A stretch of DNA of 64,000 bases from Alphaproteobacteria bacterium (GTDB lineage Bacteria > Pseudomonadota > Alphaproteobacteria > SMXQ01), in the NCBI GenBank assembly GCA_009380075.1, contig WHSO01000012.1:1-64000 (forward strand), in the 5' to 3' direction. Below the pieces are notes generated by a model that did not search any database, was not told where the DNA came from, and worked only from the letters and a program-made list of their open reading frames with translations. Below are positions 1-64,000 of the stretch, piece by piece. A program made the position numbers and the translations under genes. Position 1 is the stretch's first letter. Each line of letters starts with the position of its first letter.

Positions 1-259
1 CGGATGGCGCCTGTCGTGGCCTGTGCCACGCTGACATGTCGGAACAGAGATAGTATGGTTTCGCCGAATTTTCTGTGACCAGAAGCGGCCAACGGCGGGT
101 GTATGTGCCTCAACGCAGCCACGACGAGTGCACCATTGTTGGAGGTACGGTGAACTGGATCAGAAAAGAGCTTTTATGGGCCTTCAGTTTGTACCTTGGA
201 GTGTCCGTTGTGGCTGACGCCATTGGCTGTTCTATGGATGTCGATCTCGTCCATCGGGG
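1..259. other. Left-edge non-coding stretch
   Basis: No recognisable gene lies here. A GTG-initiated frame of 37 codons (150-263, plus strand) has a GGAGG about four bases before it and would converge with the nuclease gene, but its product resembles nothing I know and it may be chance. I see no tRNA, repeat or clear terminator. Confidence 0.3.
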
Positions 260-973
260 TTAGCGCTTCGAACGGCGCCAACCGGAAGCTTGAGCCTCTT
301 CTTCGGAGCAGAACCACCGCTCACCTTTTGCCGCGTCGATCCGCGTGCGCGAATAATACTGGCCCCCGGGTAGATGGTAGATGCGTTCGCCCCCGCGACT
401 GATGTTTCCCTTGATTACACACCGGCCTTGTTCCTGAGTGGTTTGAAACGACTGGTTTCTGCTTCCTTTCTTCGACGCCAGGCGTGCCCCTCGGCGCCAC
501 GCCCAGGGTTCAACAAAGGAACCTGCCCAAATGCCGACCGAAAGCCGTTTCGCCAACGCTTCTTCTTTGACGTAGGCCGCAGAATATTCCCTGTAGGCGA
601 GGGCCCAGCCGTTAGCGACCAGCCATGCGTTGATGTCCTGCTTGCCTTTCAGGCAGACAGCGACAATGCGGCGATAACGGTCCCTGTCCTTCTCGATGCA
701 GGAAAGGTGGGAGAGGCTGATAAAATTCGATAAAGCCAGGGCGGCCCGCTGTCCACAACGCCACCTTTTCCCTGCCGCATCTGTGCAGAGTTGTGAACTC
801 TCCGGCGCGTCAATTCCGAAAAGACGGATCCTCTGACCGTGAATTTCGATGGTATCGCCGTCGACGACACTGGCGATCCCGTGGATTTCAGCCGATGACG
901 TGGAAGATGGCATCCAGACAGCTCCAAAACTGAGCATGCCGATCAGAAATAGGCAGGTGAGAAAGCCCCTCAT
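260..973 (-). CDS. Secreted SNase-like thermonuclease with short C-terminal module
   Basis: This is a 237-residue staphylococcal-nuclease-type protein that would cut phosphodiester bonds outside the cytoplasm. The ATG at 973 is preferred because it follows a good GGAGAGAAG ribosome site and begins a hydrophobic signal peptide (MRGFLTCLF...); longer in-frame extensions upstream run into the parB gene. The nuclease core shows DGDT, then IRLFGIDAPE, which supply the expected acidic and arginine residues, and a later DRDRYRR that fits the second catalytic arginine. After the core, the last ~55 residues (CVIKGNIS, YHLPGGQYY, ERWFCSEEEA) form a small two-cysteine module often found on such nucleases. 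It lies 101 bases downstream of the recombinase/ParB genes on the same strand and may share their transcript. Confidence 0.88.
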   Translation of the reverse strand: MRGFLTCLFLIGMLSFGAVWMPSSTSSAEIHGIASVVDGDTIEIHGQRIRLFGIDAPESSQLCTDAAGKRWRCGQRAALALSNFISLSHLSCIEKDRDRYRRIVAVCLKGKQDINAWLVANGWALAYREYSAAYVKEEALAKRLSVGIWAGSFVEPWAWRRGARLASKKGSRNQSFQTTQEQGRCVIKGNISRGGERIYHLPGGQYYSRTRIDAAKGERWFCSEEEAQASGWRRSKR

Positions 974-1074
974 CGTCTTCTCTCCAAAGCCAACGTGCGA
1001 GGGGATAGTCACGGCCCTAAGGGCCGGACACAACAGAAATCGGAGAGAATTATCCGGATAATTCCAATCGGTGA

Positions 1075-1974
1075 TCAGGCAGCGAGGCCCTCGATCTCGG
1101 CTACCTTCCCGAGCTCGAAAAGCAGCTCGTGATGGTGTTGCTCGAGGTAGCGGAACACGCGTTCGTTCGCGAGTAGACGGCCGAGATAGCCCTTCGCCAG
1201 AACGAGATGAAGGTGGTCCGTGCCGTAGGTTTGCTCGACCAGCCTGAACTCGCGCTCGAGCTGGGCAGATTCCTTCTCCATGAGAGCCATCTGCTCGGCA
1301 GTCAGGCCACGAACAGGCTTGCGCTTGCGCGGGTTCACCAGCTGCGACTGCGGAGTAGCGGCGAGCAGCGAGCGGGCGTAGCTGGCAGAGTATTTGTTCA
1401 TGGCAACCATCAGCTCTGCCGCCTCGATCTGACGTAACGGGGTCATTTTCCGCAGAAACCCGAAGGCGTTCAGCGCGACGTGCTTGTCCTCGAGCAGCTC
1501 TATGGCTTCCACGCAGATGCCTTCGAGCAGCCTTCGCTTCCGCCGGATTTCGTCCACATTGACGTTGAGAGCCTTGGCGATCTTCTCCTCCGAGGCGCCG
1601 CGCTCCACCGCTTTCAGGATCATCCTGTGCTCCTGGATGATGGCAATGCGGTTGATCCTGCGGTTGTATGTGAAAGCCTCGTCGTCCGTGGAAACGAGGC
1701 AATCGACCTCGGTTACGCCCATATCCATGAGCGCATCTATACGCAGGTGCCCGTCCAGCAGGAGGTATTTGCCGCGCTCGCTTCGGTCGCGGGCCACGAC
1801 GGGCGCCTCCACCAGTCCTACTTCACGGATAGAGGCCACGATCTGGGCATATTTCGGGGATTTCTTGATCGCGGGAGTGACGAGCTTCAGGGGCTGGATG
1901 AGATCGATGGAAATCCGCGCGGTGCTTTGCTCGAACCCGACATCGACCGCCGCGTTTGCTTGTCGCGCCGCCAT
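1075..1974 (-). CDS. ParB/RepB-like DNA-binding protein (second of pair)
   Basis: This 299-residue protein has an N-terminal ParB-like nuclease/CTPase-type domain (about residues 18-110, with LLLDGHLRIDALMDMG as the ParB box region). A helix-turn-helix stretch follows (GASEEKIAKALNVNVDEIRRKRR), then a RepB-type C-terminal region with a charged helix. It begins two bases after the stop of the upstream ParB gene, so translation of the two is probably coupled. Real partition systems pair ParB with a ParA ATPase, and none is present. With a serine recombinase at the head of the operon, a role in controlling or targeting a mobile element is more likely than chromosome segregation, but that is inference. 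Confidence 0.82.
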   Translation of the reverse strand: MAARQANAAVDVGFEQSTARISIDLIQPLKLVTPAIKKSPKYAQIVASIREVGLVEAPVVARDRSERGKYLLLDGHLRIDALMDMGVTEVDCLVSTDDEAFTYNRRINRIAIIQEHRMILKAVERGASEEKIAKALNVNVDEIRRKRRLLEGICVEAIELLEDKHVALNAFGFLRKMTPLRQIEAAELMVAMNKYSASYARSLLAATPQSQLVNPRKRKPVRGLTAEQMALMEKESAQLEREFRLVEQTYGTDHLHLVLAKGYLGRLLANERVFRYLEQHHHELLFELGKVAEIEGLAA

Positions 1975-1976
1975 AA

Positions 1977-2864
1977 TCAGGCGGCCGATCGGCCGGCCGG
2001 CATGCGGTCTGCCACCTGGCGGGGAAGGGTATCGAGCCCTTCGGCCCTGAGGAGCGTCACGAAGTTCTCGTCATCGACGAGTGTCGCGAGCGCCGCAGTC
2101 ACAAGGGTTAGCCGCTCCCGGGTCGCTTCGGCCTTTCTTACCAGAAGCTGCTTCTTCTCGGTGTCTTCACGGTAGGCGTGAAGGAGGGCATCCGGGGTGA
2201 CAGCCCGCCCGCCGGTCGCCTTCGGGAGGCCGAATCCCTTTCCACGCCGCCGCCTTTGCTCGACCAGTTTCTTTGCGATGAGGAGCTTTTGACCCCGCAA
2301 CTGCTTTGACTCGTAGGCCTGCTGCAGCGCGTCCTGAACGGTTTCGTCATCCGAATCAGCTATTTTCACAGCCACGCTGATCGGGATATGGCCCGATTCG
2401 ACAGCCCGGAGCAACCTGTGCTCACCGTCTTCCACCAGCCGGACCACCCCTTTCACATAGGCTGGTGCCAGATCGGTTTTCCGGGCAATTTCGGCCTCCT
2501 GATAGCCGCGGCGCTTCAGGCCCTCGATGTCCCGGAGCAAGTCGACAGCACGGTGTTTTCGTCGGGCGCAGTTCTCGACGAGGCTCATGACCAGTGCCTG
2601 CTCTGTATCGGCTTTGATCACGACTGCGGGTATATCTTTCTGGCCCAGCGCCCGGTATGCCTCGAGCCGCCCTTGGCCGCAGACCAGTTCGTAGGTAGCT
2701 GATTCGCCGGAACCGCGCTGTGTTACGGTGACAGGCCGCTTGAGGCCGAGCGCAGCAATGTTCTCAACGATTTCCCCGAATACGGCCTGATTGCGGACCC
2801 GGGGATTGACGATCGTGATCCGGTCGAGCGGGATCATCCGGATCTCTGAAGGTGCAGTACTCAT
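1977..2864 (-). CDS. ParB/RepB-like DNA-binding protein (first of pair)
   Basis: This is a 295-residue ParB-family protein. Residues ~8-100 form the ParB/Sulfiredoxin-like domain, with VCGQGRLEAYRALG as the conserved box. Next come SLVENCARRKH and a helix-turn-helix (YQEAEIARKTDLAPAYVKGVV), the classic ParB order. The C-terminal third is a charged RepB-like helical region. Its ATG overlaps the recombinase stop codon by one base (TGATG at 2866-2862), a strong sign of translational coupling. It is only distantly similar to the next ParB-like gene, so the two are probably functionally distinct and not a recent duplication. No parA is in the window and I see no parS-like site. Confidence 0.85.
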   Translation of the reverse strand: MSTAPSEIRMIPLDRITIVNPRVRNQAVFGEIVENIAALGLKRPVTVTQRGSGESATYELVCGQGRLEAYRALGQKDIPAVVIKADTEQALVMSLVENCARRKHRAVDLLRDIEGLKRRGYQEAEIARKTDLAPAYVKGVVRLVEDGEHRLLRAVESGHIPISVAVKIADSDDETVQDALQQAYESKQLRGQKLLIAKKLVEQRRRRGKGFGLPKATGGRAVTPDALLHAYREDTEKKQLLVRKAEATRERLTLVTAALATLVDDENFVTLLRAEGLDTLPRQVADRMPAGRSAA

Positions 2865-4435
2865 CAGGCGACCTCCTGGAGCCGGATACGGGCTGCCAGA
2901 TCATAAAGCGCTTCCATGCCGTCGAACCGGTAGGCATCCAGGGAAATCCCGTTATACCGGGTCAGCCGCAGGAAGGGACCCTCAACGTCGATGCGTGGCA
3001 GCAGGTAATAATCGAGAGGCTGGAGGTTGGCCTGATCCATCCGGATGGCGACCGTGATATCCGGTCTCAGACGCCTGTCGAAGCGGATGTGCCACCTGAG
3101 AGTTCCGGACTGCATTTCCCGACAGCGCGAAATCACTATGGAAACCGTGAACTCCCGATTGACCGTCAAAAGGTCAGTGATCGGGTCGCGCTCCGCGAAC
3201 CCGCCCGTACGCCGGATCTCTTCGATGGCGGTGGAGACTACTTCGGGGTGCATTTCCCGCAGCGTGCGGTTGATTTCCACGTACTGGAAATCCCGGTCGG
3301 GCGTGAACCCCACTTGCTGATACGCGCGCAAAAGCGTTCCGAACCGATAGCGATAGACGCTGCTCGATGGCAACTCGTCGCTCTCGTCTATGATCAGGCC
3401 CGAGAGGAAGCCGCGCTCCTGGTATAGGACCCGCAAGCCTTCTAGCATTTCCTCCTCCGAGTAGCGACGCGAGCGCTCCCGGATGATGGCCTGTGCGGCG
3501 TCGAAGATGGCGGGGTCGACGACCGCCTCAAAGGCGCGGTTGGCCCTGACCCACATATCCGGGCAGTTGAACACACGTTTCTTCTTGAGCTTGAATGACA
3601 CCCGGTTCCAGACATTGTTGCCGATGTACTTCTCGTTCAGAAGTACCTGATGGACCGTTCCCCGGGTCCATGCACGGCCGCGGTCCGTCAGGGTCCCGCG
3701 GGCATTCAGCACGTCGGCAATTTCCTTCTCGTTCTTTCCCCCATCGACAAATGCGCGATACATCCAGCGTACCGTCGCCACCTCCTCCGAAGGTCCCGGA
3801 ACCAGCACTACCCGATCAGTCTGGATGCTCTTGTGTTCGCCATGAGAAAGCTGCCCTTTGATACCCCCGGTCTGGTCCACGAGCTGACGGCGAAGCCCGA
3901 ACCCGGCCGGGCCTCCCTGCCGGAAGCCACGTTCGATCAGCCGGCACTGCCCCGCAAATACCTTGGCTGAAAGCTCCCTGCTGTACTCTCCCGCCATCGC
4001 CCGCTTTACGCCCTTCACGATGGTCGAGACGGGACTCCCGTCATTCTCGAACTGTTCGGCGCAGTACTGCACCGATATCCCCGCTCTTCGGCAGATGTAC
4101 TCGTAATACGCACTTTCATCGGCGTCCTGGAACCGACCCCATCGGCTCACGTCGTAGACCAGGATCACGGAAAAGTCCGCTCGCCCCTCCTGGACATCCG
4201 AGATCAGTTGTTTGAGTGCGTCGCGGCCGTCCAGCCGGAGGCCGCTTCGACCCTCGTCGGCATAGGTGCGGACAATCCGGATGCCGTGCTGTGCTGCATA
4301 CTGCTGGATAGCATCCGCCTGGTTCTCGGTGGAGTACTGTTGGTGCTCGGTGGACATCCGGACGTATTGGGCGCCCCGGATTGCCGGTCCTTCTTCCTCC
4401 TTCCGACCGTTGCTGTGTGGTCCGTCTGCCGCCAT
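2864..4435 (-). CDS. Large serine recombinase (resolvase/invertase N-terminal domain)
   Basis: This 523-residue recombinase starts with the resolvase catalytic domain. YVRMSTEHQ supplies the nucleophile Ser28, and the later LVYDVSRWGRFQDADES carries the conserved arginines. It is followed by the 'recombinase' DNA-binding domain (about 170-300, GPAGFGLRR, NARGTLTDRGRAWTRGTV, LLNEKYIGN) and a long C-terminal region without an obvious zinc ribbon. Such enzymes integrate, excise or invert DNA through short crossover sites. The ATG at 4435 has a GGAG very close to it, so an internal start is possible. It leads an operon with two ParB-like genes and diverges from the interrupted regulator at 4552; the shared 116-base gap probably holds both promoters and possibly a recombination site. 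Confidence 0.9.
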   Translation of the reverse strand: MAADGPHSNGRKEEEGPAIRGAQYVRMSTEHQQYSTENQADAIQQYAAQHGIRIVRTYADEGRSGLRLDGRDALKQLISDVQEGRADFSVILVYDVSRWGRFQDADESAYYEYICRRAGISVQYCAEQFENDGSPVSTIVKGVKRAMAGEYSRELSAKVFAGQCRLIERGFRQGGPAGFGLRRQLVDQTGGIKGQLSHGEHKSIQTDRVVLVPGPSEEVATVRWMYRAFVDGGKNEKEIADVLNARGTLTDRGRAWTRGTVHQVLLNEKYIGNNVWNRVSFKLKKKRVFNCPDMWVRANRAFEAVVDPAIFDAAQAIIRERSRRYSEEEMLEGLRVLYQERGFLSGLIIDESDELPSSSVYRYRFGTLLRAYQQVGFTPDRDFQYVEINRTLREMHPEVVSTAIEEIRRTGGFAERDPITDLLTVNREFTVSIVISRCREMQSGTLRWHIRFDRRLRPDITVAIRMDQANLQPLDYYLLPRIDVEGPFLRLTRYNGISLDAYRFDGMEALYDLAARIRLQEVA

Positions 4436-4551
4436 CTCTCCGGTCCGCCAGATTGCTGGGACCGCTCCTGCCGCTCACCGGGAACTGGAGCGCTGAGCAG
4501 GCACAGCTTTTCTGAATTGCGGGAAAATTTTATAGGCAGGAGACGGCCAAC

Positions 4552-5238
4552 ATGTTCCCGAAAAAGGACAATTTTTGGCCCAGGCAGCGCGGAAGAGAGC
4601 CTCCCGACCAAGCCTACGCAGAGCTGATCGCGGCGGCCCTGCGGGCCGAGCTGGGACCAACGCACCAGGCGATCAAGACGATCATGCGATGGACAGGTGC
4701 GAGTGAAAGCGCAGCCAAGCACTAGCTAAGCGGGCACCACGGACCGAGCGGAGGCTACCTGATCGCTCTAATGAATAGATCGAATACGGTATTTGATGCA
4801 GTGTTGGCTGCGGCCGGGCGCCAGGACGTGGCGTTCCGTGCTCAGGCCCTGGCAGTTGGCCGGGCACTGACGATAAGCTTGTCGCTTTTGGAGGAGATAC
4901 CGGGAAATCATGGAGGGATCCGCAATGAGGCAGCATATGAGTCGACGGGAGGCGGAGTGCACCTCGGCCGTGACACAGTAAACGACCGAGTAACTGACCG
5001 ATCGTCTGACCCTCTAAGCGGCACAAAATTTTATGCTTTTCAGGGAGAGTTGAATCAGCGACAGCGCTGGTTTATCAGGGCGTTGCTTGCGGCGGCCCCT
5101 GTGAAAGCGCGAGACTTACAGGTGAGATGGCAGGTTTCGGAGAAAACCGCCCGACGGGATTTGGCGCATTTAAAGAGGCTCAGGCTCATCGAGTTTGCGG
5201 GAGCTTTTAAGAACGGGAGTTACCGGCTATGCGATTAG
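4552..5238 (+). pseudogene. Small island regulator interrupted by an in-frame amber codon
   Basis: The ATG at 4552 follows a GGAG site and opens a 57-codon frame ending in TAG at 4723-4725. The same frame continues without another stop to 5238. The two parts together match a short alphaproteobacterial family I know from islands: before the stop AIKTIMRWTGAS, after it GHHGPSGGYLIALM. In that family a tryptophan sits exactly where the TAG is, so a single TGG-to-TAG change explains the break. The distal part (ATG at 4771, 155 codons) ends in a winged-helix segment (VSEKTARRDLAHLKRLRLIEF) typical of DNA-binding regulators and could be made separately. Whether the gene is dead, read through, or now two proteins cannot be told from sequence. 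Confidence 0.75.
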
Positions 5239-5402
5239 AAATGCCTTAGGAAATTGATGTCCAGGTTTCAGTTCTGCTTTTGCATTTCAGTGCTTTCGTC
5301 TATCACGACGCGCAAAAATAGCTTTAACTGCAGATGTGATGGGCAGCTGAGAGGGCAATGCGAACTTAATAACCGATACCGGATTCTAGCCCGTGATTGT
5401 GT

Positions 5403-6608
5403 TCAGTCGGGCACGTTTTCCTGTTCATTTTGCCGTGCGGCCGGATCGGATGGAATCGCTTGCCTGATCGTGCCGTTTCTTACCGGATCAATACGATCCG
5501 CTTCCTGCCGGGCCCAGTCGGCCCATCGGCGGAAATCGTCTGGCTTGATGGACAACTCTGCTATCCGTGCCGAAGCCGATCGCACGTAGGCCCGGATCCG
5601 TTCAGCCAGCTCGAGAGCCCTGGCCTCACGGAGCAGCCGCTGAATCCGTTCCCTTGCTGCCTTTTCCTCCAGCTCCCGCGCCTTGCGTTCGGCTTCTTCC
5701 CTGCGTCGAACCAGTTCCGCCTCGGCCTCAGCCTTTCGCCCGATAATACACTTCCGGTGCCGGACCAGGCTTTCCCGATACCGGACTTCGGCGACTACCA
5801 GCATTTCGACCAGTATTTCTGTTAGGCGGCTTTCCAGCGGTCCCTCGGTATCATCCTCCCGGAAATGGCCTCGGGTCCCCTTGTCTCCCGCCGTGCCAAA
5901 TGCGAGATGCAATCGTTCCCGTTTGCCGCCTTTCTGCGTCTCAATCGGCTCAATCGTAAATTGCACATACGTTTCGCCGATACTGATTCCGATCTCCCGA
6001 TCGCTTCCGGTGTCCTGCACATATTTTGAGGTGCGCATCGACGGTCTGCCTCCGAGACGCGTGGCGGCCATGAAAAGTGCGTTCAGGATAAGCAATCGAC
6101 GTCGCTCGGCGCCCGAATCATATTTCGGTGCATAGTAGCTGGACCCCCATTTGAGATACTCTTTTCGCCGCTCCTCGTCATGGGCGAGGAGCTTTGCGAC
6201 GAGCGGATGCGCAGGGTCGAAGTGTCGGGGGCGGCGAATTTTGCCGACCAGTTTCTGGGCGCGCTCCCTGACCGACGATATATCTTCATCAAATATTGGT
6301 ACGGGCGGGACTGGAACCTCCCTGAATTTTTCCGCCCAATCAGAGAAGAAGTAGTAACCTTGACGGGATGAACCGCCGACCCGATCCGACGAACCGGGGA
6401 AGCGGGGAGGTAGTGCCACCTGAATGGTGGGTTTGCCAGCCTGCTTGCGAGCCCAGTAACCCCGGCTGGGGGCGGGGATATTTGCCTTCTTGCATTGCTT
6501 GGCAAGGGCGACGTCGGATATTCCGATACTGGATGCCACGACTTTCATCGGTTGTGCCCAGACCAGTTCGTAGAGTTCTTTCCGGGTAAATTCTCGGTTC
6601 ATGCCCAT
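5403..6608 (-). CDS. Helix-turn-helix protein of unknown function downstream of dinB
   Basis: This 401-residue protein has a recognisable N-terminal module: FTRKELYELVWAQPM followed by a helix-turn-helix-like segment (VASSIGISDVALAKQCKKANI) and PSRGYWARKQAGK. I have seen this arrangement in uncharacterised proteins from proteobacterial accessory regions. The middle is unassigned, and residues ~290-350 form a long charged coiled coil (EEAERKARELEEKAARER). It starts 50 bases after dinB on the same strand with no terminator between, so it is probably co-transcribed and under SOS control. A DNA-binding role is likely, but no enzymatic motif is visible. Confidence 0.75.
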   Translation of the reverse strand: MGMNREFTRKELYELVWAQPMKVVASSIGISDVALAKQCKKANIPAPSRGYWARKQAGKPTIQVALPPRFPGSSDRVGGSSRQGYYFFSDWAEKFREVPVPPVPIFDEDISSVRERAQKLVGKIRRPRHFDPAHPLVAKLLAHDEERRKEYLKWGSSYYAPKYDSGAERRRLLILNALFMAATRLGGRPSMRTSKYVQDTGSDREIGISIGETYVQFTIEPIETQKGGKRERLHLAFGTAGDKGTRGHFREDDTEGPLESRLTEILVEMLVVAEVRYRESLVRHRKCIIGRKAEAEAELVRRREEAERKARELEEKAARERIQRLLREARALELAERIRAYVRSASARIAELSIKPDDFRRWADWARQEADRIDPVRNGTIRQAIPSDPAARQNEQENVPD

Positions 6609-6658
6609 TATTCCTGATAGTGGTGCTCCTGATGGAATTCACAGGACGCGGTATCTTC

Positions 6659-7747
6659 CTACGTGATGTCGGCATCGCTTGCACTGAACAGAGGGAGCGC
6701 GCCGGTATCATCCCGCCCCTGACTGAAATTCGAGATGGTAACGCCGAGCAGGCGCACGCCCTTCGCGACCGGCAGCAGCTTGCGCACCAGTTCGACACTT
6801 GCCCCGCGAAGAAGGTCGCGGTCCGCTACCACGCTCGAGAAGCTGTGGCTGCGTGTAATCTGGTGAAAATCGGTGTATTTCACTTTCACCGTAATGGTCC
6901 GACCGTAGGCCCTGGCCATCTCGCACCAGGCCCAAACTTTGTCGGCCATGGCCGTGACCCCGGCCTCGATTTCGGCGGATGTGGTCAGATCGCGGCGGAA
7001 GGTGGTCTCTGAGCCCGAGGATTTGCGCTGCCGGTTGGAGACGACCGGCCGGTCGTCTTCGCCATTCGCGATACCGAGATACCATGCAGCCGCCTTGCCG
7101 AAATGCTGCTGCAGGAAGGCGAGCGGCTTCGCTCTCAGATCAGAACCTGTCCTGATGCCGAGTCGATCCATCTTCGCGGCGGTGACAGGGCCGACACCGT
7201 GAAACCTGGCGACGGGCAGCGCAGCGATGAAGTCCAGGGCCGTCTCCGGGGTGACGGCGAACTGGCCGTTCGGCTTGCGCTCGTCAGAGGCCAGCTTGGC
7301 GAGAAACTTGTTGTAGGAGATGCCGGCAGATGCGGTTAGTCCTGTCGCCTCCCGGATGCGCGAACGGATTTCCTTCGCGGTCGCCCAGGCCGTTGGCAGC
7401 CCGCGCCTGTTCTCCGTAACATCGAGATAAGCCTCGTCGAGCGCCAAGGGCTCGATCAGCGCTGTGTATTCCGCGAAAATGCCGTGGATATGGCGGGAGA
7501 TCGCGCGATAAACCGCGAAGCGCGGCGGAACGAAAATCAGCTCCGGACACCGGCGAAGGGCCGTGGTGGAGGGCATCGCGGAGCGTACGCCGAAGGCCCG
7601 GGCCTCGTAGCTCGCTGCGGCCACCACGCCGCGCTGGGCGCCATGGCCCACCGCAACCGGGCGCCCGCGAAGCTCCGGGTTGTCGCGTTGTTCGACCGAG
7701 GCATAGAACGCATCCATGTCTATATGAATGATCTTGCGTAGCGACAT
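6659..7747 (-). CDS. dinB: DNA polymerase IV (Y-family translesion polymerase)
   Basis: This is a 362-residue DinB polymerase, close to the usual 350-360. The N-terminal HIDMDAFYASVEQRDNP supplies the first catalytic aspartate and the steric-gate region, and ALDEAYLDVTEN carries the second acidic pair. SYNKFLAKLASDERKPNG and the GVGPVTAAKMDRLGI helix-hairpin-helix follow in order, then the little-finger domain. LPLF near the C-terminus could bind the sliding clamp. The enzyme bypasses lesions and is error-prone. A perfect alphaproteobacterial LexA box lies 21 bases upstream, so SOS induction is expected. This copy sits in accessory DNA and may not be the organism's only dinB. Confidence 0.96.
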   Translation of the reverse strand: MSLRKIIHIDMDAFYASVEQRDNPELRGRPVAVGHGAQRGVVAAASYEARAFGVRSAMPSTTALRRCPELIFVPPRFAVYRAISRHIHGIFAEYTALIEPLALDEAYLDVTENRRGLPTAWATAKEIRSRIREATGLTASAGISYNKFLAKLASDERKPNGQFAVTPETALDFIAALPVARFHGVGPVTAAKMDRLGIRTGSDLRAKPLAFLQQHFGKAAAWYLGIANGEDDRPVVSNRQRKSSGSETTFRRDLTTSAEIEAGVTAMADKVWAWCEMARAYGRTITVKVKYTDFHQITRSHSFSSVVADRDLLRGASVELVRKLLPVAKGVRLLGVTISNFSQGRDDTGALPLFSASDADIT

Positions 7748-7768
7748 GGGAAGAGGTTACTAGTTGCT

Positions 7769-7783
7769 GAACGGAAAGTGAAC
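7769..7783 (-). promoter_or_regulatory. LexA (SOS) box upstream of dinB
   Basis: The minus strand reads GTTCACTTTCCGTTC, an exact match to the alphaproteobacterial LexA consensus GTTC-N7-GTTC. It lies 21 bases before the dinB start codon, so LexA bound here would block the dinB/HTH transcript. Confidence 0.88.
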
Positions 7784-7985
7784 ATTCGAGCCCTATAGCA
7801 ATCGCGGGGGAATGCGGTCGAGGGTGGGCAGACCTGGTAGGGTATTTGTTGGATTAGTAGGTATGGGCGCTCGCTCATGCCCTGCATCCGACCTCAAAAA
7901 AGTAATGAATTAATGCACTTATCTGCTTGATTGCGGCACGGATCGGAGCCTGTATGGTGAGCGCCATCAAGGTGCGGAGTCTGCC

Positions 7986-8108
7986 ATGATCGAGCCCCGG
8001 AGCCAGCCGCAAGCGATCAACGCTTTCATCGCCAGAAAGGCAAAGATCGACGCGATGCTGAAGCGCATCGCCGACACCGCCTTCAGGGAGGGCGAACACG
8101 CCGATTAG
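7986..8108 (+). CDS. Very short conserved-looking protein (40 residues)
   Basis: The frame MIEPRSQPQAINAFIARKAK... ends at the TAG at 8106. The pattern 'AINAFIARKAKIDAMLKRI' resembles short alphaproteobacterial ORFs that begin with an F-(I/L)-A-(R/K)-K-x-x-I-D helix, which is why I list it. It is predicted to be a single helix and no function is known to me. A weak GGTGCGGAG precedes the start. The next small gene follows 103 bases later on the same strand. Confidence 0.45.
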   Translation: MIEPRSQPQAINAFIARKAKIDAMLKRIADTAFREGEHAD

Positions 8109-8211
8109 GCGTCCCGCTTCCCGCCTTCGCCCTGATGGGCTCGCCCTCGGGGCTCGGCGCAGTAGAAGGGCCTGCATCTCGCGGACCCGGATACGACGGA
8201 AGGAGGCATCC

Positions 8212-8439
8212 ATGTTCTACCAGAACCTGCTTCACGAACTGGCGCCCGAACTGAACCCCGCCGGGGTCGAGGCGTCGATGCGCCTGCAATACGGAACCCT
8301 CAGTCATCTGCCGCGTGAAATATTCGTCGAGGAGGCGAAGGTCGCAGCCACCTGCGAACGCCAGTCGCCGGGCTATCTGCGCCGGGTGGCAGATAGCATG
8401 GGCATGGCCAGCGAGTATGACGCATGGCAGGTTAGCTGA
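8212..8439 (+). CDS. Small conserved hypothetical protein (75 residues)
   Basis: The ATG follows a good GGAGG-type site (GGAAGGAGGCATCC). The product, starting MFYQNLLHELAPELNP and including GVEASMRLQYGTLSHLPRE, resembles short proteins I recall from alphaproteobacterial genomes, with a conserved 'EASMRLQYGTLDHL' core and a terminal 'DAW'. It has no signal peptide, membrane segment or catalytic motif and is predicted helical. It probably shares a transcript with the 40-residue ORF upstream. Function is unknown. Confidence 0.65.
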   Translation: MFYQNLLHELAPELNPAGVEASMRLQYGTLSHLPREIFVEEAKVAATCERQSPGYLRRVADSMGMASEYDAWQVS

Positions 8440-8714
8440 TTAGCCGTCTTACAGACACACAGAGGACCGTCCTCGGCACCGCCTTGCAGGGCCTGAAAAT
8501 GCTGGCGCTACCGCTCCCGAGGAACCGCAGGGGTGGTTCCGCCACGGGGCGACCTGGGTTGATCTAGAGGCCCCGGTCGGCGCGATCGATCTGCGTGGCA
8601 GAGCGACGCTAGGGACCACGGCATCTGACTTCGGCGCGTCGGACATCGCCTCCGCGGTTCTCGCGCCTCAAGTGCCAGCCCTTGCCGGCGGCACGATCGG
8701 ATCCAGCGACAACT
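8440..8714. other. Gap with a possible gene remnant
   Basis: No intact gene is seen. One plus-strand frame stays open from about 8456 to the TGA at 8721-8723 (includes GWFRHGATWVDLEAPVGAIDL) but has no plausible start or ribosome site. It may be the tail of a decayed gene and I cannot assign it to a family. Confidence 0.3.
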
Positions 8715-8887
8715 TTCCCTGATAACGCGAAAAAATTCCCTGTTATGACTGAAGAAGTTCCCTGTTACGGTGCGCAGGGAATCGGCGCGTAGGGCCTTGA
8801 AATCCTGCCAATTTTCCGGCTAGAACCGTCTCCGGATCAAGAAAATCGCGCGAATTTCCCTGTATTTTCCCTGATAACAGGGAATTC
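8715..8887. repeat. Cluster of TTCCCTG(A/T)TA repeats
   Basis: Copies of TTCCCTGATAAC or TTCCCTGTTA(T/C) occur on the plus strand at 8715, 8736 and 8758, with related TTCCCTGTA at 8856 and TTCCCTGATAA at 8867. Inverted CAGGGAA copies lie at 8775 and 8878. The last pair forms the near-palindrome TTCCCTGATAACAGGGAA (8867-8884). Similar 'ttccctg' clusters are scattered in many alphaproteobacterial genomes near mobile DNA. The spacing is irregular, so these are not textbook iterons. They could be recombinase or ParB-like binding sites, or a dispersed repeat family. Confidence 0.7.
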
Positions 8888-9252
8888 AAGCAGAGACTGG
8901 TTCGCTCTAGTCTGAGAGCACCACCATTTTTCTTTATATATATATCAGACACTTATAATTCATAGCCCGGAAGGCCCGGGGTTCTGCGGCGTTTTGCGCG
9001 GTCGAATTCTCCAGAGACGATTTCAGCGCGAACTCAAACAGGATTTTGGCGAAAAGTCTCTGGAGGCCTTTTTCGGGGACCACACCATCGACCGTAGTTC
9101 TTCCATCAGGAGCATCATTAAGTGGATTTGCTGCGGAAAAGGCTCTACTAAACAGCCTCGATTCTGACTTTTTTCTCTTCCTCCGATATCAACACGCGTC
9201 GAGATCGCGAACCGTTGTCCGCGATGACACCAAAGTTTGGACCAAAGTCGCC
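8888..9252. other. AT-rich leader before the ABC-F gene
   Basis: The ABC-F reading frame stays open upstream to 9046, but those extra ~69 codons do not resemble the family, so I treat them as non-coding. The stretch holds an AT-rich block (about 8925-8965) with a TATAAT at 8954-8959 that could be a -10 element, though I see no matching -35. ABC-F genes often have long regulated leaders, but I cannot identify a leader peptide or attenuator. Confidence 0.35.
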
Positions 9253-10866
9253 ATGTTAAGCATCGATAACGTCACCGTCCGAATCGCAGGTCGCGATATC
9301 ATCCAAGGCGCCACCGCCAGGTTGCCGGCGGGCCGGCGTATAGGCCTTGTGGGCCGAAACGGAGCGGGCAAGTCGACCTTGCTAAAGGTAATCATGGGCC
9401 AGCTCGCCACCGATGACGGAGATGTGTCATGGCCGCGCGACTGGAAAGTCGGCGCCGTCGCGCAGGAGGCGCCGGGCACTGCTGAAAGTCTTCTCGATAC
9501 AGTACTGGCTGCTGACCAGGAACGTAATCGGTTGTTGGTTGCGGCCGAAACAGAAACGAACCCCGACGCACTGGGCGACATATATACCCGGCTTGTCGAC
9601 ATCGATGCCTATTCTGCGCCCTCGCGCGCGGCGTCCATTCTGGCTGGTCTTGGTTTTTCCGAGAAAGAACAGGGACGCCCCTGTTCAGAGTTTTCTGGTG
9701 GTTGGCGCATGCGTGTCGCGCTTGCCGCCATCCTTTTCGCCAGCCCCGACCTGCTGCTCCTGGACGAACCCACCAACTATCTCGATCTTGAAGGTGTGCT
9801 TTGGCTGGAAGACTTCCTGCGTAGTTACCGGGGTACGGTCCTGATCGTCAGTCATGACCGGGATCTCTTGAACACTGCAGCCGAATTCATATTGCATCTC
9901 GAAAACGGGAAGCTCACGCTCTACACGGGCGATTACAATACGTTCATCGCCACACGCACGGCCAGGCGCGCGCTTGATGCCGCTTTCGCCAGGAAGCAGG
10001 AAGCCGCGCGCGCACATATGCAAGCCTTCGTCGACCGCTTCAAGGCGAAGGCGTCCAAGGCGCGTCAGGCCCAGAGCCGTATGAAAATGCTTTCCAAAAT
10101 GCAGGTTATCGAATCGCCTGTAGACGAACATGTCGCCCCGATCCGCATTCCCAAACCTGTCGAGGCGAGCCCGCCGCTCATCACCATGGATAGAGCTTCC
10201 GTAGGCTATGTGGCGGGCAAGCCTGTCCTCCGGCACATGTCCATGCGGTTCGATCCCGATGACCGCATCGCGCTCCTCGGCAAGAATGGCAACGGTAAAT
10301 CAACCTTGGCGAAATTGCTGGCGAACAAGCTCCCCTTGATGGGTGGTGAACTGGTGCGAGCGCGGAAATGGGTGCCGGGGTATTTTGCCCAGCACCAGTT
10401 GGAAGAACTGGACGGTTCGCTCACACCGATCGAAACATTGTCACGTCTACGCCCGATACTGCCGATGGAGCAGTTGCGCGCGCAATTGGGCGGTTTTGGG
10501 TTCACCGCCGCCAAAGCAATGACCAAAGTGGAAAATCTTTCGGGTGGTGAGCGTGCTCGTCTGATGCTGGCGCTTGCCACTTTGGACAAGCCAAATATGC
10601 TTATCCTGGACGAGCCGACAAACCATCTCGATATCGATGCGCGAACCGAATTGCTGAATGCGCTGAATAACTTTGACGGCGCCGTGATTCTGGTAAGTCA
10701 CGACCGGCGGTTGCTGGAAGCCACGGCCGATCGCTTTCTGCTCGTCGCCAATGGCCGAGTGGAGCCTTTTGATGGCGATCTTGACGATTACCGTCGCTTC
10801 CTTCTGTCAGGAAAAAATACGCCGTCCGAACGTGAAACGACCAGGAACCCCGTGCGTGTAGCCTAG
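9253..10866 (+). CDS. ABC-F family ATPase (ribosome-associated, Uup/EttA-like)
   Basis: This is a 537-residue soluble protein with two ABC cassettes and no membrane segments, the ABC-F layout. Cassette one has Walker A GRNGAGKST (34-42), signature FSGGW and Walker B LLLLDEPTNYLD. Cassette two has GKNGNGKST, LSGGERARL and MLILDEPTNHLD. The charged linker between them (about 230-300, rich in K/R/A) is the P-site tRNA interaction motif region. The start at 9253 gives MLSIDNVTVRIAGRDI, the normal family beginning. ABC-F proteins act on stalled ribosomes or protect them from antibiotics. Its subtype cannot be fixed from sequence alone. A broken MFS gene follows eight bases later. Confidence 0.93.
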   Translation: MLSIDNVTVRIAGRDIIQGATARLPAGRRIGLVGRNGAGKSTLLKVIMGQLATDDGDVSWPRDWKVGAVAQEAPGTAESLLDTVLAADQERNRLLVAAETETNPDALGDIYTRLVDIDAYSAPSRAASILAGLGFSEKEQGRPCSEFSGGWRMRVALAAILFASPDLLLLDEPTNYLDLEGVLWLEDFLRSYRGTVLIVSHDRDLLNTAAEFILHLENGKLTLYTGDYNTFIATRTARRALDAAFARKQEAARAHMQAFVDRFKAKASKARQAQSRMKMLSKMQVIESPVDEHVAPIRIPKPVEASPPLITMDRASVGYVAGKPVLRHMSMRFDPDDRIALLGKNGNGKSTLAKLLANKLPLMGGELVRARKWVPGYFAQHQLEELDGSLTPIETLSRLRPILPMEQLRAQLGGFGFTAAKAMTKVENLSGGERARLMLALATLDKPNMLILDEPTNHLDIDARTELLNALNNFDGAVILVSHDRRLLEATADRFLLVANGRVEPFDGDLDDYRRFLLSGKNTPSERETTRNPVRVA

Positions 10867-10873
10867 CCTTTCG

Positions 10874-11161
10874 GTGCAGTATGTACCCCCGCTGATCAAG
10901 CGCAATATTGTCCTGTTTGCGCTTTCACAGTCGTTCAACGGGGGCGGGGATGCAGCTCGCCTACGGCATGCGCCGCTCATGGTGCTGGCGCTTACCAGTT
11001 CCGCTTCGCTCGCGGGCTTGTCCGTCGCGCTGATCGGACTCGGTCGCTTTCTGGTCGCCTATCCAATCGGCGAGATCATGGACATTTATTCGAACAAAAA
11101 AATCTCATGGCTCGAGATTTCGGTGGGATGTGTTCGACCGGGATTTATTTTCAAGGTTTAG
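10874..11161 (+). pseudogene. Truncated MFS transporter remnant
   Basis: Ninety-five codons match only the N-terminus of a major facilitator transporter (MQYVPPLIKRNIVLFALSQSF, then PLMVLALTSSASLAGLSVAL and GLGRFLVAYPIGEIMD), where the family has ~400 residues. Between these blocks the frame reads GGGDAARLRHA, but the +1 frame reads MQLAYGM, the expected helix. One extra G in the G-run near 10945 and one missing G about 20 bases later would restore it, so two compensating shifts are present. After residue ~75 the similarity stops. The gene follows the ABC-F ATPase directly and probably once formed a transcript with it. Confidence 0.75.
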
Positions 11162-11557
11162 CTCCCAGTGGTGTAACAGCGCCCTCGCAGGCCCATATAG
11201 AGACTCTGTCAAGGACTGGGTCGCCCGCCCTGGCCGCCGACCTCATGCTCGCGGCGCCTCACTACCGGAGCTTATCACTACCCAGAGGTGGATTCTGGTG
11301 CCTCTATTGGCACGACCAGAACGATACTGCTTGAGGTCAAGTACCGAATGGGCCATTGGGAAGTTACCAAGAACGGTCGTTTTACAGTGATTCTTATACG
11401 AAAGAATGGGCTCATAAAGCCGTACAGGAGGCGATTGATGCGATCGCGTCGAAAGGCGGTTCAGCGGTGGTGTCATATGTGGGGTCCAGAACATGCCAAG
11501 GCTGACGCGATTTGAAGACCAATCGCCCGATCGGTAAGTTCACATAGCTAACGCGCA
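11162..11557. other. Degenerate stretch between MFS remnant and transglutaminase
   Basis: No intact gene is found. Several short overlapping open frames exist. One plus-strand frame (about 11338-11491, containing SFYSDSYTKEWAHKAVQEAI) has protein-like composition but no start and no family I recognise. It is probably decayed coding DNA. Confidence 0.35.
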
Positions 11558-12454
11558 ATGCGCAAACGCGGGGTGCATCCCATACCGATACTCTCCGTCC
11601 ATCACGTGACGACATATCGCTATCGTCAACCGGTTGCCTTCGGCGAGCACCGGATGCTGTTCCGTCCCCGCGAGGGACATGACCAGAAGCTCTTGGAAGC
11701 GAAGCTGGAGATTACACCGGAACCAAGGGAAATACGGTGGCTCCACGACGTCTTCGGGAACAGTGTGTGCGTCACGCGCTTTTCAGGCCGCTCACGGGAA
11801 CTGAGATTCGACAGCACTGTGTTGCTCGACCACACACCGACAAATGTGCTCGATTTTCCGATAGAGCCCCATGCGGAGGCTTATCCGTTCTCATACGACA
11901 TCGATGACATGCCGGATCTTGCTCGCTCCATCGAACGCCAATACCCGGATCCGGATCACGTGCTGGAGCTTTGGGCCCGTCAGTTCGTACAGCCGGACGG
12001 TTCAACAGGCACGCTCAAGTTATTGGCCACGCTGACCCACGCGATCCGGCGGAACTTCGTATATGTCCCCCGCCCGGAGAGAGGCGTCCAGGAACCGCTC
12101 CAGACGCTTCACCTCGGCAGCGGCACATGTCGCGATTTCGCCGTATTCTTGATTGAAGCGATGCGCTCGCTTGGCCTCGCGGCACGTTTCGTCTCGGGAT
12201 ACATTTACGTTCCCGAAAGGAGCGGCCGTGTCGGCGGTGGGGCGACTCATGCATGGCTCAGGGTATACGTACCTGGCGCCGGGTGGGTAGAGCTGGATCC
12301 AACTAACGGCATTATGGGCAACCGCGATCTGATCCGGGTCGCGATCGCACGCGATCATCGTCACCTGCTGCCTCTGCACGGAACATGGACAGGATTTCCG
12401 TCAGATTGTCTCGGGATGACGGTCGAAGTCGACGTCACCGCTGCCGAGCCATAA
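11558..12454 (+). CDS. Transglutaminase-like cysteine protease-fold protein (intact triad)
   Basis: This 298-residue protein has the bacterial transglutaminase N-terminal beta domain (about 10-100, beginning LSVHHVTTYRYRQPV) followed by the transglutaminase core. The triad is complete: Cys191 in GSGTCRDFAVFLIEA, His231 in GGATHAWLRVY and Asp247 in GWVELDPTNG. Such proteins are proteases, amidases or cross-linking enzymes acting on peptides, and no signal peptide is seen. The ATG at 11558 lacks a good ribosome site; GTG at 11573 is an alternative. It precedes a second, divergent transglutaminase by 38 bases and an N-formylglutamate amidohydrolase. In other bacteria similar pairs neighbour ATP-grasp and alpha-E proteins, which are missing here. 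Confidence 0.88.
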   Translation: MRKRGVHPIPILSVHHVTTYRYRQPVAFGEHRMLFRPREGHDQKLLEAKLEITPEPREIRWLHDVFGNSVCVTRFSGRSRELRFDSTVLLDHTPTNVLDFPIEPHAEAYPFSYDIDDMPDLARSIERQYPDPDHVLELWARQFVQPDGSTGTLKLLATLTHAIRRNFVYVPRPERGVQEPLQTLHLGSGTCRDFAVFLIEAMRSLGLAARFVSGYIYVPERSGRVGGGATHAWLRVYVPGAGWVELDPTNGIMGNRDLIRVAIARDHRHLLPLHGTWTGFPSDCLGMTVEVDVTAAEP

Positions 12455-12492
12455 CTCGAAGCACGTCAGATTCGTTCCAAGGAGTGTATTTC

Positions 12493-13302
12493 ATGCACAT
12501 TAGCGCCGGCTGCCAAATCATCTATGACTGTCCGCAATCCACACCGATGTTGTTGATGGTCACCCCGCATCCTTCACGTACGGTGGATCTGGTCGAGCAG
12601 CACCAAATTGCCTTCGATCCGCCGATAGGATCTCACAATTATAGTGACGGTTTTGGCAATATCTGTACCCGGATCGTTGCGCCATCCGGACGACTAGTGA
12701 TCTCAACGCGGTTTCTTGCCGAGGATTCTGGAGGACAAGACCCCATCGCTCCAACGGCACGCCAACACCCCGTCGAGGAATTGCCCGACGATCTGTTGAT
12801 TTACCTGCTCGCCAGTCGTTACTGCGATACAGACAATCTTTCTGATACCGCTTGGGCCCTATTTGGCCAGGGGCCCACCGGATGGGGTAGGGTCCAGGCA
12901 ATCTGCGATTACGTGCATGAACGCATCACGTTCGACTATGCGCAAGCCAGTCCGACACGGACAGCCTCCGAGGCTCTCTCGGCACGGCGGGGGGTTTGCC
13001 GCGACTATGCGCATCTTGCTGTTGCTCTCTGTCGGTGCATGAATATTCCTGCACGGTATTGCACGGGATTCCTAAGTGATATCGGCGCCCCGCCTCCATA
13101 TGGACCAATGGACTTCGCGGCGTGGTTCGAAGCCTATCTTGACGATCGCTGGCACGTCTTCGATCCACGCAACAATACGCCGCAAATCGGACGAATACTA
13201 ATGGCCCGCGGCCGCGACGCGACGGATGTGGCGATCGTCACAAATTTTGGTTTCTGCACTCTCGTTGGATTTAACGTGTTTACGGACAAGGCTTCGGAAT
13301 AG
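12493..13302 (+). CDS. Transglutaminase-like protein lacking the canonical catalytic histidine
   Basis: This is a 269-residue protein of the short transglutaminase subfamily. The start at 12493 follows an AAGGAG site. The N-terminal half is the beta-rich domain and the core has the cysteine motif SARRGVCRDYAHLAVALCRCM (Cys169). In the position of the usual H-A-W the sequence reads DFAAWFEAYL (Ala209), and the aspartate motif is present as WHVFDPRNNTP. Loss of this histidine occurs in part of the family, so the protein may be non-catalytic or use another base. It lies between the triad-complete paralogue and an N-formylglutamate amidohydrolase on one strand. Confidence 0.86.
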   Translation: MHISAGCQIIYDCPQSTPMLLMVTPHPSRTVDLVEQHQIAFDPPIGSHNYSDGFGNICTRIVAPSGRLVISTRFLAEDSGGQDPIAPTARQHPVEELPDDLLIYLLASRYCDTDNLSDTAWALFGQGPTGWGRVQAICDYVHERITFDYAQASPTRTASEALSARRGVCRDYAHLAVALCRCMNIPARYCTGFLSDIGAPPPYGPMDFAAWFEAYLDDRWHVFDPRNNTPQIGRILMARGRDATDVAIVTNFGFCTLVGFNVFTDKASE

Positions 13303-13368
13303 TGCGATTCGCGAGAACATCGCTCCATTGCTTTGTCCAAACATGCCTCAACAGTCGGGAGACGGCAG

Positions 13369-14151
13369 ATGCACAAACCCATGAATGCCGATAAATATCA
13401 TGACCCGCCTGCTGTGACCGCCGTTAACGAGGGAGGCTCCTCCCCGTATCTCCTGATCTGCGAACATGCTGCTAACTATGTTCCGGCCAGCTATGACAAT
13501 CTGCGACTGACGGTCAAAGATCTTGCCAGCCATATTGCTTGGGATATTGGGGCGGCGCTGCTTGCGCGAAGGCTTTCAGGTCTGCTCGATGCACCCTTGT
13601 TTCTGTCCGGCTACTCGAGGCTCCTGATCGATTGCAACAGGCCGCCACGGTCACCGTCAAGCATTCCGGCACGTAGCGAGGATACCGAGATTCCGGGCAA
13701 TCAGGGACTTTCCTCCGCTGAAGTTGTCTTTCGCGAGAGGGCATTCTTTGCGCCGTTCCAGGAACGGATCACGCGCTTCCTCGACGACCGCGAGGCAGCC
13801 GGTCGGCCGAGCTCCCTCCTTGGCATTCACAGTTTCTCCCCGACCTATCGTGGTGTCCTGCGTACTTGGCATGTGGGCATTCTCCATGGACGGGCAACCG
13901 CGCTGGCATCACGGCTCATCGAGGGATTCAGACGCGATCCGAAGCTTGTCGTGGGCGACAACGAGCCCTACCGAATTGATCCCGAGGAGGACTATACGGT
14001 GCCCGTGCATGGCGACGCCCGCGGCATTCCCGCCGTGCTGATCGAAGTGAGGAATGATCTCCTCGTTAGTGTGGTCGATATTCAAACCTGGGCAGCCCGC
14101 ATTGCAGGCGTCCTCGACCTGCAAGCCAGGCCAGCGACTGGGAACCCCTAG
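13369..14151 (+). CDS. N-formylglutamate amidohydrolase family protein
   Basis: This 260-residue hydrolase belongs to the FGase family, zinc-dependent relatives of carboxypeptidases that release formate from N-formylglutamate or cleave related N-acyl amino acids. Recognisable segments are PYLLICEHAANYVP (metal-binding E/H near the N-terminus), HIAWDIGA, LSGYSRLLIDCNRPP, LLGIHSFSPTY and PAVLIEVRNDLL near the end, in family order. ATG 13369 follows GGGAGACGGCAG and is preferred over an earlier in-frame ATG at 13333. No histidine-utilisation genes are nearby, so the histidine-pathway role is doubtful. Grouping with two transglutaminases suggests peptide or N-acyl amino acid processing. Confidence 0.88.
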   Translation: MHKPMNADKYHDPPAVTAVNEGGSSPYLLICEHAANYVPASYDNLRLTVKDLASHIAWDIGAALLARRLSGLLDAPLFLSGYSRLLIDCNRPPRSPSSIPARSEDTEIPGNQGLSSAEVVFRERAFFAPFQERITRFLDDREAAGRPSSLLGIHSFSPTYRGVLRTWHVGILHGRATALASRLIEGFRRDPKLVVGDNEPYRIDPEEDYTVPVHGDARGIPAVLIEVRNDLLVSVVDIQTWAARIAGVLDLQARPATGNP

Positions 14152-14309
14152 TCATCGGCGTCCTCTTGCTTCAGCCAGCGGGCGATGATCGGGTGCGGAT
14201 CGCGCGGCTGTCGCGGGACGAGGACCGTGCCAATTTCCTGACCTTGCCGATCGTAAAGCTCGCGGTAAAGATCTGCTCGTGCACTCTTCCAAGGCTGGAC
14301 AGATATCAT
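14148..14309 (-). CDS. Possible small protein overlapping the amidohydrolase 3' end
   Basis: A 53-codon frame (MISVQPWKSARADLYRELYD..., ending RWLKQEDADD) has sensible protein composition and fills an otherwise empty gap. It converges on the N-formylglutamate amidohydrolase and overlaps its last four bases. There is no strong ribosome site and I recognise no family. It could equally be the end of a gene truncated at its start. Confidence 0.35.
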   Translation of the reverse strand: MISVQPWKSARADLYRELYDRQGQEIGTVLVPRQPRDPHPIIARWLKQEDADD

Positions 14310-14389
14310 CCGGAAAGCGGGGTATAGGTTTCACGTTTGGTAAGTTGATCGGACATCTATCGCATCATCCGACGTCGTTGAGGATTCGT

Positions 14390-15133
14390 TCAGGCGACTT
14401 CACTCGTAGCTAGTTGGCGCGCGCCGAGTTGCCCGAGGCCCTCCAGGGTATCTGTAATGCCGGCCGTCCGGATGGCAGCCCAGAGTGCCACCTGATTGCT
14501 GGTGAGAACCGGCTTGCCGAGATCCGCTTCCAACGGTTCGATCATGTCTATCGCCTGAATATTCGCGCAGCTTATGAAATAGGCGTCGGCCCGATCAGAA
14601 CGTTCCTCATGCGCAATATCTGCCCAAAATGCGGGTGGCGTGGTGCAGGATTCATCGCTGACGAGAGCCGCACCGCGACCGCCTACAATTTCCATTCCGG
14701 CAGATTGCAGAAACCGCTTCTTTTCTTCGTATCCTGCCGAATCATTCTCGGAGATAAAAACAAGGCGCCTCGCGCGAATTTTCTCCAATGCCATCATAAG
14801 GCAGTTCGCCGTGGTGAGCCCGGGACGACCCGTCGCTCGCTCAATAGCTTCCACCATGGCCGTTTCGCCGCCGAATCCTCCCGACATCGAAGTGCCCGTG
14901 CACTGCAGGACTGTCACATCGCACTTTGCGTCCCCCAGGATCGAGGCGGCTTCCTCCAAACCTGCAATCAGTTCGTCAAAGTTCTTACGATGCTTACCGG
15001 ACATGCGCAACCGCATGAAGTGAGGGACGACGCCAGGTGGCGAATAACGCTGGAAATTGGGCTCCGCCATCCTGTTAGAGGAAGGAATAATGAATCCGAT
15101 GCGGGCGCGCGGCGTGATCCTGGCGTGATTCAT
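14390..15133 (-). CDS. Maleate isomerase / Asp-Glu racemase superfamily enzyme
   Basis: This 247-residue protein belongs to the cysteine-pair racemase fold that includes maleate cis-trans isomerase and arylmalonate decarboxylase. The N-terminus RIGFIIPSSNRMAEP matches maleate isomerase entries. The two catalytic cysteines are in place: Cys78 in VLQCTGTSMSGG and Cys189 in YFISCANIQAIDMIEPLE. The C-terminal PVLTSNQVALWAAIR is also typical. Substrate is probably a dicarboxylate such as maleate or a 2-substituted malonate. The start ATG follows an AGAGGGGG-like site. It stands alone at the edge of the accessory region, next to a 396-base gap. Compare the cysteine-less relative at 47590. Confidence 0.85.
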   Translation of the reverse strand: MNHARITPRARIGFIIPSSNRMAEPNFQRYSPPGVVPHFMRLRMSGKHRKNFDELIAGLEEAASILGDAKCDVTVLQCTGTSMSGGFGGETAMVEAIERATGRPGLTTANCLMMALEKIRARRLVFISENDSAGYEEKKRFLQSAGMEIVGGRGAALVSDESCTTPPAFWADIAHEERSDRADAYFISCANIQAIDMIEPLEADLGKPVLTSNQVALWAAIRTAGITDTLEGLGQLGARQLATSEVA

Positions 15134-15529
15134 GAAATACCCCCTCTGCCTGCGTTCTGCGTAATCTGTTTGTTCCTAGAAAAAGAAACATTAGTCGCTA
15201 TCGGAATGTCAAACAACGAGATGAGTTCTTGGGCCGAAAATGAGGCCAGCAGGCGAGGTGAGGACGTCGTCGGGCATTGCGCTTCTGTCCATCTTGGCCA
15301 AAACTAGGCTCAGAAGGAGAAACACCCATGCGTACCTTCTCGTCGGCCGACGCCTAGTACCACTTCGGAGACCCGATTGACGCCGCGCGCCTCGCGCGGC
15401 TGCCTCTTGGCTTCTTGTCGTCGGGCCGACGAGGACGGATTGGGCCTTGACGCGTGCGCGACCTCGGGAAAGTCTTCGGTCGCGGCATCGCATGGGTGTG
15501 TTAGAGCAACGAATGAGGGAGAGCGAAGC
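15134..15529. other. Divergent intergenic region; possible leader peptide and island edge
   Basis: This gap separates two divergent genes. At 15328 a good AGGAG precedes an ATG that opens only nine codons (MRTFSSADA, stop TAG at 15355). Downstream of it is a GC-rich inverted stretch (CCGCGCG...CGCGCGG near 15382-15401). This might be a leader peptide with a hairpin, or the start of a decayed gene. By eye, base composition shifts to higher GC here, consistent with a junction between accessory and resident DNA. No tRNA or direct repeat was found. Confidence 0.3.
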
Positions 15530-16408
15530 ATGAAGACCCTGGGTTTCATCGGCACCGGTGGCATGGGCAGCGGCATGGCGGCCAACCTGATCAAGGCGGG
15601 CTATAGCCTGGTCGTGACCGACCTCAGGCGCGAACAGGCGAAGGGACTGGAGAGCCAAGGCGCCAAGTTCGCGGACTCACCCAAAGCCGTGGCCGAATCG
15701 AGCGAGCTCGTGCTCTCGATGCTGCCGACCAACGGTGCCGTCAAGGCCGTCGCTCTCGGCAAGGGCGGGCTCGCCGAGGCAACCACCGGCGCGAAAGTGT
15801 GGATCGATTTCAGCAGCATCGACAAGGAGACCATTGTCGGCGCCAGCGACGAGCTCGGCAAGAAGGGCTGGACCGTCGTCGACGCGTCCGCCGGCGGTGT
15901 CGAGGAGGTGGCGGCGGCCGGTCAGCTGGCGCTCTGGCTTTCGGGCTCCAAGACCCTGTTCGACGAGCATCAGCCCATATTCAAGGCCATGGGCAAGTCG
16001 ATCCTTCATGTGGGCGAGCTCGGCAACGCCAAGCTCGTCAAGAACGCCATGGCGATGCTGGCCGCCGTGCAGCACATGAGCCTGGTCGAGGTCTGCAGCT
16101 GGCTCAAGAAGGGCGGACTCGACGAGGCCACCTTCCAGACCGTCATCAAGAACTCGCAGCAGGATTCGGTGGCGACCCGGCGCATCATGGAAATCGTGGT
16201 GAGCCGCAATTTCAAGCCGCGCAAGTCGTGGATGCCGAAGGACGTGGGCTTCGGGCTCGACATGGCGCGCGAGATGGAGGTCCCGATGCCGTTCGTCGGC
16301 CTCGCCCAACAGATGTTCGCCATCGCGCAGGCGACAGGCCAGGACGGCTACGAGGCGACGGGCATCGCCTGCAACGTCTATGACGTGATCAACGGCGTGA
16401 AAAATTAG
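15530..16408 (+). CDS. NAD(P)-dependent beta-hydroxyacid dehydrogenase
   Basis: This is a 292-residue enzyme of the 3-hydroxyisobutyrate/6-phosphogluconate dehydrogenase family. The N-terminal Rossmann domain opens with TLGFIGTGGMGSGMAANLIKAGY, the dinucleotide-binding and substrate signature together. VDASAGGVEEVAAAGQL is the DAPVSGG-type segment, and GNAKLVKNAMAMLAA contains the catalytic lysine. The C-terminal half is the all-helical domain. It would oxidise a beta-hydroxyacid (3-hydroxyisobutyrate, tartronate semialdehyde type) to the semialdehyde. The reading frame extends upstream, but ATG 15530 has a GAGGGAG site and begins the domain exactly. It stands as a single gene, so its pathway is unclear. 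Confidence 0.9.
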   Translation: MKTLGFIGTGGMGSGMAANLIKAGYSLVVTDLRREQAKGLESQGAKFADSPKAVAESSELVLSMLPTNGAVKAVALGKGGLAEATTGAKVWIDFSSIDKETIVGASDELGKKGWTVVDASAGGVEEVAAAGQLALWLSGSKTLFDEHQPIFKAMGKSILHVGELGNAKLVKNAMAMLAAVQHMSLVEVCSWLKKGGLDEATFQTVIKNSQQDSVATRRIMEIVVSRNFKPRKSWMPKDVGFGLDMAREMEVPMPFVGLAQQMFAIAQATGQDGYEATGIACNVYDVINGVKN

Positions 16409-16678
16409 ATCCGGCGGAGGCGTTCGGGGGCACCTGTCGGTGGTAGTGTGAGGGAGAATATCACGGAAGGCGAAAAAGCGGACTAAGAGAGACAGAAGAG
16501 AAAAGAATTGGGGCGTCACTCTAGCGAGCCTTTTTCCCATTGTTTATTTTCTCTTTTCCGCTGAACCTCATTCCCTGCAATCATTCGGAACCTGCCGGAC
16601 CCACCATCACTTTGCGTCCTCTTCGTGCCCGGATCGGTGGGGAGGCACATTCGACCATCGACGCTTGAAGGAGATCTC

Positions 16679-17476
16679 ATGCGCCTGGCGAACCGACTAC
16701 CCTTGCGATTGGCCATGCTTGCCGTACTGGTCACGCTTGCGCAGGCATCCACACCGCTCGCGCTGGCCGACGTGCCAAAAGTCGGCCAGCCCGGCAAGGA
16801 CGTCGTGTGGGTGCCGACTCACGAGACCTTGGTGGAAAAAATGCTCGATATCGCCCAGGTGACCTCGGAAGACTACGTCGTCGATCTTGGCTCCGGGGAC
16901 GGGCGGATCGTAATAGCTGCGGCGCAACGGGGGGCCAAAGCCCATGGTATCGAATATAACCCCAACCTGGTCGCGCTGGCTGCGGCCCAGGCGCTGGAAG
17001 CGGATATGGCCGACCGCGTCACGTTCGAGGAGGCCGACCTCTTTGAGGCAGACTTATCGCGGGCCACGGTCATCACGATGTTCGTTGGGCAACGGGTCAC
17101 CGACAGGCTCCGCCCCAGGTTTCTCGAGCTCGAGCCGGGTACGCGAGTTGTATCCAATACCTACGCTATACGGGGTTGGCCAGCGGACCGGACAGTCACT
17201 CTCTCCGGTTGCACGAGATGGTGCAGGGCTCACCTGTGGGTTGTTCCGGCCGAAGTGGAAGGGACTTGGCGGCTCGGCGATCAGGACCTCGCCCTCAATC
17301 AGCGTTTCCAGCTTCTGAATGGTCGCCTCGGCCCTTCTCGTATCACTGATGCCCGGATGGAGGGAGCCGAGATCACCTTCACCGTTGATGGCGTCCGTTA
17401 TGTCGGGACCGTCGCCGGCGCGACGATGAAGGGCACCCGCGACGACGGCGCGAGTTGGTCAGCGGTGCGGCGGTAA
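16679..17476 (+). CDS. Exported SAM-dependent methyltransferase-like protein
   Basis: The 265-residue product begins with a clear signal peptide (basic MRLANRLPLR, hydrophobic core, cleavage near LALA-DVPKV). It is followed by a class I methyltransferase fold: VVDLGSGDGRIVIAAAQRG is motif I, with GIEYNPNLVALA next and the later FEEADLF in the expected order. The catalytic domain spans about 55-190, and the last ~75 residues look like a beta-rich accessory domain. A methyltransferase outside the cytoplasm would lack SAM, so it may be membrane-tethered facing inward, or use the fold for something else. ATG 16679 follows GAAGGAG. It is preceded by a 270-base gap with nothing recognisable. Confidence 0.82.
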   Translation: MRLANRLPLRLAMLAVLVTLAQASTPLALADVPKVGQPGKDVVWVPTHETLVEKMLDIAQVTSEDYVVDLGSGDGRIVIAAAQRGAKAHGIEYNPNLVALAAAQALEADMADRVTFEEADLFEADLSRATVITMFVGQRVTDRLRPRFLELEPGTRVVSNTYAIRGWPADRTVTLSGCTRWCRAHLWVVPAEVEGTWRLGDQDLALNQRFQLLNGRLGPSRITDARMEGAEITFTVDGVRYVGTVAGATMKGTRDDGASWSAVRR

Positions 17477-17549
17477 CGTGCCAGTCCGCTTACGAGTCAA
17501 CTGGGGGAACAACTCTGCTTTTTGAGCTTAGACGGACAGAGGCTACATC

Positions 17550-17794
17550 GTGAGGTACATCTATGTCATCTGCAGTCAGGTCTCGCCCAATAGGGAATAT
17601 ACGGGTGCCGCTACTGGCCTGTTAAACAACGGGTAGCGGATCACAACGCGGGCAAATGCACCCATACGGCCAAATTTACTCCATGGGAGGTCGTTTGGTA
17701 CTTCGCCTTTTCGGACAAATACGAGCTGTTGGAATTCAAGAGGTAACCGAAGTCGAATTAGGGTCGAGCCTTTGCGAGGAAGCGCCTTCAATGA
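17550..17794 (+). pseudogene. Decayed GIY-YIG endonuclease gene
   Basis: A GTG at 17550 starts a frame reading MRYIYVICSQVSPN-REYTGA, the GIY-YIG opening (Y-I-Y...Y-T-G). Near 17625-17636 the frame breaks. The rest is recognisable in another frame: DHNAGKCTHTAKFTPWEVVWYF, AFSDKYELLEFKR, then GRAFARKRLQ before a TGA at 17792. Inside that second frame two stops interrupt (TAA at 17743 and TAG at 17759) where the family has Tyr and Ser codons, each explained by one base change. With one frameshift and two nonsense codons the gene is dead. The family is UvrC-domain-like (YhbQ type). Confidence 0.82.
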
Positions 17795-17881
17795 CGTTGG
17801 TAGAACCGGGGGGACGTGACGGCGATAGACGAGCCGATCCCTTTTTCTGATGGTGCTCACCCGCGAGTACTCGCGGAAAGA

Positions 17882-17907
17882 AAGGGAGGGCCGGGCGGCC
17901 CTCCCTT
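17882..17907 (-). terminator. Intrinsic terminator of the TctC-type gene
   Basis: AAGGGAGGGCC and GGCCCTCCCTT form a perfect 11-base stem around a GGGC loop, 12 bases after the stop codon at 17920 on the minus strand. On that strand the hairpin is followed by TTCTTTCC, a modest U-tract, which fits termination of the leftward transcript. Confidence 0.8.
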
Positions 17908-17919
17908 CACCGGTGTGTT

Positions 17920-19041
17920 TCAGCTCTTCGACTTCTTGGCCTTGCGCCCGATCTCGTAGATTCGGATCAGTCGTTCGACCACCGGCTTCGGCGCCGAATA
18001 GGTCGTGCGCAGGAGTTCGGTCATCTCCTCGCCCGACTGCGGGTCGACCTCGAGGCGCAGCTTCTTCGCCTCGGCGCGGAAGGCGGCGTCGGCGAATGCC
18101 GATTTCATCGCGGCGCGCAAGGCGGCGACGCGGTCCGTGCGTACATCCGGCGGCGCGAGATAGGGCCGTCCCAGCACCAGCGGCGCCATGGCGAGGTCGA
18201 GCAGCGCCTTGTCGTCGGCGGACTTGGCGAGGTCGCGGGCAACCGGCACGTCGGGCAGTTCCGGGTGCGGCTTCTGGCCGTATTGCACCAGAAGGCGAAC
18301 CTTGTTCTCCTTGATCCAGTCCGGTCGCGTGGCCTTGAGGCTGCTCCAGAAGGTGCTGGGATAGCCCTCGAGTTCGCCGCGCTCCATGGCGAGGAACGCC
18401 TCGGTCTGCCCCGGATAGCCGGTGATCAGCTTGAGCCTGGTGCCGAAGACCTCGTTCAGGATACGGGCGTAGAACGACGGCGTCGATGCGGCGCCGGACG
18501 AGCCCATGATGGTCTCGCGCTTCGTCGCGTCGCCCAGCGTCGTGACCGGCACGGTATGCCAGACCAGCAGCATGCCGACCTCGCTGTTGGGCGTGCCCAG
18601 CCAGTTGAACCTGAGCGGATCGAACCGCGCCTCCTTGCGGCGGAACAGGGGTTCAAAGGGGACGCCGTTCTGCAACCCGCCGATGACGCTGCCGTCCTTG
18701 GGCGCGACGTTGTAGAGGAAGTTCCCGGCCTTGATGCCGCCGGCACCGGGCATGTTTTGCACGATGATATCCGGCTTGCCGGGGATGAACGGGCCGATGT
18801 GGCGCGAGATGAGCCGCGCGTAGGTATCGTAGCCGCCACCGGGGCTGGAGCTGACGATCAGTTTCACGTCCTTGCCGGTGTAGAAATCGCTGACGGCATC
18901 CGCCCGCGCTGCGCCCGCCGTCAGAAGAGGTGCGGCGAGCAGAGGCACGACGAGCAACGTGGTCGCCACCAGGGTCCGTCGAGCGGTGACGGTGGTCCGG
19001 CGGCGAAGGTCGGTGGGGGATTTGGAGGGTAAACGGGACAT
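17920..19041 (-). CDS. TctC/Bug-type tripartite tricarboxylate receptor, lysine-tailed
   Basis: This 373-residue periplasmic binding protein would capture a carboxylate for a TctAB-type or other importer; no TctAB is in the window. The ATG at 19041 follows AGGAG. A basic region and long hydrophobic stretch (LVATTLLVVPLLAAPLL) end at AARA-DAVSDFY. The Bug fold signatures follow: VKLIVSSSPGGGYDTYARL, IIVQNMPGAGGIKAGNFLY and PKDGSVIGG. The C-terminus is EIGRKAKKSKS, a basic tail like those of other binding proteins here. It sits between a decayed nuclease gene and an isocitrate-lyase-family gene on the same strand, with a 283-base gap to the latter that holds nothing recognisable. Confidence 0.9.
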   Translation of the reverse strand: MSRLPSKSPTDLRRRTTVTARRTLVATTLLVVPLLAAPLLTAGAARADAVSDFYTGKDVKLIVSSSPGGGYDTYARLISRHIGPFIPGKPDIIVQNMPGAGGIKAGNFLYNVAPKDGSVIGGLQNGVPFEPLFRRKEARFDPLRFNWLGTPNSEVGMLLVWHTVPVTTLGDATKRETIMGSSGAASTPSFYARILNEVFGTRLKLITGYPGQTEAFLAMERGELEGYPSTFWSSLKATRPDWIKENKVRLLVQYGQKPHPELPDVPVARDLAKSADDKALLDLAMAPLVLGRPYLAPPDVRTDRVAALRAAMKSAFADAAFRAEAKKLRLEVDPQSGEEMTELLRTTYSAPKPVVERLIRIYEIGRKAKKSKS

Positions 19042-19324
19042 GAGCAGTACTCCTGAGCACTTTCCTCCGGCGTACAGTGCCGGAAGAAACGGTTGATACG
19101 CATTGCCCAGACGCTGCCCGGCGGATTCCACCGCGGCGCACAGCACCCCTCCAGTCAGGTTGATCGGCCGTAATGGATCCGGCCCCATCCTTGCCCAGGA
19201 TGACGCAAGATGCATGCCAGCGAGTCATCGCGGAAACCCGCCACCCTGCGGTGGCCCGTGTCCGAACTGCAGGCAGGTTGCGGCGGTTTTTTGCCCTCCT
19301 GCCTGTCCGTTATGCAGTCTTCGC

Positions 19325-20197
19325 TCAGGTCTTCGGGGCGCCGCCGTACTGCTCCTCGATGCGCTGCAACTCGTCGTTCCCTTGCCGGCTGTAGAATTTA
19401 CGCATCTCAGCGGTGAAGGGCTGCCGGTCGAGGAAATCGTCGGCCTTTCCGGTCCGCTTCAGTTCGTCCAGGAGCGCCATTTGGGCGCAAAGCGCGGCGA
19501 CCTGGAGGGCGCCCGGAATGACGGCGCAGCTTGCCCCCGCGTCCTGGTACTGGCGCAAGGTCATCGTGCGCGGCAGGACGCCGAATGTGGGCTTGCCGGA
19601 GGCCGCCTTGCCCACCGCCTGGATCTGCTCGGCGCCGCGGGCGGACAGCCAGGCGCCGTCGGCTCCGGCTTCCATGCAAGCGGCGACCCTTTCCAGCTTT
19701 TCGTCCCAGTCGTCGATGTCGCAGCGCGCGATGATCACGAGATTCGAATCGTGCCGGGTGTCCACCGCGGCGCGGATCTTGTCGACCATTTCATCTCGGG
19801 TGACGAAACTGCCGCTGTAGCCCTGATGGGTCGGCCGCTTGGGCGTCAACTGGTCCTCGATATGGATGGCGCCGGCGCCGGCGCGCTCGTACTCCCGGAC
19901 GGTGCGGACCACGTTCACCGCCCCGCCGAAGCCGGTGTCGGCGTCGGCGATGATGGGGATGTCGACCCGATCCGCCATCGCCCGGATGCGCTCCGTCATC
20001 TCGGTCATGGTGAGGATGCCGGCGTCGGCGTAGCCCGAGGTCCGGTGTGCCACGCTGCCCGATGCGTGAATGGCCGGCAACTGCGCCAGCTCGACCAGGC
20101 GGGCCGTGAGGGGATCCCCGCACCCCGGCGCGATCACGATCTCCGGTGCGGCGAGAAGCGCCTTGAGGCGCTGCCGTTTCTCCTGTGCGGTGGTCAT
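19325..20197 (-). CDS. Isocitrate lyase/PEP mutase-family protein lacking the catalytic cysteine
   Basis: This 290-residue protein has the family's TIM-barrel motifs: IADADTGFGGAVNVVRTVREYERAG for metal and substrate binding, AIHIEDQLTPK, then the catalytic loop. Methylisocitrate lyases carry K-R-C-G-H in this loop. Here it reads Lys120-Arg-Pro-Thr-His124, so the general-acid cysteine is Pro122. That points away from C-C lyase chemistry of the isocitrate type and toward oxaloacetate decarboxylase-like or other carboxylate chemistry. ATG 20197 follows GGGAGACAAGAA. It precedes the TctC receptor gene on the same strand, and the two may form an uptake-plus-metabolism pair. Confidence 0.85.
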   Translation of the reverse strand: MTTAQEKRQRLKALLAAPEIVIAPGCGDPLTARLVELAQLPAIHASGSVAHRTSGYADAGILTMTEMTERIRAMADRVDIPIIADADTGFGGAVNVVRTVREYERAGAGAIHIEDQLTPKRPTHQGYSGSFVTRDEMVDKIRAAVDTRHDSNLVIIARCDIDDWDEKLERVAACMEAGADGAWLSARGAEQIQAVGKAASGKPTFGVLPRTMTLRQYQDAGASCAVIPGALQVAALCAQMALLDELKRTGKADDFLDRQPFTAEMRKFYSRQGNDELQRIEEQYGGAPKT

Positions 20198-20420
20198 TTC
20201 TTGTCTCCCTGAAATTCGTGCGTCCGATGACTCGGCGGCTGCCAGATTAGGGCGAGCATAGCATGCGGGCGCTCCGGTCAACCGTGGGGGGACGAGGGTC
20301 CTGCGGCCGCGTTCGTTCCAGGGGATTGCGTACACCGGGATCGGTGCGGGCGGACGGAGACATCGCCCCGTTTGCCGCGCGGATTTCCGCTGCCGGGGGA
20401 GCGACGGGCGGGGGGACCGG

Positions 20421-23400
20421 TTACTCCCCCGGCGCGGGGGCGGGGTCTGCGCTCGCCGGTTCCGGCTTGCGCGACTCGCGCCACAGATCGAAGCGGCGCA
20501 CCAGCACGTAGAACACCGGCGTCAGGATCAGCCCGAAGAAGGTCACGCCGAGCATGCCCCACAGCACGGCGATGCCGATAGCCTGGCGCATCTCCGCGCC
20601 GGCGCCGTGGGAAAAGGCCAGCGGCACGACGCCCATGATGAAGGCGAACGAGGTCATCAGGATCGGCCGGAGCCGGAGGCGGCTCGCCTCCACCGCGGCC
20701 TCGATCGTCGTGCGGCCGCGGCGCTCGAGCTCGCGCGCGAACTCGACGATCAGGATGGCGTTCTTCGACGCGAGCCCCGCCAGCACGAACAGACTGATCT
20801 GGGTGAAGATATTGTTGTCCCCGCCGGTGAAATAGACGCCGAAGATCGCCGCCAGCATGCTCATCGGCACGATGAGGATGACCGAAAGTGGCAGCGTCAG
20901 GCTTTCGTACTGGGCGGCAAGCACCAGGAACACGAGCAGGAGGCACAGCGGGAAGACCAGGATCGCCGTGTCGCCCGCAAGAATCTGCTGGTAGGTGAGC
21001 TCGGTCCATTCGAAATCGAATCCCTGGGGCAGGGTCTCGTTCAGGATTTGCGTGATCTTCTCCTGGGCCTGGCCCGAGGAGTATCCGGGTGCCGGGTTTC
21101 CGGTGAGGTCGGCCGAGCGGAAGGCGTTGTAGCGCATCGCGGTCTCGGGGCCGAAGCTTTCCTTCACCGTCAGGACCGAACCGAGCGGCACCATCTGCCC
21201 CTGGACGTTGCGGGTCTGGAGCCGCTGGATGTCTTCGGGCGTGGAGCGGAAGCGCTTGTCGGCCTGGGCGATGACCTGGTAGGTGCGCCCGAACTGGTTG
21301 AAGTCGTTCACGTACAGCGAGCCGAGATAGGCCTGCATGGTCCGGAACACCTCGTCCACCGGAATCCCGAGCTGGTTCGCCTTGATGCGGTCGAGCTGCG
21401 CTTCCAGTTGCGGCGCGTTGATATTGTAGCTCGAGAACACGCCGGTGAGCTCGGGCGCCATGCGCGCCTTCGCGAGAACCTGGTTCATCACGTCGCTCAG
21501 CGCCGCGTCGCCGCGGGAGGTGCGGTCCTCGACCTGCAGCTTGAAGCCACCCACCGTTCCGAGGCCCATCACCGGCGGCGGCGGAAGGATGGCGACGAAA
21601 GCATCGTCGATGGCGAAGTACTTCTGCTGCAGCCGGTTGGCGATGGCGAAAGCGGATTTGGCCGGATCCCGCCGCGTCTCGAACGGATCGAGCGTGACGA
21701 ACACGATACCGGCGCTGGAACTGGTGACGAAACCGTTGATGGAAAGGCCCGGAAAAGCCACGGCGCCATCGACGCCGTCCTCCTGGAGCGCGACCTCCGA
21801 AATGCGCTTGATCACCGCTTCCGTGCGCTCCAGCGTGGCGCCCTGGGGCAGCTGGGCGAAGCTGATCAGGTACTGCTTGTCCTGGGCCGGGACGAAGCCG
21901 GGCGGCACCAGTTGAAAGCCCCAATAGGTCACGCCGATGAGCGCGGCATAGAGCGCCATCATGACGCCCTTGCGCCGGACAAAGACGCCGACGCTGCCGG
22001 CGTAGGTTTCTGTGGTGCGGCGGAAGAAACGGTTGAACAGGCGGAAGAACCAGCCGAAGAGGAAGTTCATGACGCGCGTCAGCCCGTCGGGCCGGGCGCG
22101 GCGATCCCGCAGCAGGATCGCCGACAACGCCGGGCTCAGCGTCAGTGAATTGATCGTCGAGATCACCGTGGCGATCGCGATGGTGAGGGCGAACTGCCGG
22201 TAGAACATGCCGGTCAGGCCGCTGATGAAGGCGATCGGCACGAAGACGGCAACGATCACCAGCGACGTCGCGACGATCGGACCGGTGACCTCGGTCATGG
22301 CCTTGATCGAAGCCTGACGCGGACTGAGGCCTTCCTCGATATTGCGTTCGACGTTCTCGACGACGACGATGGCGTCGTCCACCACGATGCCGATGGCGAG
22401 GATCAGTCCGAACAGCGTAAGCACGTTGATCGAGAAGCCGAAGGCGAGCATCAGGGAAAACGTGCCAATGATCGAGACTGGCACCGCGAGGAGCGGGATG
22501 ATCGACGCCCGCCAGGTCTGCAGGAAGATCACGACCACCAGGACCACGAGGGCCACCGCTTCCAGCAGGGTCGTGATGACGGCCTTGATCGAATCCGAGA
22601 CGAAGACCGTCGGGTCATAGACGATGGTGTACTCGATCCCCTCGGGGAAGGTCTTGGCGAGCTCCGCCATCCGGGCGCGGACATTGCTGGAAATATCCAG
22701 CGCATTGGCGTTGGGCGCGGCGAAGATCGCCACGGCCACGGCGGGGTCGTTGTCGAGCAACGAGCGCAGCGCGTATTGCTGCGCGTCCATCTCGATCCGC
22801 GCGACGTCGCGCAGGCGCGTGATCACGCCCCGCGCGTCGCGCTTGATCACGATTTCGCCGAACTCGTCGGCGTTCTTCAGGCGCCCTTCCACATTGATGG
22901 GCAGTTGCACCTGCACGCCGTTATCGTAGGGGGGGCCGCCGATCGTGCCGGCCGCGACCTGGATGTTCTGGGCGCGGATGGCCTCGATGACCTCGCCGGC
23001 GGTCATGCCCAGCTCGGCGATCTTCTCGGGGTTCAGCCACACGCGCATGGCGTAGTCGCCGCCGCCGAACATCTCGACCTGGCCGACGCCGGGGATGCGC
23101 GCGAGCTGGTCCTTGACGTTGAGCGTCCCGTAGTTGCGCAGGTAGAGGATGTCGTAGCGCTGGCTCGGCGAGCGAAGGTGCACGACCATGGTGAGATCGG
23201 GCTGGCTCTTGGCGACCGTGACGCCAAGCTGCCGGGTGATGTCGGGCAGGCGCGGCTCGGCCTGCGACACCCGGTTCTGGACCTTCTGCTGGGCGAGGTC
23301 GGCGTCGGTGCCGATCTCGAAGGTGACCGTGAGGGACAGCCGGCCGTCGGTGGTGGCGAGCGAGTTCATGTAGAGCATGCCCTCGACGCCGTTGATCTGC

Positions 23401-23606
23401 TCTTCGAGCGGGGCTGCCACGGTTTCCGCGATGGTGCGCGGGTTGGCGCCCGGGAACTGCGCATCCACGACGATGGACGGCGGCGTGACATCGGGATATT
23501 CCGCTACCGGCAGATTGAACATCGCAATCAGGCCAACGATGAAGATGAGCGTGGACAGGACGCCGGCAAAGATCGGCCGATCAATGAAAAAGCGCGAAAG
23601 CGTCAC
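20421..23606 (-). CDS. RND efflux pump inner-membrane transporter (HAE-1, AcrB/MexF-like)
   Basis: This 1061-residue transporter has the full RND length and duplicated layout: TM1 near residues 10-28, a large periplasmic loop, six helices, a second loop and five helices. The proton-relay motif GIVVDDAIVVVENVERN in TM4 carries the paired aspartates. IARIPGVGQVEMFGGGDYAMRVWL and the IGGPP region match HAE-1 drug exporters. It exports hydrophobic or amphiphilic compounds using the proton gradient. The start is GTG at 23606, 41 bases after the adaptor gene, in one operon. No outer-membrane factor gene lies nearby, so it probably uses a TolC encoded elsewhere. Confidence 0.95.
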   Translation of the reverse strand: MTLSRFFIDRPIFAGVLSTLIFIVGLIAMFNLPVAEYPDVTPPSIVVDAQFPGANPRTIAETVAAPLEEQINGVEGMLYMNSLATTDGRLSLTVTFEIGTDADLAQQKVQNRVSQAEPRLPDITRQLGVTVAKSQPDLTMVVHLRSPSQRYDILYLRNYGTLNVKDQLARIPGVGQVEMFGGGDYAMRVWLNPEKIAELGMTAGEVIEAIRAQNIQVAAGTIGGPPYDNGVQVQLPINVEGRLKNADEFGEIVIKRDARGVITRLRDVARIEMDAQQYALRSLLDNDPAVAVAIFAAPNANALDISSNVRARMAELAKTFPEGIEYTIVYDPTVFVSDSIKAVITTLLEAVALVVLVVVIFLQTWRASIIPLLAVPVSIIGTFSLMLAFGFSINVLTLFGLILAIGIVVDDAIVVVENVERNIEEGLSPRQASIKAMTEVTGPIVATSLVIVAVFVPIAFISGLTGMFYRQFALTIAIATVISTINSLTLSPALSAILLRDRRARPDGLTRVMNFLFGWFFRLFNRFFRRTTETYAGSVGVFVRRKGVMMALYAALIGVTYWGFQLVPPGFVPAQDKQYLISFAQLPQGATLERTEAVIKRISEVALQEDGVDGAVAFPGLSINGFVTSSSAGIVFVTLDPFETRRDPAKSAFAIANRLQQKYFAIDDAFVAILPPPPVMGLGTVGGFKLQVEDRTSRGDAALSDVMNQVLAKARMAPELTGVFSSYNINAPQLEAQLDRIKANQLGIPVDEVFRTMQAYLGSLYVNDFNQFGRTYQVIAQADKRFRSTPEDIQRLQTRNVQGQMVPLGSVLTVKESFGPETAMRYNAFRSADLTGNPAPGYSSGQAQEKITQILNETLPQGFDFEWTELTYQQILAGDTAILVFPLCLLLVFLVLAAQYESLTLPLSVILIVPMSMLAAIFGVYFTGGDNNIFTQISLFVLAGLASKNAILIVEFARELERRGRTTIEAAVEASRLRLRPILMTSFAFIMGVVPLAFSHGAGAEMRQAIGIAVLWGMLGVTFFGLILTPVFYVLVRRFDLWRESRKPEPASADPAPAPGE

Positions 23607-23647
23607 GATTCATCCCCCCACGGGCAGGACGGGTTTGAAAGCGGCGG

Positions 23648-24859
23648 CTAGTGCGCCGCCGCTTCGTTCTTGGGTGTGGGCGCGCCCGTCGCCGCCGCCT
23701 TCGCCGCCGCCGCCTTGGTCATGACCGGTGCGCCCGGGCGGAGCATCATCAGGCTGCTGGTGATGACGCGGTCGCCGGCGGCGAGGCCCGTGGTGACGAC
23801 GCGGCGGCCCTCGACCGTGGCCCCCACGCCAACCTGGCGGTAAGCGGCCTTGCCCTCGGCGTCCATCACATAGACGAACTTCCGGTCCTGGTCGGTCAGG
23901 ATCGCCTTGTCCGTCAGCATCAGCGCACTTTGCGCCGTGGCCGAGCCCAGCTTCACCCGCGCGAACATGCCGGGCAGGAGGGCTGCCTGCTCGTTGGAGA
24001 ACAGGGCCCGGGCCCGGATGGTGCCCGTCGCGGGGTCGAGGCGGTTGTCGAAGGTGTGGATGTGGCCCTCGATTTCGATGCCGTCCAGGCCGCCCACTTC
24101 GAGGCGCACCGGAATGCCGCGCTCGGCCTCGACGTTCTTGGCGCTGCGGCGCACGAATGCCACGTAGGTCTTCTCGTCCACCTCGAAATCGGCGTAGATC
24201 TCGCGGTCCGACACGATGGTCGTCAGGGTGGGTGCGTTGGAGCCCGCCTGGACGAGATTGCCGACGGTGATCTCGGCGCGGCTGACGCGGCCCGAGATCG
24301 GCGCCTTGACGAAGGCATAATCGAGATCGATGCGCGCGCGGGCGAGGCGGGCCTCGGCCGCCTCCACGTCGCTCTTCGACACGGCGAAGGTATTGGCGCG
24401 TTCATCGAGCACGCGCTCGGAGATGGCGGAGGTCTTGATCAGCGACTTGGCCCGCTCCAGCTCCTTGCCGGCATGGCGATGGCGGTCCCGCGCCGCAGCC
24501 AGTTCGGCGGTCGCCTGGGTCACCGCAGCCTCGTACGGGCGGGGATCGATGACGAACAGCACGTCGCCCTTCTTCACCCGCTCGCCGTCCCGGAACCGCA
24601 GTTCGACGATGGCGCCGCCGACCTGGGGACGCAGGTCCACGGCATCCACCGCCTGCAGGCGGGCGGAGAACTCGGTCCACAAGCGCACGGGTGCCGCTTC
24701 CATCACCGTAACATCGACCGGAATGGCACTGGGTGCCGCCGGGGCCACCGGGGTGTCGGCCGGCGACTCGGTCGCGCCGGTGGCGATGACGCCGAGGCCG
24801 AGGGCCACGGCGAGAGCCGTCGTTGGCAGAAGAATCTTGAGGTAGGGAATGCGCTTCAT
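23648..24859 (-). CDS. RND efflux periplasmic adaptor (membrane fusion protein)
   Basis: This 403-residue adaptor begins with an N-terminal signal/anchor (ILLPTTALAVALGLGVIATG) without a lipobox cysteine. A biotinyl-lipoyl half (VDLRPQVGGAIVELRFRDGERVKKGDVLFVIDP) follows, then a long alpha-hairpin (about 115-185, rich in A/E/R), the second lipoyl half (FVKAPISGRVSRAEITVGNLV) and beta-barrel and membrane-proximal domains. It links the inner-membrane pump to an outer-membrane channel. It is first in the operon, and two TetR-type operator-like sequences lie just upstream (24894-24943), so repression by the divergent TetR gene is likely. Confidence 0.94.
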   Translation of the reverse strand: MKRIPYLKILLPTTALAVALGLGVIATGATESPADTPVAPAAPSAIPVDVTVMEAAPVRLWTEFSARLQAVDAVDLRPQVGGAIVELRFRDGERVKKGDVLFVIDPRPYEAAVTQATAELAAARDRHRHAGKELERAKSLIKTSAISERVLDERANTFAVSKSDVEAAEARLARARIDLDYAFVKAPISGRVSRAEITVGNLVQAGSNAPTLTTIVSDREIYADFEVDEKTYVAFVRRSAKNVEAERGIPVRLEVGGLDGIEIEGHIHTFDNRLDPATGTIRARALFSNEQAALLPGMFARVKLGSATAQSALMLTDKAILTDQDRKFVYVMDAEGKAAYRQVGVGATVEGRRVVTTGLAAGDRVITSSLMMLRPGAPVMTKAAAAKAAATGAPTPKNEAAAH

Positions 24860-24893
24860 CGGACCCGCCCTTTATAACTACGATAAAAGTTAG

Positions 24894-24943
24894 ATACGTA
24901 CCGGTTGGTTTGTTCAGGCCGGGAATATACATACCGGTCGGTA
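24894..24943. promoter_or_regulatory. Two TetR-type operator-like sites upstream of the RND operon
   Basis: ATACGTACCGGTTGGT (24894-24909) and ATACATACCGGTCGGTA (24927-24943) lie 35 and 68 bases before the adaptor start. They match AcrR/TetR-type operators of this efflux class (TACCGGTCGGTA core). The same core recurs just upstream of the TetR gene itself, so one regulator could control both transcripts. Confidence 0.75.
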
Positions 24944-25043
24944 GGCTGTCAACCACCCGGCAACGATTTTTTTGGTTGGACCCGACTGTTCTCCGCAGGG
25001 GGCGAATTTAGGGTGGTGCGGTTACAGGCGTGTGAGGGGAATT

Positions 25044-25730
25044 CTAGGTGAGGATGGAATCCAACTCTCCCTTGTGGGCGACGGGGGCGGAGCTGCGGCG
25101 AAATTCGGGCTTGAAGTCGAGGATACGGTAGAGACCGTCACGGAGATCGGCTTCGACCTTGGCGCGGCTGTTGTGCGCGCGGCCGTAAAGAAGGAGACCC
25201 TGGACGAAGGTAAAGGCCATGCGGCCGGTCTGCTCGGGGTCCGGGTTGCCGTTGAGGTATCCGCCATCCTTGAGGGCGCGGACGAGACCGCTGGCCTGGC
25301 GTACGGCGTCCTCGGCCATTTCGACCGCGGCGAGACGCACCTTGGTTTCCTCGACCCCAACCTGGCTTCCGGCCGAGAAGAACGGGCAGCCGTTGACCTC
25401 GAGGACGGGACCGTCGCTGTCCGGCGGCGGCAGGCCGAGCTCCTCGCGGCCGTCAAGAAGGAGGTGCTCGATCAGGCGTTCGAATTGTTCGAGGGGAGGA
25501 AGGTCAGGATCGAAAATCGCGTCCCATTCACCCCGGGTCGATTCCCGGTGATGCTGGGCGGCCGCGTAAAACAGGTCGGCCTTGGATTCGAAGTGGTGAT
25601 AGAAGGCGCCCTTGGTCACACCCGCCCGCTTGCAGATTTCGGCGACGCCGACGCTGCAGTAATTGCTCTGCCATACCAGTTCGACGGCGGTTTCGAGAAG
25701 TCGGTCCCGGGTCTCCGAGGGATTGCGCAT
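25044..25730 (-). CDS. TetR/AcrR-family repressor of the RND efflux operon
   Basis: This 228-residue regulator has an N-terminal TetR helix-turn-helix (residues ~5-55: RDRLLETAVELVW, VGVAEICKRAGVTKGAFYHHFESKADLF). The C-terminal two-thirds is a ligand-binding domain with a Cys-containing NGCPFF motif seen in a subset of TetR proteins. It is upstream of the efflux genes on the same strand but separated by ~185 bases holding two operator-like sites, and a third site overlaps its own promoter region. It is therefore likely autoregulated and releases DNA when a pump substrate binds. Confidence 0.92.
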   Translation of the reverse strand: MRNPSETRDRLLETAVELVWQSNYCSVGVAEICKRAGVTKGAFYHHFESKADLFYAAAQHHRESTRGEWDAIFDPDLPPLEQFERLIEHLLLDGREELGLPPPDSDGPVLEVNGCPFFSAGSQVGVEETKVRLAAVEMAEDAVRQASGLVRALKDGGYLNGNPDPEQTGRMAFTFVQGLLLYGRAHNSRAKVEADLRDGLYRILDFKPEFRRSSAPVAHKGELDSILT

Positions 25731-25764
25731 AGCTCACCTTGGTTGTACCAGATTATGGAATCAT

Positions 25765-25782
25765 ATACGTACCGGTCGGTAT
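25765..25782. promoter_or_regulatory. TetR-type operator-like site upstream of the regulator gene
   Basis: ATACGTACCGGTCGGTAT lies 35 bases before the TetR start codon and shares its 11-base ACCGGTCGGTA core with the site at 24927. This suggests negative autoregulation. Confidence 0.75.
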
Positions 25783-26157
25783 TTTTCAACTCCTATCCGC
25801 ATGGTTCCCCCTGGGCTGGCAGGGTAGGGCGGTAACAAAGGCGTGATTCTGCCCCGTGCCGGGCTGAAAGCGGCCCTTCTGGAGCCCCGACCCCCACCGT
25901 TCGCAGAGCCCAATCGGAGACCGGAAAGAGAGACAAGCAAGGGACCACGGCAGGCAACGGCGGGTCCGGGGCGATCCAGAGGTTGCCCCGCAGGAGAGGA
26001 ATGGCGCGTGCGCCCACGTTGACGGGGGTTCCTGATTGACGACGTCCCCCTCTGGGGCTGGGATCGTAGCGTCCAATCGCCTATTCTTCTTTGCCCTCCG
26101 GCAGCAGCAAGAGAACACCTGCCGTAACCTTCGTGACAGGGATTGCCGCGTCCTCCG
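25783..26157. other. Intergenic region between TetR and LysR genes
   Basis: This 375-base stretch separates divergent regulators. Long minus-strand frames cross it but have shadow-type composition. I see no clear LysR T-N11-A palindrome and no repeat or RNA gene. Confidence 0.4.
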
Positions 26158-27051
26158 ATGGAAAACCTGAACGACCTGCTTATCTTCATCAAGGTTGTCG
26201 AGAAGGGTGGCATCTCTGCCGCCGCTACATCTCTCGACGTCTCGCCCAGTCTTGTGAGCCGGCGACTGAGCCAGCTCGAGAAGTCCATGGGCGTACAGCT
26301 CCTCAATCGCTCGACCCGGCACATTTCGCTGACCGACGCGGGCCGCCTGTTCTACGAAAGCTGCAGCCAGGCGATCGCGACCATCGACGCGGCGCGGCTG
26401 TCGGCAACCAGTCTGTCGAACGTACCGCGCGGGACGCTCAGGATCCATTCGGCCTATGGCGTCGGGCAAAGCTGGGTGTCCCATGCGATCACTGCGTTCA
26501 AGCAGGATTTTCCCGAAGTCAGTGTCGACCTCGTCATTGGATCGGATCACGAAAACCTGATGCGGGACGGCTACGATCTCATCATCAAGACGTCGGACCT
26601 GCGCGATTCCAGCCTCGACAGTCGCGACTTCGGCGTGGTCCGTCACATCGTCGTTGCCTCGCCCGACTATCTGAGCCGTCGTGGCCGGCCCAAGGAACCG
26701 CGCGACCTCGCCGACCACGAATGCCTCCTGCAATACGGCTGGCGTCCGGCCAACGAATGGTTCTTCAAGGACGGCGACGGCACCTATGCCGTCAAGGTCG
26801 ACGGCACCTTCAAGAGCACGAACGCTGTCGTGCTCCGGCATGCCGCCGCGAGCGGGCTCGGTGTCACGCGCCTGCCCGAATATGTTCTCGACCCGAACAA
26901 CTCCGACGGTCTGGAAATCGTGTTCGACGATTGCGTGGCGCCGACGCGCGTGCTGAGGGCGTTCTTCCCCCGCTCCATACATGTGCCGGCGAAAGTCAGC
27001 GCTTTCCTCGAATGCCTGGAGAGGGTCGATCCCCGCAGCAAGGCGAGCTGA
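26158..27051 (+). CDS. LysR-family transcriptional regulator
   Basis: This is a 297-residue LysR protein. The helix-turn-helix is at ~4-60 (LLIFIKVVEKGGISAAATSLDVSPSLVSRRLSQLEKSMGVQLL, then NRSTRHISLTDAG). The substrate-binding domain spans ~90-295, with GTLRIHSAYGVGQSWV opening it, as in LTTR subgroup CrgA/DsdC-like. ATG 26158 gives the usual MENLNDLLIF start; a TTG at 26143 is an alternative with a better-placed GGGA. The nearest co-directional gene is RidA, 390 bases downstream, followed by the Rieske operon, so it may regulate that catabolic block. Confidence 0.92.
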   Translation: MENLNDLLIFIKVVEKGGISAAATSLDVSPSLVSRRLSQLEKSMGVQLLNRSTRHISLTDAGRLFYESCSQAIATIDAARLSATSLSNVPRGTLRIHSAYGVGQSWVSHAITAFKQDFPEVSVDLVIGSDHENLMRDGYDLIIKTSDLRDSSLDSRDFGVVRHIVVASPDYLSRRGRPKEPRDLADHECLLQYGWRPANEWFFKDGDGTYAVKVDGTFKSTNAVVLRHAAASGLGVTRLPEYVLDPNNSDGLEIVFDDCVAPTRVLRAFFPRSIHVPAKVSAFLECLERVDPRSKAS

Positions 27052-27441
27052 CCCCGGCGCGCCGTGCCGGCCGCTACGAAGACATCGCCGAACCCCCGCC
27101 CTACGGACGCTGTCGCGCCTCCGCTCGACGCCGCCAACGTCTTCCGGGGCAAAGGTATTTTGAGCGACGGGGGGCTTATCAGCCGCCCCGGACGGGACTA
27201 GGCTACCAGCCAAACAGATAAGAAGGGCAGGGAGACAGGGGAAAGACTCCCCCTCGGCTCGCGGATCCGGATCGGGGACCCGGGCCCCTTGGAAACCGGC
27301 AGTGCACAGGGACAGCGTCGCGGTCCGTGGCTCCGTTTGCGGGCCTTCCAAGAGCGATGGCCTCCCGTGACGTGGTTCGCGGTTCCCCCGCCACAGGGGG
27401 CAAACGCCCGCCGCTGGCCGATTGCGCAGGAGGGTAAGGAC
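27052..27441. other. Promoter region of the Rieske/UbiD catabolic block
   Basis: This 390-base gap precedes a ten-gene plus-strand block and probably contains its promoter. I cannot point to a convincing -35/-10 pair or palindrome. The RidA frame stays open upstream but lacks family similarity before 27442. Confidence 0.4.
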
Positions 27442-27828
27442 GTGCCAAAGCGCCAGAGAATTTCGGGAGCCGGGATCCCCGAGCATCCGCAGCCGTTTTC
27501 CGCGGCGCTACGCATCGGCGACATGATTTTCACCTCGGCCTTCGGCGGCCAGGTCGCCGAAACCGGCAAGTCGCCGGACGATCCGCGTGAGCAGATCGCG
27601 CAGGCCTTCACCAACATGCGCGCCATCGTCGAGAAGGGCGGCGGACGCGTCGACGACATCGCCAAGGTCACCGTGTATCTCAAGGATCGCAACGACCGCG
27701 ACAAGGTCAACGCGGAATGGATCAAGATGTTCCCGGACGAAGACGACCGCCCCGTACGCCACACGGTGACGACGGAGCTTCCGGGCAATCGTGTCATCCA
27801 GATGGAATTCGTCGCCGTGGTCGCGTGA
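27442..27828 (+). CDS. RidA-family protein (copy 1)
   Basis: This 128-residue RidA/YjgF-fold protein likely deaminates reactive enamine/imine intermediates or acts on a pathway-specific imine. Family features are EQIAQAFTNMRAIVEKGGG, VDDIAKVTVYLKD, AEWIKMFPDE and RPVRHTVTTEL, where the second arginine aligns with the substrate-carboxylate arginine of active RidA. The start is GTG at 27442 after AGGAGGG. It opens the Rieske/UbiD block, 28 bases before the dehydrogenase gene. A close paralogue (105 of 128 residues identical by direct comparison, no gaps) lies at 49813 in the second catabolic block. Confidence 0.9.
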   Translation: MPKRQRISGAGIPEHPQPFSAALRIGDMIFTSAFGGQVAETGKSPDDPREQIAQAFTNMRAIVEKGGGRVDDIAKVTVYLKDRNDRDKVNAEWIKMFPDEDDRPVRHTVTTELPGNRVIQMEFVAVVA

Positions 27829-27856
27829 GCGGCAAGGGCGCAGGGGGAATCAGGCG

Positions 27857-29056
27857 GTGCGGAAACTCAAGCTCGGGTTCATCGGTCTCGGCCAGGCGAC
27901 CAGCAAGGTCATGGCGCGTCGCGACGAGATCGACACGCTGCCCTACGTCATCACCGACGCCTGCGACCTGCGTCCCCATGCGCTGGACGCGTTCCGGAAG
28001 GAATTCGGCGGCAAGGTCTTCGACAATCCCGAGGACCTCTGTCGCCATTCGGACGTCGACGTCGTCTATATCGCGACGCCCGCCGACTGCCATCGGGAAC
28101 ACGTGGAGATCGCGGCACGTCACGGCAAGCATATCGTCGTCGAAAAGCCGATGGCGCTGTCGCTTGCCGATTGCGAAGCGATGATCAAGGCGACCGAGGC
28201 GGCGGGCGTCAAGATGCTGGCGGGCCATACCCACAGCTTCGATGCGCCGATCCGCAAGATGCGGGAGATCATCCGTGGCGGGACCATCGGCGACGTGCTG
28301 ATGATCAATTCCTGGAACTTCAACGATTTCAACCATCGCTCCCGCCTGACCTCGGAGCTCAAGACCACCCGCGGGCCGATCTACAACCAGGGACCGCACC
28401 AGGTCGATGTCGTGCGCCAGCTTGGCGGCGGTATGGTCAAGTCGCTCAAGGCCAAGGCGATCATGGACAGCCTGTCGGAGACCGAGGGCGGCTGGAGCTG
28501 CTTCATGGAATTCGAGAACGGCGCCGCCGCGACGCTGGTCTACGACGGGCGCAGCCTGTTCGACACGTCGGAACTGTTCTGGTGGGTGGGCGAAGGCGGC
28601 GACGCGCGCCCGCCCGAAATCAACAGGCGCCAGCGCCAGAAGTACCGCCGGCTCAAGGGACTGAGCCGCGACGAGATGGAGCGCGAGCTCGACCGCGAGA
28701 AAGAGCAAGGCCGCTACGGCGCGAAGGCGTTCGTCCAGCGCGGGGGAGGCGAGACCCGCCACCAGCCGTTCTTCGGCCTGACCGTGGTGAGCTGCGACCG
28801 CGGCACCATGCGCCAGAGCCGCGACGGGGTGATCGTCTACGGCGACGATGGGCCGCAGGAAATCCCCCTCGGGCTCGAGCTCCACGGCCGTGCGGCGGAA
28901 CTCAAAGAGATCTATGGCGGCATCGTCGGGAACCGGCCGATCTTCCATGACGGCTACTGGGCGCTGGCGACCCTTGAGGTCTGTACGGCGATCGCGGAGT
29001 CGGTGAAGGAAAGTCGGGAAATCACGCTGTCCCGCCAGGTGCCGGTGCGGGAATGA
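27857..29056 (+). CDS. Gfo/Idh/MocA-family oxidoreductase (phthalate dihydrodiol dehydrogenase-like)
   Basis: This 399-residue NAD(P)-dependent dehydrogenase has a Rossmann domain starting LKLGFIGLGQATSK, DVDVVYIATPADCHREHVE in the middle and HIVVEKPMALS carrying the catalytic Lys-Pro. The C-terminal beta-sheet domain follows. The start is GTG at 27857 after a GGGGGA stretch. Position and family match Pht4-type 4,5-dihydroxyphthalate/dihydrodiol dehydrogenases, since homologues of Pht5 and Pht3 follow directly. Its true substrate may be another cis-diol or hydroxy-acid. Confidence 0.88.
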   Translation: MRKLKLGFIGLGQATSKVMARRDEIDTLPYVITDACDLRPHALDAFRKEFGGKVFDNPEDLCRHSDVDVVYIATPADCHREHVEIAARHGKHIVVEKPMALSLADCEAMIKATEAAGVKMLAGHTHSFDAPIRKMREIIRGGTIGDVLMINSWNFNDFNHRSRLTSELKTTRGPIYNQGPHQVDVVRQLGGGMVKSLKAKAIMDSLSETEGGWSCFMEFENGAAATLVYDGRSLFDTSELFWWVGEGGDARPPEINRRQRQKYRRLKGLSRDEMERELDREKEQGRYGAKAFVQRGGGETRHQPFFGLTVVSCDRGTMRQSRDGVIVYGDDGPQEIPLGLELHGRAAELKEIYGGIVGNRPIFHDGYWALATLEVCTAIAESVKESREITLSRQVPVRE

Positions 29057-29102
29057 CGGCGGAGAAGCAGTCGATGACGGTTCGTCGAACGGGGGATGAC
29101 CG

Positions 29103-30116
29103 ATGAGCAGGCTGACGCTCGGTTTCGTTTCCGGCATGAACGAACGCGTCGCGCCGTTGTTCGACGGCCGGGTGACGGTGGAGGGGGTCGAGCTCATCAC
29201 CACCTACTCGGATCCGTCGGAGACCTTCTGGCGCCAGCTCAATTTCCAGGAGTTCGAGATCGCCGAGATGTCGCTCTCGTCCTACCTGATCGCCAAGTCG
29301 CAGGGGATGGACATGATCGCCATCCCCGCCTTCCCGGGCCGGCGCTTCATGCACGCGCAGCTGTCCTATCACATCGATTCGGGCATCAAGGGGCCGGAGG
29401 ACATCGCCGGCAAGCGGCTTGCGGTCGGGGAATACCAGCAGACGGCGTCCCTCTGGACGCGCGGCATCCTCGAACATGATTTCGGCGTCTCCCAGTACAA
29501 GGTGCATTGGTACATGGAGCGCAGCGAGGAGTTGAGCCACGGCGGCGCCACCGGATTCACCCCGCCCGAAGGCATCTCCTTCCATCGCATCCCCGCCGAC
29601 CAAAGCATGGCGTCGATGCTGGTCGCCAACGAGGTCGATGTCGCAACGGTGACCCGCGCCTTCCGGCGCGATTCCAACATGATCGACCGCTCGACGCAGA
29701 TTCGGGCGCGCGAGGGCGACTGGTCCAAGGTCAAGCCGCTGTTCCCCGACCGTATCGCCGAGGGCGAGCGGTTCTTCAGGAAGCACGGCTATATCCCCGC
29801 GAACCACGCCTACGTCATCCGCGGCGACGTCTACCGCAAGTATCCGTGGCTCGCGCTCAACCTCTACAAGGCGTTCGTTGCGGCGAAGGAGATCGCGCAG
29901 GAGACCCTGGCCGAAAGCATTCCGTCGGGCCTGATCTTCGGCGCCGATTACCTGGCGCGCACGCGGCGGATCTTCGGCCCTGATCCGTACCCCTACGGGA
30001 TCAAGGCGAACCGCAAGATGCTGGAGACGATCATCGACTATTCCTGTGAGCAGGGACTGACCAAAGAGAAACAGAAGATCGAGGACCTGTTCGCGCCGAG
30101 CACCCTCGACCTCTAG
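29103..30116 (+). CDS. 4,5-dihydroxyphthalate decarboxylase-like protein
   Basis: This 337-residue protein resembles Pht5-type 4,5-dihydroxyphthalate decarboxylases, which share a periplasmic-binding-protein-like fold but act in the cytoplasm; no signal peptide is seen. Recognisable parts are RLTLGFVSGMNERVAPLFDG, ELITTYSDPSETFWRQL, FEIAEMSLSSYLIA, GKRLAVGEYQQTASLWTRGIL and MLVANEVDVATV. The enzyme would remove a ring carboxylate from a dihydroxylated aromatic acid. It lies between the dehydrogenase and the Rieske oxygenase in one strand block, giving the same three functions as the Pseudomonas pht genes in the order 4-5-3. Confidence 0.86.
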   Translation: MSRLTLGFVSGMNERVAPLFDGRVTVEGVELITTYSDPSETFWRQLNFQEFEIAEMSLSSYLIAKSQGMDMIAIPAFPGRRFMHAQLSYHIDSGIKGPEDIAGKRLAVGEYQQTASLWTRGILEHDFGVSQYKVHWYMERSEELSHGGATGFTPPEGISFHRIPADQSMASMLVANEVDVATVTRAFRRDSNMIDRSTQIRAREGDWSKVKPLFPDRIAEGERFFRKHGYIPANHAYVIRGDVYRKYPWLALNLYKAFVAAKEIAQETLAESIPSGLIFGADYLARTRRIFGPDPYPYGIKANRKMLETIIDYSCEQGLTKEKQKIEDLFAPSTLDL

Positions 30117-30194
30117 GAACGGCGAGGGTGCAGGGTGGACGTGTGTGCGTAGACCGGGAGAGAATGACCGAGGGAGTATGAAGGGAGTTGGGCC

Positions 30195-31460
30195 ATGCTG
30201 AGCGCTGAACAGAATGAAATGCTGACGCGGGTCGGGCCGGGAACGCCGATGGGCGAACTGATGCGCCGCTATTGGCATCCCGTCGCCACCTGTCAGGAGA
30301 TCAACGAGAACCCGGTGAAGGCCGTGAGGATCCTCGGCGAATCCCTCACCCTCTATCGCGACCGGCAGGGCCGACTGGGCCTGATCGGCGAACGCTGCCT
30401 CCACCGCGGCGTCAACCTCTGCCGCGGTATCCCGGAGAACGAGGGGTTGCGTTGCCCCTATCACGGCTGGATGTACGACGCGACCGGCCAGTGTATCGAT
30501 CAGCCGTGCGAGGACCCGGACGCCAGGTTCAAGGACAAGATCAAACTGCCGTCCTATCCGGTCGAGGAACTGGGCGGCCTGATCTGGACCTACATGGGGC
30601 CCGAGCCGGCGCCGCTGCTGCCGCGCTGGGATCTGTTCGTCGTCGACAACGCGTTTCGCCAGATCGGTACCACGGTAGTGCCCTGCAACTGGCTCCAGTG
30701 CCAGGAGAACTCCGTCGATACCGTCCATGTCGAATGGTGCCACGGGCGGGTCGGCCTTTACGCGCTCGAGCGCAAGGGCATTACCGATCCGCGCCAGCTC
30801 GCGCGGTTCGAGAGGATCGGCCGCAAGCACACCAAGATCGACTTCAAGGTGACCCAGTACGGAATCCAGAAGCTGCGGCTGCGGGAGGGCGAGGACGAGG
30901 CCACGGCCGAGGGCTGGATCACCGGCCATCCCCTGGTGTTCCCCAACTACGTGCGGATCGGCCAGGTCGGCTATTCCGAGTTCCAGATCCGCGTGCCCAT
31001 GGACGACACCCATACCTGGCACCTGGGCTATCAGGTCTATCTGCCCGGTTCCGCCGTCGAGGTGCCCAGGCAGGACCCCGTGCCGACCTACGACGTGCCG
31101 ATCCTGGATCTGCCGGATTTCGTCCTCGGCCAGGACCTGATGTGCTGGACCGCCCAGGGCCCGGTGTTCGACCGGAGCAAGGAGAACCTGGGTCGCTCCG
31201 ACCGCGGGCTCGTTCTGTTCCGGAAGATGCTGATGGACCAGATCAAGATCGTCCAGGACGGCGGCGACCCGATGAACACGTTCCGCGACCCGGAAAAGAA
31301 CAAGTACATCGACCTTGCGCTCGAGAATTACGGCGACCTGTCCGACTACCGGAAGGGCTCCGTCTATTACATGAACGTCGGCAACCTGAGCCCGGTGCTT
31401 GAGGAGCTCGACGCGTTGATGACCAAGGGCGCGGAAGCCGCCCGCGCCAAGCAGCAGTAG
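30195..31460 (+). CDS. Rieske aromatic-ring oxygenase (phthalate 4,5-dioxygenase-like oxygenase)
   Basis: This is a 421-residue oxygenase alpha subunit. The Rieske [2Fe-2S] ligands are Cys68-x-His70 and Cys87-x2-His90. The mononuclear iron site follows as Asn172, Asp175-x2-His178-x4-His183 in a NxxDxxHxxxxH pattern. It resembles the group that includes phthalate 4,5-dioxygenase oxygenase and vanillate-type demethylases. It would hydroxylate or O-demethylate an aromatic acid. Such enzymes need a reductase (Pht2 type, FMN plus ferredoxin domain), and none is in this window. A strong GAGGGAG region precedes the ATG. It is fourth in the plus-strand block. Confidence 0.93.
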   Translation: MLSAEQNEMLTRVGPGTPMGELMRRYWHPVATCQEINENPVKAVRILGESLTLYRDRQGRLGLIGERCLHRGVNLCRGIPENEGLRCPYHGWMYDATGQCIDQPCEDPDARFKDKIKLPSYPVEELGGLIWTYMGPEPAPLLPRWDLFVVDNAFRQIGTTVVPCNWLQCQENSVDTVHVEWCHGRVGLYALERKGITDPRQLARFERIGRKHTKIDFKVTQYGIQKLRLREGEDEATAEGWITGHPLVFPNYVRIGQVGYSEFQIRVPMDDTHTWHLGYQVYLPGSAVEVPRQDPVPTYDVPILDLPDFVLGQDLMCWTAQGPVFDRSKENLGRSDRGLVLFRKMLMDQIKIVQDGGDPMNTFRDPEKNKYIDLALENYGDLSDYRKGSVYYMNVGNLSPVLEELDALMTKGAEAARAKQQ

Positions 31461-31517
31461 GTTCAACCGGGTGCCGGGCAACACGGCGCCGCAACGAAAC
31501 GACTGAGGGTGGATACG

Positions 31518-32963
31518 ATGGATGCGACACTTCCGAACCGGCCGGCCGTGAAATACAAGGACCTGAGGGAATACCTCGACCTTCTCGAATCCAAGAGGCT
31601 GCTGCACCGGATCACCGCGTCGGTCGATCCGCACCTGGAGATCGGCGCCATCGCCGCCCGCTCGCTGGAACGGAAGGGCCCGGCGCTGTGGTTCGAGAAC
31701 GTCAAGGGCTACGAAGGCATGCCCTTCGTCACCAACATCATCTCGACGACCCAGCAGCTCGGTGCCACCTTCGATACGGAGCCGAACGAGGAAGCGATCC
31801 ACGAACGCGTGGTCGACGGCATGGACCGTCGCATCCCTTCGGTGACGTTGCCGACCGGCCCCTGCAAGGAGGTCGTCATCGGCGCCGCCGACGTCGACAT
31901 CGACTTGATCCCGACGCCGCTGTGGCACGAGCACGATGGCGGCCGCTACCTCGGCACCACGGCCGGAATCGTGACCCGCGATCCGGTGACCGGATTTCTG
32001 AACATGGGTGCCTACCGGGTCATGATCAAGGACAAGAAGACCCTGTCGCTGTCGGGCGGGTTGCGGGGGCGCAACGCGTCGTCGGGCCCGGGCGGCGGCG
32101 ACCACGTGCTCGAGAACGAGGCCCGCAACCAGCCGACGCCCGTCGCCATCGTCATGGGCATGGACCCGCTGCTGACGCTGGCCAACGGCAGCCCGGTGCG
32201 TCCGTCGGATGATGGGTCGATGGAGTACGAGGCGGCCGGCGGCTGGCGCGGCGCGCCGACGGAACTGGTCAAGTGCGAGACCAGCGACCTTCTGGTGCCG
32301 GCCCACGCCGAAATGGTGATCGAGGGGATCATCCCGCCCCACGCCCGGACCGAGGAAGGCCCCCACGGCGAATCGACCGGGTTCTACGGCGAGAACAAGA
32401 TGGCCTTCGTGGTCGAGATCACCTGCATCACCCATCGCAGGAATCCGGTGACCTACGGCCTGATCTGCCAGCGGGTGGAGGATTACCCGCGCCAGCTATT
32501 GCGCTCGGGCTCGCTGCAGTCGCGCATCATCCAGAAGACCGGGTTCACCAACATCCGGCAGGTCTATTTCCCCGAGGTCGGCCGCCACGGCATGCTCATC
32601 GTCTCGGCGAAAATCCGCGACAAGGAAGACCCGCGCCGGATCATGAACGGCATCTGGGAGGATTCGGGCGAGCGCTGGCGCTGGATCATCGTCGTGGATG
32701 AGGACTGCAACGTGCGCGACTGGGACGAGGTCATGTGGCGGGTGGTGTCCGCGGCGGACCCCGACCATGACGTCTTTCCCGGAAAGATTCATAACGCGCC
32801 GAAGCGCAACCGCGGCGAGGTCGATTTCGATCCGCCCCGGCGCGGCATGGGGATCGACGCGACCATGCGGTTCAAGGACGCCAAGTTCCCGCCGGTGAAC
32901 AAGGTGAGCGAGCCGATCATGGCGAAGGTCGTCGCGCGGTGGAAGGAATACGGCCTGCCGTAA
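31518..32963 (+). CDS. UbiD-family prFMN-dependent decarboxylase
   Basis: This is a 481-residue UbiD-type decarboxylase. Visible motifs are LRGRNASSGPGGGD in the prFMN-binding half, the EEGPHGESTGFYG loop that carries the catalytic glutamates, and ITHRRNPVTYGL nearby. Lengths and order match UbiD/Fdc and aromatic-acid decarboxylases. It removes or adds CO2 at aromatic or alpha,beta-unsaturated acids with prenylated FMN, which UbiX makes; no ubiX is in the window. ATG 31518 sits behind GAGGGTGG; GTG 31509 is an alternative. It is the second decarboxylase in this block, so the substrate may carry two carboxyl groups, or the two enzymes may act on different compounds. Confidence 0.93.
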   Translation: MDATLPNRPAVKYKDLREYLDLLESKRLLHRITASVDPHLEIGAIAARSLERKGPALWFENVKGYEGMPFVTNIISTTQQLGATFDTEPNEEAIHERVVDGMDRRIPSVTLPTGPCKEVVIGAADVDIDLIPTPLWHEHDGGRYLGTTAGIVTRDPVTGFLNMGAYRVMIKDKKTLSLSGGLRGRNASSGPGGGDHVLENEARNQPTPVAIVMGMDPLLTLANGSPVRPSDDGSMEYEAAGGWRGAPTELVKCETSDLLVPAHAEMVIEGIIPPHARTEEGPHGESTGFYGENKMAFVVEITCITHRRNPVTYGLICQRVEDYPRQLLRSGSLQSRIIQKTGFTNIRQVYFPEVGRHGMLIVSAKIRDKEDPRRIMNGIWEDSGERWRWIIVVDEDCNVRDWDEVMWRVVSAADPDHDVFPGKIHNAPKRNRGEVDFDPPRRGMGIDATMRFKDAKFPPVNKVSEPIMAKVVARWKEYGLP

Positions 32964-33015
32964 CGCGGCCTGCCGAGGGGAACGACGGAAGTCGAAACAG
33001 GGGAGACCGGGAGAC

Positions 33016-34164
33016 ATGCAAGCACGTTGGCAAGGGGCCCGCATCGCCGGGTTGTTTCTGCTTGGCGCGATCGCGTCGTCGGCCGCCATGACGGCGCTGG
33101 CGAAGGAGCCGTGGGAGGAAAAGTGGGATCAGGTCCTCGCGGCGGCGCGCAAGGAAGGTGTCGTCGCCGTGTCCGGTCCGCCCGGTGCCTTCCAGCGCCG
33201 TGCGATCACAGAGGGATGGGCCAAGGCCTTTCCCGACATCAAGCTGAACTACGTCGGCGCCCGGGGCACGCAGATCGTGTCCAAGGTCGTGCGGGAGCGG
33301 ACATCCGGGCTCTACAACTGGGACGTCATTCTGGCCTCGACCGACCCGACCGTGTTCTCGCTGAAGCCGATCAACGCGCTGGCGCCGCTGCGTGACGCCA
33401 TCATCCGGCCCGACATCACCCAGGACAAGTCCTGGATCGACAGCTTCGAATCGGGCTTCATGGATACCGAGAAGAAATACTTCTACAGCCCCGTGGGGAC
33501 GGCGGGGACCCTCGGCTTCGTCAATCGCGACTGCGTGTCGAAGAACGACTTCAACAAGATCGCCGACATGAAGAAGCCCCGGTTCGTGGGCAAGATCGCC
33601 TGGCACGACCCGACGCGGCCGGGAACCAGCACCCAGGGCCTGGGCGTCCTGTACCTCTCCGTGGGCGAAGCCTGGATCAAGGACATGTTCCAGAACCACA
33701 AGGTGACGTTCTCGCGGGATTACCGGCAGATGACGGACTGGCTGGTCAGCTGCGCCAAGCCGATCGTCATGGGCATGCCCAACGACGTGCTCGAGCAGAT
33801 GCAGAAGCAGGGCATCGGCAAGAACGTCGAGGAAATGGACGGCCCTGTCTATGCGGGCAAGGTCAACCCGGGCGGCGTCGGCGGCAATGCCAGCATCGGC
33901 TGGTACAACAACGCGCCGCATCCGAATGCCGCCAAGGTCTTCGTCAACTGGTACATTTCGGCCGAATTCCAGCGGCACTACGCCAGTGTCGTGCAGGTCA
34001 ACAGCCGGCGGGCGGACGTGAAGCCTGCCGATCCGCGCCATGTTCTCGACCCGGCCAAGACATATTTCAACACCAGCGAGGAAAACGTCCGCCTGGTGAA
34101 GGACTTCCAGGCGCGGGTCAAGACCTGGGGCGTGCTGGGCAGCCTCGGAAAAAAGAAGCGGTAG
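33016..34164 (+). CDS. ABC transporter solute-binding protein 1 (Fbp-like), lysine-tailed
   Basis: This 382-residue periplasmic binding protein (extracellular solute-binding family 1) has a signal peptide ending at TALA-KEPWEE. Family segments are AARKEGVVAVSGPPGAFQ, ERTSGLYNWDVILAS and GKIAWHDPTRPGT. It lacks an obvious tyrosine pair for iron, so an organic anion is more likely than Fe3+. It is followed by a close tandem paralogue and then by ATPase and permease genes. The C-terminus is GSLGKKKR, one of several basic tails among the binding proteins here. A strong GGGGAGACCGGGAGAC precedes the ATG. Confidence 0.92.
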   Translation: MQARWQGARIAGLFLLGAIASSAAMTALAKEPWEEKWDQVLAAARKEGVVAVSGPPGAFQRRAITEGWAKAFPDIKLNYVGARGTQIVSKVVRERTSGLYNWDVILASTDPTVFSLKPINALAPLRDAIIRPDITQDKSWIDSFESGFMDTEKKYFYSPVGTAGTLGFVNRDCVSKNDFNKIADMKKPRFVGKIAWHDPTRPGTSTQGLGVLYLSVGEAWIKDMFQNHKVTFSRDYRQMTDWLVSCAKPIVMGMPNDVLEQMQKQGIGKNVEEMDGPVYAGKVNPGGVGGNASIGWYNNAPHPNAAKVFVNWYISAEFQRHYASVVQVNSRRADVKPADPRHVLDPAKTYFNTSEENVRLVKDFQARVKTWGVLGSLGKKKR

Positions 34165-34173
34165 TTTACGGAA

Positions 34174-34192
34174 CGGGTCCGCGCCGGGCCCG
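34174..34192 (+). terminator. Intercistronic stem-loop after binding protein 1
   Basis: CGGGTCCG and CGGGCCCG form an eight-base stem (one G-U pair) with a CGC loop, ten bases after the stop of the first binding-protein gene. No U-tract follows (AAAACG), so it more likely stabilises the upstream mRNA or attenuates than fully terminates. Confidence 0.55.
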
Positions 34193-34246
34193 AAAACGTC
34201 AATGAATGCGCCGCCGCCATGGCGCATCGGACACGGGAGACTGAAC

Positions 34247-35428
34247 ATGACCGGGATCAGGACTGGAACGAAACGTTTGACCTTCGGCGCGGCTCTTGCC
34301 GTCGCGGGTGTGATTGCGGCCGGCACGGTGTCGACCGCGGCGGCGAAGGAAGCGTGGGAAGCGGAGTGGGACAAGATCGTCGCCGCGGCCAAGAAGGAAG
34401 GGGTGGTCGTCGTCTCCGGCCCGCCGGGCGCCTTCCAGCGCCAGGCGATCACCACGGGCTGGGCCAAGGCTTATCCCGATATCCGGCTCGAATACACCGG
34501 TGCGCGCGGCACCCAGATCATCGCCAAGGTGGTTCGCGAGCGGACGTCGGGCATCTACAACTGGGATGTCGTCCTCGCTTCCACCAGTCCGACCGTGTTT
34601 TCGCTGGTGCCGATCAACGCGCTGGCGCCGCTGCGGGACGCCATCGTGCGCCCCGACATCCTTGACGACAAGACATGGATCGGCGGATTCGACAGTGGCT
34701 TCATGGACAAGGAAAAGAAGTATTTCTTCAACGCCATGGGCACCGCCGGCCAGGCACTGGGCTACGCCAACCGCGACTGCGTTTCCAAGGACGTGTTCTC
34801 CAGCTCGGCGGACATGATGAAGCCGGAACTGAGGGGCAAGATCGTCTGGTACGACCCGACGCGGCCCGGCACCGGCAGCCGGGGCACCTGGGTCCTCAGC
34901 CTCGCCCAGGGCAAGGACTGGCTGAAGAAGCTGTATCAGACGCAGGGCGTGATCTTCTCGCGCGACTACCGCCAGATGACGGACTTCCTGGTGTCGTGCC
35001 GGGTTTCGGTCGCCATCGGCATGCCCAACGACGTGCTGGAGCAGATGCAGAAGCAGGGCATCGGCACGAATGTCGAGGAACTGAGCGGTCCGGCCTATTT
35101 CGGCAAATACGACCCGGGCGGCGCCGGCGGCAACGAGAGCGTCGGCTGGTACAATAACGCGCCGCATCCCAATGCCGCCAAGGTCTTCGTCAACTGGTAC
35201 CTGTCGAAGGATTTTCAACAGGCCTACGCGAGTGCCGTCAAGGACAACAGCCGCCGCGTCGATACAAAGCCGCAGGATCCGAATCCGGCCCATGCGATGA
35301 AGCAGGGCGAGACCTACCACAACTGGGCGAACGAGGAAGCGACCGTGCAGATCAAGGCGCTGCAGGACGACATCCGCGGCTGGGGCGTTCTCAAGGGCCT
35401 GAAGGGCAAGAAAAAGAAGGGCCGTTGA
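34247..35428 (+). CDS. ABC transporter solute-binding protein 2 (Fbp-like paralogue), lysine-tailed
   Basis: This is a 393-residue paralogue of the preceding binding protein with long shared segments (VSGPPGAFQR, LAPLRDAI, FSRDYRQMTD, WYNNAPHPNAAKVFVNWY). It clearly arose by tandem duplication and then diverged. The signal peptide ends near STAAA-KEAWEAE. ATG 34247 behind GGGAGACTGAAC is preferred to an in-frame ATG at 34202. The C-terminus is KGLKGKKKKGR. Two receptors for one importer would widen its substrate range. A strong stem-loop sits between this gene and the ATPase gene. Confidence 0.92.
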   Translation: MTGIRTGTKRLTFGAALAVAGVIAAGTVSTAAAKEAWEAEWDKIVAAAKKEGVVVVSGPPGAFQRQAITTGWAKAYPDIRLEYTGARGTQIIAKVVRERTSGIYNWDVVLASTSPTVFSLVPINALAPLRDAIVRPDILDDKTWIGGFDSGFMDKEKKYFFNAMGTAGQALGYANRDCVSKDVFSSSADMMKPELRGKIVWYDPTRPGTGSRGTWVLSLAQGKDWLKKLYQTQGVIFSRDYRQMTDFLVSCRVSVAIGMPNDVLEQMQKQGIGTNVEELSGPAYFGKYDPGGAGGNESVGWYNNAPHPNAAKVFVNWYLSKDFQQAYASAVKDNSRRVDTKPQDPNPAHAMKQGETYHNWANEEATVQIKALQDDIRGWGVLKGLKGKKKKGR

Positions 35429-35431
35429 GCG

Positions 35432-35465
35432 ATCGGGCCCGCGTCGGCCGCGGCGCGGGCCCGAT
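35432..35465 (+). terminator. Strong intercistronic stem-loop between binding protein and ABC ATPase
   Basis: ATCGGGCCCGCG (35432-35443) and CGCGGGCCCGAT (35454-35465) pair perfectly over 12 bases around a ten-base loop, four bases after the binding-protein stop. No U-run follows. In binding-protein-dependent transport operons such elements keep receptor mRNA abundant relative to the membrane genes; here that is inference. Confidence 0.7.
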
Positions 35466-35491
35466 TCTGCGCACAAGGAGGTTCAACCGCA

Positions 35492-36694
35492 ATGCCGAAG
35501 ACCCAGCAGGTAACGCCATCCGAATGTCCCGCCGCGCGCGTGCGCGGCGTCAGCAAGTTCTACGGTAGCGTCCGGGCGGTCAACGACGTGACCTTCGACG
35601 TCGCATCGGGGGAGCTTCTCACGCTGCTTGGGCCGAGCGGCTGCGGCAAGACCACGATCATGCGCTCGATCGCGGGGCTGGAGCGGATCACGCGGGGGGA
35701 AATCCTGCTCAGGGACCGTGTGATGAGCTCGGCGGCGGAGCGCATCCACGTCGCGCCGGAAAAGCGCGACGTCGGCATGGTCTTCCAGTCCTATGCCATC
35801 TGGCCGCATATGTCGGTGTTCGAGAACGTGGCCTACCCGCTGCGCTGTCGGAAGGTCGCGAAGCCGGAGATCGAGGTACGGGTGCGCGAAGGCCTTCGCC
35901 TGGTCGAGATGGAGGATTTCCACGACCGCCCCGCGACCATGCTGAGCGGCGGCCAGCAGCAGCGCGTCGCCCTGGCGCGCAGCATGGTCATGCAACCGTC
36001 GGTGCTGCTCCTGGACGAGCCGCTGTGCAATCTCGACGCCAAGCTGCGCGCGCAGATGCGGTCCCACATCAAGGATCTCCAGCGCAAGACGGGCCTGACC
36101 ATGGTCTATGTCACCCATGACCAGGTCGAAGCCATGGCGCTGTCCGACCGCATCATCGTGATGAACCGGGGCGTAATCGAGCAGGTGGGCGTGCCTGAGG
36201 AGGTCTACGAGCGACCGCAAAGCGAATTCGTCGCCGATTTCGTCGGCGCGATCAATTTCTTCCCCGGGACGATCGTCGAGGAGGGCGGGGTGAACGGCAC
36301 CATTCGCGTCTCCACCGGCAGCGAGGTGCTGGCCTGTACCCTGGACGGTCGTGTCAGCCCGGCGATGCGCGACCGGGTCCTGCTCATGATCCGGCCGGAG
36401 AAGCTCACGGTCGATGACGGCTCCGGTCGTGCGCCCACCCTCCTCCACGATTCGGACGCGCCGGTGAATTCCGTCAGGGCACGGGTGTCGTCCCATACCT
36501 ATTGCGGGGACCATTGCGAACTCGGTTTCGAGGGCCGCGACTTCCACCTTAAGGCGATGCTGCCAAGCGCCATTTCGCCGGCGGTGGGGCAGGAGGCGGT
36601 AATCGCGTTCTCCGCCCGTGACTTGCATCTCCTCCCCGCCGGCGCCGGTGCGGTGCGGTGCGGGCAGGCCACCGCATCCGTGCCGGAGGCCTGA
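35492..36694 (+). CDS. ABC transporter ATPase subunit (PotA/FbpC-type)
   Basis: This is a 400-residue import ATPase. The ABC domain (about 10-245) has Walker A GPSGCGKTT, Q-loop FQSYAIWPH, signature LSGGQQQRVALAR, Walker B VLLLDEPLCNLD and switch His in YVTHDQVEAM. A C-terminal TOBE/MOI-like regulatory domain (about 280-390) follows. A clear AAGGAGG precedes the ATG. It energises the permease that begins two bases after its stop, and two binding proteins lie immediately upstream. Confidence 0.95.
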   Translation: MPKTQQVTPSECPAARVRGVSKFYGSVRAVNDVTFDVASGELLTLLGPSGCGKTTIMRSIAGLERITRGEILLRDRVMSSAAERIHVAPEKRDVGMVFQSYAIWPHMSVFENVAYPLRCRKVAKPEIEVRVREGLRLVEMEDFHDRPATMLSGGQQQRVALARSMVMQPSVLLLDEPLCNLDAKLRAQMRSHIKDLQRKTGLTMVYVTHDQVEAMALSDRIIVMNRGVIEQVGVPEEVYERPQSEFVADFVGAINFFPGTIVEEGGVNGTIRVSTGSEVLACTLDGRVSPAMRDRVLLMIRPEKLTVDDGSGRAPTLLHDSDAPVNSVRARVSSHTYCGDHCELGFEGRDFHLKAMLPSAISPAVGQEAVIAFSARDLHLLPAGAGAVRCGQATASVPEA

Positions 36695-36695
36695 C

Positions 36696-38414
36696 GTGTC
36701 GGCAAGCGACAGCGCCCTTTCGGCGCGCGGCGGCCTCGACGGGTTCGGCCAGACGGTCCTCTACAGCGTCGTTTTCGTCATCGTCGCCGGCATGGTGGTG
36801 GCGCCGGTCCTGTTCCTTGCCGTCAACAGCTTCCAGCTCGCGCCTCCGGGGCAGCCGGCGAAGTGGGGCTTGGACGCCTGGCGCGTGGCGCTCGGCAACA
36901 GCGACATCTGGCTGGCGATGTGGAACTCGATCCGGCTCTACTTCGCCACCAGCATCTTCAGCTGGCCCATCGCCATCATGCTGGCCTGGATCGTCGGCCG
37001 GACCGACATCCCCGGCAAGCGCCAGATCGAATTCCTGCTCTGGCTGTCCTTCTTCCTGCCGAGCCTGACCGTGGTCATGGGCTGGATCACCATGATCGAC
37101 CCGACGACGGGCGTCATCAACCAGCTCCTGCGCAAGCTGCCGTTCGTCGGCGGCACCGAGGGCCCGTTCAATATCTATACCTTCTGGGGGCTGGTCTGGG
37201 TCCATCTCGGCCAGAACGCCATCGCGGTCAAGACGATCCTGCTGATCCCGGCGTTCCGCAATCTCGATGCGGCGATGGAGGAAGCATCGCGTCTGTCGGG
37301 CGCCGGCGTGTTCCGCACCCTGCGCTGCGTCGTCATCCCGCTGATGGGGCCGCCCATCATCATCACCGCGCTGCTCGGCTTCGTCCGCCTGTGGCAGTCG
37401 TTCGAGACCGAGCTCGTCCTTGGCGTGCCGCAGGGTTTCTACGTCTACGGCACCAAGCTCTACGACCTGATCAACGCCGAGATCCCCGAATACGGCCAGG
37501 CGACGGTGCTCGCCGTCGTCGTCATCGGCATGACGTTGCCGTTCATGGTCCTGCAGCAGCGGTTCTCGGTCAGCCGCAACTACGAAACCATCACCGGCCG
37601 CGCACGCGCGAATCCCACCGCGCTGGGCCGGGCACGGATGCCGGTCTTCGCCGCTGTCATGTTCATCGCTGTGCTGGTTTCCATCGTCCCGGTGATCGCC
37701 GTCGTCACCGCGACCTTCATGAAGGTGTTCGGCTACTTCCAGATCGAAAACCCGTGGACGCTGGCCCACTGGACCCGGGTCCTGCAGGACCCGGTGTTCC
37801 TCCATACCGTCCGCAACACCCTCGTCATTGGCGTCGGCGCGGCCGTCCTCGGTGTCGTCGTCAGCCTTCTCGTCGCCTATATCCTGGTGCGCACGAAGTT
37901 CGTCCTGCGTGCGCCGCTCGACATCGTGACCTGGCTGCCTCACGCCCTGCCGGGCACGCTCATGGGGCTCGGCATGCTGTGGCTGGTCCTGACCTTCCTC
38001 AAGCCGTTCTACGGCTCGATCCTGCTTCTGATCGTCGTCACGGTGATGGCCGGCCTCACGGTCGGCGTGCAGATCATCAAGAGCAACTTGATCCAGCTCG
38101 GCACCGAACTGGAGGAGGCCTCGCGGCTGCACGGCGCGTCATGGCTCTACACCATGTGGCGCGTGGTCATCCCGCCGCTGGCACCGGTCCTGATCCTGAT
38201 CGCGACGCTCAAGTTCGTCAGCGCCTCGCGCGACGTCAGCACCATCATCCTGCTGGCCTCGGGCGACAGCATGACCCTGTCGCTCCTGCAGCTCGACTAC
38301 ATGGTTGCGCCCTACTGGGAAAGCGCCACCGTCGTCGCCGTGGTCATGACCCTGATCAGCACCGGCGTCGCCCTCGCGGCACGGGCGTTCGACGTCCGCC
38401 TTGGTCCCCGCTGA
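36696..38414 (+). CDS. ABC transporter permease, two membrane domains fused
   Basis: This 572-residue permease carries two BPD-type membrane halves in one chain, about 12 helices in all, as in FbpB-type importers. Each half has its EAA loop: MEEASRLSGAGVFRTLRCVVIP (about residue 195) and LEEASRLHGASWLYTMWRVVIP (about residue 475). The start is GTG at 36696, one base past the ATPase stop, so translation is coupled; the open frame upstream overlaps the ATPase gene and is not used. With the ATPase and two receptors it forms a complete importer. Confidence 0.93.
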   Translation: MSASDSALSARGGLDGFGQTVLYSVVFVIVAGMVVAPVLFLAVNSFQLAPPGQPAKWGLDAWRVALGNSDIWLAMWNSIRLYFATSIFSWPIAIMLAWIVGRTDIPGKRQIEFLLWLSFFLPSLTVVMGWITMIDPTTGVINQLLRKLPFVGGTEGPFNIYTFWGLVWVHLGQNAIAVKTILLIPAFRNLDAAMEEASRLSGAGVFRTLRCVVIPLMGPPIIITALLGFVRLWQSFETELVLGVPQGFYVYGTKLYDLINAEIPEYGQATVLAVVVIGMTLPFMVLQQRFSVSRNYETITGRARANPTALGRARMPVFAAVMFIAVLVSIVPVIAVVTATFMKVFGYFQIENPWTLAHWTRVLQDPVFLHTVRNTLVIGVGAAVLGVVVSLLVAYILVRTKFVLRAPLDIVTWLPHALPGTLMGLGMLWLVLTFLKPFYGSILLLIVVTVMAGLTVGVQIIKSNLIQLGTELEEASRLHGASWLYTMWRVVIPPLAPVLILIATLKFVSASRDVSTIILLASGDSMTLSLLQLDYMVAPYWESATVVAVVMTLISTGVALAARAFDVRLGPR

Positions 38415-38465
38415 CCGGGAGCGCGGGGCGACAACGACATTCATCATCCGGGAAGGAACGTCACG

Positions 38466-39341
38466 ATGGAAACGAACACGGAAACCGACCTCAAGGGAAA
38501 GGTCGCCGTCGTCACCGGCGCGGCGCGCGGCATGGGCCGTGCGATCGGAGAGGGATTCCTCAAACGCGGCGCCCGGGTGGTGGCAACCGACCGCTCGTGG
38601 GAGGGGGTCGAACCGATCGCCGACGCCCTCAGCGAGGGCGGCAAGAACGTCCTCGCCGCCGACATGGACGTCACCCGGGAAGACCAGATGGATGCCGTCT
38701 ATGCCGCGACGCTGGAGCGTTTCGGCACCGTCGACATCCTTGTCGGCAACGCGGCGATGCGCTCGCGCGACCTGTTCCCGCCGTCGGGCCGCGCCGTCAC
38801 CCTCGACACCAGGGATTCCGACTGGGAACGGATGTTCGCCGTCAACGTGTTCGGGGCGCTCAAGGTGATCCGGCGTTTCATCCGGCCGATGATCGAGAAG
38901 AAGCGCGGTAGCATCGTCAACGTCGTGAGCAGCGGCGTCCTGCATCATTCCCACGGCGGCGGCTACGTGGCGCTGCGTCCCACCAGCGTCGAGATGCCCT
39001 ACATGGCGACCAAGGCGGCGCTCGCCACACTCAGCTTCTACCTCGGCGCCGAGGTGAAGGAGCACAACATTGCCGTCAACGTCGTCATCCCCGGCCATAC
39101 GCGCACGACAGGATTCGACGAGCAGAACCGCGCCCGCCTCGCCAGGGGCGCGCGGCCGGGACCGTTGCCGGTGGTGCCCGAGCACGCGGTGCCCATCGTC
39201 ATGCATCTCGCCGGTCAGGATGCGAGCGGCATCACCGGCACCATGTTCGACATCATGAAGTGGAACGTGGAGCATGGCCTCGGCGGCCACGCCCGCTGGG
39301 CGGACAAGGACTTCTCCTATGAGGCCTTGATGCCGCGCTGA
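38466..39341 (+). CDS. Short-chain dehydrogenase/reductase (plus-strand block)
   Basis: This is a 291-residue classical SDR. The cofactor motif is VVTGAARGMGRAIGEGF (TGxxxGxG), followed by DILVGNAAM and the catalytic Ser...Tyr-x3-Lys in NVVSSGV and MPYMATKAAL. Residues after ~200 form the variable substrate lid. A preference between NAD and NADP cannot be fixed. It closes the Rieske/UbiD/ABC block, 51 bases after the permease, and would oxidise or reduce an alcohol/ketone intermediate. Ten bases separate its stop from that of the convergent SDR, leaving no room for a standard terminator. Confidence 0.9.
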   Translation: METNTETDLKGKVAVVTGAARGMGRAIGEGFLKRGARVVATDRSWEGVEPIADALSEGGKNVLAADMDVTREDQMDAVYAATLERFGTVDILVGNAAMRSRDLFPPSGRAVTLDTRDSDWERMFAVNVFGALKVIRRFIRPMIEKKRGSIVNVVSSGVLHHSHGGGYVALRPTSVEMPYMATKAALATLSFYLGAEVKEHNIAVNVVIPGHTRTTGFDEQNRARLARGARPGPLPVVPEHAVPIVMHLAGQDASGITGTMFDIMKWNVEHGLGGHARWADKDFSYEALMPR

Positions 39342-39351
39342 CGAATCCCCG

Positions 39352-40059
39352 TCACACCAGGCCGGAGACGGGGATCGCGGCGCCGTGGATGGCGCGGGCG
39401 CGGTCCGATACCAGGAACACCATCACCTCGGCCAGCGCCTCGGGCGCGACCCAGCGCGAGGTGTCGGCATCGGGCATCGCGGCGCGGTTCTGCAGCGTGT
39501 CGATGATGCTGGGGATGACGCAATTGACGTTGACGTTGCGGTCCTTCAACTCGGCCGACATGCTCTCGGTCAGGCGGATCACAGCGCTCTTGGCGGCGGC
39601 ATAGGCGCCCATCCTGGCGCCGCCCCGCAACGCCGCCCCGGCGGCGACGTTGACGATCCGCCCGCCACCGCCCGCCAGCATCCGCGGTACCGCGGCGCCA
39701 CAGGCGTTGAGGAGGGACCCGGCGTTGAGGTCGATCATGCGGCGCCAGACCTCGTCCGGCGTTTCATGGACGTCCTCGCCCATATGGAATCCGCCAGCGA
39801 TGTTGCACAGTGCGTCGATGCTCCCGAATTTCTTGAGGGCCTGCTCGCAGGCGGCGTCGAGCGCATTCCGATCGCCGAGGTCGGCGGCGATGGCCAACTG
39901 GCGGTCATCGTCCGGACCGAAGGCCTTGCCGAGCCCCGCCGTATCGAGGTCAATCAGCACCCGGTTCGCCCCCGCGGCGGCGAAGGCTTGGGCCGCGGCG
40001 CGGCCGAGATTCCCCGCCGCGCCGGTGATCATCACCGTCTTTCCGTCGAATTCCCCCAC
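39352..40059 (-). CDS. Short-chain dehydrogenase/reductase (minus-strand block)
   Basis: This is a 235-residue SDR with MITGAAGNLGRAAAQAF at the N-terminus, ALCNIAGGFHMGE in the NAG position and MGAYAAAKSAVIRLTESMSAEL containing the catalytic Tyr-x3-Lys. The end GAAIPVSGLV is typical. The start is GTG at 40059 with a GGAGAGGA upstream. It is the last gene of a minus-strand series led by LysR, an amidohydrolase and a TctC receptor, so it probably acts on the same compound. It is unrelated in detail to the neighbouring convergent SDR. Confidence 0.9.
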   Translation of the reverse strand: MGEFDGKTVMITGAAGNLGRAAAQAFAAAGANRVLIDLDTAGLGKAFGPDDDRQLAIAADLGDRNALDAACEQALKKFGSIDALCNIAGGFHMGEDVHETPDEVWRRMIDLNAGSLLNACGAAVPRMLAGGGGRIVNVAAGAALRGGARMGAYAAAKSAVIRLTESMSAELKDRNVNVNCVIPSIIDTLQNRAAMPDADTSRWVAPEALAEVMVFLVSDRARAIHGAAIPVSGLV

Positions 40060-40187
40060 GTGTCGAGTCCTCTCCGAACCGTCATCGTCCCGAATCCATG
40101 TTGCACCGCAAGCGCACCCCGGATCAACCGGCCACTTGGCCGGTCATCCCGGCGGAGTGACCGCGGTCGCCGGCGGCCGTTCCGGAA

Positions 40188-41303
40188 TCAGGACTTGCCC
40201 TTCTTCTTTTTCTTCTTGGCGCAGGACGTGGCGCCGGAAAATTCCTCGCAGCGTCCGCCGGAGCGCTGGACCATGGCGTTCCTGAGTCGCGCGATGGCGT
40301 CCTTCGGCGCGCCGAGAACCGTGGCGACCAGTTGCTCGACCTCGGGACCGGAGGCATAGATGATGTCCGAATTGGATTTCTTCGCTTCGGCCAGGAAATC
40401 TGCGTCCTTGACGGTACGGTCGAACGCCTGGCGGAGTGCGGCGACACGCTCCGGTGGGACGTCCGGCGGCATGAAGAACGACCGCCCCAGGTCCATCTGC
40501 GTGGCGAGAACCTCGACGGCCTTGCGGTCCACGGGGGATTTCGCGATCTCTCCCACGGTGGGAATGTCGGATAATTCCTTTTCCCGTCGCAGGCCCCATT
40601 GGAAAAGGGGGACGAACTGCTTCTTTTCCAGGTACTCGCGTTTCCAGTTCTGCAGCGTCACCAGGCTGATGCTGCCGAGGCCCTTGATCTCTCCACGTTC
40701 CATCGCGAGCATCTGTTCGGGGAGGCTCCTGTACCCGGCGATGACCTTCAGTTTCATGCCGAACAGGTTGTGCGCCACCACCGGAAACATGGCGGTGTTC
40801 GACGTCAACTGGCCGCCGCCGACCAGGAGCTCCTTTTCGTAGAGGTCCCTGTAGGACGTAATTCCCGTGGTATGCCATGCGCCGGTCACGGTGTTGCCCG
40901 CGGAGAGGCGTCCGAGGCCGATCAGCTTGCTCGCGTCGAAGCGCACGCCCTTGCGGCCGAGCACCTGCTGGAGCGGCAGCGCGATATGAAGCGTGAAGAT
41001 CAGGGTCCCGTCCCGGGCGCCCTGGGTATAGGCATGGTTGAGCGCCACCATGCCGCCGGCGCCCGGCATGTTGCGGACAAGGAAGCCGGGCTTGCCCGGA
41101 ATGTATTTTCCCATGTGCCCCGCCAGCATGCGCGCGAACAGGTCATAGGCCGGGCCCGGCGCGGCGCTGACCAGCATGGTGATACGCTTGCCCTTGTAGA
41201 AGTCTTCCACCGCGTCGGCGCGTGCGGCGGAGGGCGATGCAGAAGTGGCCCATCCGGCCACGGTGACTGCCGTCAGGACTGACGCAAACGTACGCAATGT
41301 CAT
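40188..41303 (-). CDS. TctC/Bug-type receptor, lysine-tailed
   Basis: This 371-residue periplasmic binding protein has a signal peptide ending SAARA-DAVEDFY. Bug signatures are ITMLVSAAPGPAYDLFARML, FLVRNMPGAGGMVALNH and GYRSLPEQMLAMERGE. The C-terminus GATSCAKKKKKKGKS is strongly basic and also holds a cysteine. No TctA/TctB membrane components are present. It lies between an amidohydrolase and an SDR on the same strand, as is common for orphan Bug proteins linked to one catabolic enzyme. Confidence 0.9.
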   Translation of the reverse strand: MTLRTFASVLTAVTVAGWATSASPSAARADAVEDFYKGKRITMLVSAAPGPAYDLFARMLAGHMGKYIPGKPGFLVRNMPGAGGMVALNHAYTQGARDGTLIFTLHIALPLQQVLGRKGVRFDASKLIGLGRLSAGNTVTGAWHTTGITSYRDLYEKELLVGGGQLTSNTAMFPVVAHNLFGMKLKVIAGYRSLPEQMLAMERGEIKGLGSISLVTLQNWKREYLEKKQFVPLFQWGLRREKELSDIPTVGEIAKSPVDRKAVEVLATQMDLGRSFFMPPDVPPERVAALRQAFDRTVKDADFLAEAKKSNSDIIYASGPEVEQLVATVLGAPKDAIARLRNAMVQRSGGRCEEFSGATSCAKKKKKKGKS

Positions 41304-41376
41304 GATTTCCTCCCGAGTTCTCGCGTCCGTTGGTCGGCCGGGCGCTTTTGATGATTTTAGATAGTGGCAATCGTGG

Positions 41377-42843
41377 TCAGGACGGTTCGGACGCGAGCAC
41401 CTTGTTTGCCTCCGCCTCGATCACGGTCCCTTTGAAGAAATCGCGGTTGAGCGCGGTGTGCAGCCGGACCATGTTGGTGAAGGTGAAGTCGCGGAAGTCG
41501 TCATCGGTGATCAGCCCGTCCTCGACCAGTTCGTACGACTCTGCCAGCGTCTCCGTCATGTCGGGAACGTCCCAGTGGGCGACGTCCGAAGAGAACAGCG
41601 CCTGCAGCCGGGCGCCGCCGTGGAGCGCCCTGGTGTTGAAGGCGTTGGCGATGGTCAGGTCGTCCGCCTCGCAGCCGAAGAAGAAGCGCGGGATGAACTT
41701 GTCGTGGATGTCCTGCTTCGACGTGATGCCGGCGCGCTCCCAGTCGTCGATGCAGTCGAGGTCGGGCATCAGCCCGGGCCGCGCGCCGGGGACGTTGTCC
41801 TTGACCTTGAAACGGTCAAGGTAGGGCGCGTATTCCTTGCCGCCGTACTTTTCCATCAGCTCGGCCAGCAGCGGACGGTCGATCTGGCGAGGGTCGAGCC
41901 ATTTGTTCAGCGCGTCGATGCTGCGCTTCTCCCAATGCTCGTAGAGGTCGTTGTAGAGCGACACCGCCCAGTTCACGCCGCCCTCGAGCAGGCAGAACCG
42001 CAATTCGGGAAAACGGTGGGTGACGCCGCCGAGGAAGAGGGCCTTGCAGAACGCCTCCCCGGCGGCGGCGAAGGCGCCGATGTGGTTGTAGGTGTAGCTG
42101 GTCACGCTGTTGCGGCTGCCCCAGCGCTGGCCCGAGGCGTGGCTGGTGGGCGATACCTTGAGCTCGACGCATTTGCGCCAGAACGGGTCGTAGTCGTAGG
42201 GGCTGTCGATGGCGAGCGAATCCATCCATTGGGAATAGCGCGCGAGCTCGGGCGCCTGGTCCTCGATGACGGGAACGGCGCGGCTGACGATGCCGTCGAT
42301 CATCACCGCCTTGTACCCGAGTTCGCGCACGCAGAACTCCAGCTCCTCGATCGCCTCCTCGGGCGTGCGCATGGGGATCACCGCCGCCGGGGTCATGCGG
42401 TCGGCATGGCGCTTGAAGCGGTCGTGATTCATCAGGTTGACGGCGCGGCAGCCGGCGCGGCGAATCTCGTCGTCGCGCTCGCCGATCAGGTGGAACTGCG
42501 AGGTATAGACCACGGCGTAATCGATGCCGATGTCGTCGAAGCGCGCCCGAAACAGGTCTGGCAGCATGGCGGTGGCAAGGTCGATCGTGTTCTTCGCCGG
42601 CATGGTCCAGAACGGCGGGCGGCCGATGCGCTTGTACATGCGCTCCTCGGGGCTGGAGCTATGCCAGGCGCGCCGGAGCCGCTTGGCAACGTAGCGCTCG
42701 GTTAGTTCCGGTCCGGCAACCTCGCGGAAGTATTCGATGACCTCGGGGTGGTATTCCTGGGTGTGGCCGTCGCCGTCGATGACCGGATGGCCGATCTTCT
42801 GGCGGACCTTGAGCGAACGGGATTCCGTCTTGTCCCACGGCAT
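41377..42843 (-). CDS. Amidohydrolase-2 family metal hydrolase/decarboxylase (488 residues)
   Basis: This large amidohydrolase-2 (ACMSD-like) protein has an N-terminal metal motif VIDGDGHTQE, mid-region FLGGVTHRFPELRFCLLEGGVNWA and a late aspartate motif ALFSSDVAHWDVPD, in the order expected for this TIM-barrel family. Members include decarboxylases of resorcylate or aminocarboxymuconate type and lactone hydrolases. At 488 residues it is longer than usual because of N-terminal and loop insertions. A clear AAGGAGAG precedes its ATG. It is the first enzyme after the LysR gene on this strand and precedes a TctC receptor. Confidence 0.87.
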   Translation of the reverse strand: MPWDKTESRSLKVRQKIGHPVIDGDGHTQEYHPEVIEYFREVAGPELTERYVAKRLRRAWHSSSPEERMYKRIGRPPFWTMPAKNTIDLATAMLPDLFRARFDDIGIDYAVVYTSQFHLIGERDDEIRRAGCRAVNLMNHDRFKRHADRMTPAAVIPMRTPEEAIEELEFCVRELGYKAVMIDGIVSRAVPVIEDQAPELARYSQWMDSLAIDSPYDYDPFWRKCVELKVSPTSHASGQRWGSRNSVTSYTYNHIGAFAAAGEAFCKALFLGGVTHRFPELRFCLLEGGVNWAVSLYNDLYEHWEKRSIDALNKWLDPRQIDRPLLAELMEKYGGKEYAPYLDRFKVKDNVPGARPGLMPDLDCIDDWERAGITSKQDIHDKFIPRFFFGCEADDLTIANAFNTRALHGGARLQALFSSDVAHWDVPDMTETLAESYELVEDGLITDDDFRDFTFTNMVRLHTALNRDFFKGTVIEAEANKVLASEPS

Positions 42844-42982
42844 GGAGCTCTCCTTCCTGTGCGAACGCCGGCGAACGCGGCTTATTTTGTTCCAGTTTGG
42901 ACCCGCCGCCGGTAGTGCGCAACACTCCCCGAGCGATTGGCGGACGCCCCGGCCCGCGGAACGCCCATCGTCGGCCGCCCGG

Positions 42983-43939
42983 CTACAATGCGGCCTTCCG
43001 CTGCGGGGCGATCCTCGGCGGTTGCACGGTGCCCTGCATCGCCTCGTTCAGGGCCTGGATGCGGGCGGTGAAGAAGTTGATGAAGATTTTCATGCGCTGG
43101 GGCTGGTACAGGTCCTTCGGATAGACGACGAAGAGCATCCGTTCCGCCACCGCGTAGCCGGCGAGGACAGGGACGAGCGCGCCCGTCTGCAGCTCTTCCG
43201 TGACGAGATAGCGGCTGAGCATGGCGATGCCGACGCCCTGCCGCGCCGCGTGGCGGATGACGAGGGAGCTGTTGGCGCGCAGCGAACCCGAGACCCGCAC
43301 CATGGTCTTTCCCGACGGCCCGTCGAATTCCCAGTCGTAGGTGCGCGCGCCGTTGGGGTTGAGGCAGTTGTGGCGGAGCAGGTCGGTCGGCTCCTCCGGC
43401 GTGCCGTGGCGTTCCAGGTAATCGGGCGCCGCGACCAGCACCCGCGGCAACCCGACCAGGCCGCGGGCGACGAGTGTGGTGTCCTCCACCGGCTGGGTGC
43501 GAATCGACATGTCGAAGCCGCGCGAGATCAGGTCGTTTTCGTCCGGCCCCATGTCCTTGAGCATGATCAGGACGGTGATGTCGGGATATTCGCGGCAGAA
43601 GTCGGCGACGATGGGCGCCAGCGTCGTTTCGCCGAAGGTCTTCGAGCACAGCACCTTGATCTCGCCGCGCGCCGCCCCGCGCTTGGCCAGCAGGTTGTCC
43701 TCCGCCGCACGCAGTTCGGTCAGCAGCGACGTGCAGCTCTCGTAGTAATCGGCCCCCGCTTCGGTGAGGCTGAGGCGCTGGGTGTTGCGGTTGAGCAACT
43801 TGACGTTGAGGGTACGCTCGAGGTCCTGGACCCGCTTGCTCACCATGGCGCGGGTGACGCCGAGTTCCTTCGCCGCCCTTGTGTAGCTTTGCAGGCCGAC
43901 GACGGCGACATAGGTCTCCATCAGCTTGAATCGATCCAT
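42983..43939 (-). CDS. LysR-family regulator of the flanking catabolic genes
   Basis: This is a 318-residue LysR protein with the winged helix at residues 5-65 (TYVAVVGLQSYTRAAKELGVTRAMVSKRVQDLERTLNVKLLNRNTQRLSLTEAG in outline). A periplasmic-binding-like sensor domain (about 90-305) begins at GEIKVLCSKTFGE. The ATG has a GGGAGG site. It diverges from the amidohydrolase at 44106, with a TTGTC-N11-GACAA palindrome between, and reads toward the minus-strand amidohydrolase/TctC/SDR genes, so it may control both directions. Confidence 0.93.
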   Translation of the reverse strand: MDRFKLMETYVAVVGLQSYTRAAKELGVTRAMVSKRVQDLERTLNVKLLNRNTQRLSLTEAGADYYESCTSLLTELRAAEDNLLAKRGAARGEIKVLCSKTFGETTLAPIVADFCREYPDITVLIMLKDMGPDENDLISRGFDMSIRTQPVEDTTLVARGLVGLPRVLVAAPDYLERHGTPEEPTDLLRHNCLNPNGARTYDWEFDGPSGKTMVRVSGSLRANSSLVIRHAARQGVGIAMLSRYLVTEELQTGALVPVLAGYAVAERMLFVVYPKDLYQPQRMKIFINFFTARIQALNEAMQGTVQPPRIAPQRKAAL

Positions 43940-43956
43940 GGCGGCCTCCCGAAAGT

Positions 43957-43977
43957 TTGTCCAATTTTAATTGACAA
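43957..43977. promoter_or_regulatory. LysR-type palindrome between divergent genes
   Basis: TTGTCCAATTTTAATTGACAA has perfect five-base arms (TTGTC...GACAA) and the T-N11-A core of LysR recognition sites. It lies 17 bases before the LysR start codon and about 130 before the divergent amidohydrolase, the classical position for an autoregulatory site. Confidence 0.75.
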
Positions 43978-44105
43978 GCCTATAAGGAGAACTGCCGTTG
44001 CGAAAGGGCCTTCGCTGCCGAAGAATGAAAATCAGTCGTATGGCGCGGCGCGGCCACCGGTGGCGAAGCCGGGGATGCGCAAGCGTTTTTCAGGGAGTGC
44101 ACGGG

Positions 44106-45155
44106 ATGAAGACCATCGATTGCGATACCCATTACTGGCCCGTCGCCTTCCTGGACGAGGTCGCCCATGCGGCCAAGGGGGAGATCAGGGAAGTTGACAA
44201 CCGGACGGTCGCCTTCTACCGCGACGGGCGCCTGATCCACCGCTTCAAGACCACGCGCTGGAACCTCGACGAGCGCAAGAAGATGATGGACCAGGAGGGA
44301 TTCGACATCCAGGTCCTGATCCCCGACAACCGGCCGTTTCTCTACGAACTGGACGCCGACCTCGGCAACGCCATGGCGCGGGCCTTCAACGACTTCGCCG
44401 CCGAGGCGGTCCGCAACGAGAGCCGCTTCGTGCCCGTCTCGTGGATCTACCTGCCCGACATGCCGAACGCAGTGAAGGAACTCGCCCGCAGCATCGAGGA
44501 GCTCGGCATCCGCGCGGTCAAGGTGACCGGCGGCTATGCCGACCGCGATCTCGACGATCCCTCCATGTGGCCGCTGTTCGAGGTCGCCGACCATCACAAC
44601 ATTCCGATCCTGGTCCATCCCGCCGCCCGCGCCTTCGAGGACCAGGTAGCCCATCCGTGGCTGGTGGGCGCCAGCCGGTTCGAGCCGATGCGCTTCCTGT
44701 CGTCCTGCATCGGTTTCCCCATGACCTACATGCACACGATCACGCGGCTCGTGTTCTCGGGCGTCATGGACCGCTTCCCGAACCTGAAGTTCGCCTTCTT
44801 CGAGGGAGGCTGTGGCTGGGTGCCTTTCCTCATGCGGCAGCTCGACATGGAAACCGAGCACCGCTCCTACGCTGAATATGAGCAAGCCGCCGGCATCAAG
44901 CTGCAGCGCAAGCCGAGCGAATACTTCGACCGGTTCTACGTCGCGGCGATTTCCTACGAGCAATACCTTGCCAATACCGCTGCGGAGTGGCCGAATCACA
45001 GGATCGTCATCGGTTCGGATTTCGACCACGGCGACCCGATCGCCACCTGGCCGCACACCGTCACCGATGTGCGTGAGCTGAACGGCCTGACTCAGCAGGA
45101 CCAGGAGCGCATCCTCGGCGGCAACGCGGCCGATCTCCTCGGTATCGCGGCCTAG
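44106..45155 (+). CDS. Amidohydrolase-2 family protein (ACMSD-like, 349 residues)
   Basis: This 349-residue metal-dependent hydrolase or decarboxylase starts MKTIDCDTHYWP, the D-x-H metal motif. Next come VLIPDNRPFLYELD, NIPILVHPAARAFEDQ with the metal-binding histidine, LKFAFFEGGCGWVPFLM, and IVIGSDFDHGDPIATWP with the catalytic aspartate. ATG 44106 is chosen because it begins the domain; the open frame upstream has no family similarity. It is first in the second plus-strand block and diverges from the LysR gene. The reaction is probably C-C bond cleavage or decarboxylation of a cyclic acid. Confidence 0.88.
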   Translation: MKTIDCDTHYWPVAFLDEVAHAAKGEIREVDNRTVAFYRDGRLIHRFKTTRWNLDERKKMMDQEGFDIQVLIPDNRPFLYELDADLGNAMARAFNDFAAEAVRNESRFVPVSWIYLPDMPNAVKELARSIEELGIRAVKVTGGYADRDLDDPSMWPLFEVADHHNIPILVHPAARAFEDQVAHPWLVGASRFEPMRFLSSCIGFPMTYMHTITRLVFSGVMDRFPNLKFAFFEGGCGWVPFLMRQLDMETEHRSYAEYEQAAGIKLQRKPSEYFDRFYVAAISYEQYLANTAAEWPNHRIVIGSDFDHGDPIATWPHTVTDVRELNGLTQQDQERILGGNAADLLGIAA

Positions 45156-45280
45156 TTTCGTTTGTAGCGCACCGCGTAACGTCCCGAATTTGGGCGGCCA
45201 CCGGCCCGTGAAGAGGCCGTAAGGTCGCGTGGAGATGGCATCCGCCGTCCCATTGGAGACACGAAGCACGGGAGGCTTTG

Positions 45281-46330
45281 ATGATCAGAAAAACTATCGC
45301 GTTCGCGCTTGTCGCCGTGTTCGGCCTGGCCTTGACGGCACGCGCCGACGGCGTCGCCGATTTCTACCGCAGCAAGACGGTCAAGATTCTTGTCGGTTCC
45401 GGTGTCGGCGCGGGGTATGACCACTTCGCGCGGGCGACGGTCCGGTTCCTGAAGCTGCCCGGCAATCCGACCATCATCGTCCAGAACATGCCGGGCGCGG
45501 GTGGCCTGATCGCCGCGAACTACCTGTACAAGATCGCGCCCAAGGACGGCTCGATCATCGGCCTGATCAACCGCTACACCGTGGTGCAGGCGATTATCGG
45601 CAACAAGCGGGCGGAATACGATCCGACCAAGTTCATCTGGCTCGGCACGCCGGCGACCTATGAGGAAGACCCCTATGTCCTCATCGTCCGCTCCGACCAC
45701 CCGCTCAAGACGGTGGAGGACATCCGCAACGCCAAGGAGCCCCTGATCGTCGGCAACACCGGATCGGACATCGCCCGCATCCTCTCGCCGGCGCTGGGCA
45801 TGAAGGTCAAGGTGATCGAGTACAAGGAGAAGGGCGCCGTCGACATCGCGATCGAGCGCGGCGAGGTGGATGCCATGGGCATCGCCTATGCCAACCTGAG
45901 GGTGCGCCATCCCGACTGGATCGAGAAAAAGAAGGTGCGCGCCCTGGTGCAGTTCGTGCGCAAGCGTTCGCCGATGCTGCCCGACGTGGTAGCGTCGAGC
46001 GAGCTCGCCCTGTCCAGGGAGCAGCAGTCCCTCCTGTCCTTCGTCGAAATCCCGCTGTCCGCGGCCTATCCCTTCGTGCTGTCGCCGGGGCTGCCCGAGG
46101 ACCGCGTCGCGGCGATCCGCAAGGCCTTCGACGAGGTGCTCGTCCATCCCGCCTACAAGCAGGAGATCCTCAAGCAGGGGCTCGCCTATTCGCCCAAGAA
46201 CGGCGAGGAAGTGGCGCAATACATCAAGGAGCTTCTGGCCGCGCCGCCGGAAGCCATCGCCCGCTACAAGGAATACGTCGGCGTGCGGGGCGGCAAGAAG
46301 AAGAAAGACAAGAAAAAGAAGAGCGAATAG
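45281..46330 (+). CDS. TctC/Bug-type receptor, strongly lysine-tailed
   Basis: This 349-residue periplasmic receptor has a signal peptide (MIRKTIAFALVAVFGLALTARA-DGV). Bug signatures are VKILVGSGVGAGYDHFARATV, TIIVQNMPGAGGLIAANYLY and PKDGSIIGL. ATG 45281 follows a GGGAGGC site; a TTG immediately before is also in frame. The C-terminus GGKKKKDKKKKSE has eight lysines in 13 residues, the most extreme tail in the window. It sits between two amidohydrolase genes. No membrane partner is present. Confidence 0.9.
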   Translation: MIRKTIAFALVAVFGLALTARADGVADFYRSKTVKILVGSGVGAGYDHFARATVRFLKLPGNPTIIVQNMPGAGGLIAANYLYKIAPKDGSIIGLINRYTVVQAIIGNKRAEYDPTKFIWLGTPATYEEDPYVLIVRSDHPLKTVEDIRNAKEPLIVGNTGSDIARILSPALGMKVKVIEYKEKGAVDIAIERGEVDAMGIAYANLRVRHPDWIEKKKVRALVQFVRKRSPMLPDVVASSELALSREQQSLLSFVEIPLSAAYPFVLSPGLPEDRVAAIRKAFDEVLVHPAYKQEILKQGLAYSPKNGEEVAQYIKELLAAPPEAIARYKEYVGVRGGKKKKDKKKKSE

Positions 46331-46407
46331 CGGCCGCTCCACGGCGATCGAAGCAACGACACGGTCGCGGCGCGGAGCGCGGGCCGCGAAAGAGGGAGTA
46401 TTCGACC

Positions 46408-47553
46408 ATGCAAGCACCCGGTTTCTTTTCAGCGGATTCCCACGTCAACGAGCCGCCCGCGGCGTGGGAACGAATCCCTGCGGATCTGCGTGAACGGGGG
46501 CCGCACTTCGTCCAGGACCCCGGTGCCAAGAAGGGCCTCTATATGGTGTTCGAGGGCCACGAGCCCGATCCGGTCGGCATGACCTTCACCGCCGGCGTGG
46601 GGCGCGAGCGCGGCGCGGTGCAGAAGGTGATCGAGAACTTCACCTGGGACCAGTGGAAGGGGCCGTGGGACCCCACCGCGCGCGTCCCGGACATGGATCG
46701 CGACGGTGTCCGCGCCGAGCTCCTGTACCCCAGCATGGCGCGGAACTTCTACAGCCTGAGCGGCGACGAAACGCCGCTTCAGCTCGCCGGCCTCCGGTCC
46801 TACAACGACTGGCTGATAGAATACTGCAACGCGGTGCCGGGGCGGCTCTACGGCGTCGGCCTCCTGTCGCCTCTCGACGTCGACTGGTCGGTCGCCGAGT
46901 TGAAACGCTGCGCCAGGGTCGGCCACAAGGGCGTCCTGCTGCCCGCGGGCCTGCCCGGGGACGAGACCTACGCGGACCCGAAGTTCGAACCGATCTGGGC
47001 GGCGCTGGAGGACATGGACTTCCCGCTCCATTTCCATATCAACGTCGTCCAGGGGGCGGACCGCATGGCGACCCGCCTCAAGAAGATCAGCATGCACCAG
47101 ACCGGCAGGAACGCGGTCAAGCGCGCCGTGCTCGAATCGCTCAACCTGATCACCGATCTCGTCTTCGGCCTCGTGCTCGACCGGCATCCGCGCCTGCGGG
47201 TCGTCTTCGCCGAATACGACCTGTCCTGGGTGCTGCCGTTCATGGCCAAGATGGACGGAAGCGTGCGCCGTGCGAATTCCGAAAACCCGCAATCCCCCGC
47301 GATGTCGGCGCTGCCGAGCGAGATCATCCGCCGCCAAGTCTACATCACTTTCCAGGAAGACCCCGCCGGCGTCGCCGGAGCGCAGGCGATCGGGCTGCTG
47401 GACAACTGCCTCTGGGCCAGCGATTACCCGCACGGCGGCTCCACATGGCCCAGGTCGCAGGAGATCGTGAAGTCCCAGCTCGGCGCCCTCGATCCGGCCG
47501 CGGCCAGCAAGCTCATCTGGGAAAACGCCGCGCGGCTCTACGGCGTCGCGTAA
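46408..47553 (+). CDS. Amidohydrolase-2 family protein (381 residues)
   Basis: This is the third amidohydrolase-2 protein of the region. FFSADSHVNEPPAAW is the N-terminal metal motif, DFPLHFHINVVQG the histidine strand, RLRVVFAEYDLSWVLPFMAKMD the barrel segment and CLWASDYPHGGSTWP the catalytic aspartate loop. The aspartate context (SDYPH) matches resorcylate/isosaccharinate-type decarboxylase relatives. AGAGGGAG precedes the ATG. It follows the lysine-tailed TctC gene by 77 bases and precedes the racemase-like gene by 36, so a shared transcript is likely. Confidence 0.88.
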   Translation: MQAPGFFSADSHVNEPPAAWERIPADLRERGPHFVQDPGAKKGLYMVFEGHEPDPVGMTFTAGVGRERGAVQKVIENFTWDQWKGPWDPTARVPDMDRDGVRAELLYPSMARNFYSLSGDETPLQLAGLRSYNDWLIEYCNAVPGRLYGVGLLSPLDVDWSVAELKRCARVGHKGVLLPAGLPGDETYADPKFEPIWAALEDMDFPLHFHINVVQGADRMATRLKKISMHQTGRNAVKRAVLESLNLITDLVFGLVLDRHPRLRVVFAEYDLSWVLPFMAKMDGSVRRANSENPQSPAMSALPSEIIRRQVYITFQEDPAGVAGAQAIGLLDNCLWASDYPHGGSTWPRSQEIVKSQLGALDPAAASKLIWENAARLYGVA

Positions 47554-47589
47554 ACAGGATTTTTGTTATCGACGACAGGAGAGAACGTC

Positions 47590-48327
47590 ATGCTGGATCA
47601 CTGGCAGGCCCGTGTGGGCTGGATCCATCCCCGGGTCAACAGTGACATCGAAATCTACGACTTCTATCAGGCTGCGCCGGAAGACGTGGTCCTGGTGGTG
47701 ACGCACCTGGAGGTCGTGGACTCGGCCAAGAAGGAACAGGTCGAGGCTTCCCTCAAGCTGCTGGAGCGCGCGGTGGAACGGCTGCACATGTCGAAGGTCG
47801 CCTCCATCATGAAGAATGGCGCGCCGGTTCACCTTCACAACGGGCCGGAAGGCCACAAGCAGATCCTCGCCCGCCTGCGGGCGGCGTCGAAGGTGCCGAT
47901 CTCGACCAGCTCCCAGGCCCTCGTCGATGCGTTCCATCTGCTGAAGGCCAAGCGGATTCTCGTTGTCTCCACCTGGCGGGCGGAATCGAAGCATCTGTCG
48001 TCCAACCTCGTCAACCACCTCGCCTCCGAAGGGATCGAGGCCGGCGCGGTGGAGGGCATCGGCAAGCAACTCCAGTCATTCGAGAAGGTCCAGATGACGC
48101 CGGCACAGATCTATGAGAACGCCGTCGCCGCGGGGAAGAAGCACCCCGACGTGGATGCCGTCTATATCCAGTCCGGGACCCAGGCGACGGTCGGCATCCT
48201 CGACCGGCTGGAGCAGGCGATCGGCAAGCCCGTCGTCAGCTCCAACAGTGCCAACATCTGGGGGTCGTTCCACCCCCTCGGCATCAAGATCGGCCCGGGT
48301 TACGGTTCACTGCTCGGCAGCCTGTAG
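47590..48327 (+). CDS. Asp/Glu racemase-superfamily protein without any cysteine
   Basis: This 245-residue protein aligns with the maleate isomerase/Asp-Glu racemase fold: ARVGWIHPRVNSD at the N-terminus, RILVVSTWRAESKHLSSNL mid-way and GKPVVSSNSANIWGSF near the end. The two cysteines that do the proton transfer are absent. The first site reads SIMKNGAPV, the second VYIQSGTQATVG, and the protein has no cysteine at all. It is therefore not a standard racemase or isomerase, and a decarboxylase-like or hydrolase role with other residues is possible. ATG 47590 follows CAGGAGAG. Confidence 0.75.
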   Translation: MLDHWQARVGWIHPRVNSDIEIYDFYQAAPEDVVLVVTHLEVVDSAKKEQVEASLKLLERAVERLHMSKVASIMKNGAPVHLHNGPEGHKQILARLRAASKVPISTSSQALVDAFHLLKAKRILVVSTWRAESKHLSSNLVNHLASEGIEAGAVEGIGKQLQSFEKVQMTPAQIYENAVAAGKKHPDVDAVYIQSGTQATVGILDRLEQAIGKPVVSSNSANIWGSFHPLGIKIGPGYGSLLGSL

Positions 48328-48352
48328 GCCAGTCTTTAGGCCAGTCTTTAGG
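48325..48352. repeat. 12-base tandem repeat in an intergenic gap
   Basis: TAGGCCAGTCTT occurs twice in tandem (48325-48336, 48337-48348) followed by TAGG, overlapping the stop of the racemase-like gene and ending just before the next ribosome site. It is probably a slippage duplication that spaces the two genes. Confidence 0.85.
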
Positions 48353-48364
48353 GAGGTCATCGCC

Positions 48365-49693
48365 ATGGACGCCGACGCCGCCAACAGCATCCTGGGCCTG
48401 ACGAAAAGGCTCGCCGAATTCGCCGTGTCCTTCCGCCTGAAGGATGCGCCGCCGGCGGTACTGGAAAATGCCAGGCTCGCGATGCTCGATTGCCTTGGAG
48501 TCTCCGTCCTCGCGGCGCGGCAGGAGATTGGTGGCGCGATCGCCCGTTTCGCTGAAGCCAACGCCGCTCCGGGGCGCTGTGTCGTCTGGGGGACCGGAAT
48601 CACGACGAGTCCGCGCGACGCGGCATTGATGAACGCCACCCTCGCGCACGGCCTCGATTATGACGACCGCAACCATTCCTCCACCTACAGCCTCGCCGCG
48701 CCCATGGCCGTGGCCGAGGACCGGAAACTGTCCGGCGCGCGCCTGCTCGAAGGCTTCATCGTCGGGCGCGAGATCCGCAACAGCCTCGATGCCATGTTCG
48801 CCAGGCGAGGCAGCGGCATCGGCCCGGGCGCCAAGGGCTGGCACAGCAACGGCGTCCTTGGTCCCATCGCCGCCGCCGGTGCGGTGGCCCGGACGCTCGA
48901 CCTCGATGTCGCGACGACGCTGGCGGCGCTGGGCCTCGCCACCGCGTCCTCTGGCGCGCTGACCCGCGACGGCGGCACCATGGCCAAGCCGTTCCGGACC
49001 GGCCATGCCGCGCAAACGGGTCTCACCTGCGTGCTGCTGGCGATCAGCGGGTTCTCGTCGGACGACACGGCGCTCGAAGGGCGCTACGGCTATTTCGAGG
49101 CGCTCGGCCCCCTGTCCGACGACATCCTGGCGAGCGTCGGCCGCGACCTCGGCAAGACCTACAACCTCGCGAAGCCGATCCGCGGCAAGCGCATGGCGTC
49201 GTGCTCCGCCTCCCACGCCGGGATTGAGGCGATGCTGGCGCTGCTGCGCGACAACACGATCAAGCCGGCGGACGTCGAATCGATCGACTGCGACCTCAAG
49301 CCCTATCCGCTGGTCCGCCAGGTGCCGGCGCGGGGCTACGAAGGGCGGTTCAGCATGCCGTTCTGCCTGGCGATTGCGCTCGTCCACGGCGACGTGCGGG
49401 CTGGGTACTTCAGCGACACGACCGTCGCCGACCCGGTGATCCAGGACCTCATCGGACGTACGCGGCACGCCGAGTCGAAAATGCTGGTGGTGGCACTCAA
49501 GGACGGGCGTCGCCTCGAAGCGCCACTCGGCCACCCCACCGACTTCACCACGCGCCCGGAAATCGAGGCGAAGTTCCGCGACTGCGTCGACGGAATCCTT
49601 CCGAAGGCAAAGGCCGACGCGGTCGTCCGTCACATGCGTGGCCTTGAATCCCTCGGCTCCGTGCGGGAACTGGCGCAGGTCCTCGCCGTTTAA
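48365..49693 (+). CDS. MmgE/PrpD-family dehydratase-like protein
   Basis: This is a 442-residue MmgE/PrpD protein. Members include 2-methylcitrate dehydratase, iminodisuccinate epimerase and cis-aconitate decarboxylase, which act on tricarboxylic or branched acids without iron-sulfur clusters. Visible parts are LENARLAMLDCLGVSVLAA, ALMNATLAHGLDYDDRNHSSTYS, GWHSNGVLGPIAAAGAVARTL and KPFRTGHAAQTGL. ATG 48365 is behind AGGGAGG; the open frame upstream overlaps the previous gene. With the maleate-isomerase-like neighbour it suggests handling of unsaturated di- or tricarboxylates from ring cleavage. Confidence 0.9.
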   Translation: MDADAANSILGLTKRLAEFAVSFRLKDAPPAVLENARLAMLDCLGVSVLAARQEIGGAIARFAEANAAPGRCVVWGTGITTSPRDAALMNATLAHGLDYDDRNHSSTYSLAAPMAVAEDRKLSGARLLEGFIVGREIRNSLDAMFARRGSGIGPGAKGWHSNGVLGPIAAAGAVARTLDLDVATTLAALGLATASSGALTRDGGTMAKPFRTGHAAQTGLTCVLLAISGFSSDDTALEGRYGYFEALGPLSDDILASVGRDLGKTYNLAKPIRGKRMASCSASHAGIEAMLALLRDNTIKPADVESIDCDLKPYPLVRQVPARGYEGRFSMPFCLAIALVHGDVRAGYFSDTTVADPVIQDLIGRTRHAESKMLVVALKDGRRLEAPLGHPTDFTTRPEIEAKFRDCVDGILPKAKADAVVRHMRGLESLGSVRELAQVLAV

Positions 49694-49812
49694 ATCGTCG
49701 GCGTTTGTGACGCGACACCGTGTCGAAGTTCCGCCCGGCATGCGCTATCTTGTGCCCCGCGCGGGCCGATCAACAGGCCAGCGCGAAGTCGTCCAACAGG
49801 GAGAAACCGTAC

Positions 49813-50199
49813 ATGCCCAAGAGACAGAGAATTTCCGGCAAGCTGATCCCGGAGCATCCACAACCTTTCCCGGCGGCGCTCAGGATCGGCAACATGATCT
49901 TTTCCGCCGCGCTGGGCGGGCAGAACGCCGAATCGGGCAAGACGCCGGACGATCCGCGCGAACAGATCGCCCAGGCCTTCACCAACATGCGCAGCATGGT
50001 CGAGGCCGGCGGCGGCGGGGTCGGGGACATCGCCAAGGTCGTGGTCTACCTCAACGACCGCAAGGACCGCGATATGGTCAATGCCGAATGGATCAGGATG
50101 TTCCCGGACGAGGACGATCGTCCGGTGCGCCACACCATCACGACGGAACTGCCGGGCAAGCGCGTCATCCAGATGGAATTCATCGCCGTGGTCGCCTGA
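49813..50199 (+). CDS. RidA-family protein (copy 2)
   Basis: This 128-residue RidA-fold protein differs from the copy at 27442 at 23 positions with no gaps. It keeps the same EQIAQAFTNMR and AEWIRMFPDEDDRPVRHT blocks, including the putative substrate arginine. The ATG at 49813 is behind a GGGAGAAACC region. It lies between the MmgE/PrpD gene and a molybdenum hydroxylase gene. Having one copy in each catabolic block suggests a shared reactive intermediate or duplication with the blocks. Confidence 0.9.
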   Translation: MPKRQRISGKLIPEHPQPFPAALRIGNMIFSAALGGQNAESGKTPDDPREQIAQAFTNMRSMVEAGGGGVGDIAKVVVYLNDRKDRDMVNAEWIRMFPDEDDRPVRHTITTELPGKRVIQMEFIAVVA

Positions 50200-50395
50200 G
50201 CGCCGGAGGCCGGGGAAGGTGCCGCGGTGCCGGGGTTCCGGCCGCCTTTCGATCCGGCATCCGGCCGATGGTGGGGAATCCACCCCTTGCCGCGACGCCC
50301 CGGCACGGTAAAATCGCTGGTCAATGAAAGAGCGCAAGGCGCCGCCGGCTCCAACCGGGGCCGGCGGCCGTCTGCGCCCAGCGGGGGGGACATCC

Positions 50396-52732
50396 ATGAC
50401 GCGTTACGCCATCAGCCAGCCGATCAATGCGGTGGAGGCGCCGCGGCTGCTCAAGGGCCGCGGCCGCTATACCGACGACATCCAGTTGCCGCGCATGGCC
50501 CATGCGGTGTTCCTGCGCTCCCCCCATGCCCATGCCGTCATCAGGTCCATCGATACCCGCGCCGCCCAGCAGATGCCCGGCGTGCTCGCGGTGCTGACCG
50601 GCGAGGACTGGGCCGCCGACAGGCTCGGCAACGTGCCCGGCAACGCGCCGCCCAAGCGCAAGGGCGGCGAGCCGGGCTTCCGCCCGGCGCGGCCGGGCCT
50701 GACCCGCGACAAGGTGCGCCACGTCGGCCAGATGGTGGCGATGGTGGTGGCGGATTCGGTTTACGAGGCCAAGGACGCCATGGACCGAATCGAGGTCGAC
50801 TACGAAGTGCTCGATCCGATCACCGACGCCGTCGCCGCCAACCAGGAAGGCGCGCCGCTGGTGTGGCCGGACTGCGCGCTCAACGAATCGTTTTATGCCC
50901 AGAAGGGCGATGCTGCCGCGGCCGAGGCGGCGCTCGCCAAGGCCCCCCGCGTGCTACACGACCACTTCGTTGTGACCCGCGTCGCCGCCTCGACCATGGA
51001 GCCGCGCTCGGTCGTTGCCGAATACGATTCGGGCCGCGACCATTTCACCGTCTATGCCTGCCAGCAGCGGCCCTTCGTCTGGCGCACGATGATGACCAAG
51101 GGTGTGTTCCGGATCCCTGAAACCAACATGACCGTGATCGCCGGCGATGTCGGCGGCTCCTTCGGCATGAAGGGCGGCCTCTATCCGGAGGTGCCGGCGG
51201 TGGCGTGGGCGGCGAAACGGCTCGGCTGCCCGGTCAAGTGGACCTGCGAACGCTCCGAGGCCTACCTCGCCGACGACCAGGGCCGCGACGTGGTTATCGA
51301 CGCGGAACTGGGCTTCGACGACACCGGCAGGTTCCACGCCGCGCGTTTCAAGGGGGTCGCCAATATCGGCGCCTTCCTGTCGATGACCGGTTTCGGCGCG
51401 CCCAACGGCGTTCCCGGCACGACCTGCAGCACCTATGCCATGCCGGTCGCCTACGGCGAATCCCATGCAGTGATGACGAATACCGTGCCGATGGCCAATT
51501 ATCGCGGGCCGTCGGGCACGCCGGGCACCTACGTGCTCGAACGCCTGATCGACATGGCGGCGCGCGAGCTCGGCATGGATCCGACCGAGATCCGCCGTAA
51601 GAATTACGTTCCCGCCTCCGCCATGCCTTACCAGTCGGCAAACGGCCAGAAGATCGACTGCGGCGAGTTCGAGGTGGTGATGGACAAGTGCCTCGCGCTC
51701 GCGGACTACGCGGGCGGCGCCAAGCGCAAGGAAGAGGCGAAGGCGCGCGGCAAGCTGCTCGGCGTCGGCGTGTCGTCCAGCATCGATCCCTCGGGCAGTC
51801 CGTCGCCGGAGACGGCGGAACTGCGCTTCGATCCGGGCGGGACGGTGACCGTGCTGACCGCGTCCACCGCGGGCGGGCAGCAGCATGCCACGATCTATAC
51901 CCAGATCGTGTCCGACGTTCTCGGCATCGATGCGGAGAAAATCCGCGTGGTCGAGGGCGACACCTCGAAGCTCGCCTGGGGCTCGGGCACCGGCGCCGCA
52001 CGCACGGCGACGCTGTGCGGCACGGTGGTGTTCCAGGCGGCGGAAAAGACCCGCGAAAGGGGCCGGCGCATCGCCGCCCACCTGATGGAAACGACGCCCG
52101 AGGACGTCACCTTCGATGACGGTACCTATTTCGCCAAGGGCACCAACCGTTCGGTCACCTTCGACGAGGTGGTGAAGACGGCCTTCAGCCCCAACAAGCT
52201 GCCGAAGGACATGGACTTCGGCATGTTCGAGACGGCGGCCTGGACCTCCACCGCGTCCAACATCCCCAACACCTTCCACGTCTGCGAGGTGGAGGTGGAC
52301 CCCGACACGGGGGTGACGCAGTTGACGCGCTATTCCGTCGTTTATGACGTCGGCGTCGAGCTCAACCCCATGGGTGTCGCCGGCCAGATGCGCGGCGGCG
52401 TCGTCCAGGCCGCGGGCCAGGCGCTTGTGGAGCAGGTAGTGATCGATCCCGAGACCGGCCAGGTGTTGACCGGGTCGTTCATGGATTACGCCATGCCCCG
52501 GGCCCGGACCGTGTGCAATATCGCGCTCGGCAGCCATCCGGTGCCGACCCGGCAGAACCCCCTCGGCGTCAAGGGCGCGGGGGAGGGCGGCACCGTCGGT
52601 GCGCTCGCCGCCGTGATGAACGCGGTCAACGATGCCCTGGCACCCGTCGGCGTCCGCAACATGATGATGCCGGCGACGCCGGAACGCGTCTGGCGGGCGA
52701 TCCATGACGCGAAGGTGGCGAAGGCCGGCTGA
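50396..52732 (+). CDS. Xanthine dehydrogenase-family molybdenum-binding large subunit, partnerless
   Basis: This 778-residue protein is the molybdopterin subunit of a CO dehydrogenase/aldehyde oxidase-like hydroxylase. The N-terminal AVEAPRLLKGRGRYTDDI, GDVGGSFGMKGGLYPE and YRGPSGTPGTYVLERLIDM are family motifs. GVKGAGEGGTVGA near the C-terminus holds the base glutamate. The enzyme hydroxylates carbon next to nitrogen or oxidises aldehydes. Its usual iron-sulfur and FAD subunits are not next to it; the nearest set, at 56455-58094, belongs to another operon with its own large subunit. ATG 50396 sits behind GGGGGGGAC, with an in-frame ATG at 50324 less likely. Confidence 0.9.
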   Translation: MTRYAISQPINAVEAPRLLKGRGRYTDDIQLPRMAHAVFLRSPHAHAVIRSIDTRAAQQMPGVLAVLTGEDWAADRLGNVPGNAPPKRKGGEPGFRPARPGLTRDKVRHVGQMVAMVVADSVYEAKDAMDRIEVDYEVLDPITDAVAANQEGAPLVWPDCALNESFYAQKGDAAAAEAALAKAPRVLHDHFVVTRVAASTMEPRSVVAEYDSGRDHFTVYACQQRPFVWRTMMTKGVFRIPETNMTVIAGDVGGSFGMKGGLYPEVPAVAWAAKRLGCPVKWTCERSEAYLADDQGRDVVIDAELGFDDTGRFHAARFKGVANIGAFLSMTGFGAPNGVPGTTCSTYAMPVAYGESHAVMTNTVPMANYRGPSGTPGTYVLERLIDMAARELGMDPTEIRRKNYVPASAMPYQSANGQKIDCGEFEVVMDKCLALADYAGGAKRKEEAKARGKLLGVGVSSSIDPSGSPSPETAELRFDPGGTVTVLTASTAGGQQHATIYTQIVSDVLGIDAEKIRVVEGDTSKLAWGSGTGAARTATLCGTVVFQAAEKTRERGRRIAAHLMETTPEDVTFDDGTYFAKGTNRSVTFDEVVKTAFSPNKLPKDMDFGMFETAAWTSTASNIPNTFHVCEVEVDPDTGVTQLTRYSVVYDVGVELNPMGVAGQMRGGVVQAAGQALVEQVVIDPETGQVLTGSFMDYAMPRARTVCNIALGSHPVPTRQNPLGVKGAGEGGTVGALAAVMNAVNDALAPVGVRNMMMPATPERVWRAIHDAKVAKAG

Positions 52733-52765
52733 CGTACCCCCCCTCGGGGCAGAACGCGGTGAAAC

Positions 52766-53071
52766 GTGTTGACCAACAAGGTCTTGCGCCTCTGGCGCGG
52801 CGAGGTGCCGCTGTTCAACGCCTTCTGGGACTGGGCCCTGATCGGCGGGCTCGCCGTCAACGTCTCAACCACCATCGGATTCCTCGCCCTAGTCATGCAT
52901 GACCGGCCGATCGCGGCGCTGATCGTCGGCTACGCGTTTTCGGTTCCCTACAACATCTTCATCACGGTCGCGGTGTGGCGCTCCGCCGCCCGTTATGAAG
53001 GCGAGAAGCGCTGGGCGATAATGGCCCGGGTCGCGACGGTGATCGGGATGATCGTGCTGTCGCTGACGTGA
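52766..53071 (+). CDS. Small integral membrane protein
   Basis: The 101-residue product has about three hydrophobic segments (WALIGGLAVNVSTTIGFLAL, AALIVGYAFSVPYNIFITVAVW, IGMIVLSLT) and a conserved-looking loop WRSAARYEGEKRWAIMARV. I have seen similar short proteins beginning 'FWDYA' in proteobacteria but know no function. The start is GTG 52766 or TTG 52769, with only a weak upstream site. It lies 33 bases after the molybdenum subunit gene and before a binding-protein gene on the same strand. Confidence 0.7.
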   Translation: MLTNKVLRLWRGEVPLFNAFWDWALIGGLAVNVSTTIGFLALVMHDRPIAALIVGYAFSVPYNIFITVAVWRSAARYEGEKRWAIMARVATVIGMIVLSLT

Positions 53072-53191
53072 TCGGGGCGGCGCGTCGCCGGTTTCCTCGA
53101 CCGCGGGGGGCTGGTATCATCGGCCTCAATCCCGCTTGCGGAGGAAGCACCGCCGTCGGGCAGAAAATCGATGCCACAGGGAGATGCCGCC

Positions 53192-54313
53192 ATGCCGTTC
53201 CTGCGCGCCGCAGTCGCCGTTCTGGTTGGAAGCTGTTTCGTACCCGGCGTCGCGCCGGCGGCGTCGCCCGCATCACCATCGGAATGGGCGGCGCTGGTGG
53301 AGGCGGCGAAGGCCGAGGGCAAGGTCGAGGTCATCCTGTCGGGCCAGATGCCGCAAAAGCTGCGCCGCGTCATGCCCGCGTTCCAGAAGACGTTTGGCAT
53401 CCAGGTCAATTTCCACACCGGCGGCGGGCGCAAGCATATCGAGCGCGTGCTCGCCGAGCGCCGCGTCGGCCGCTTTACCGTGGACGCCTGGATCGGCGGC
53501 GCATCGGGCGCGCTGGTCTCCCTCATTCCCAACAAGATACTCGTGCCGCTGGAGCCGCTGCTGGTCGCGCCGGAAGTGGTCGACCGCAAGCTTTGGTACA
53601 AGGGCGGGCATCATTACACCGACCCCGAACTGCGCTACATCTTCACCTGGGGCGCATCGCCCTCCTACAACGTCACCATCAACACTAAGATGGTGAAGCC
53701 GGAGGAGATCCGCTCCTACGCCGACCTCCTCGATCCCAGGTGGAAGGGAAAGATCGTCTCGCGCTCGCCGGGGCAGGGCTCGGCCGCCGGATCGGTGCCG
53801 ATGTTCCTCAATCCGAAAATCGGCGAGACCTGGTTCCGCCGCTGGGCCAAGGAAATGGACGTGACCCTCGTGACCGACGCGCGCCAGGGCGCCGAATGGG
53901 TGGCGCTGGGACGCTTTCCCATCGGCATGTTCGGCATCAACACCCAGGCCGTGCGCCTCGCCAAGGAAGGCTTCCCGGTGCAGGGCTGGCTGCCGCACCC
54001 GATGGCGGAAGGGGAGGTCCTGTCCGCCTCCGCTGCCAATATCATGGCCTTCGACCGGCCGCCGAACCCCAACGCCATGAAGCTGTTCGTCAACTGGGCG
54101 CTCGGGCGCGAGGCGCAGGGCCTGTTCATCAAGGCCGGCGAAACCAGCGACAGCCTGCGCAAAGACGTCGACAATTCCGTGATCAAGGAGCAGTACCGCA
54201 TCCTGCCCGACCGCACCTACCTCGTCTCCTTCACCGATCCCGACTACATCAACCGCAAGGACGAGGTGATGGCCCGGATACGCAAGATCATGGAGGAGGC
54301 GGGCTACAAATGA
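53192..54313 (+). CDS. ABC-type solute-binding protein (family 1), no lysine tail
   Basis: This 373-residue periplasmic binding protein has a signal peptide (FLRAAVAVLVGSCFVPGVAPA-ASP). Segments such as LVEAAKAEGKVEVILSG, NVTINTKMVKPEEIRSYADLLDPRWKGKIV and KLFVNWALGREAQGLF are typical of Fe3+/organic-anion family 1 receptors. It is more distant from the tandem pair at 33016/34247 than those are from each other, and it ends RKIMEEAGYK without a basic tail. ATG 53192 behind CAGGGAGA is preferred to 53171. No ATPase or permease is adjacent, so it may feed the importer at 35492-38414. Confidence 0.9.
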   Translation: MPFLRAAVAVLVGSCFVPGVAPAASPASPSEWAALVEAAKAEGKVEVILSGQMPQKLRRVMPAFQKTFGIQVNFHTGGGRKHIERVLAERRVGRFTVDAWIGGASGALVSLIPNKILVPLEPLLVAPEVVDRKLWYKGGHHYTDPELRYIFTWGASPSYNVTINTKMVKPEEIRSYADLLDPRWKGKIVSRSPGQGSAAGSVPMFLNPKIGETWFRRWAKEMDVTLVTDARQGAEWVALGRFPIGMFGINTQAVRLAKEGFPVQGWLPHPMAEGEVLSASAANIMAFDRPPNPNAMKLFVNWALGREAQGLFIKAGETSDSLRKDVDNSVIKEQYRILPDRTYLVSFTDPDYINRKDEVMARIRKIMEEAGYK

Positions 54314-54356
54314 GCGGTCGGCGCATCGTGAGCGGTCGCGCGACAGGGACGTTCCC

Positions 54357-54794
54357 GTGAACGAATTCGCGCCACTGTCCGGCCTGATCGGCGGCGCGAT
54401 GCTGGGCGCGGCGGCGAGCGCCCTGGTGCTGCTGTCGGGCCGCGTCGCCGGCATCAGCGGCATCGTCGCCGGCACCTTCCGGGCGCGCGGGATCGAGCTC
54501 GGCTGGCGCGCGGCCTTCGTCCTCGGGCTCGTGCTCGGGCCCCTCGTCGTCGCGTTCGTCGGCGGTGCACCCGTCGTCGTCCGTGTCCCGGCCTCGGCCA
54601 CCGGCCTCGTGCTGGCGGGGCTGCTGGTCGGCTTCGGCGCGCGGCTCGGCGGTGGCTGCACGTCGGGCCACGGCGTCTGTGGCATCTCCCGGCTGTCGCC
54701 GCGCTCCCTGATGGCGACGGCGGTCTTCATCGTCGCCGGGATGGCGGTGGTCTTCGTCGTGCGTCACGTCCTGGGGCTGCCGACATGGCCGTGA
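54357..54794 (+). CDS. YeeE/YedE-family membrane protein, N-terminal half
   Basis: This 145-residue membrane protein has four hydrophobic helices and the conserved GARLGGGCTSGHGVCGISRLS motif with two cysteines. These belong to the sulfur-transport family in which TsuA moves thiosulfate. The start is GTG at 54357. Its end overlaps the next gene by ten bases; the two halves are often separate genes and probably form one functional unit. It could bring sulfur to the cell or to molybdenum and iron-sulfur enzymes nearby, but that link is inference. Confidence 0.85.
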   Translation: MNEFAPLSGLIGGAMLGAAASALVLLSGRVAGISGIVAGTFRARGIELGWRAAFVLGLVLGPLVVAFVGGAPVVVRVPASATGLVLAGLLVGFGARLGGGCTSGHGVCGISRLSPRSLMATAVFIVAGMAVVFVVRHVLGLPTWP

Positions 54795-55237
54795 TCCTCG
54801 CCGCCTTCGCCCTGGGCCTCCTGTTCGGCGCCGGGCTCGCCGTTTCGCACATGATGGACCCGGTCTATGTGCTGGGCTTCCTCGATATCGCGGGGGCCTG
54901 GAACCCGACGCTTGTCGCCGTCATGGCCGGTGCCGTCGCCGCGGCGGCGCCCGGGTTTCTGCTGGCGCGCGGGCGCCGCCATCCCCTTCTCGGCGGCACG
55001 TTCCAGGTCCCGACCCGCCGCGACATCGATGCGCGACTTCTGGCCGGGGCGCTGCTGTTCGGGATCGGCTGGGGCACCGCCGGGCTGTGCCCGGGACCGG
55101 CGCTGGCCGGCCTGTCCACCGGAATGTGGCAGTTCCTCGTCTTCGTCCCGGCGATGCTCGTCGGCATGGCGATCCATGACGGCGCCGGCCGCGCCCTCGA
55201 CCGGCGTGCGCCGTCGGCAGGATCGGCAGCTCCCTAG
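54785..55237 (+). CDS. YeeE/YedE-family membrane protein, C-terminal half
   Basis: This 150-residue partner of the previous gene has four hydrophobic helices with MMDPVYVLGFLDIAGAWNP and GWGTAGLCPGPALAGLSTGMW, the second conserved cysteine region. The ATG at 54785 lies inside the previous frame, so translation is coupled. Together the halves match a full YeeE-type thiosulfate transporter. It converges with the AraC gene 39 bases away. Confidence 0.86.
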   Translation: MAVILAAFALGLLFGAGLAVSHMMDPVYVLGFLDIAGAWNPTLVAVMAGAVAAAAPGFLLARGRRHPLLGGTFQVPTRRDIDARLLAGALLFGIGWGTAGLCPGPALAGLSTGMWQFLVFVPAMLVGMAIHDGAGRALDRRAPSAGSAAP

Positions 55238-55276
55238 ACGGGCCGAAAATGCCGGCGGTACCCTCGTTTCTTGTTT

Positions 55277-56227
55277 CTACCCGCGCTTTGAGTAACGGCC
55301 ACGACGAAGTGTTACGCTCGGTGCCTCTCCAAAGGCTCGTTGGTATTGAGAGCTGAAACGGCCCAAATGTGAGAAACCGTAGCGCATCGCGACGGTCGTC
55401 ACAGTGTTTTCTCCGGTGGGGCGCAAAAGTTCGTCGCGTATGCGCTGGAATCGAACATTCCTGAGAACCGAGGACGGCGTGGCGTTGCGCCAAGCCCGGA
55501 ACCCCGCCTGCAGGGACCGCAGACTGACGCCGAGATGGTCGGCGACGTCGGAAACGGTGATTGGCGCTTCTGCGTTGTCGGACATGAAACGTTCCGCCCG
55601 GCGAACCAGCCCGGGAACCGGTGTCGGCACGGACCGGGCCATCTCTTCGCTGAAATTATGCGGATGCTGATGCAACAGCAAGGTCAGGAGGAATTCATCG
55701 AAGGCGGCTTTGGCTGCCGGCGAGAAAGCGAGGCGGCTTCCTTCGTTCGACCGGAGATAGGTTAACGTCCGCCGCCAGGCCTGTTCCAGGTCTTCCGAAA
55801 AGGGATGCAGCGCGAAGCGGACCAGGCGGTCCAGCGGGCGACCGAGCCAGCGCGCGCATTGCACCTCTAGTTTCTCCATGTCCAGGCGGACCGACTCCTG
55901 GACGAACGACGCGTCGAACCAGAGCCGCGTTTCCACGTCCGCGGAAAAAGGCATTGTCTGGCCTTGGCGCCACTCTGCCGTCCGCTTCTCCTGCATGGTG
56001 GAAGCGGCTCCACGCGCGCAGTGCATCATGAGAAAGAGACGGGAGAAGTTCTTTGCGTCGATTTTGACGCGCGCGTCGTAGGAGAGCTCGACGACCGGCT
56101 GAAAGGTCGGGTGCTTCACCTTCAGCCGCACGTCGATGTTACGCTCCCGGCCCATGACCTCGACGCTGTGAGGGCAATAAACCTTGGAGACAGCTTCAAT
56201 CGCCTCATTGAGGTCCCGGGTGCGCAT
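55277..56227 (-). CDS. AraC-family regulator of the aldehyde oxidoreductase operon
   Basis: This is a 316-residue AraC-type activator. The N-terminal ~200 residues form a sensor of the AraC-binding-2 type. Residues ~215-310 hold the two helix-turn-helices (ITVSDVADHLGVSLRSLQAGFRAW and TVTTVAMRYGFSHLGRFSSQYQRAFGEAPS). It faces away from the molybdenum oxidoreductase operon with 227 bases between. A tandem GCG(T/C)GAAACGGATA repeat lies in that gap, so it probably activates the operon in response to an aldehyde or aromatic compound. Confidence 0.92.
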   Translation of the reverse strand: MRTRDLNEAIEAVSKVYCPHSVEVMGRERNIDVRLKVKHPTFQPVVELSYDARVKIDAKNFSRLFLMMHCARGAASTMQEKRTAEWRQGQTMPFSADVETRLWFDASFVQESVRLDMEKLEVQCARWLGRPLDRLVRFALHPFSEDLEQAWRRTLTYLRSNEGSRLAFSPAAKAAFDEFLLTLLLHQHPHNFSEEMARSVPTPVPGLVRRAERFMSDNAEAPITVSDVADHLGVSLRSLQAGFRAWRNATPSSVLRNVRFQRIRDELLRPTGENTVTTVAMRYGFSHLGRFSSQYQRAFGEAPSVTLRRGRYSKRG

Positions 56228-56301
56228 TGCCGTCCCCCCGCCAAAGACAGGCCAACAACCTTGAATTTATCTCATTACCCTATCCAAGGCATTTGAATTT
56301 T

Positions 56302-56334
56302 GCGTGAAACGGATAGTCCTGCGCGAAACGGATA
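56302..56334. promoter_or_regulatory. Tandem AraC-type operator-like repeat
   Basis: GCGTGAAACGGATA (56302-56315) and GCGCGAAACGGATA (56321-56334) are direct repeats, one mismatch apart, with a 19-base period. They lie between the AraC gene and the oxidoreductase operon. Two half-sites about two helical turns apart are the usual AraC-family arrangement. Confidence 0.75.
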
Positions 56335-56454
56335 TCGCACCTGCGCGATCTCGCGTTCAATAGCTCAAGGAGCTGGCCGCTGCCCACAAAATGGGCAACC
56401 GCGTGGCCGCATGAGGTGTTACCGGAAAATCAGCGCACAAGCGGGGGAAGCAGC

Positions 56455-57114
56455 ATGACGCCGACTGATCCTCATTCCCTTGATCCACTTTCCCTTAAGA
56501 AAGGTGCCGCGGAGCCGTCCGACGAAACCGACGCGCGATTGCGGGTTTCACGCCGCGAGGTTCTTCAATTGGCAGGCGGCGCCGCATCGCTGGCCGCGGT
56601 CCCCGGTGCCTGGGCTCAAACCCCGACGTCTCCGGGGTCGGGACCCGCCGCGGCCACGCGCGTGCGGCTAACGGTAAATGGCGAGCCGCAGCACCTCGAC
56701 ATCGATCCGCGACAGTCGCTCCTCGACGTGTTGCGTGAAACGCTCGATCTCACGGGTACGAAAAAGGGCTGTAATCAAGGCGCGTGCGGCGCCTGTACGG
56801 TCCTTCTCAACGGCAAGCGAATCGTCTCCTGCCTGACACTGGCCGCAATGCAGGATGGCGCCAGCGTCGAAACGATCGAGGGACTGGCGAAGGGCAACAG
56901 GCTCCATCCGTTGCAGGCGGCCTTCGTCGAGCACGATGGATTGCAGTGCGGCTTCTGCACTCCCGGCCAGATCATGTCGGGCGTCGGGTGCATCGCCGAG
57001 GGGCATGCCCGGTCGCCGGAGGAAATCCAGTTCTGGATGAGCGGCAATATCTGTCGTTGCGGCGCGTATCCGGGCATTGTCGCCGCGGTCGCCGATGCCG
57101 CCGGGAGGGCCTGA
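56455..57114 (+). CDS. Aldehyde oxidoreductase [2Fe-2S] subunit with Tat signal (PaoA/YagT-like)
   Basis: This 219-residue protein starts with a cytoplasmic-looking lead and a twin-arginine signal (Arg33-Arg34 in RVSRREVLQLAGGAASLAAVPGAWA). A plant-type ferredoxin domain follows, with Cys106, Cys111, Cys114 and Cys126, then the second cluster domain with LQCGFCTPGQ and ICRCGAYPG. It transfers electrons between the molybdenum and FAD subunits in the periplasm, carried out by Tat with its partners. ATG 56455 lies behind CGGGGGAAG. The FAD subunit gene starts two bases after its stop. Confidence 0.93.
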   Translation: MTPTDPHSLDPLSLKKGAAEPSDETDARLRVSRREVLQLAGGAASLAAVPGAWAQTPTSPGSGPAAATRVRLTVNGEPQHLDIDPRQSLLDVLRETLDLTGTKKGCNQGACGACTVLLNGKRIVSCLTLAAMQDGASVETIEGLAKGNRLHPLQAAFVEHDGLQCGFCTPGQIMSGVGCIAEGHARSPEEIQFWMSGNICRCGAYPGIVAAVADAAGRA

Positions 57115-57116
57115 CG

Positions 57117-58094
57117 ATGTTACCCTTCGTTCTCGAAAAGGCGCGCAGCGCCGAGGAAGCTATAGAACGTGCGGCGGCAGGTGCCCGTTACATTGCCGGC
57201 GGCACCACGCTCGTCGATCTCATGCGCGAGGAGGTGGAGCGCCCGGAGCGGCTGATCGACATCAACACCCTTCCCTTGTCGGGGATAAGGGAAGAGGGTG
57301 GCGAATTGGTCATCGGCGCGCTCGCACGCATGGCGGAAGTCGCCGCCGATGCCGACGTGCAACGCCTGCAGCCCCTCATCGCCGAAAGCCTGATCGAGGG
57401 TGCTTCCCCGCAGTTGCGCAACATGGCCTCGATTGGCGGAAATCTGCTCCAGCGCGTCCGCTGCCCTTATTTCCGGATGCTCGACGTCGGCTGCAACAAG
57501 CGGACGCCGGGCTCCGGTTGTGCCGCACTGAACGGCCTCAATGCCGGCCACGCGATCCTCGGCACCAGCGATCATTGTGTGGCGACGCATCCGTCGGACC
57601 TCGCCGTCGCTCTGGTCGCGCTGGACGCCACGATGCGGGTGCGCGGCCCCCAGGGCGAGCGCAGCTTCCCGGTGGAAGACCTTTTCCGGTTGCCCGGTGA
57701 CACCCCGCATCTTGAGCATACGTTGCTGCCTGGCGAGCTCATCGTCGAGGTGCGCGTGCCCGGAAGCGACCACAGCCGCCGTGCGCGCTATCTCAAGGTG
57801 CGCGATCGCGCCTCCTATGAGTTTGCGCTCGTTTCCACGGCAGCCGCGCTTGTGATCGAAAACGGCGTCATCCGGCAGGCGCGGCTTGCCGTCGGCGGCG
57901 TCGGCACGAAGCCGTGGCGCCTGCGTGACTGCGAAGCTGCCCTTGCCGGCCGGAAACCGGAAAAGCGGGTTTTCGAAGAGGCCGCCAAGCTCGCGATACA
58001 GGGAGCCCGGCCGCTGCAGCACAACCACTACAAGCTCGAGCTTCTACCGCGGACCATCGTCCGCGCTCTCGAATTGACGGGAGAAGTCGCATGA
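57117..58094 (+). CDS. Aldehyde oxidoreductase FAD subunit with extra cluster (PaoB/YagS-like)
   Basis: This 325-residue FAD subunit has ARYIAGGTTLVDLMREEVERP for FAD binding and MASIGGNLLQRVRCPYFRML in the middle. The segment beginning there holds cysteines in a C-x9-C-x8-C pattern and a fourth in DHC, the extra [4Fe-4S] seen in PaoB-type subunits. It is part of a three-gene operon: it starts two bases after the iron-sulfur gene, and the large-subunit ATG overlaps its last four bases (ATGA). Confidence 0.92.
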   Translation: MLPFVLEKARSAEEAIERAAAGARYIAGGTTLVDLMREEVERPERLIDINTLPLSGIREEGGELVIGALARMAEVAADADVQRLQPLIAESLIEGASPQLRNMASIGGNLLQRVRCPYFRMLDVGCNKRTPGSGCAALNGLNAGHAILGTSDHCVATHPSDLAVALVALDATMRVRGPQGERSFPVEDLFRLPGDTPHLEHTLLPGELIVEVRVPGSDHSRRARYLKVRDRASYEFALVSTAAALVIENGVIRQARLAVGGVGTKPWRLRDCEAALAGRKPEKRVFEEAAKLAIQGARPLQHNHYKLELLPRTIVRALELTGEVA

Positions 58095-60325
58095 CAGTCA
58101 ACGTGATCGGGAACCCGCTTCCCCGAGTGGACGGACATGCCAAGGTCACCGGCAGTGCCCGCTATGCGGCGGACTTCAACCAGCCGGGCCAGGCCTATGC
58201 GGTGATCGTCAGCGCGACGGTCGGTCTCGGCCGCATCACCGGCATTGATGCAAAAGCGGTTCAGCAGATGCCCGGCGTCATCGCGGTGATCAGCCACCTG
58301 AATGCGCCGCGCCTGGCCTACAGACCACACAAGGCCGGCGTCGACCCGGCCGTCGGCGAGCGCCTGCATGTGCTGCAGGACGACAGGGTGCGCTTTTACG
58401 GCGAGCCCGTGGCGGTCGTCGTGGCCGAGACTTTCGACCAAGCGGAACGCGCCGCCGCCGCGTTGCGCGTCACGTACACCGCCGAACGGCCGATCGTCGA
58501 TCCCTCGGACCCGAAATCGCAGCCCATCGTCGCGGAGGCCACCCTCCGGCCAGAGGCTTTTGTGCACGCCGATACCTCACGTGGAGAAGCGGACCGCGTC
58601 CTGGCCGGCGCAACGATCAAAGTCGACACCACATACGATATCGCGCGCGAGAACCACAACCCCATGGAGCCGCATGCCACAGTCGCGGCATGGAAAGGCG
58701 ACCGCCTGACCCTGTGGAGCAAAAGCCAGTATGTCGTCAATGAACGGGCCGAGATAGCGGCCGTCTTCGGTGTTCCGGTCGAGAATGTCCAGGTCATCTG
58801 CCCCTTTATCGGCGGGGCGTTCGGCACAAGCCTCCGGACGTGGCCGCATGTCACTCTGGCGGCTCTCGCGGCGATGCAGACGAAGCGCCCGGTCAAGCTC
58901 GTCCTCACGCGCAAGCAGATGTTCTTCACCACCGGCCACCGGCCCCGCACCGTGCAGCGCGTCGCCCTCAGCGTGACCCCGGACGGCAAGCTCACAAGCC
59001 TGATCCATGAAGGCGCCGGCGAGACCAGCCGCTATGAGCAGTTCATCGAGGCCCTGACCTCCGCCACGGGACACATGTACTCGTGCCCGAATGCCCGGAC
59101 CCGCTACCGGCTGCTGCCGTTCGACACCGGCACCTCTGTCTTCATGCGCGGTCCCGGAGAGGCGAGCGGCATTTTCGCTCTCGAATGCGCGCTGGACGAC
59201 CTGTCATACGCGGTCGGCATCGACCCCATCGAGCTGCGCCGCCGCAACGAACCGCGTATCGACGAAGGCGAGAACAAGCCTTTTTCCAGCCGGTCCCTGA
59301 TGAAGTGCTATGAGGCGGGTGCCGAACGATTCGGCTGGTCGCGCCGAAATCCCAAACCGCGTTCGATGCGCGACGGCCGGCTCCTGATCGGCATGGGCGT
59401 GGCTTCCGCGACCTATCCGGCATGGCAGTCCCCGGCGAGCGCGCGGGTCCGGCTGCTCGCAAGCGGCGTGGCCGAGGTCGAGGCCGCTGCGAGCGACATG
59501 GGCCCCGGCACGTACACATCGATGACGCAGGTCGCGGCGGAAACCCTCGGCTTGCCGATGGATCAGGTGCGCTTCAGCCTTGGCCGGTCGGATTTCCCGC
59601 CCACGCCATCCCATGGGGGGTCCTGGACGATGGCCTCCGTCGGTTCGGCGATTCGGGCCGCCTGCATCGCGGTGCAGGAAATGGTGGCTGCGCGCGCCAT
59701 CGCCGACCAGCGCTCGCCCTTGTTCGGTGCGTCCCTTGACGGCGTCGAATGGAACGAAGGCCGCTTACGCCGTCGTGGTGACACTTCGGCGGGCCAGCCC
59801 TATCGCGACATCGTCGCGAGGGCCGGCCGCCCCATCGAGGCCGATGCCTCCACCCAACGTGATCCCGAGGTGGCGGGCCGTTACTCGATGCACGCCTTCG
59901 GCGCGGTCTTCGCCGAGGTCGCCATCGATCCCGACGTCGGCACGATTCGGGTGCGCCGCGCCCTGGGCACCTACGGGGCCGGCCGTATTGTCAACCCGCG
60001 GCTGGCCAAGAGCCAGTGCACCGGGGGCATGATCGGCGGTATCGGCATGGCGCTCATGGAACGCACCGCTCTCGATCTGCGTGATGGTCGCCCGGTCAAC
60101 GCCCACATGGCGGATTACCTCATGCCGGTGAACCTCGATATTCCCGAACTCGACGCACATTTCGTCGATGAGGTCGACCCGCACGTCAATCCGCTCGGGG
60201 TCAAAGGTCTCGGGGAGATTGCCCTGGTAGGCATGGCGCCCGCCATCGCCAATGCCGTTTTCCATGCGACGGGTAAACGCGTGCGCAATTTGCCGATCCG
60301 AATCGAAGATGTGCTGACGGCCTAG
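58091..60325 (+). CDS. Aldehyde oxidoreductase molybdenum subunit (PaoC/YagR-like)
   Basis: This 744-residue subunit binds the molybdenum cytosine dinucleotide cofactor. Motifs are [22 protein letters not shown] at the start, [36 protein letters not shown] and, near the end, [21 protein letters not shown] with the catalytic glutamate. It oxidises aldehydes, aromatic ones in PaoABC, to acids. The ATG overlaps the stop of the FAD gene. A PaoD-type cofactor chaperone gene is not in the window. It is only distantly related to the partnerless subunit at 50396. Confidence 0.94.
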
Positions 60326-60353
60326 GCGAACCCTGGTCAGAGGAGGGAGGAAC

Positions 60354-61178
60354 ATGGGCACGCTCACGATGATGGACGGCACCGAGATCTTCTATAAGGA
60401 CTGGGGCGAAGGCCAGCCTATCGTGTTCCATCATGGATGGCCGCTCAGCGCCGATGACTGGGATAACCAGATGCTGTTCTTTCTGGAAAAAGGATATCGG
60501 GTCATCGCGCATGACCGGCGCGGGCACGGCCGCTCGACCCAGACGGCGACAGGCAACGACATGGACACCTATGCCGCCGATGTCGCCGAGCTCGTCGCGG
60601 CGCTCGATCTCAGGAACACCATCCACGTCGGACATTCGACCGGCGGCGGCGAGGTTGCACGCTACGTGGCCCGCCACGGCAAAAGCCGCGCGGCCAAGGC
60701 CGTGCTGATTGGCGCGGTCCCGCCGATCATGCTGAAGACCCCAAAGAACCCGGGTGGCCTGCCCCTCGACGTCTTCGACGGGTTCCGTGCCGCGCTCGCG
60801 GCCAACCGCGCGCAGTTCTTCCTCGACGTGCCGAGCGGTCCTTTCTACGGCTTCAATCGGCCCGGGGCGAAGGTGTCGCAGGGCGTGATCCAGAACTGGT
60901 GGTGCCAGGGCTTGATGGGCGGTGCCAAGGCTCACTACGACTGCATAAAGGCCTTCTCGGAAACCGATTTCACGGAAGACCTGCGGGCGATCGACGTTCC
61001 CGTCCTCATCATGCATGGCGATGACGACCAGATCGTCCCGATCGCGGACTCGGCGTTGCTGGCGATCAAGCTCCTCAAGAACGGCACGCTCAAGGTCTAT
61101 GAGGGTCTGCCGCACGGCATGTGCACCACCCATGCCGAACGCATCAACCCGGACCTTCTGGCCTTTATCCGGGGATGA
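60354..61178 (+). CDS. Alpha/beta hydrolase (non-haem chloroperoxidase-like)
   Basis: This 274-residue hydrolase of the haloperoxidase/esterase group has the oxyanion region [13 protein letters not shown] and the nucleophile elbow GHSTGGGE with Ser95. [13 protein letters not shown] holds the acid and GLPHGM the histidine. Such proteins hydrolyse esters or lactones and can form peracids; peroxidase names are historical. GAGGAGGGAGG precedes its ATG, 28 bases after the oxidoreductase stop, so it is probably in the same operon. Hydrolysis of an ester to yield the aldehyde or acid substrate is possible. Confidence 0.9.
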
Positions 61179-61217
61179 CTTTCAGCGCCGCGCACCGGCG
61201 CCGCGATCGGGTGGAGC

Positions 61218-61949
61218 CTAAAGCACCGCGAGCATGGACGCGACCAGAGGGTGGCGCACGATATCCGAGTCGGTGAGGCGGATGACGCTGATGCGCCCCA
61301 CCGCGTCGAGCCGGCCCGCGACCTCCGACAGGCCCGACAGGCCGGGCAGCAGGTCGGTCTGGTCGGGGTCGCCGGCGACCACCATGGTCGACTGCCAGCC
61401 CAGCCGTGTCAGCAGCATCTTGATCTGGCCGAAGGTGCAGTTCTGGGCCTCGTCGATGACGATGAAGGAATTGTTGATGGTGCGGCCGCGCATGTAGGCA
61501 ACCGGCGCGATCTCGATGACGCCGTCGGCGATCATCTGCTTGACGCGCTTGTTGCCCAGCCGCTCGCCCAGCGCGTCGTAGAACGGCCTCAGGTAGGGCG
61601 CCAGCTTGGCCTGCAGGTCGCCGGGCAGGAAGCCGAGCGTCTCACCCGCCTCGACCGCCGGGCGCGTCAGCACGATACGTTCCACCTTTCCGCTCTCCAG
61701 CGCCTCCACCGCCTTGGCGATGGCGAGATAGGTCTTGCCGGTGCCCGCCGGCCCGAGCGCCAGCACCACGTTGTCGTGCTCGATGGCGTCGAGGAGCGCC
61801 GCCTGGTTGGCGCTCTTTGCCTTGACGTTGCGCACGTAGCGCGGCATGCCGGCCTTCCCGGGACCCGCGATCGGCTCGTTCGTGTCCGTCATCAGCGGAT
61901 GGATGCGCACGTCGGTGCGCCAGACCTTGCGTGGGGAACGTTTACCCAT
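61218..61949 (-). CDS. PhoH-like ATPase
   Basis: This is a 243-residue PhoH-family ATPase. Walker A is ALGPAGTGKTYLA, Walker B NSFIVIDEAQNCT, with VAGDPDQTDL as the following motif. The family is linked to RNA processing and YbeZ-like ribosome work. The ATG at 61949 follows GGAGG; longer frames upstream cross a repeat and have no similarity. It lacks the C-terminal PIN-type extension seen in some members. It converges with the hydrolase gene; a six-base GCGCCG/CGGCGC hairpin lies between them without a U-tract. Confidence 0.9.
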   Translation of the reverse strand: MGKRSPRKVWRTDVRIHPLMTDTNEPIAGPGKAGMPRYVRNVKAKSANQAALLDAIEHDNVVLALGPAGTGKTYLAIAKAVEALESGKVERIVLTRPAVEAGETLGFLPGDLQAKLAPYLRPFYDALGERLGNKRVKQMIADGVIEIAPVAYMRGRTINNSFIVIDEAQNCTFGQIKMLLTRLGWQSTMVVAGDPDQTDLLPGLSGLSEVAGRLDAVGRISVIRLTDSDIVRHPLVASMLAVL

Positions 61950-61957
61950 AAGACCTC

Positions 61958-61991
61958 CAGTTGCGACAGGTAAGGCAGTTGCGACAGGTAA
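61958..61991. repeat. 16-base direct repeat before the PhoH-like gene
   Basis: CAGTTGCGACAGGTAA occurs at 61958-61973 and again at 61976-61991, with GG between (18-base period). On the minus strand it lies immediately before the GGAGG ribosome site of the PhoH-like gene. It could be an operator for a repressor or a slippage duplication. Confidence 0.85.
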
Positions 61992-62194
61992 CGATGATCG
62001 GGCGGGCCCGGAATCAAACATGGCTTCCGGCAGGACACCGGAAGCCATCGAAAACGCGGCGGTTGGGGAGGTTGAGACGCGGACCCGGCAACTCGACAAC
62101 GGCGAAAACCCCGTGAGCATTGACCGACAGCGGGAATCATATCGGCAAAACCGTGAAAGTCCAATGACAACCGGGGTATTTCGACGGCCTGCCT

Positions 62195-63919
62195 TCAACC
62201 CGGCCCGGTAAGCCCCCGGAAGAACGCGGTGGCGCCGAGGCGCAGGTTCCTCAGGGCATAACCCCCCTCCTGCACCACCAGGGTGGGCCAGCCCGGCGCC
62301 GCCAGCATCTCCCCGATGCGGCGCATGCCCCGTTCGTTGATGCTGAAACTGCCGGTGGGATCGCCCGCCATGATGTCGAAACCCAGCGAAACGACCAGGT
62401 AATCCGGCTTGAAACGCGCGAAAAGGCGCAGGGCACGGGCCAGAGTGTCGGCATAAACGGCGTTGTCGGCGCCTGGAAAGAGCGGAAAATTGCGGTTGAA
62501 ACCCTTGCCCGTGCCGGTTCCACGCTCGTCCGGGAAGCCCGCGAAGTAGGGGTAGGTGGTGCGTGGATGGCCGTGGATGGAGACGAAATACACGTCGGCG
62601 CGCTCGTAAAAGATGTCCTGGGAGCCGTTGCCGTGGTGGTGGTCGATGTCGAGAAAGGCGATGCGCCCCCGCTTCGACAGCCAATTTGCGGCGATGGCGG
62701 CGTTGTTGAAGTAGCAGAACCCGCCGAAGGCACGCCGTTCGGCGTGGTGTCCGGGCGGGCGGCACAGCACGTAGGCGAGCTCCGCGCCGCCGGCGACCAG
62801 TTCGGCGCCGGTCAGTGCCGCGTCCACCGCCGCGCGCGCCGCGCGGTAGGCGTTGCGGGTCACGGGCGTGAAGGTGTCGATGCAGTAGTACCCCGCCTGC
62901 ATGTCCCAGGTCCGGGGGATGCGGTCGGGCCGGCGGATCGGGAACACGTTGGGGTAGAGGTTCTGGTTCGGCTTGAGTTCGGTCTCGGCGCGGGCGAGGA
63001 AGCGCACCAGGTCCGCGTCGTGCACCGCGAGGATATGGCGGCGGCCGAATTGTTCGGCCTTGTGGTCGACGACGGCGAAGGGCTGCAGGCCGCGCCGGAT
63101 GAAGGTGACCCGCGCCGGCCGCTCGACGTAGCCGCGCTCGCGCAGGTGGTGGATCTGGTGGGCATCGCCGGTGGAGACCAGGTGGATCGTCCGCCCCGCG
63201 CCGAACGCCCCCGGTTGCGGGCGCGGCCGGACGTAGCGCGGCTCGCGCAGGCGGATGGGATCGTCCTTGACCGAGGCGACGATCTCGCGCACCAGCGGAT
63301 CGTCCGCCGCCATGCCGCCCTTGATGGCGAGGATGCGCTGGATGAACGCGCGCAGGCGCGCGCGCGACAGGGGACGGCCGCTGTCCAGGTCGTCGTAGAC
63401 GAGGAAGGTGTAGTAGCCCTGGTTCGCCCGGGTCTTCAGGGATTCGTATTTGGTGCCGACGATGGGCCGCGCGCCCAGCCGTTCATAGAGCGTCATGCGC
63501 CGCTTGTTGATGGCGAGCCGCTTCCTGTCCGCGAGCAGCGCCTCCTCGTCGGGCGGCACGTCCATCAGCAGGCCGGCGTAGCGCCGCTCGACCAGGAATT
63601 CCTCGGTCGCCTCGTAGAGCGCGGTGCCGTAGCCGCGGCTGGCGCGCCGAGGGTCGCTCACGATGTAGTCGAGATAGGCGAGCCGGAGCTCGGGGAACAG
63701 GAACGTCAGGGTAAAGCCGACGACGCGGCTCTTGGCCGCCTCGGCCACCAGCAGCACCGGCTCGAAATCGAGCTCGCTGCGGAAACGGAGCATCTCGGCG
63801 ATCTTCTCGGCGTACTGGGGATAGTACGCGAACGCCGCCTGGTACATGCGCAGGACCTGGGCGATGACCAATTGATCCTGGGCGCTGACGGCGGAATGGA
63901 TGCGGCGGATACGGAACAT
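62195..63919 (-). CDS. GNAT acetyltransferase fused to a histone deacetylase-family domain
   Basis: This 574-residue protein joins two opposed activities. Residues ~15-180 form a GNAT fold, with LLVAEAAKSRVVGFTL and the acetyl-CoA loop RASRGYGTALYE. Residues ~265-574 form a class II-type deacetylase: RPPGHHAERRAFGGFCYFNN with His391-His392, zinc ligands Asp426/His428 in DIDHHHGNG and Asp515 in LGFDIMAGD, and Tyr554 in EGGYALRNL. All catalytic residues are present. It could act on protein lysines, polyamines or acetylated metabolites. The gene appears single, with a 245-base gap to the PhoH-like gene. Bacterial single-domain members are known; the fusion makes this entry notable. Confidence 0.9.
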   Translation of the reverse strand: MFRIRRIHSAVSAQDQLVIAQVLRMYQAAFAYYPQYAEKIAEMLRFRSELDFEPVLLVAEAAKSRVVGFTLTFLFPELRLAYLDYIVSDPRRASRGYGTALYEATEEFLVERRYAGLLMDVPPDEEALLADRKRLAINKRRMTLYERLGARPIVGTKYESLKTRANQGYYTFLVYDDLDSGRPLSRARLRAFIQRILAIKGGMAADDPLVREIVASVKDDPIRLREPRYVRPRPQPGAFGAGRTIHLVSTGDAHQIHHLRERGYVERPARVTFIRRGLQPFAVVDHKAEQFGRRHILAVHDADLVRFLARAETELKPNQNLYPNVFPIRRPDRIPRTWDMQAGYYCIDTFTPVTRNAYRAARAAVDAALTGAELVAGGAELAYVLCRPPGHHAERRAFGGFCYFNNAAIAANWLSKRGRIAFLDIDHHHGNGSQDIFYERADVYFVSIHGHPRTTYPYFAGFPDERGTGTGKGFNRNFPLFPGADNAVYADTLARALRLFARFKPDYLVVSLGFDIMAGDPTGSFSINERGMRRIGEMLAAPGWPTLVVQEGGYALRNLRLGATAFFRGLTGPG

Positions 63920-64000
63920 GGGCCATTCTAGCCCGGATTCCTGGCCCCAGCGACGGCGCCGCTTGCTACACTGCGGGGCAACGAAACCCGATGGGAGGAC
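63920..64000. other. Right-edge promoter/leader of a gene beyond the window
   Basis: The last bases end in GATGGGAGGAC, a strong ribosome site for a plus-strand gene whose start codon would lie just past the edge. TTGCTACACTG just before it may be part of its promoter. Confidence 0.4.

Follow-up and report, generated by a model that had tools for sequence, protein, structure and literature searches.

The window analysed here is a 64,000-nucleotide stretch of an alphaproteobacterial contig (WHSO01000012.1), and its minus strand carries a gene that encodes an N-terminal GNAT domain and a C-terminal zinc deacetylase domain in one polypeptide chain (Table 1). The reading frame starts with ATG, extends over 574 codons to a stop codon and contains zero internal stops. 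The two catalytic domains are connected by a helix-containing linker, in which S216 is found in 51 of 51 fusion proteins, R225 in 50 and P221 in 49. These 51 fusions, the window's own included, come from six phyla and share a whole-length alignment, one row of which (L064) runs to the contig end, where the contig stops at the fusion. A frame artefact or assembly error was ruled out because the 51 fusions reside in separate genomes, align over their whole length and keep the key residues of both active sites invariant. The frame is therefore sound and not misjoined, a possibility that the preliminary description of the locus had raised together with a suggestion to survey the architecture across genomes. 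A long plus-strand open reading frame (62567–63931) overlaps the fusion gene and is interpreted as a shadow frame of the GC-rich gene.

Table 1. Features of the fusion gene and of the protein that it encodes.
Feature	Residues	Position in window	Strand	Basis or conservation
GNAT-deacetylase fusion gene		62195..63919	(-)	Single open frame, 574 aa + stop
N-terminal GNAT domain	1-180	63380..63919	(-)	PF00583 and model
Acetyl-CoA loop A-S-R-G-Y-G	93-98	63626..63643	(-)	G96 and G98 invariant, 51/51
Y145-E146 pair	145-146	63482..63487	(-)	Invariant, 51/51
Conserved linker with helices	181-243	63191..63379	(-)	Alignment and model
APAH-type zinc deacetylase domain	244-574	62198..63190	(-)	PF00850 and nearest solved relatives
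Catalytic His pair in RPPGHH	H391-H392	62744..62749	(-)	Invariant, 51/51
Zinc ligands	D426, H428	62636..62644	(-)	Assigned by motif; invariant, 51/51
Zinc ligand	D515	62375..62377	(-)	Assigned by motif; invariant, 51/51
Gatekeeper motif PTG	P521-T522-G523	62351..62359	(-)	Invariant, 51/51
Catalytic tyrosine in EGGY	Y554	62258..62260	(-)	Invariant, 51/51

The GNAT head of the window protein matches the Pfam profile PF00583 over residues 27–117 with 26.5 bits (cut-off 20.7), and the same profile matches 44 of 45 GNAT parts of the fusions at E 0.01. When the GNAT part is modelled alone with AlphaFold from the family alignment, it adopts a complete GNAT fold with a mean pLDDT of 90.4. The best fold match of this model is 2wpx (Z 18.5, 166 residues, 2.8 Å), with RimI and others within 1 Z of it. 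Tandem GNAT, RimI, Ard1, GCN5 and aminoglycoside enzymes sit close together in the fold and profile searches, which do not name a substrate class for the head. The acetyl-CoA loop, whose possible loss the preliminary description had considered, is present, and a GNAT domain devoid of the loop glycines was ruled out by the occurrence of G96 and G98 in every fusion. D124 is also invariant (51/51), and Y145 is presumably the general acid, a role assigned by analogy. The head belongs to the GNAT superfamily, and its catalytic residues are intact in the alignment, which predicts acetyltransferase activity.

The deacetylase head matches the Hist_deacetyl profile PF00850 over residues 265–569 with 238.1 bits (cut-off 27.9). 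Its best solved relatives, both by sequence and by fold, are acetylpolyamine amidohydrolases (APAH), and the second part of the full-chain AlphaFold model adopts the APAH fold, with a Z score of 45.4 over 333 residues at 2.2 Å to 6phr. The histidine pair, the Asp-His-Asp zinc site and the catalytic tyrosine are all retained in the 51 fusions, as are D424 and H429. We take D426, H428 and D515 to act as the zinc ligands. Profile matches, alignment and models agree with the preliminary description that GNAT and zinc deacetylase domains with all catalytic residues are joined in one chain. The full-chain model has a pTM of 0.73 and comes without PAE, and therefore no claim is made on a channel or an interdomain distance.

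The fusions share with the APAH enzymes of cluster 4 (3q9b, 6phr, 3men and 9gkz) the fold (Z 43–45), the catalytic and zinc residues and the RPPGHH and EGGY motifs, but differ from them in the added GNAT domain, a PTG gatekeeper in place of PIS, the invariant residues E394, Y322, F326 and C346, and the ATP-grasp partners described below. Y322, F326, C346, E394 and T522, among others, set the fusions apart from 20 non-fused relatives, and F350, Y403 and L414 likewise passed the filter for fusion-specific positions, from which the stretch 257–265 was left out because gaps prevail in its non-fused rows. The acidic residue E394 follows the catalytic histidines and is invariant in the fusions but is not the usual residue in the 20 non-fused relatives, and threonine at position 522 is observed in only one of these 20 relatives compared with 51 of 51 fusions. 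PMC11532494 links the RPPGHH and EGGY motifs to acetyl-preferring or acetyl-specific deacetylases and gives PIS as the gatekeeper of bacterial polyamine deacetylases, with PEG in its place in HDAC10. The PIS gatekeeper is absent from all 51 fusions, which carry PTG; therefore, the deacetylase head was filed as APAH-related and not as a polyamine deacetylase.

A search of genome contigs identified 24 relatives, of which 20 are nearly full-length (42–78% identity) and four cover the deacetylase part only. They are distributed over Alpha-, Beta- and Gammaproteobacteria, Nitrospirota, Sedimentisphaerales (Planctomycetota), Synergistaceae, Chitinispirillaceae (Fibrobacterota) and Desulfobacterales. 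Full-length matches occur in 10 of 385 genomes of the window's class, the window's own included, and in 22 of 247 genomes of the phylum of a Desulfobacterales genome (G761, also included). In a thinner sample across Pseudomonadota, the window's genome alone (1/398) matches at E 1e-100, and four genomes of the same family in the class sample lack a fusion match. Such a patchy distribution would be expected if the gene is mobile or frequently lost. Spread on plasmids was rejected: 82 plasmid records match at E 1e-40, and none of them covers 80% of the query.

In a tree of the 51 fusions, one branch with 100/100 support separates clade A (18 rows), to which the window protein belongs, from clade B (33 rows). 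A three-domain GNAT-deacetylase-GNAT form of 750–768 residues is observed in eight of the 51 (L021, L062, L065, L066, L067, L089, L102 and L103). Each clade is tied to ATP-grasp amino-acid ligases. The comparison of gene neighbours across genomes that the preliminary description had proposed thus yields recurrent partners of the fusion in both clades.

In clade B, a gene similar to lysine-2,3-aminomutase and two ATP-grasps resembling D-Ala-D-Ala ligases (AG1 and AG2) are located near the fusion in 16 of the 33 rows and elsewhere in the genome in 11. On the short contig of L017, the aminomutase alone is visible, and its gene overlaps the fusion by four bases; in five rows (L019, L094, L096, L101 and L105), the partner candidates are only distant, partial or unplaced. 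An extra GNAT is encoded as a separate gene in eight of the 16 adjacent loci (L090, L091, L097, L098, L100, L106, L107 and L109). For the two clade B aminomutases that were scanned, the lysine model TIGR03820 is the best match, with 473.8 and 505.6 bits, below its equivalog cut-off of 525.4, and both pass the broader TIGR00238. One clade B aminomutase aligns with the solved lysine 2,3-aminomutase 2a5h. The Asp pair at the positions of 2a5h D293 and D330, which we take to bind the side-chain amine of lysine, is kept in all 39 aminomutase copies from 40 loci examined (L147 had none). Because the lysine model matches best, the 2a5h alignment holds and the Asp pair is kept, beta-lysine is a likely building block in clade B, as read from these sequences.

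The same genes are also found away from the fusion. In the phylum of G761, nine of 12 stretches that lack a fusion nearby contain an aminomutase-like gene, two ATP-grasps and a GNAT (L138, L139, L142–L146, L148 and L149; L145 is cut by a contig end, and AG2 is in two pieces in L148), and L140, L141 and L147 contain fewer of these parts. By its gene content, the fusion-less four-gene cassette is a candidate beta-lysine peptide pathway in its own right.

In clade A, a protein that combines a methyltransferase with an ATP-grasp of the ligase type seen in clade B is encoded in 16 of the 18 genomes, with at least 47% identity to the L013 protein that served as the query; the count includes L013's own genome and the window's, and the copy in G746 is cut at a contig end. 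The copy in the window's genome is located on contig C87 and is 61% identical to the L013 protein over 623 columns. The methyltransferase-ATP-grasp was not found in the other two clade A genomes, Maricaulis salignorans and BAL199. An M32 carboxypeptidase adjoins the fusion or the methyltransferase-ATP-grasp in nine of the 18 genomes. M32 genes are present somewhere in 16 of the 18 clade A genomes but also in all four same-family genomes without the fusion, and therefore only adjacency was counted. A gammaproteobacterial stretch (L119 of G752, 3997–11894) contains a methyltransferase-ATP-grasp and an M32 peptidase with two more ATP-grasps of the same type nearby.

The beta-lysine cassette was not found in the window's draft genome, which is 97.4% complete. 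The single KamA-family match in this genome is of the AblA_like_2 type (471 bits versus 396, and 287 versus 525 for the AblA model), and beta-lysine is thus unsupported there; for the window's genome, we propose no more than a putative amine on a ligase product. The direct neighbours of the window's fusion are PhoH and a divergent SDR, which are silent on a ligase pathway. A divergent SDR also lies beside the fusion in L004, the nearest relative, and SDR matches are located further off in L007, L010, L011 and L064.

The association with ligases was assessed by Fisher tests, all of which ignore shared ancestry. In the phylum of G761, AG1 is present at E<=1e-40 in 21 of the 22 genomes with the fusion compared with 63 of the 225 without it (p 4e-10), and at a strict threshold of E 3e-91 or better, which 48 genomes reach, 17 of the 22 and 31 of the 225 still have a match (p 7e-10). 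The methyltransferase-ATP-grasp is rare, occurring in 12 of 385 genomes of the window's class and, at the same threshold, in one of 200 Pseudomonadota genomes, which is the window's own. In the class sample, it is present in all three clade A fusion genomes and in none of the seven clade B fusion genomes; three of three versus nine of 382 others gives p 2e-5, where two of the three belong to one genus. Because KamA-family genes are common (29/34 genomes) and all of 32 genomes contain weak ATP-grasp matches (1e-12), only close matches were counted. The associations are one-sided, since both ligases occur without the fusion, as in nine of the 12 alphaproteobacteria with the methyltransferase-ATP-grasp, and the fusion is therefore an accessory of the ligase pathway and not its core.

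With confidence only slightly above even, we interpret the fusion as a two-headed small-molecule enzyme that caps and uncaps the amine of a ligase-made lysine-type compound. The GNAT head would acetylate a primary amine from acetyl-CoA, and the APAH-type head would take the acetyl group off again. The primary amine most likely is a free amino group on a lysine-type compound, which dedicated ATP-grasp ligases would couple to another acid. In clade B, the building block would be beta-lysine made by the lysine-2,3-aminomutase and ligated by the two ATP-grasps, and a further acetyl group would come from a second GNAT, which is either encoded separately or attached behind the deacetylase. In clade A, the methyltransferase-ATP-grasp would be the ligase, and its product may be broken down by the M32 carboxypeptidase. 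As a removable cap, the acetyl group would shield the amine in ligation and keep the wrong amine from reacting; alternatively, it might turn a stored solute from an inert into a usable form and back. As to the purpose of the cap, ligation guard or solute switch, we can offer a guess. We infer that the substrate is a small molecule, that it is built on beta-lysine in clade B and that both heads act on one compound.

The preliminary description had gone further in one respect, proposing a tuned cycle of acetylation and deacetylation on a shared substrate such as an acetyl-polyamine or protein lysine. Both heads are fused and look catalytically intact, and therefore some acetyl-group cycle is plausible; that the cycle is tuned and its substrate shared would follow from the joint presence of the heads by inference. 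The named substrates do not stand as well, since the genome context points elsewhere. Small amines are the substrates of APAH enzymes, which the deacetylase head resembles, but its invariant PTG gatekeeper departs from PIS and PEG. The ATP-grasp partners and the clade B aminomutase fit a small lysine-type peptide better than polyamines or proteins, and therefore the substrate is likely the amine of a small ligase-made lysine-type compound and not histones or bulk protein.

A buffer for polyamines, in which the GNAT head acetylates and the deacetylase head deacetylates putrescine, cadaverine or spermidine, would suit the APAH likeness of the deacetylase head, as cluster 4 APAH enzymes act on acetylpolyamines according to PMC11532494, and the invariant acid E394 after the catalytic histidines fits this reading as well. 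We nevertheless judge it unlikely, as the gatekeeper is PTG, neither PIS nor PEG, and the conserved partners that were found are ATP-grasp ligases and an aminomutase. These partners also bear on a protein switch, in which one chain would add acetyl groups to a lysine of a target enzyme such as a CoA ligase and remove them again. Removal of the acetyl group from an AcsA lysine is described for the APAH enzyme PsApaH (PMC11532494), and in fold the GNAT head is similar to RimI and GCN5 but also to GNATs that act on small molecules. However, no constant protein target lies beside the gene in the 30 loci compared, the constant partners of the fusion are small-acid ligases, and access to the active site is restricted in bacterial polyamine deacetylases (PMC11532494), which by analogy may also hold for the fusions. 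We consider a protein-lysine switch the least probable of the alternatives.

One head might instead be mainly regulatory, with the GNAT domain serving as an acetyl-CoA sensor that tunes the deacetylase, or with the deacetylase alone turning over. The GNAT CoA loop often opens with Q or R; residue 93, which holds the opening position, is T, A, S or N in at least 38 of the 51 fusions, and the GNAT Pfam score of the window protein is weak. Such a division of roles appears quite improbable given the invariance of G96, G98, D124, Y145 and E146 in 51 of 51 fusions and the completeness of the predicted GNAT fold. The capping and uncapping of a ligase-made lysine-type amine thus remains our preferred interpretation. 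A wider proposal that builds on it is tentative and in our view rather doubtful: a widespread, undescribed pathway would use the aminomutase and two ATP-grasps to make an acetylated beta-lysine di- or tripeptide, with one chain installing and removing the cap as a protecting-group or on/off device, and the window's clade would represent a methylated variant that employs another lysine-type compound.

The N-epsilon-acetyl-beta-lysine osmolyte pathway consists of the aminomutase AblA and the acetyltransferase AblB. The clade B cassette shares with it an AblA-like aminomutase and acetyltransferases but adds two ATP-grasp ligases and a deacetylase, and the AblB model is absent from the NCBIfam matches of the three fusion proteins scanned. 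A hydrolase and a GNAT also share one chain in a fungal GH3 N-acetylglucosaminidase with a GNAT glucosamine N-acetyltransferase region (4zm6), which appears in the fold list of the GNAT model with a Z score of 16.0; its hydrolase, however, is unrelated and cuts a sugar linkage and not an acetamide. Iyer (2009) reportedly surveys ATP-grasp peptide-ligase neighbourhoods with GNAT caps and may mention gene clusters of the kind seen here. Successive ATP-grasp ligases, possibly with GNAT acyl capping, are described for peptide-ligase neighbourhoods in PMC4431377, which mentions neither HDAC nor aminomutase. The GNAT and deacetylase families themselves are well known. Among titles and opening lines of abstracts, no description of the fusion, the aminomutase cassette, the PTG gatekeeper or the ligase-linked context was found, and these are possibly new to the literature found, with a prior mention of the gene cluster possible in ATP-grasp surveys.

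A chain with two opposed enzyme activities wastes energy unless these are separated in time or share an intermediate that is passed on, and the fusion is a clean case for asking why evolution joins such enzymes. With the ligase association, a vague 'histone deacetylase family' annotation becomes a pathway that can be tested, which raises the possibility of an undescribed non-ribosomal lysine-type peptide in sulfate reducers, alphaproteobacteria, Nitrospirota and relatives of Halioglobus. If its role were that of a stored solute, the product could explain unidentified compounds of marine and sediment bacteria.

Elsewhere in the window, positions 1–16000 have a G+C content of 0.57–0.60 compared with 0.63–0.68 further on. 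This region contains, all on the minus strand, a nuclease (in 260–1702), RepB/ParB-like genes (1075–1974 and 1977–2864), a serine recombinase (2864–4435) and a DinB-type polymerase (6659–7747), and looks like an integrated element. In the window's genome, a second deacetylase-family gene (contig C91, 34445–35298) and an M32 carboxypeptidase gene (contig C17, 9974–11433) give two overlapping partial matches apiece, as would a broken frame, which may reflect either a sequencing error or a broken gene.
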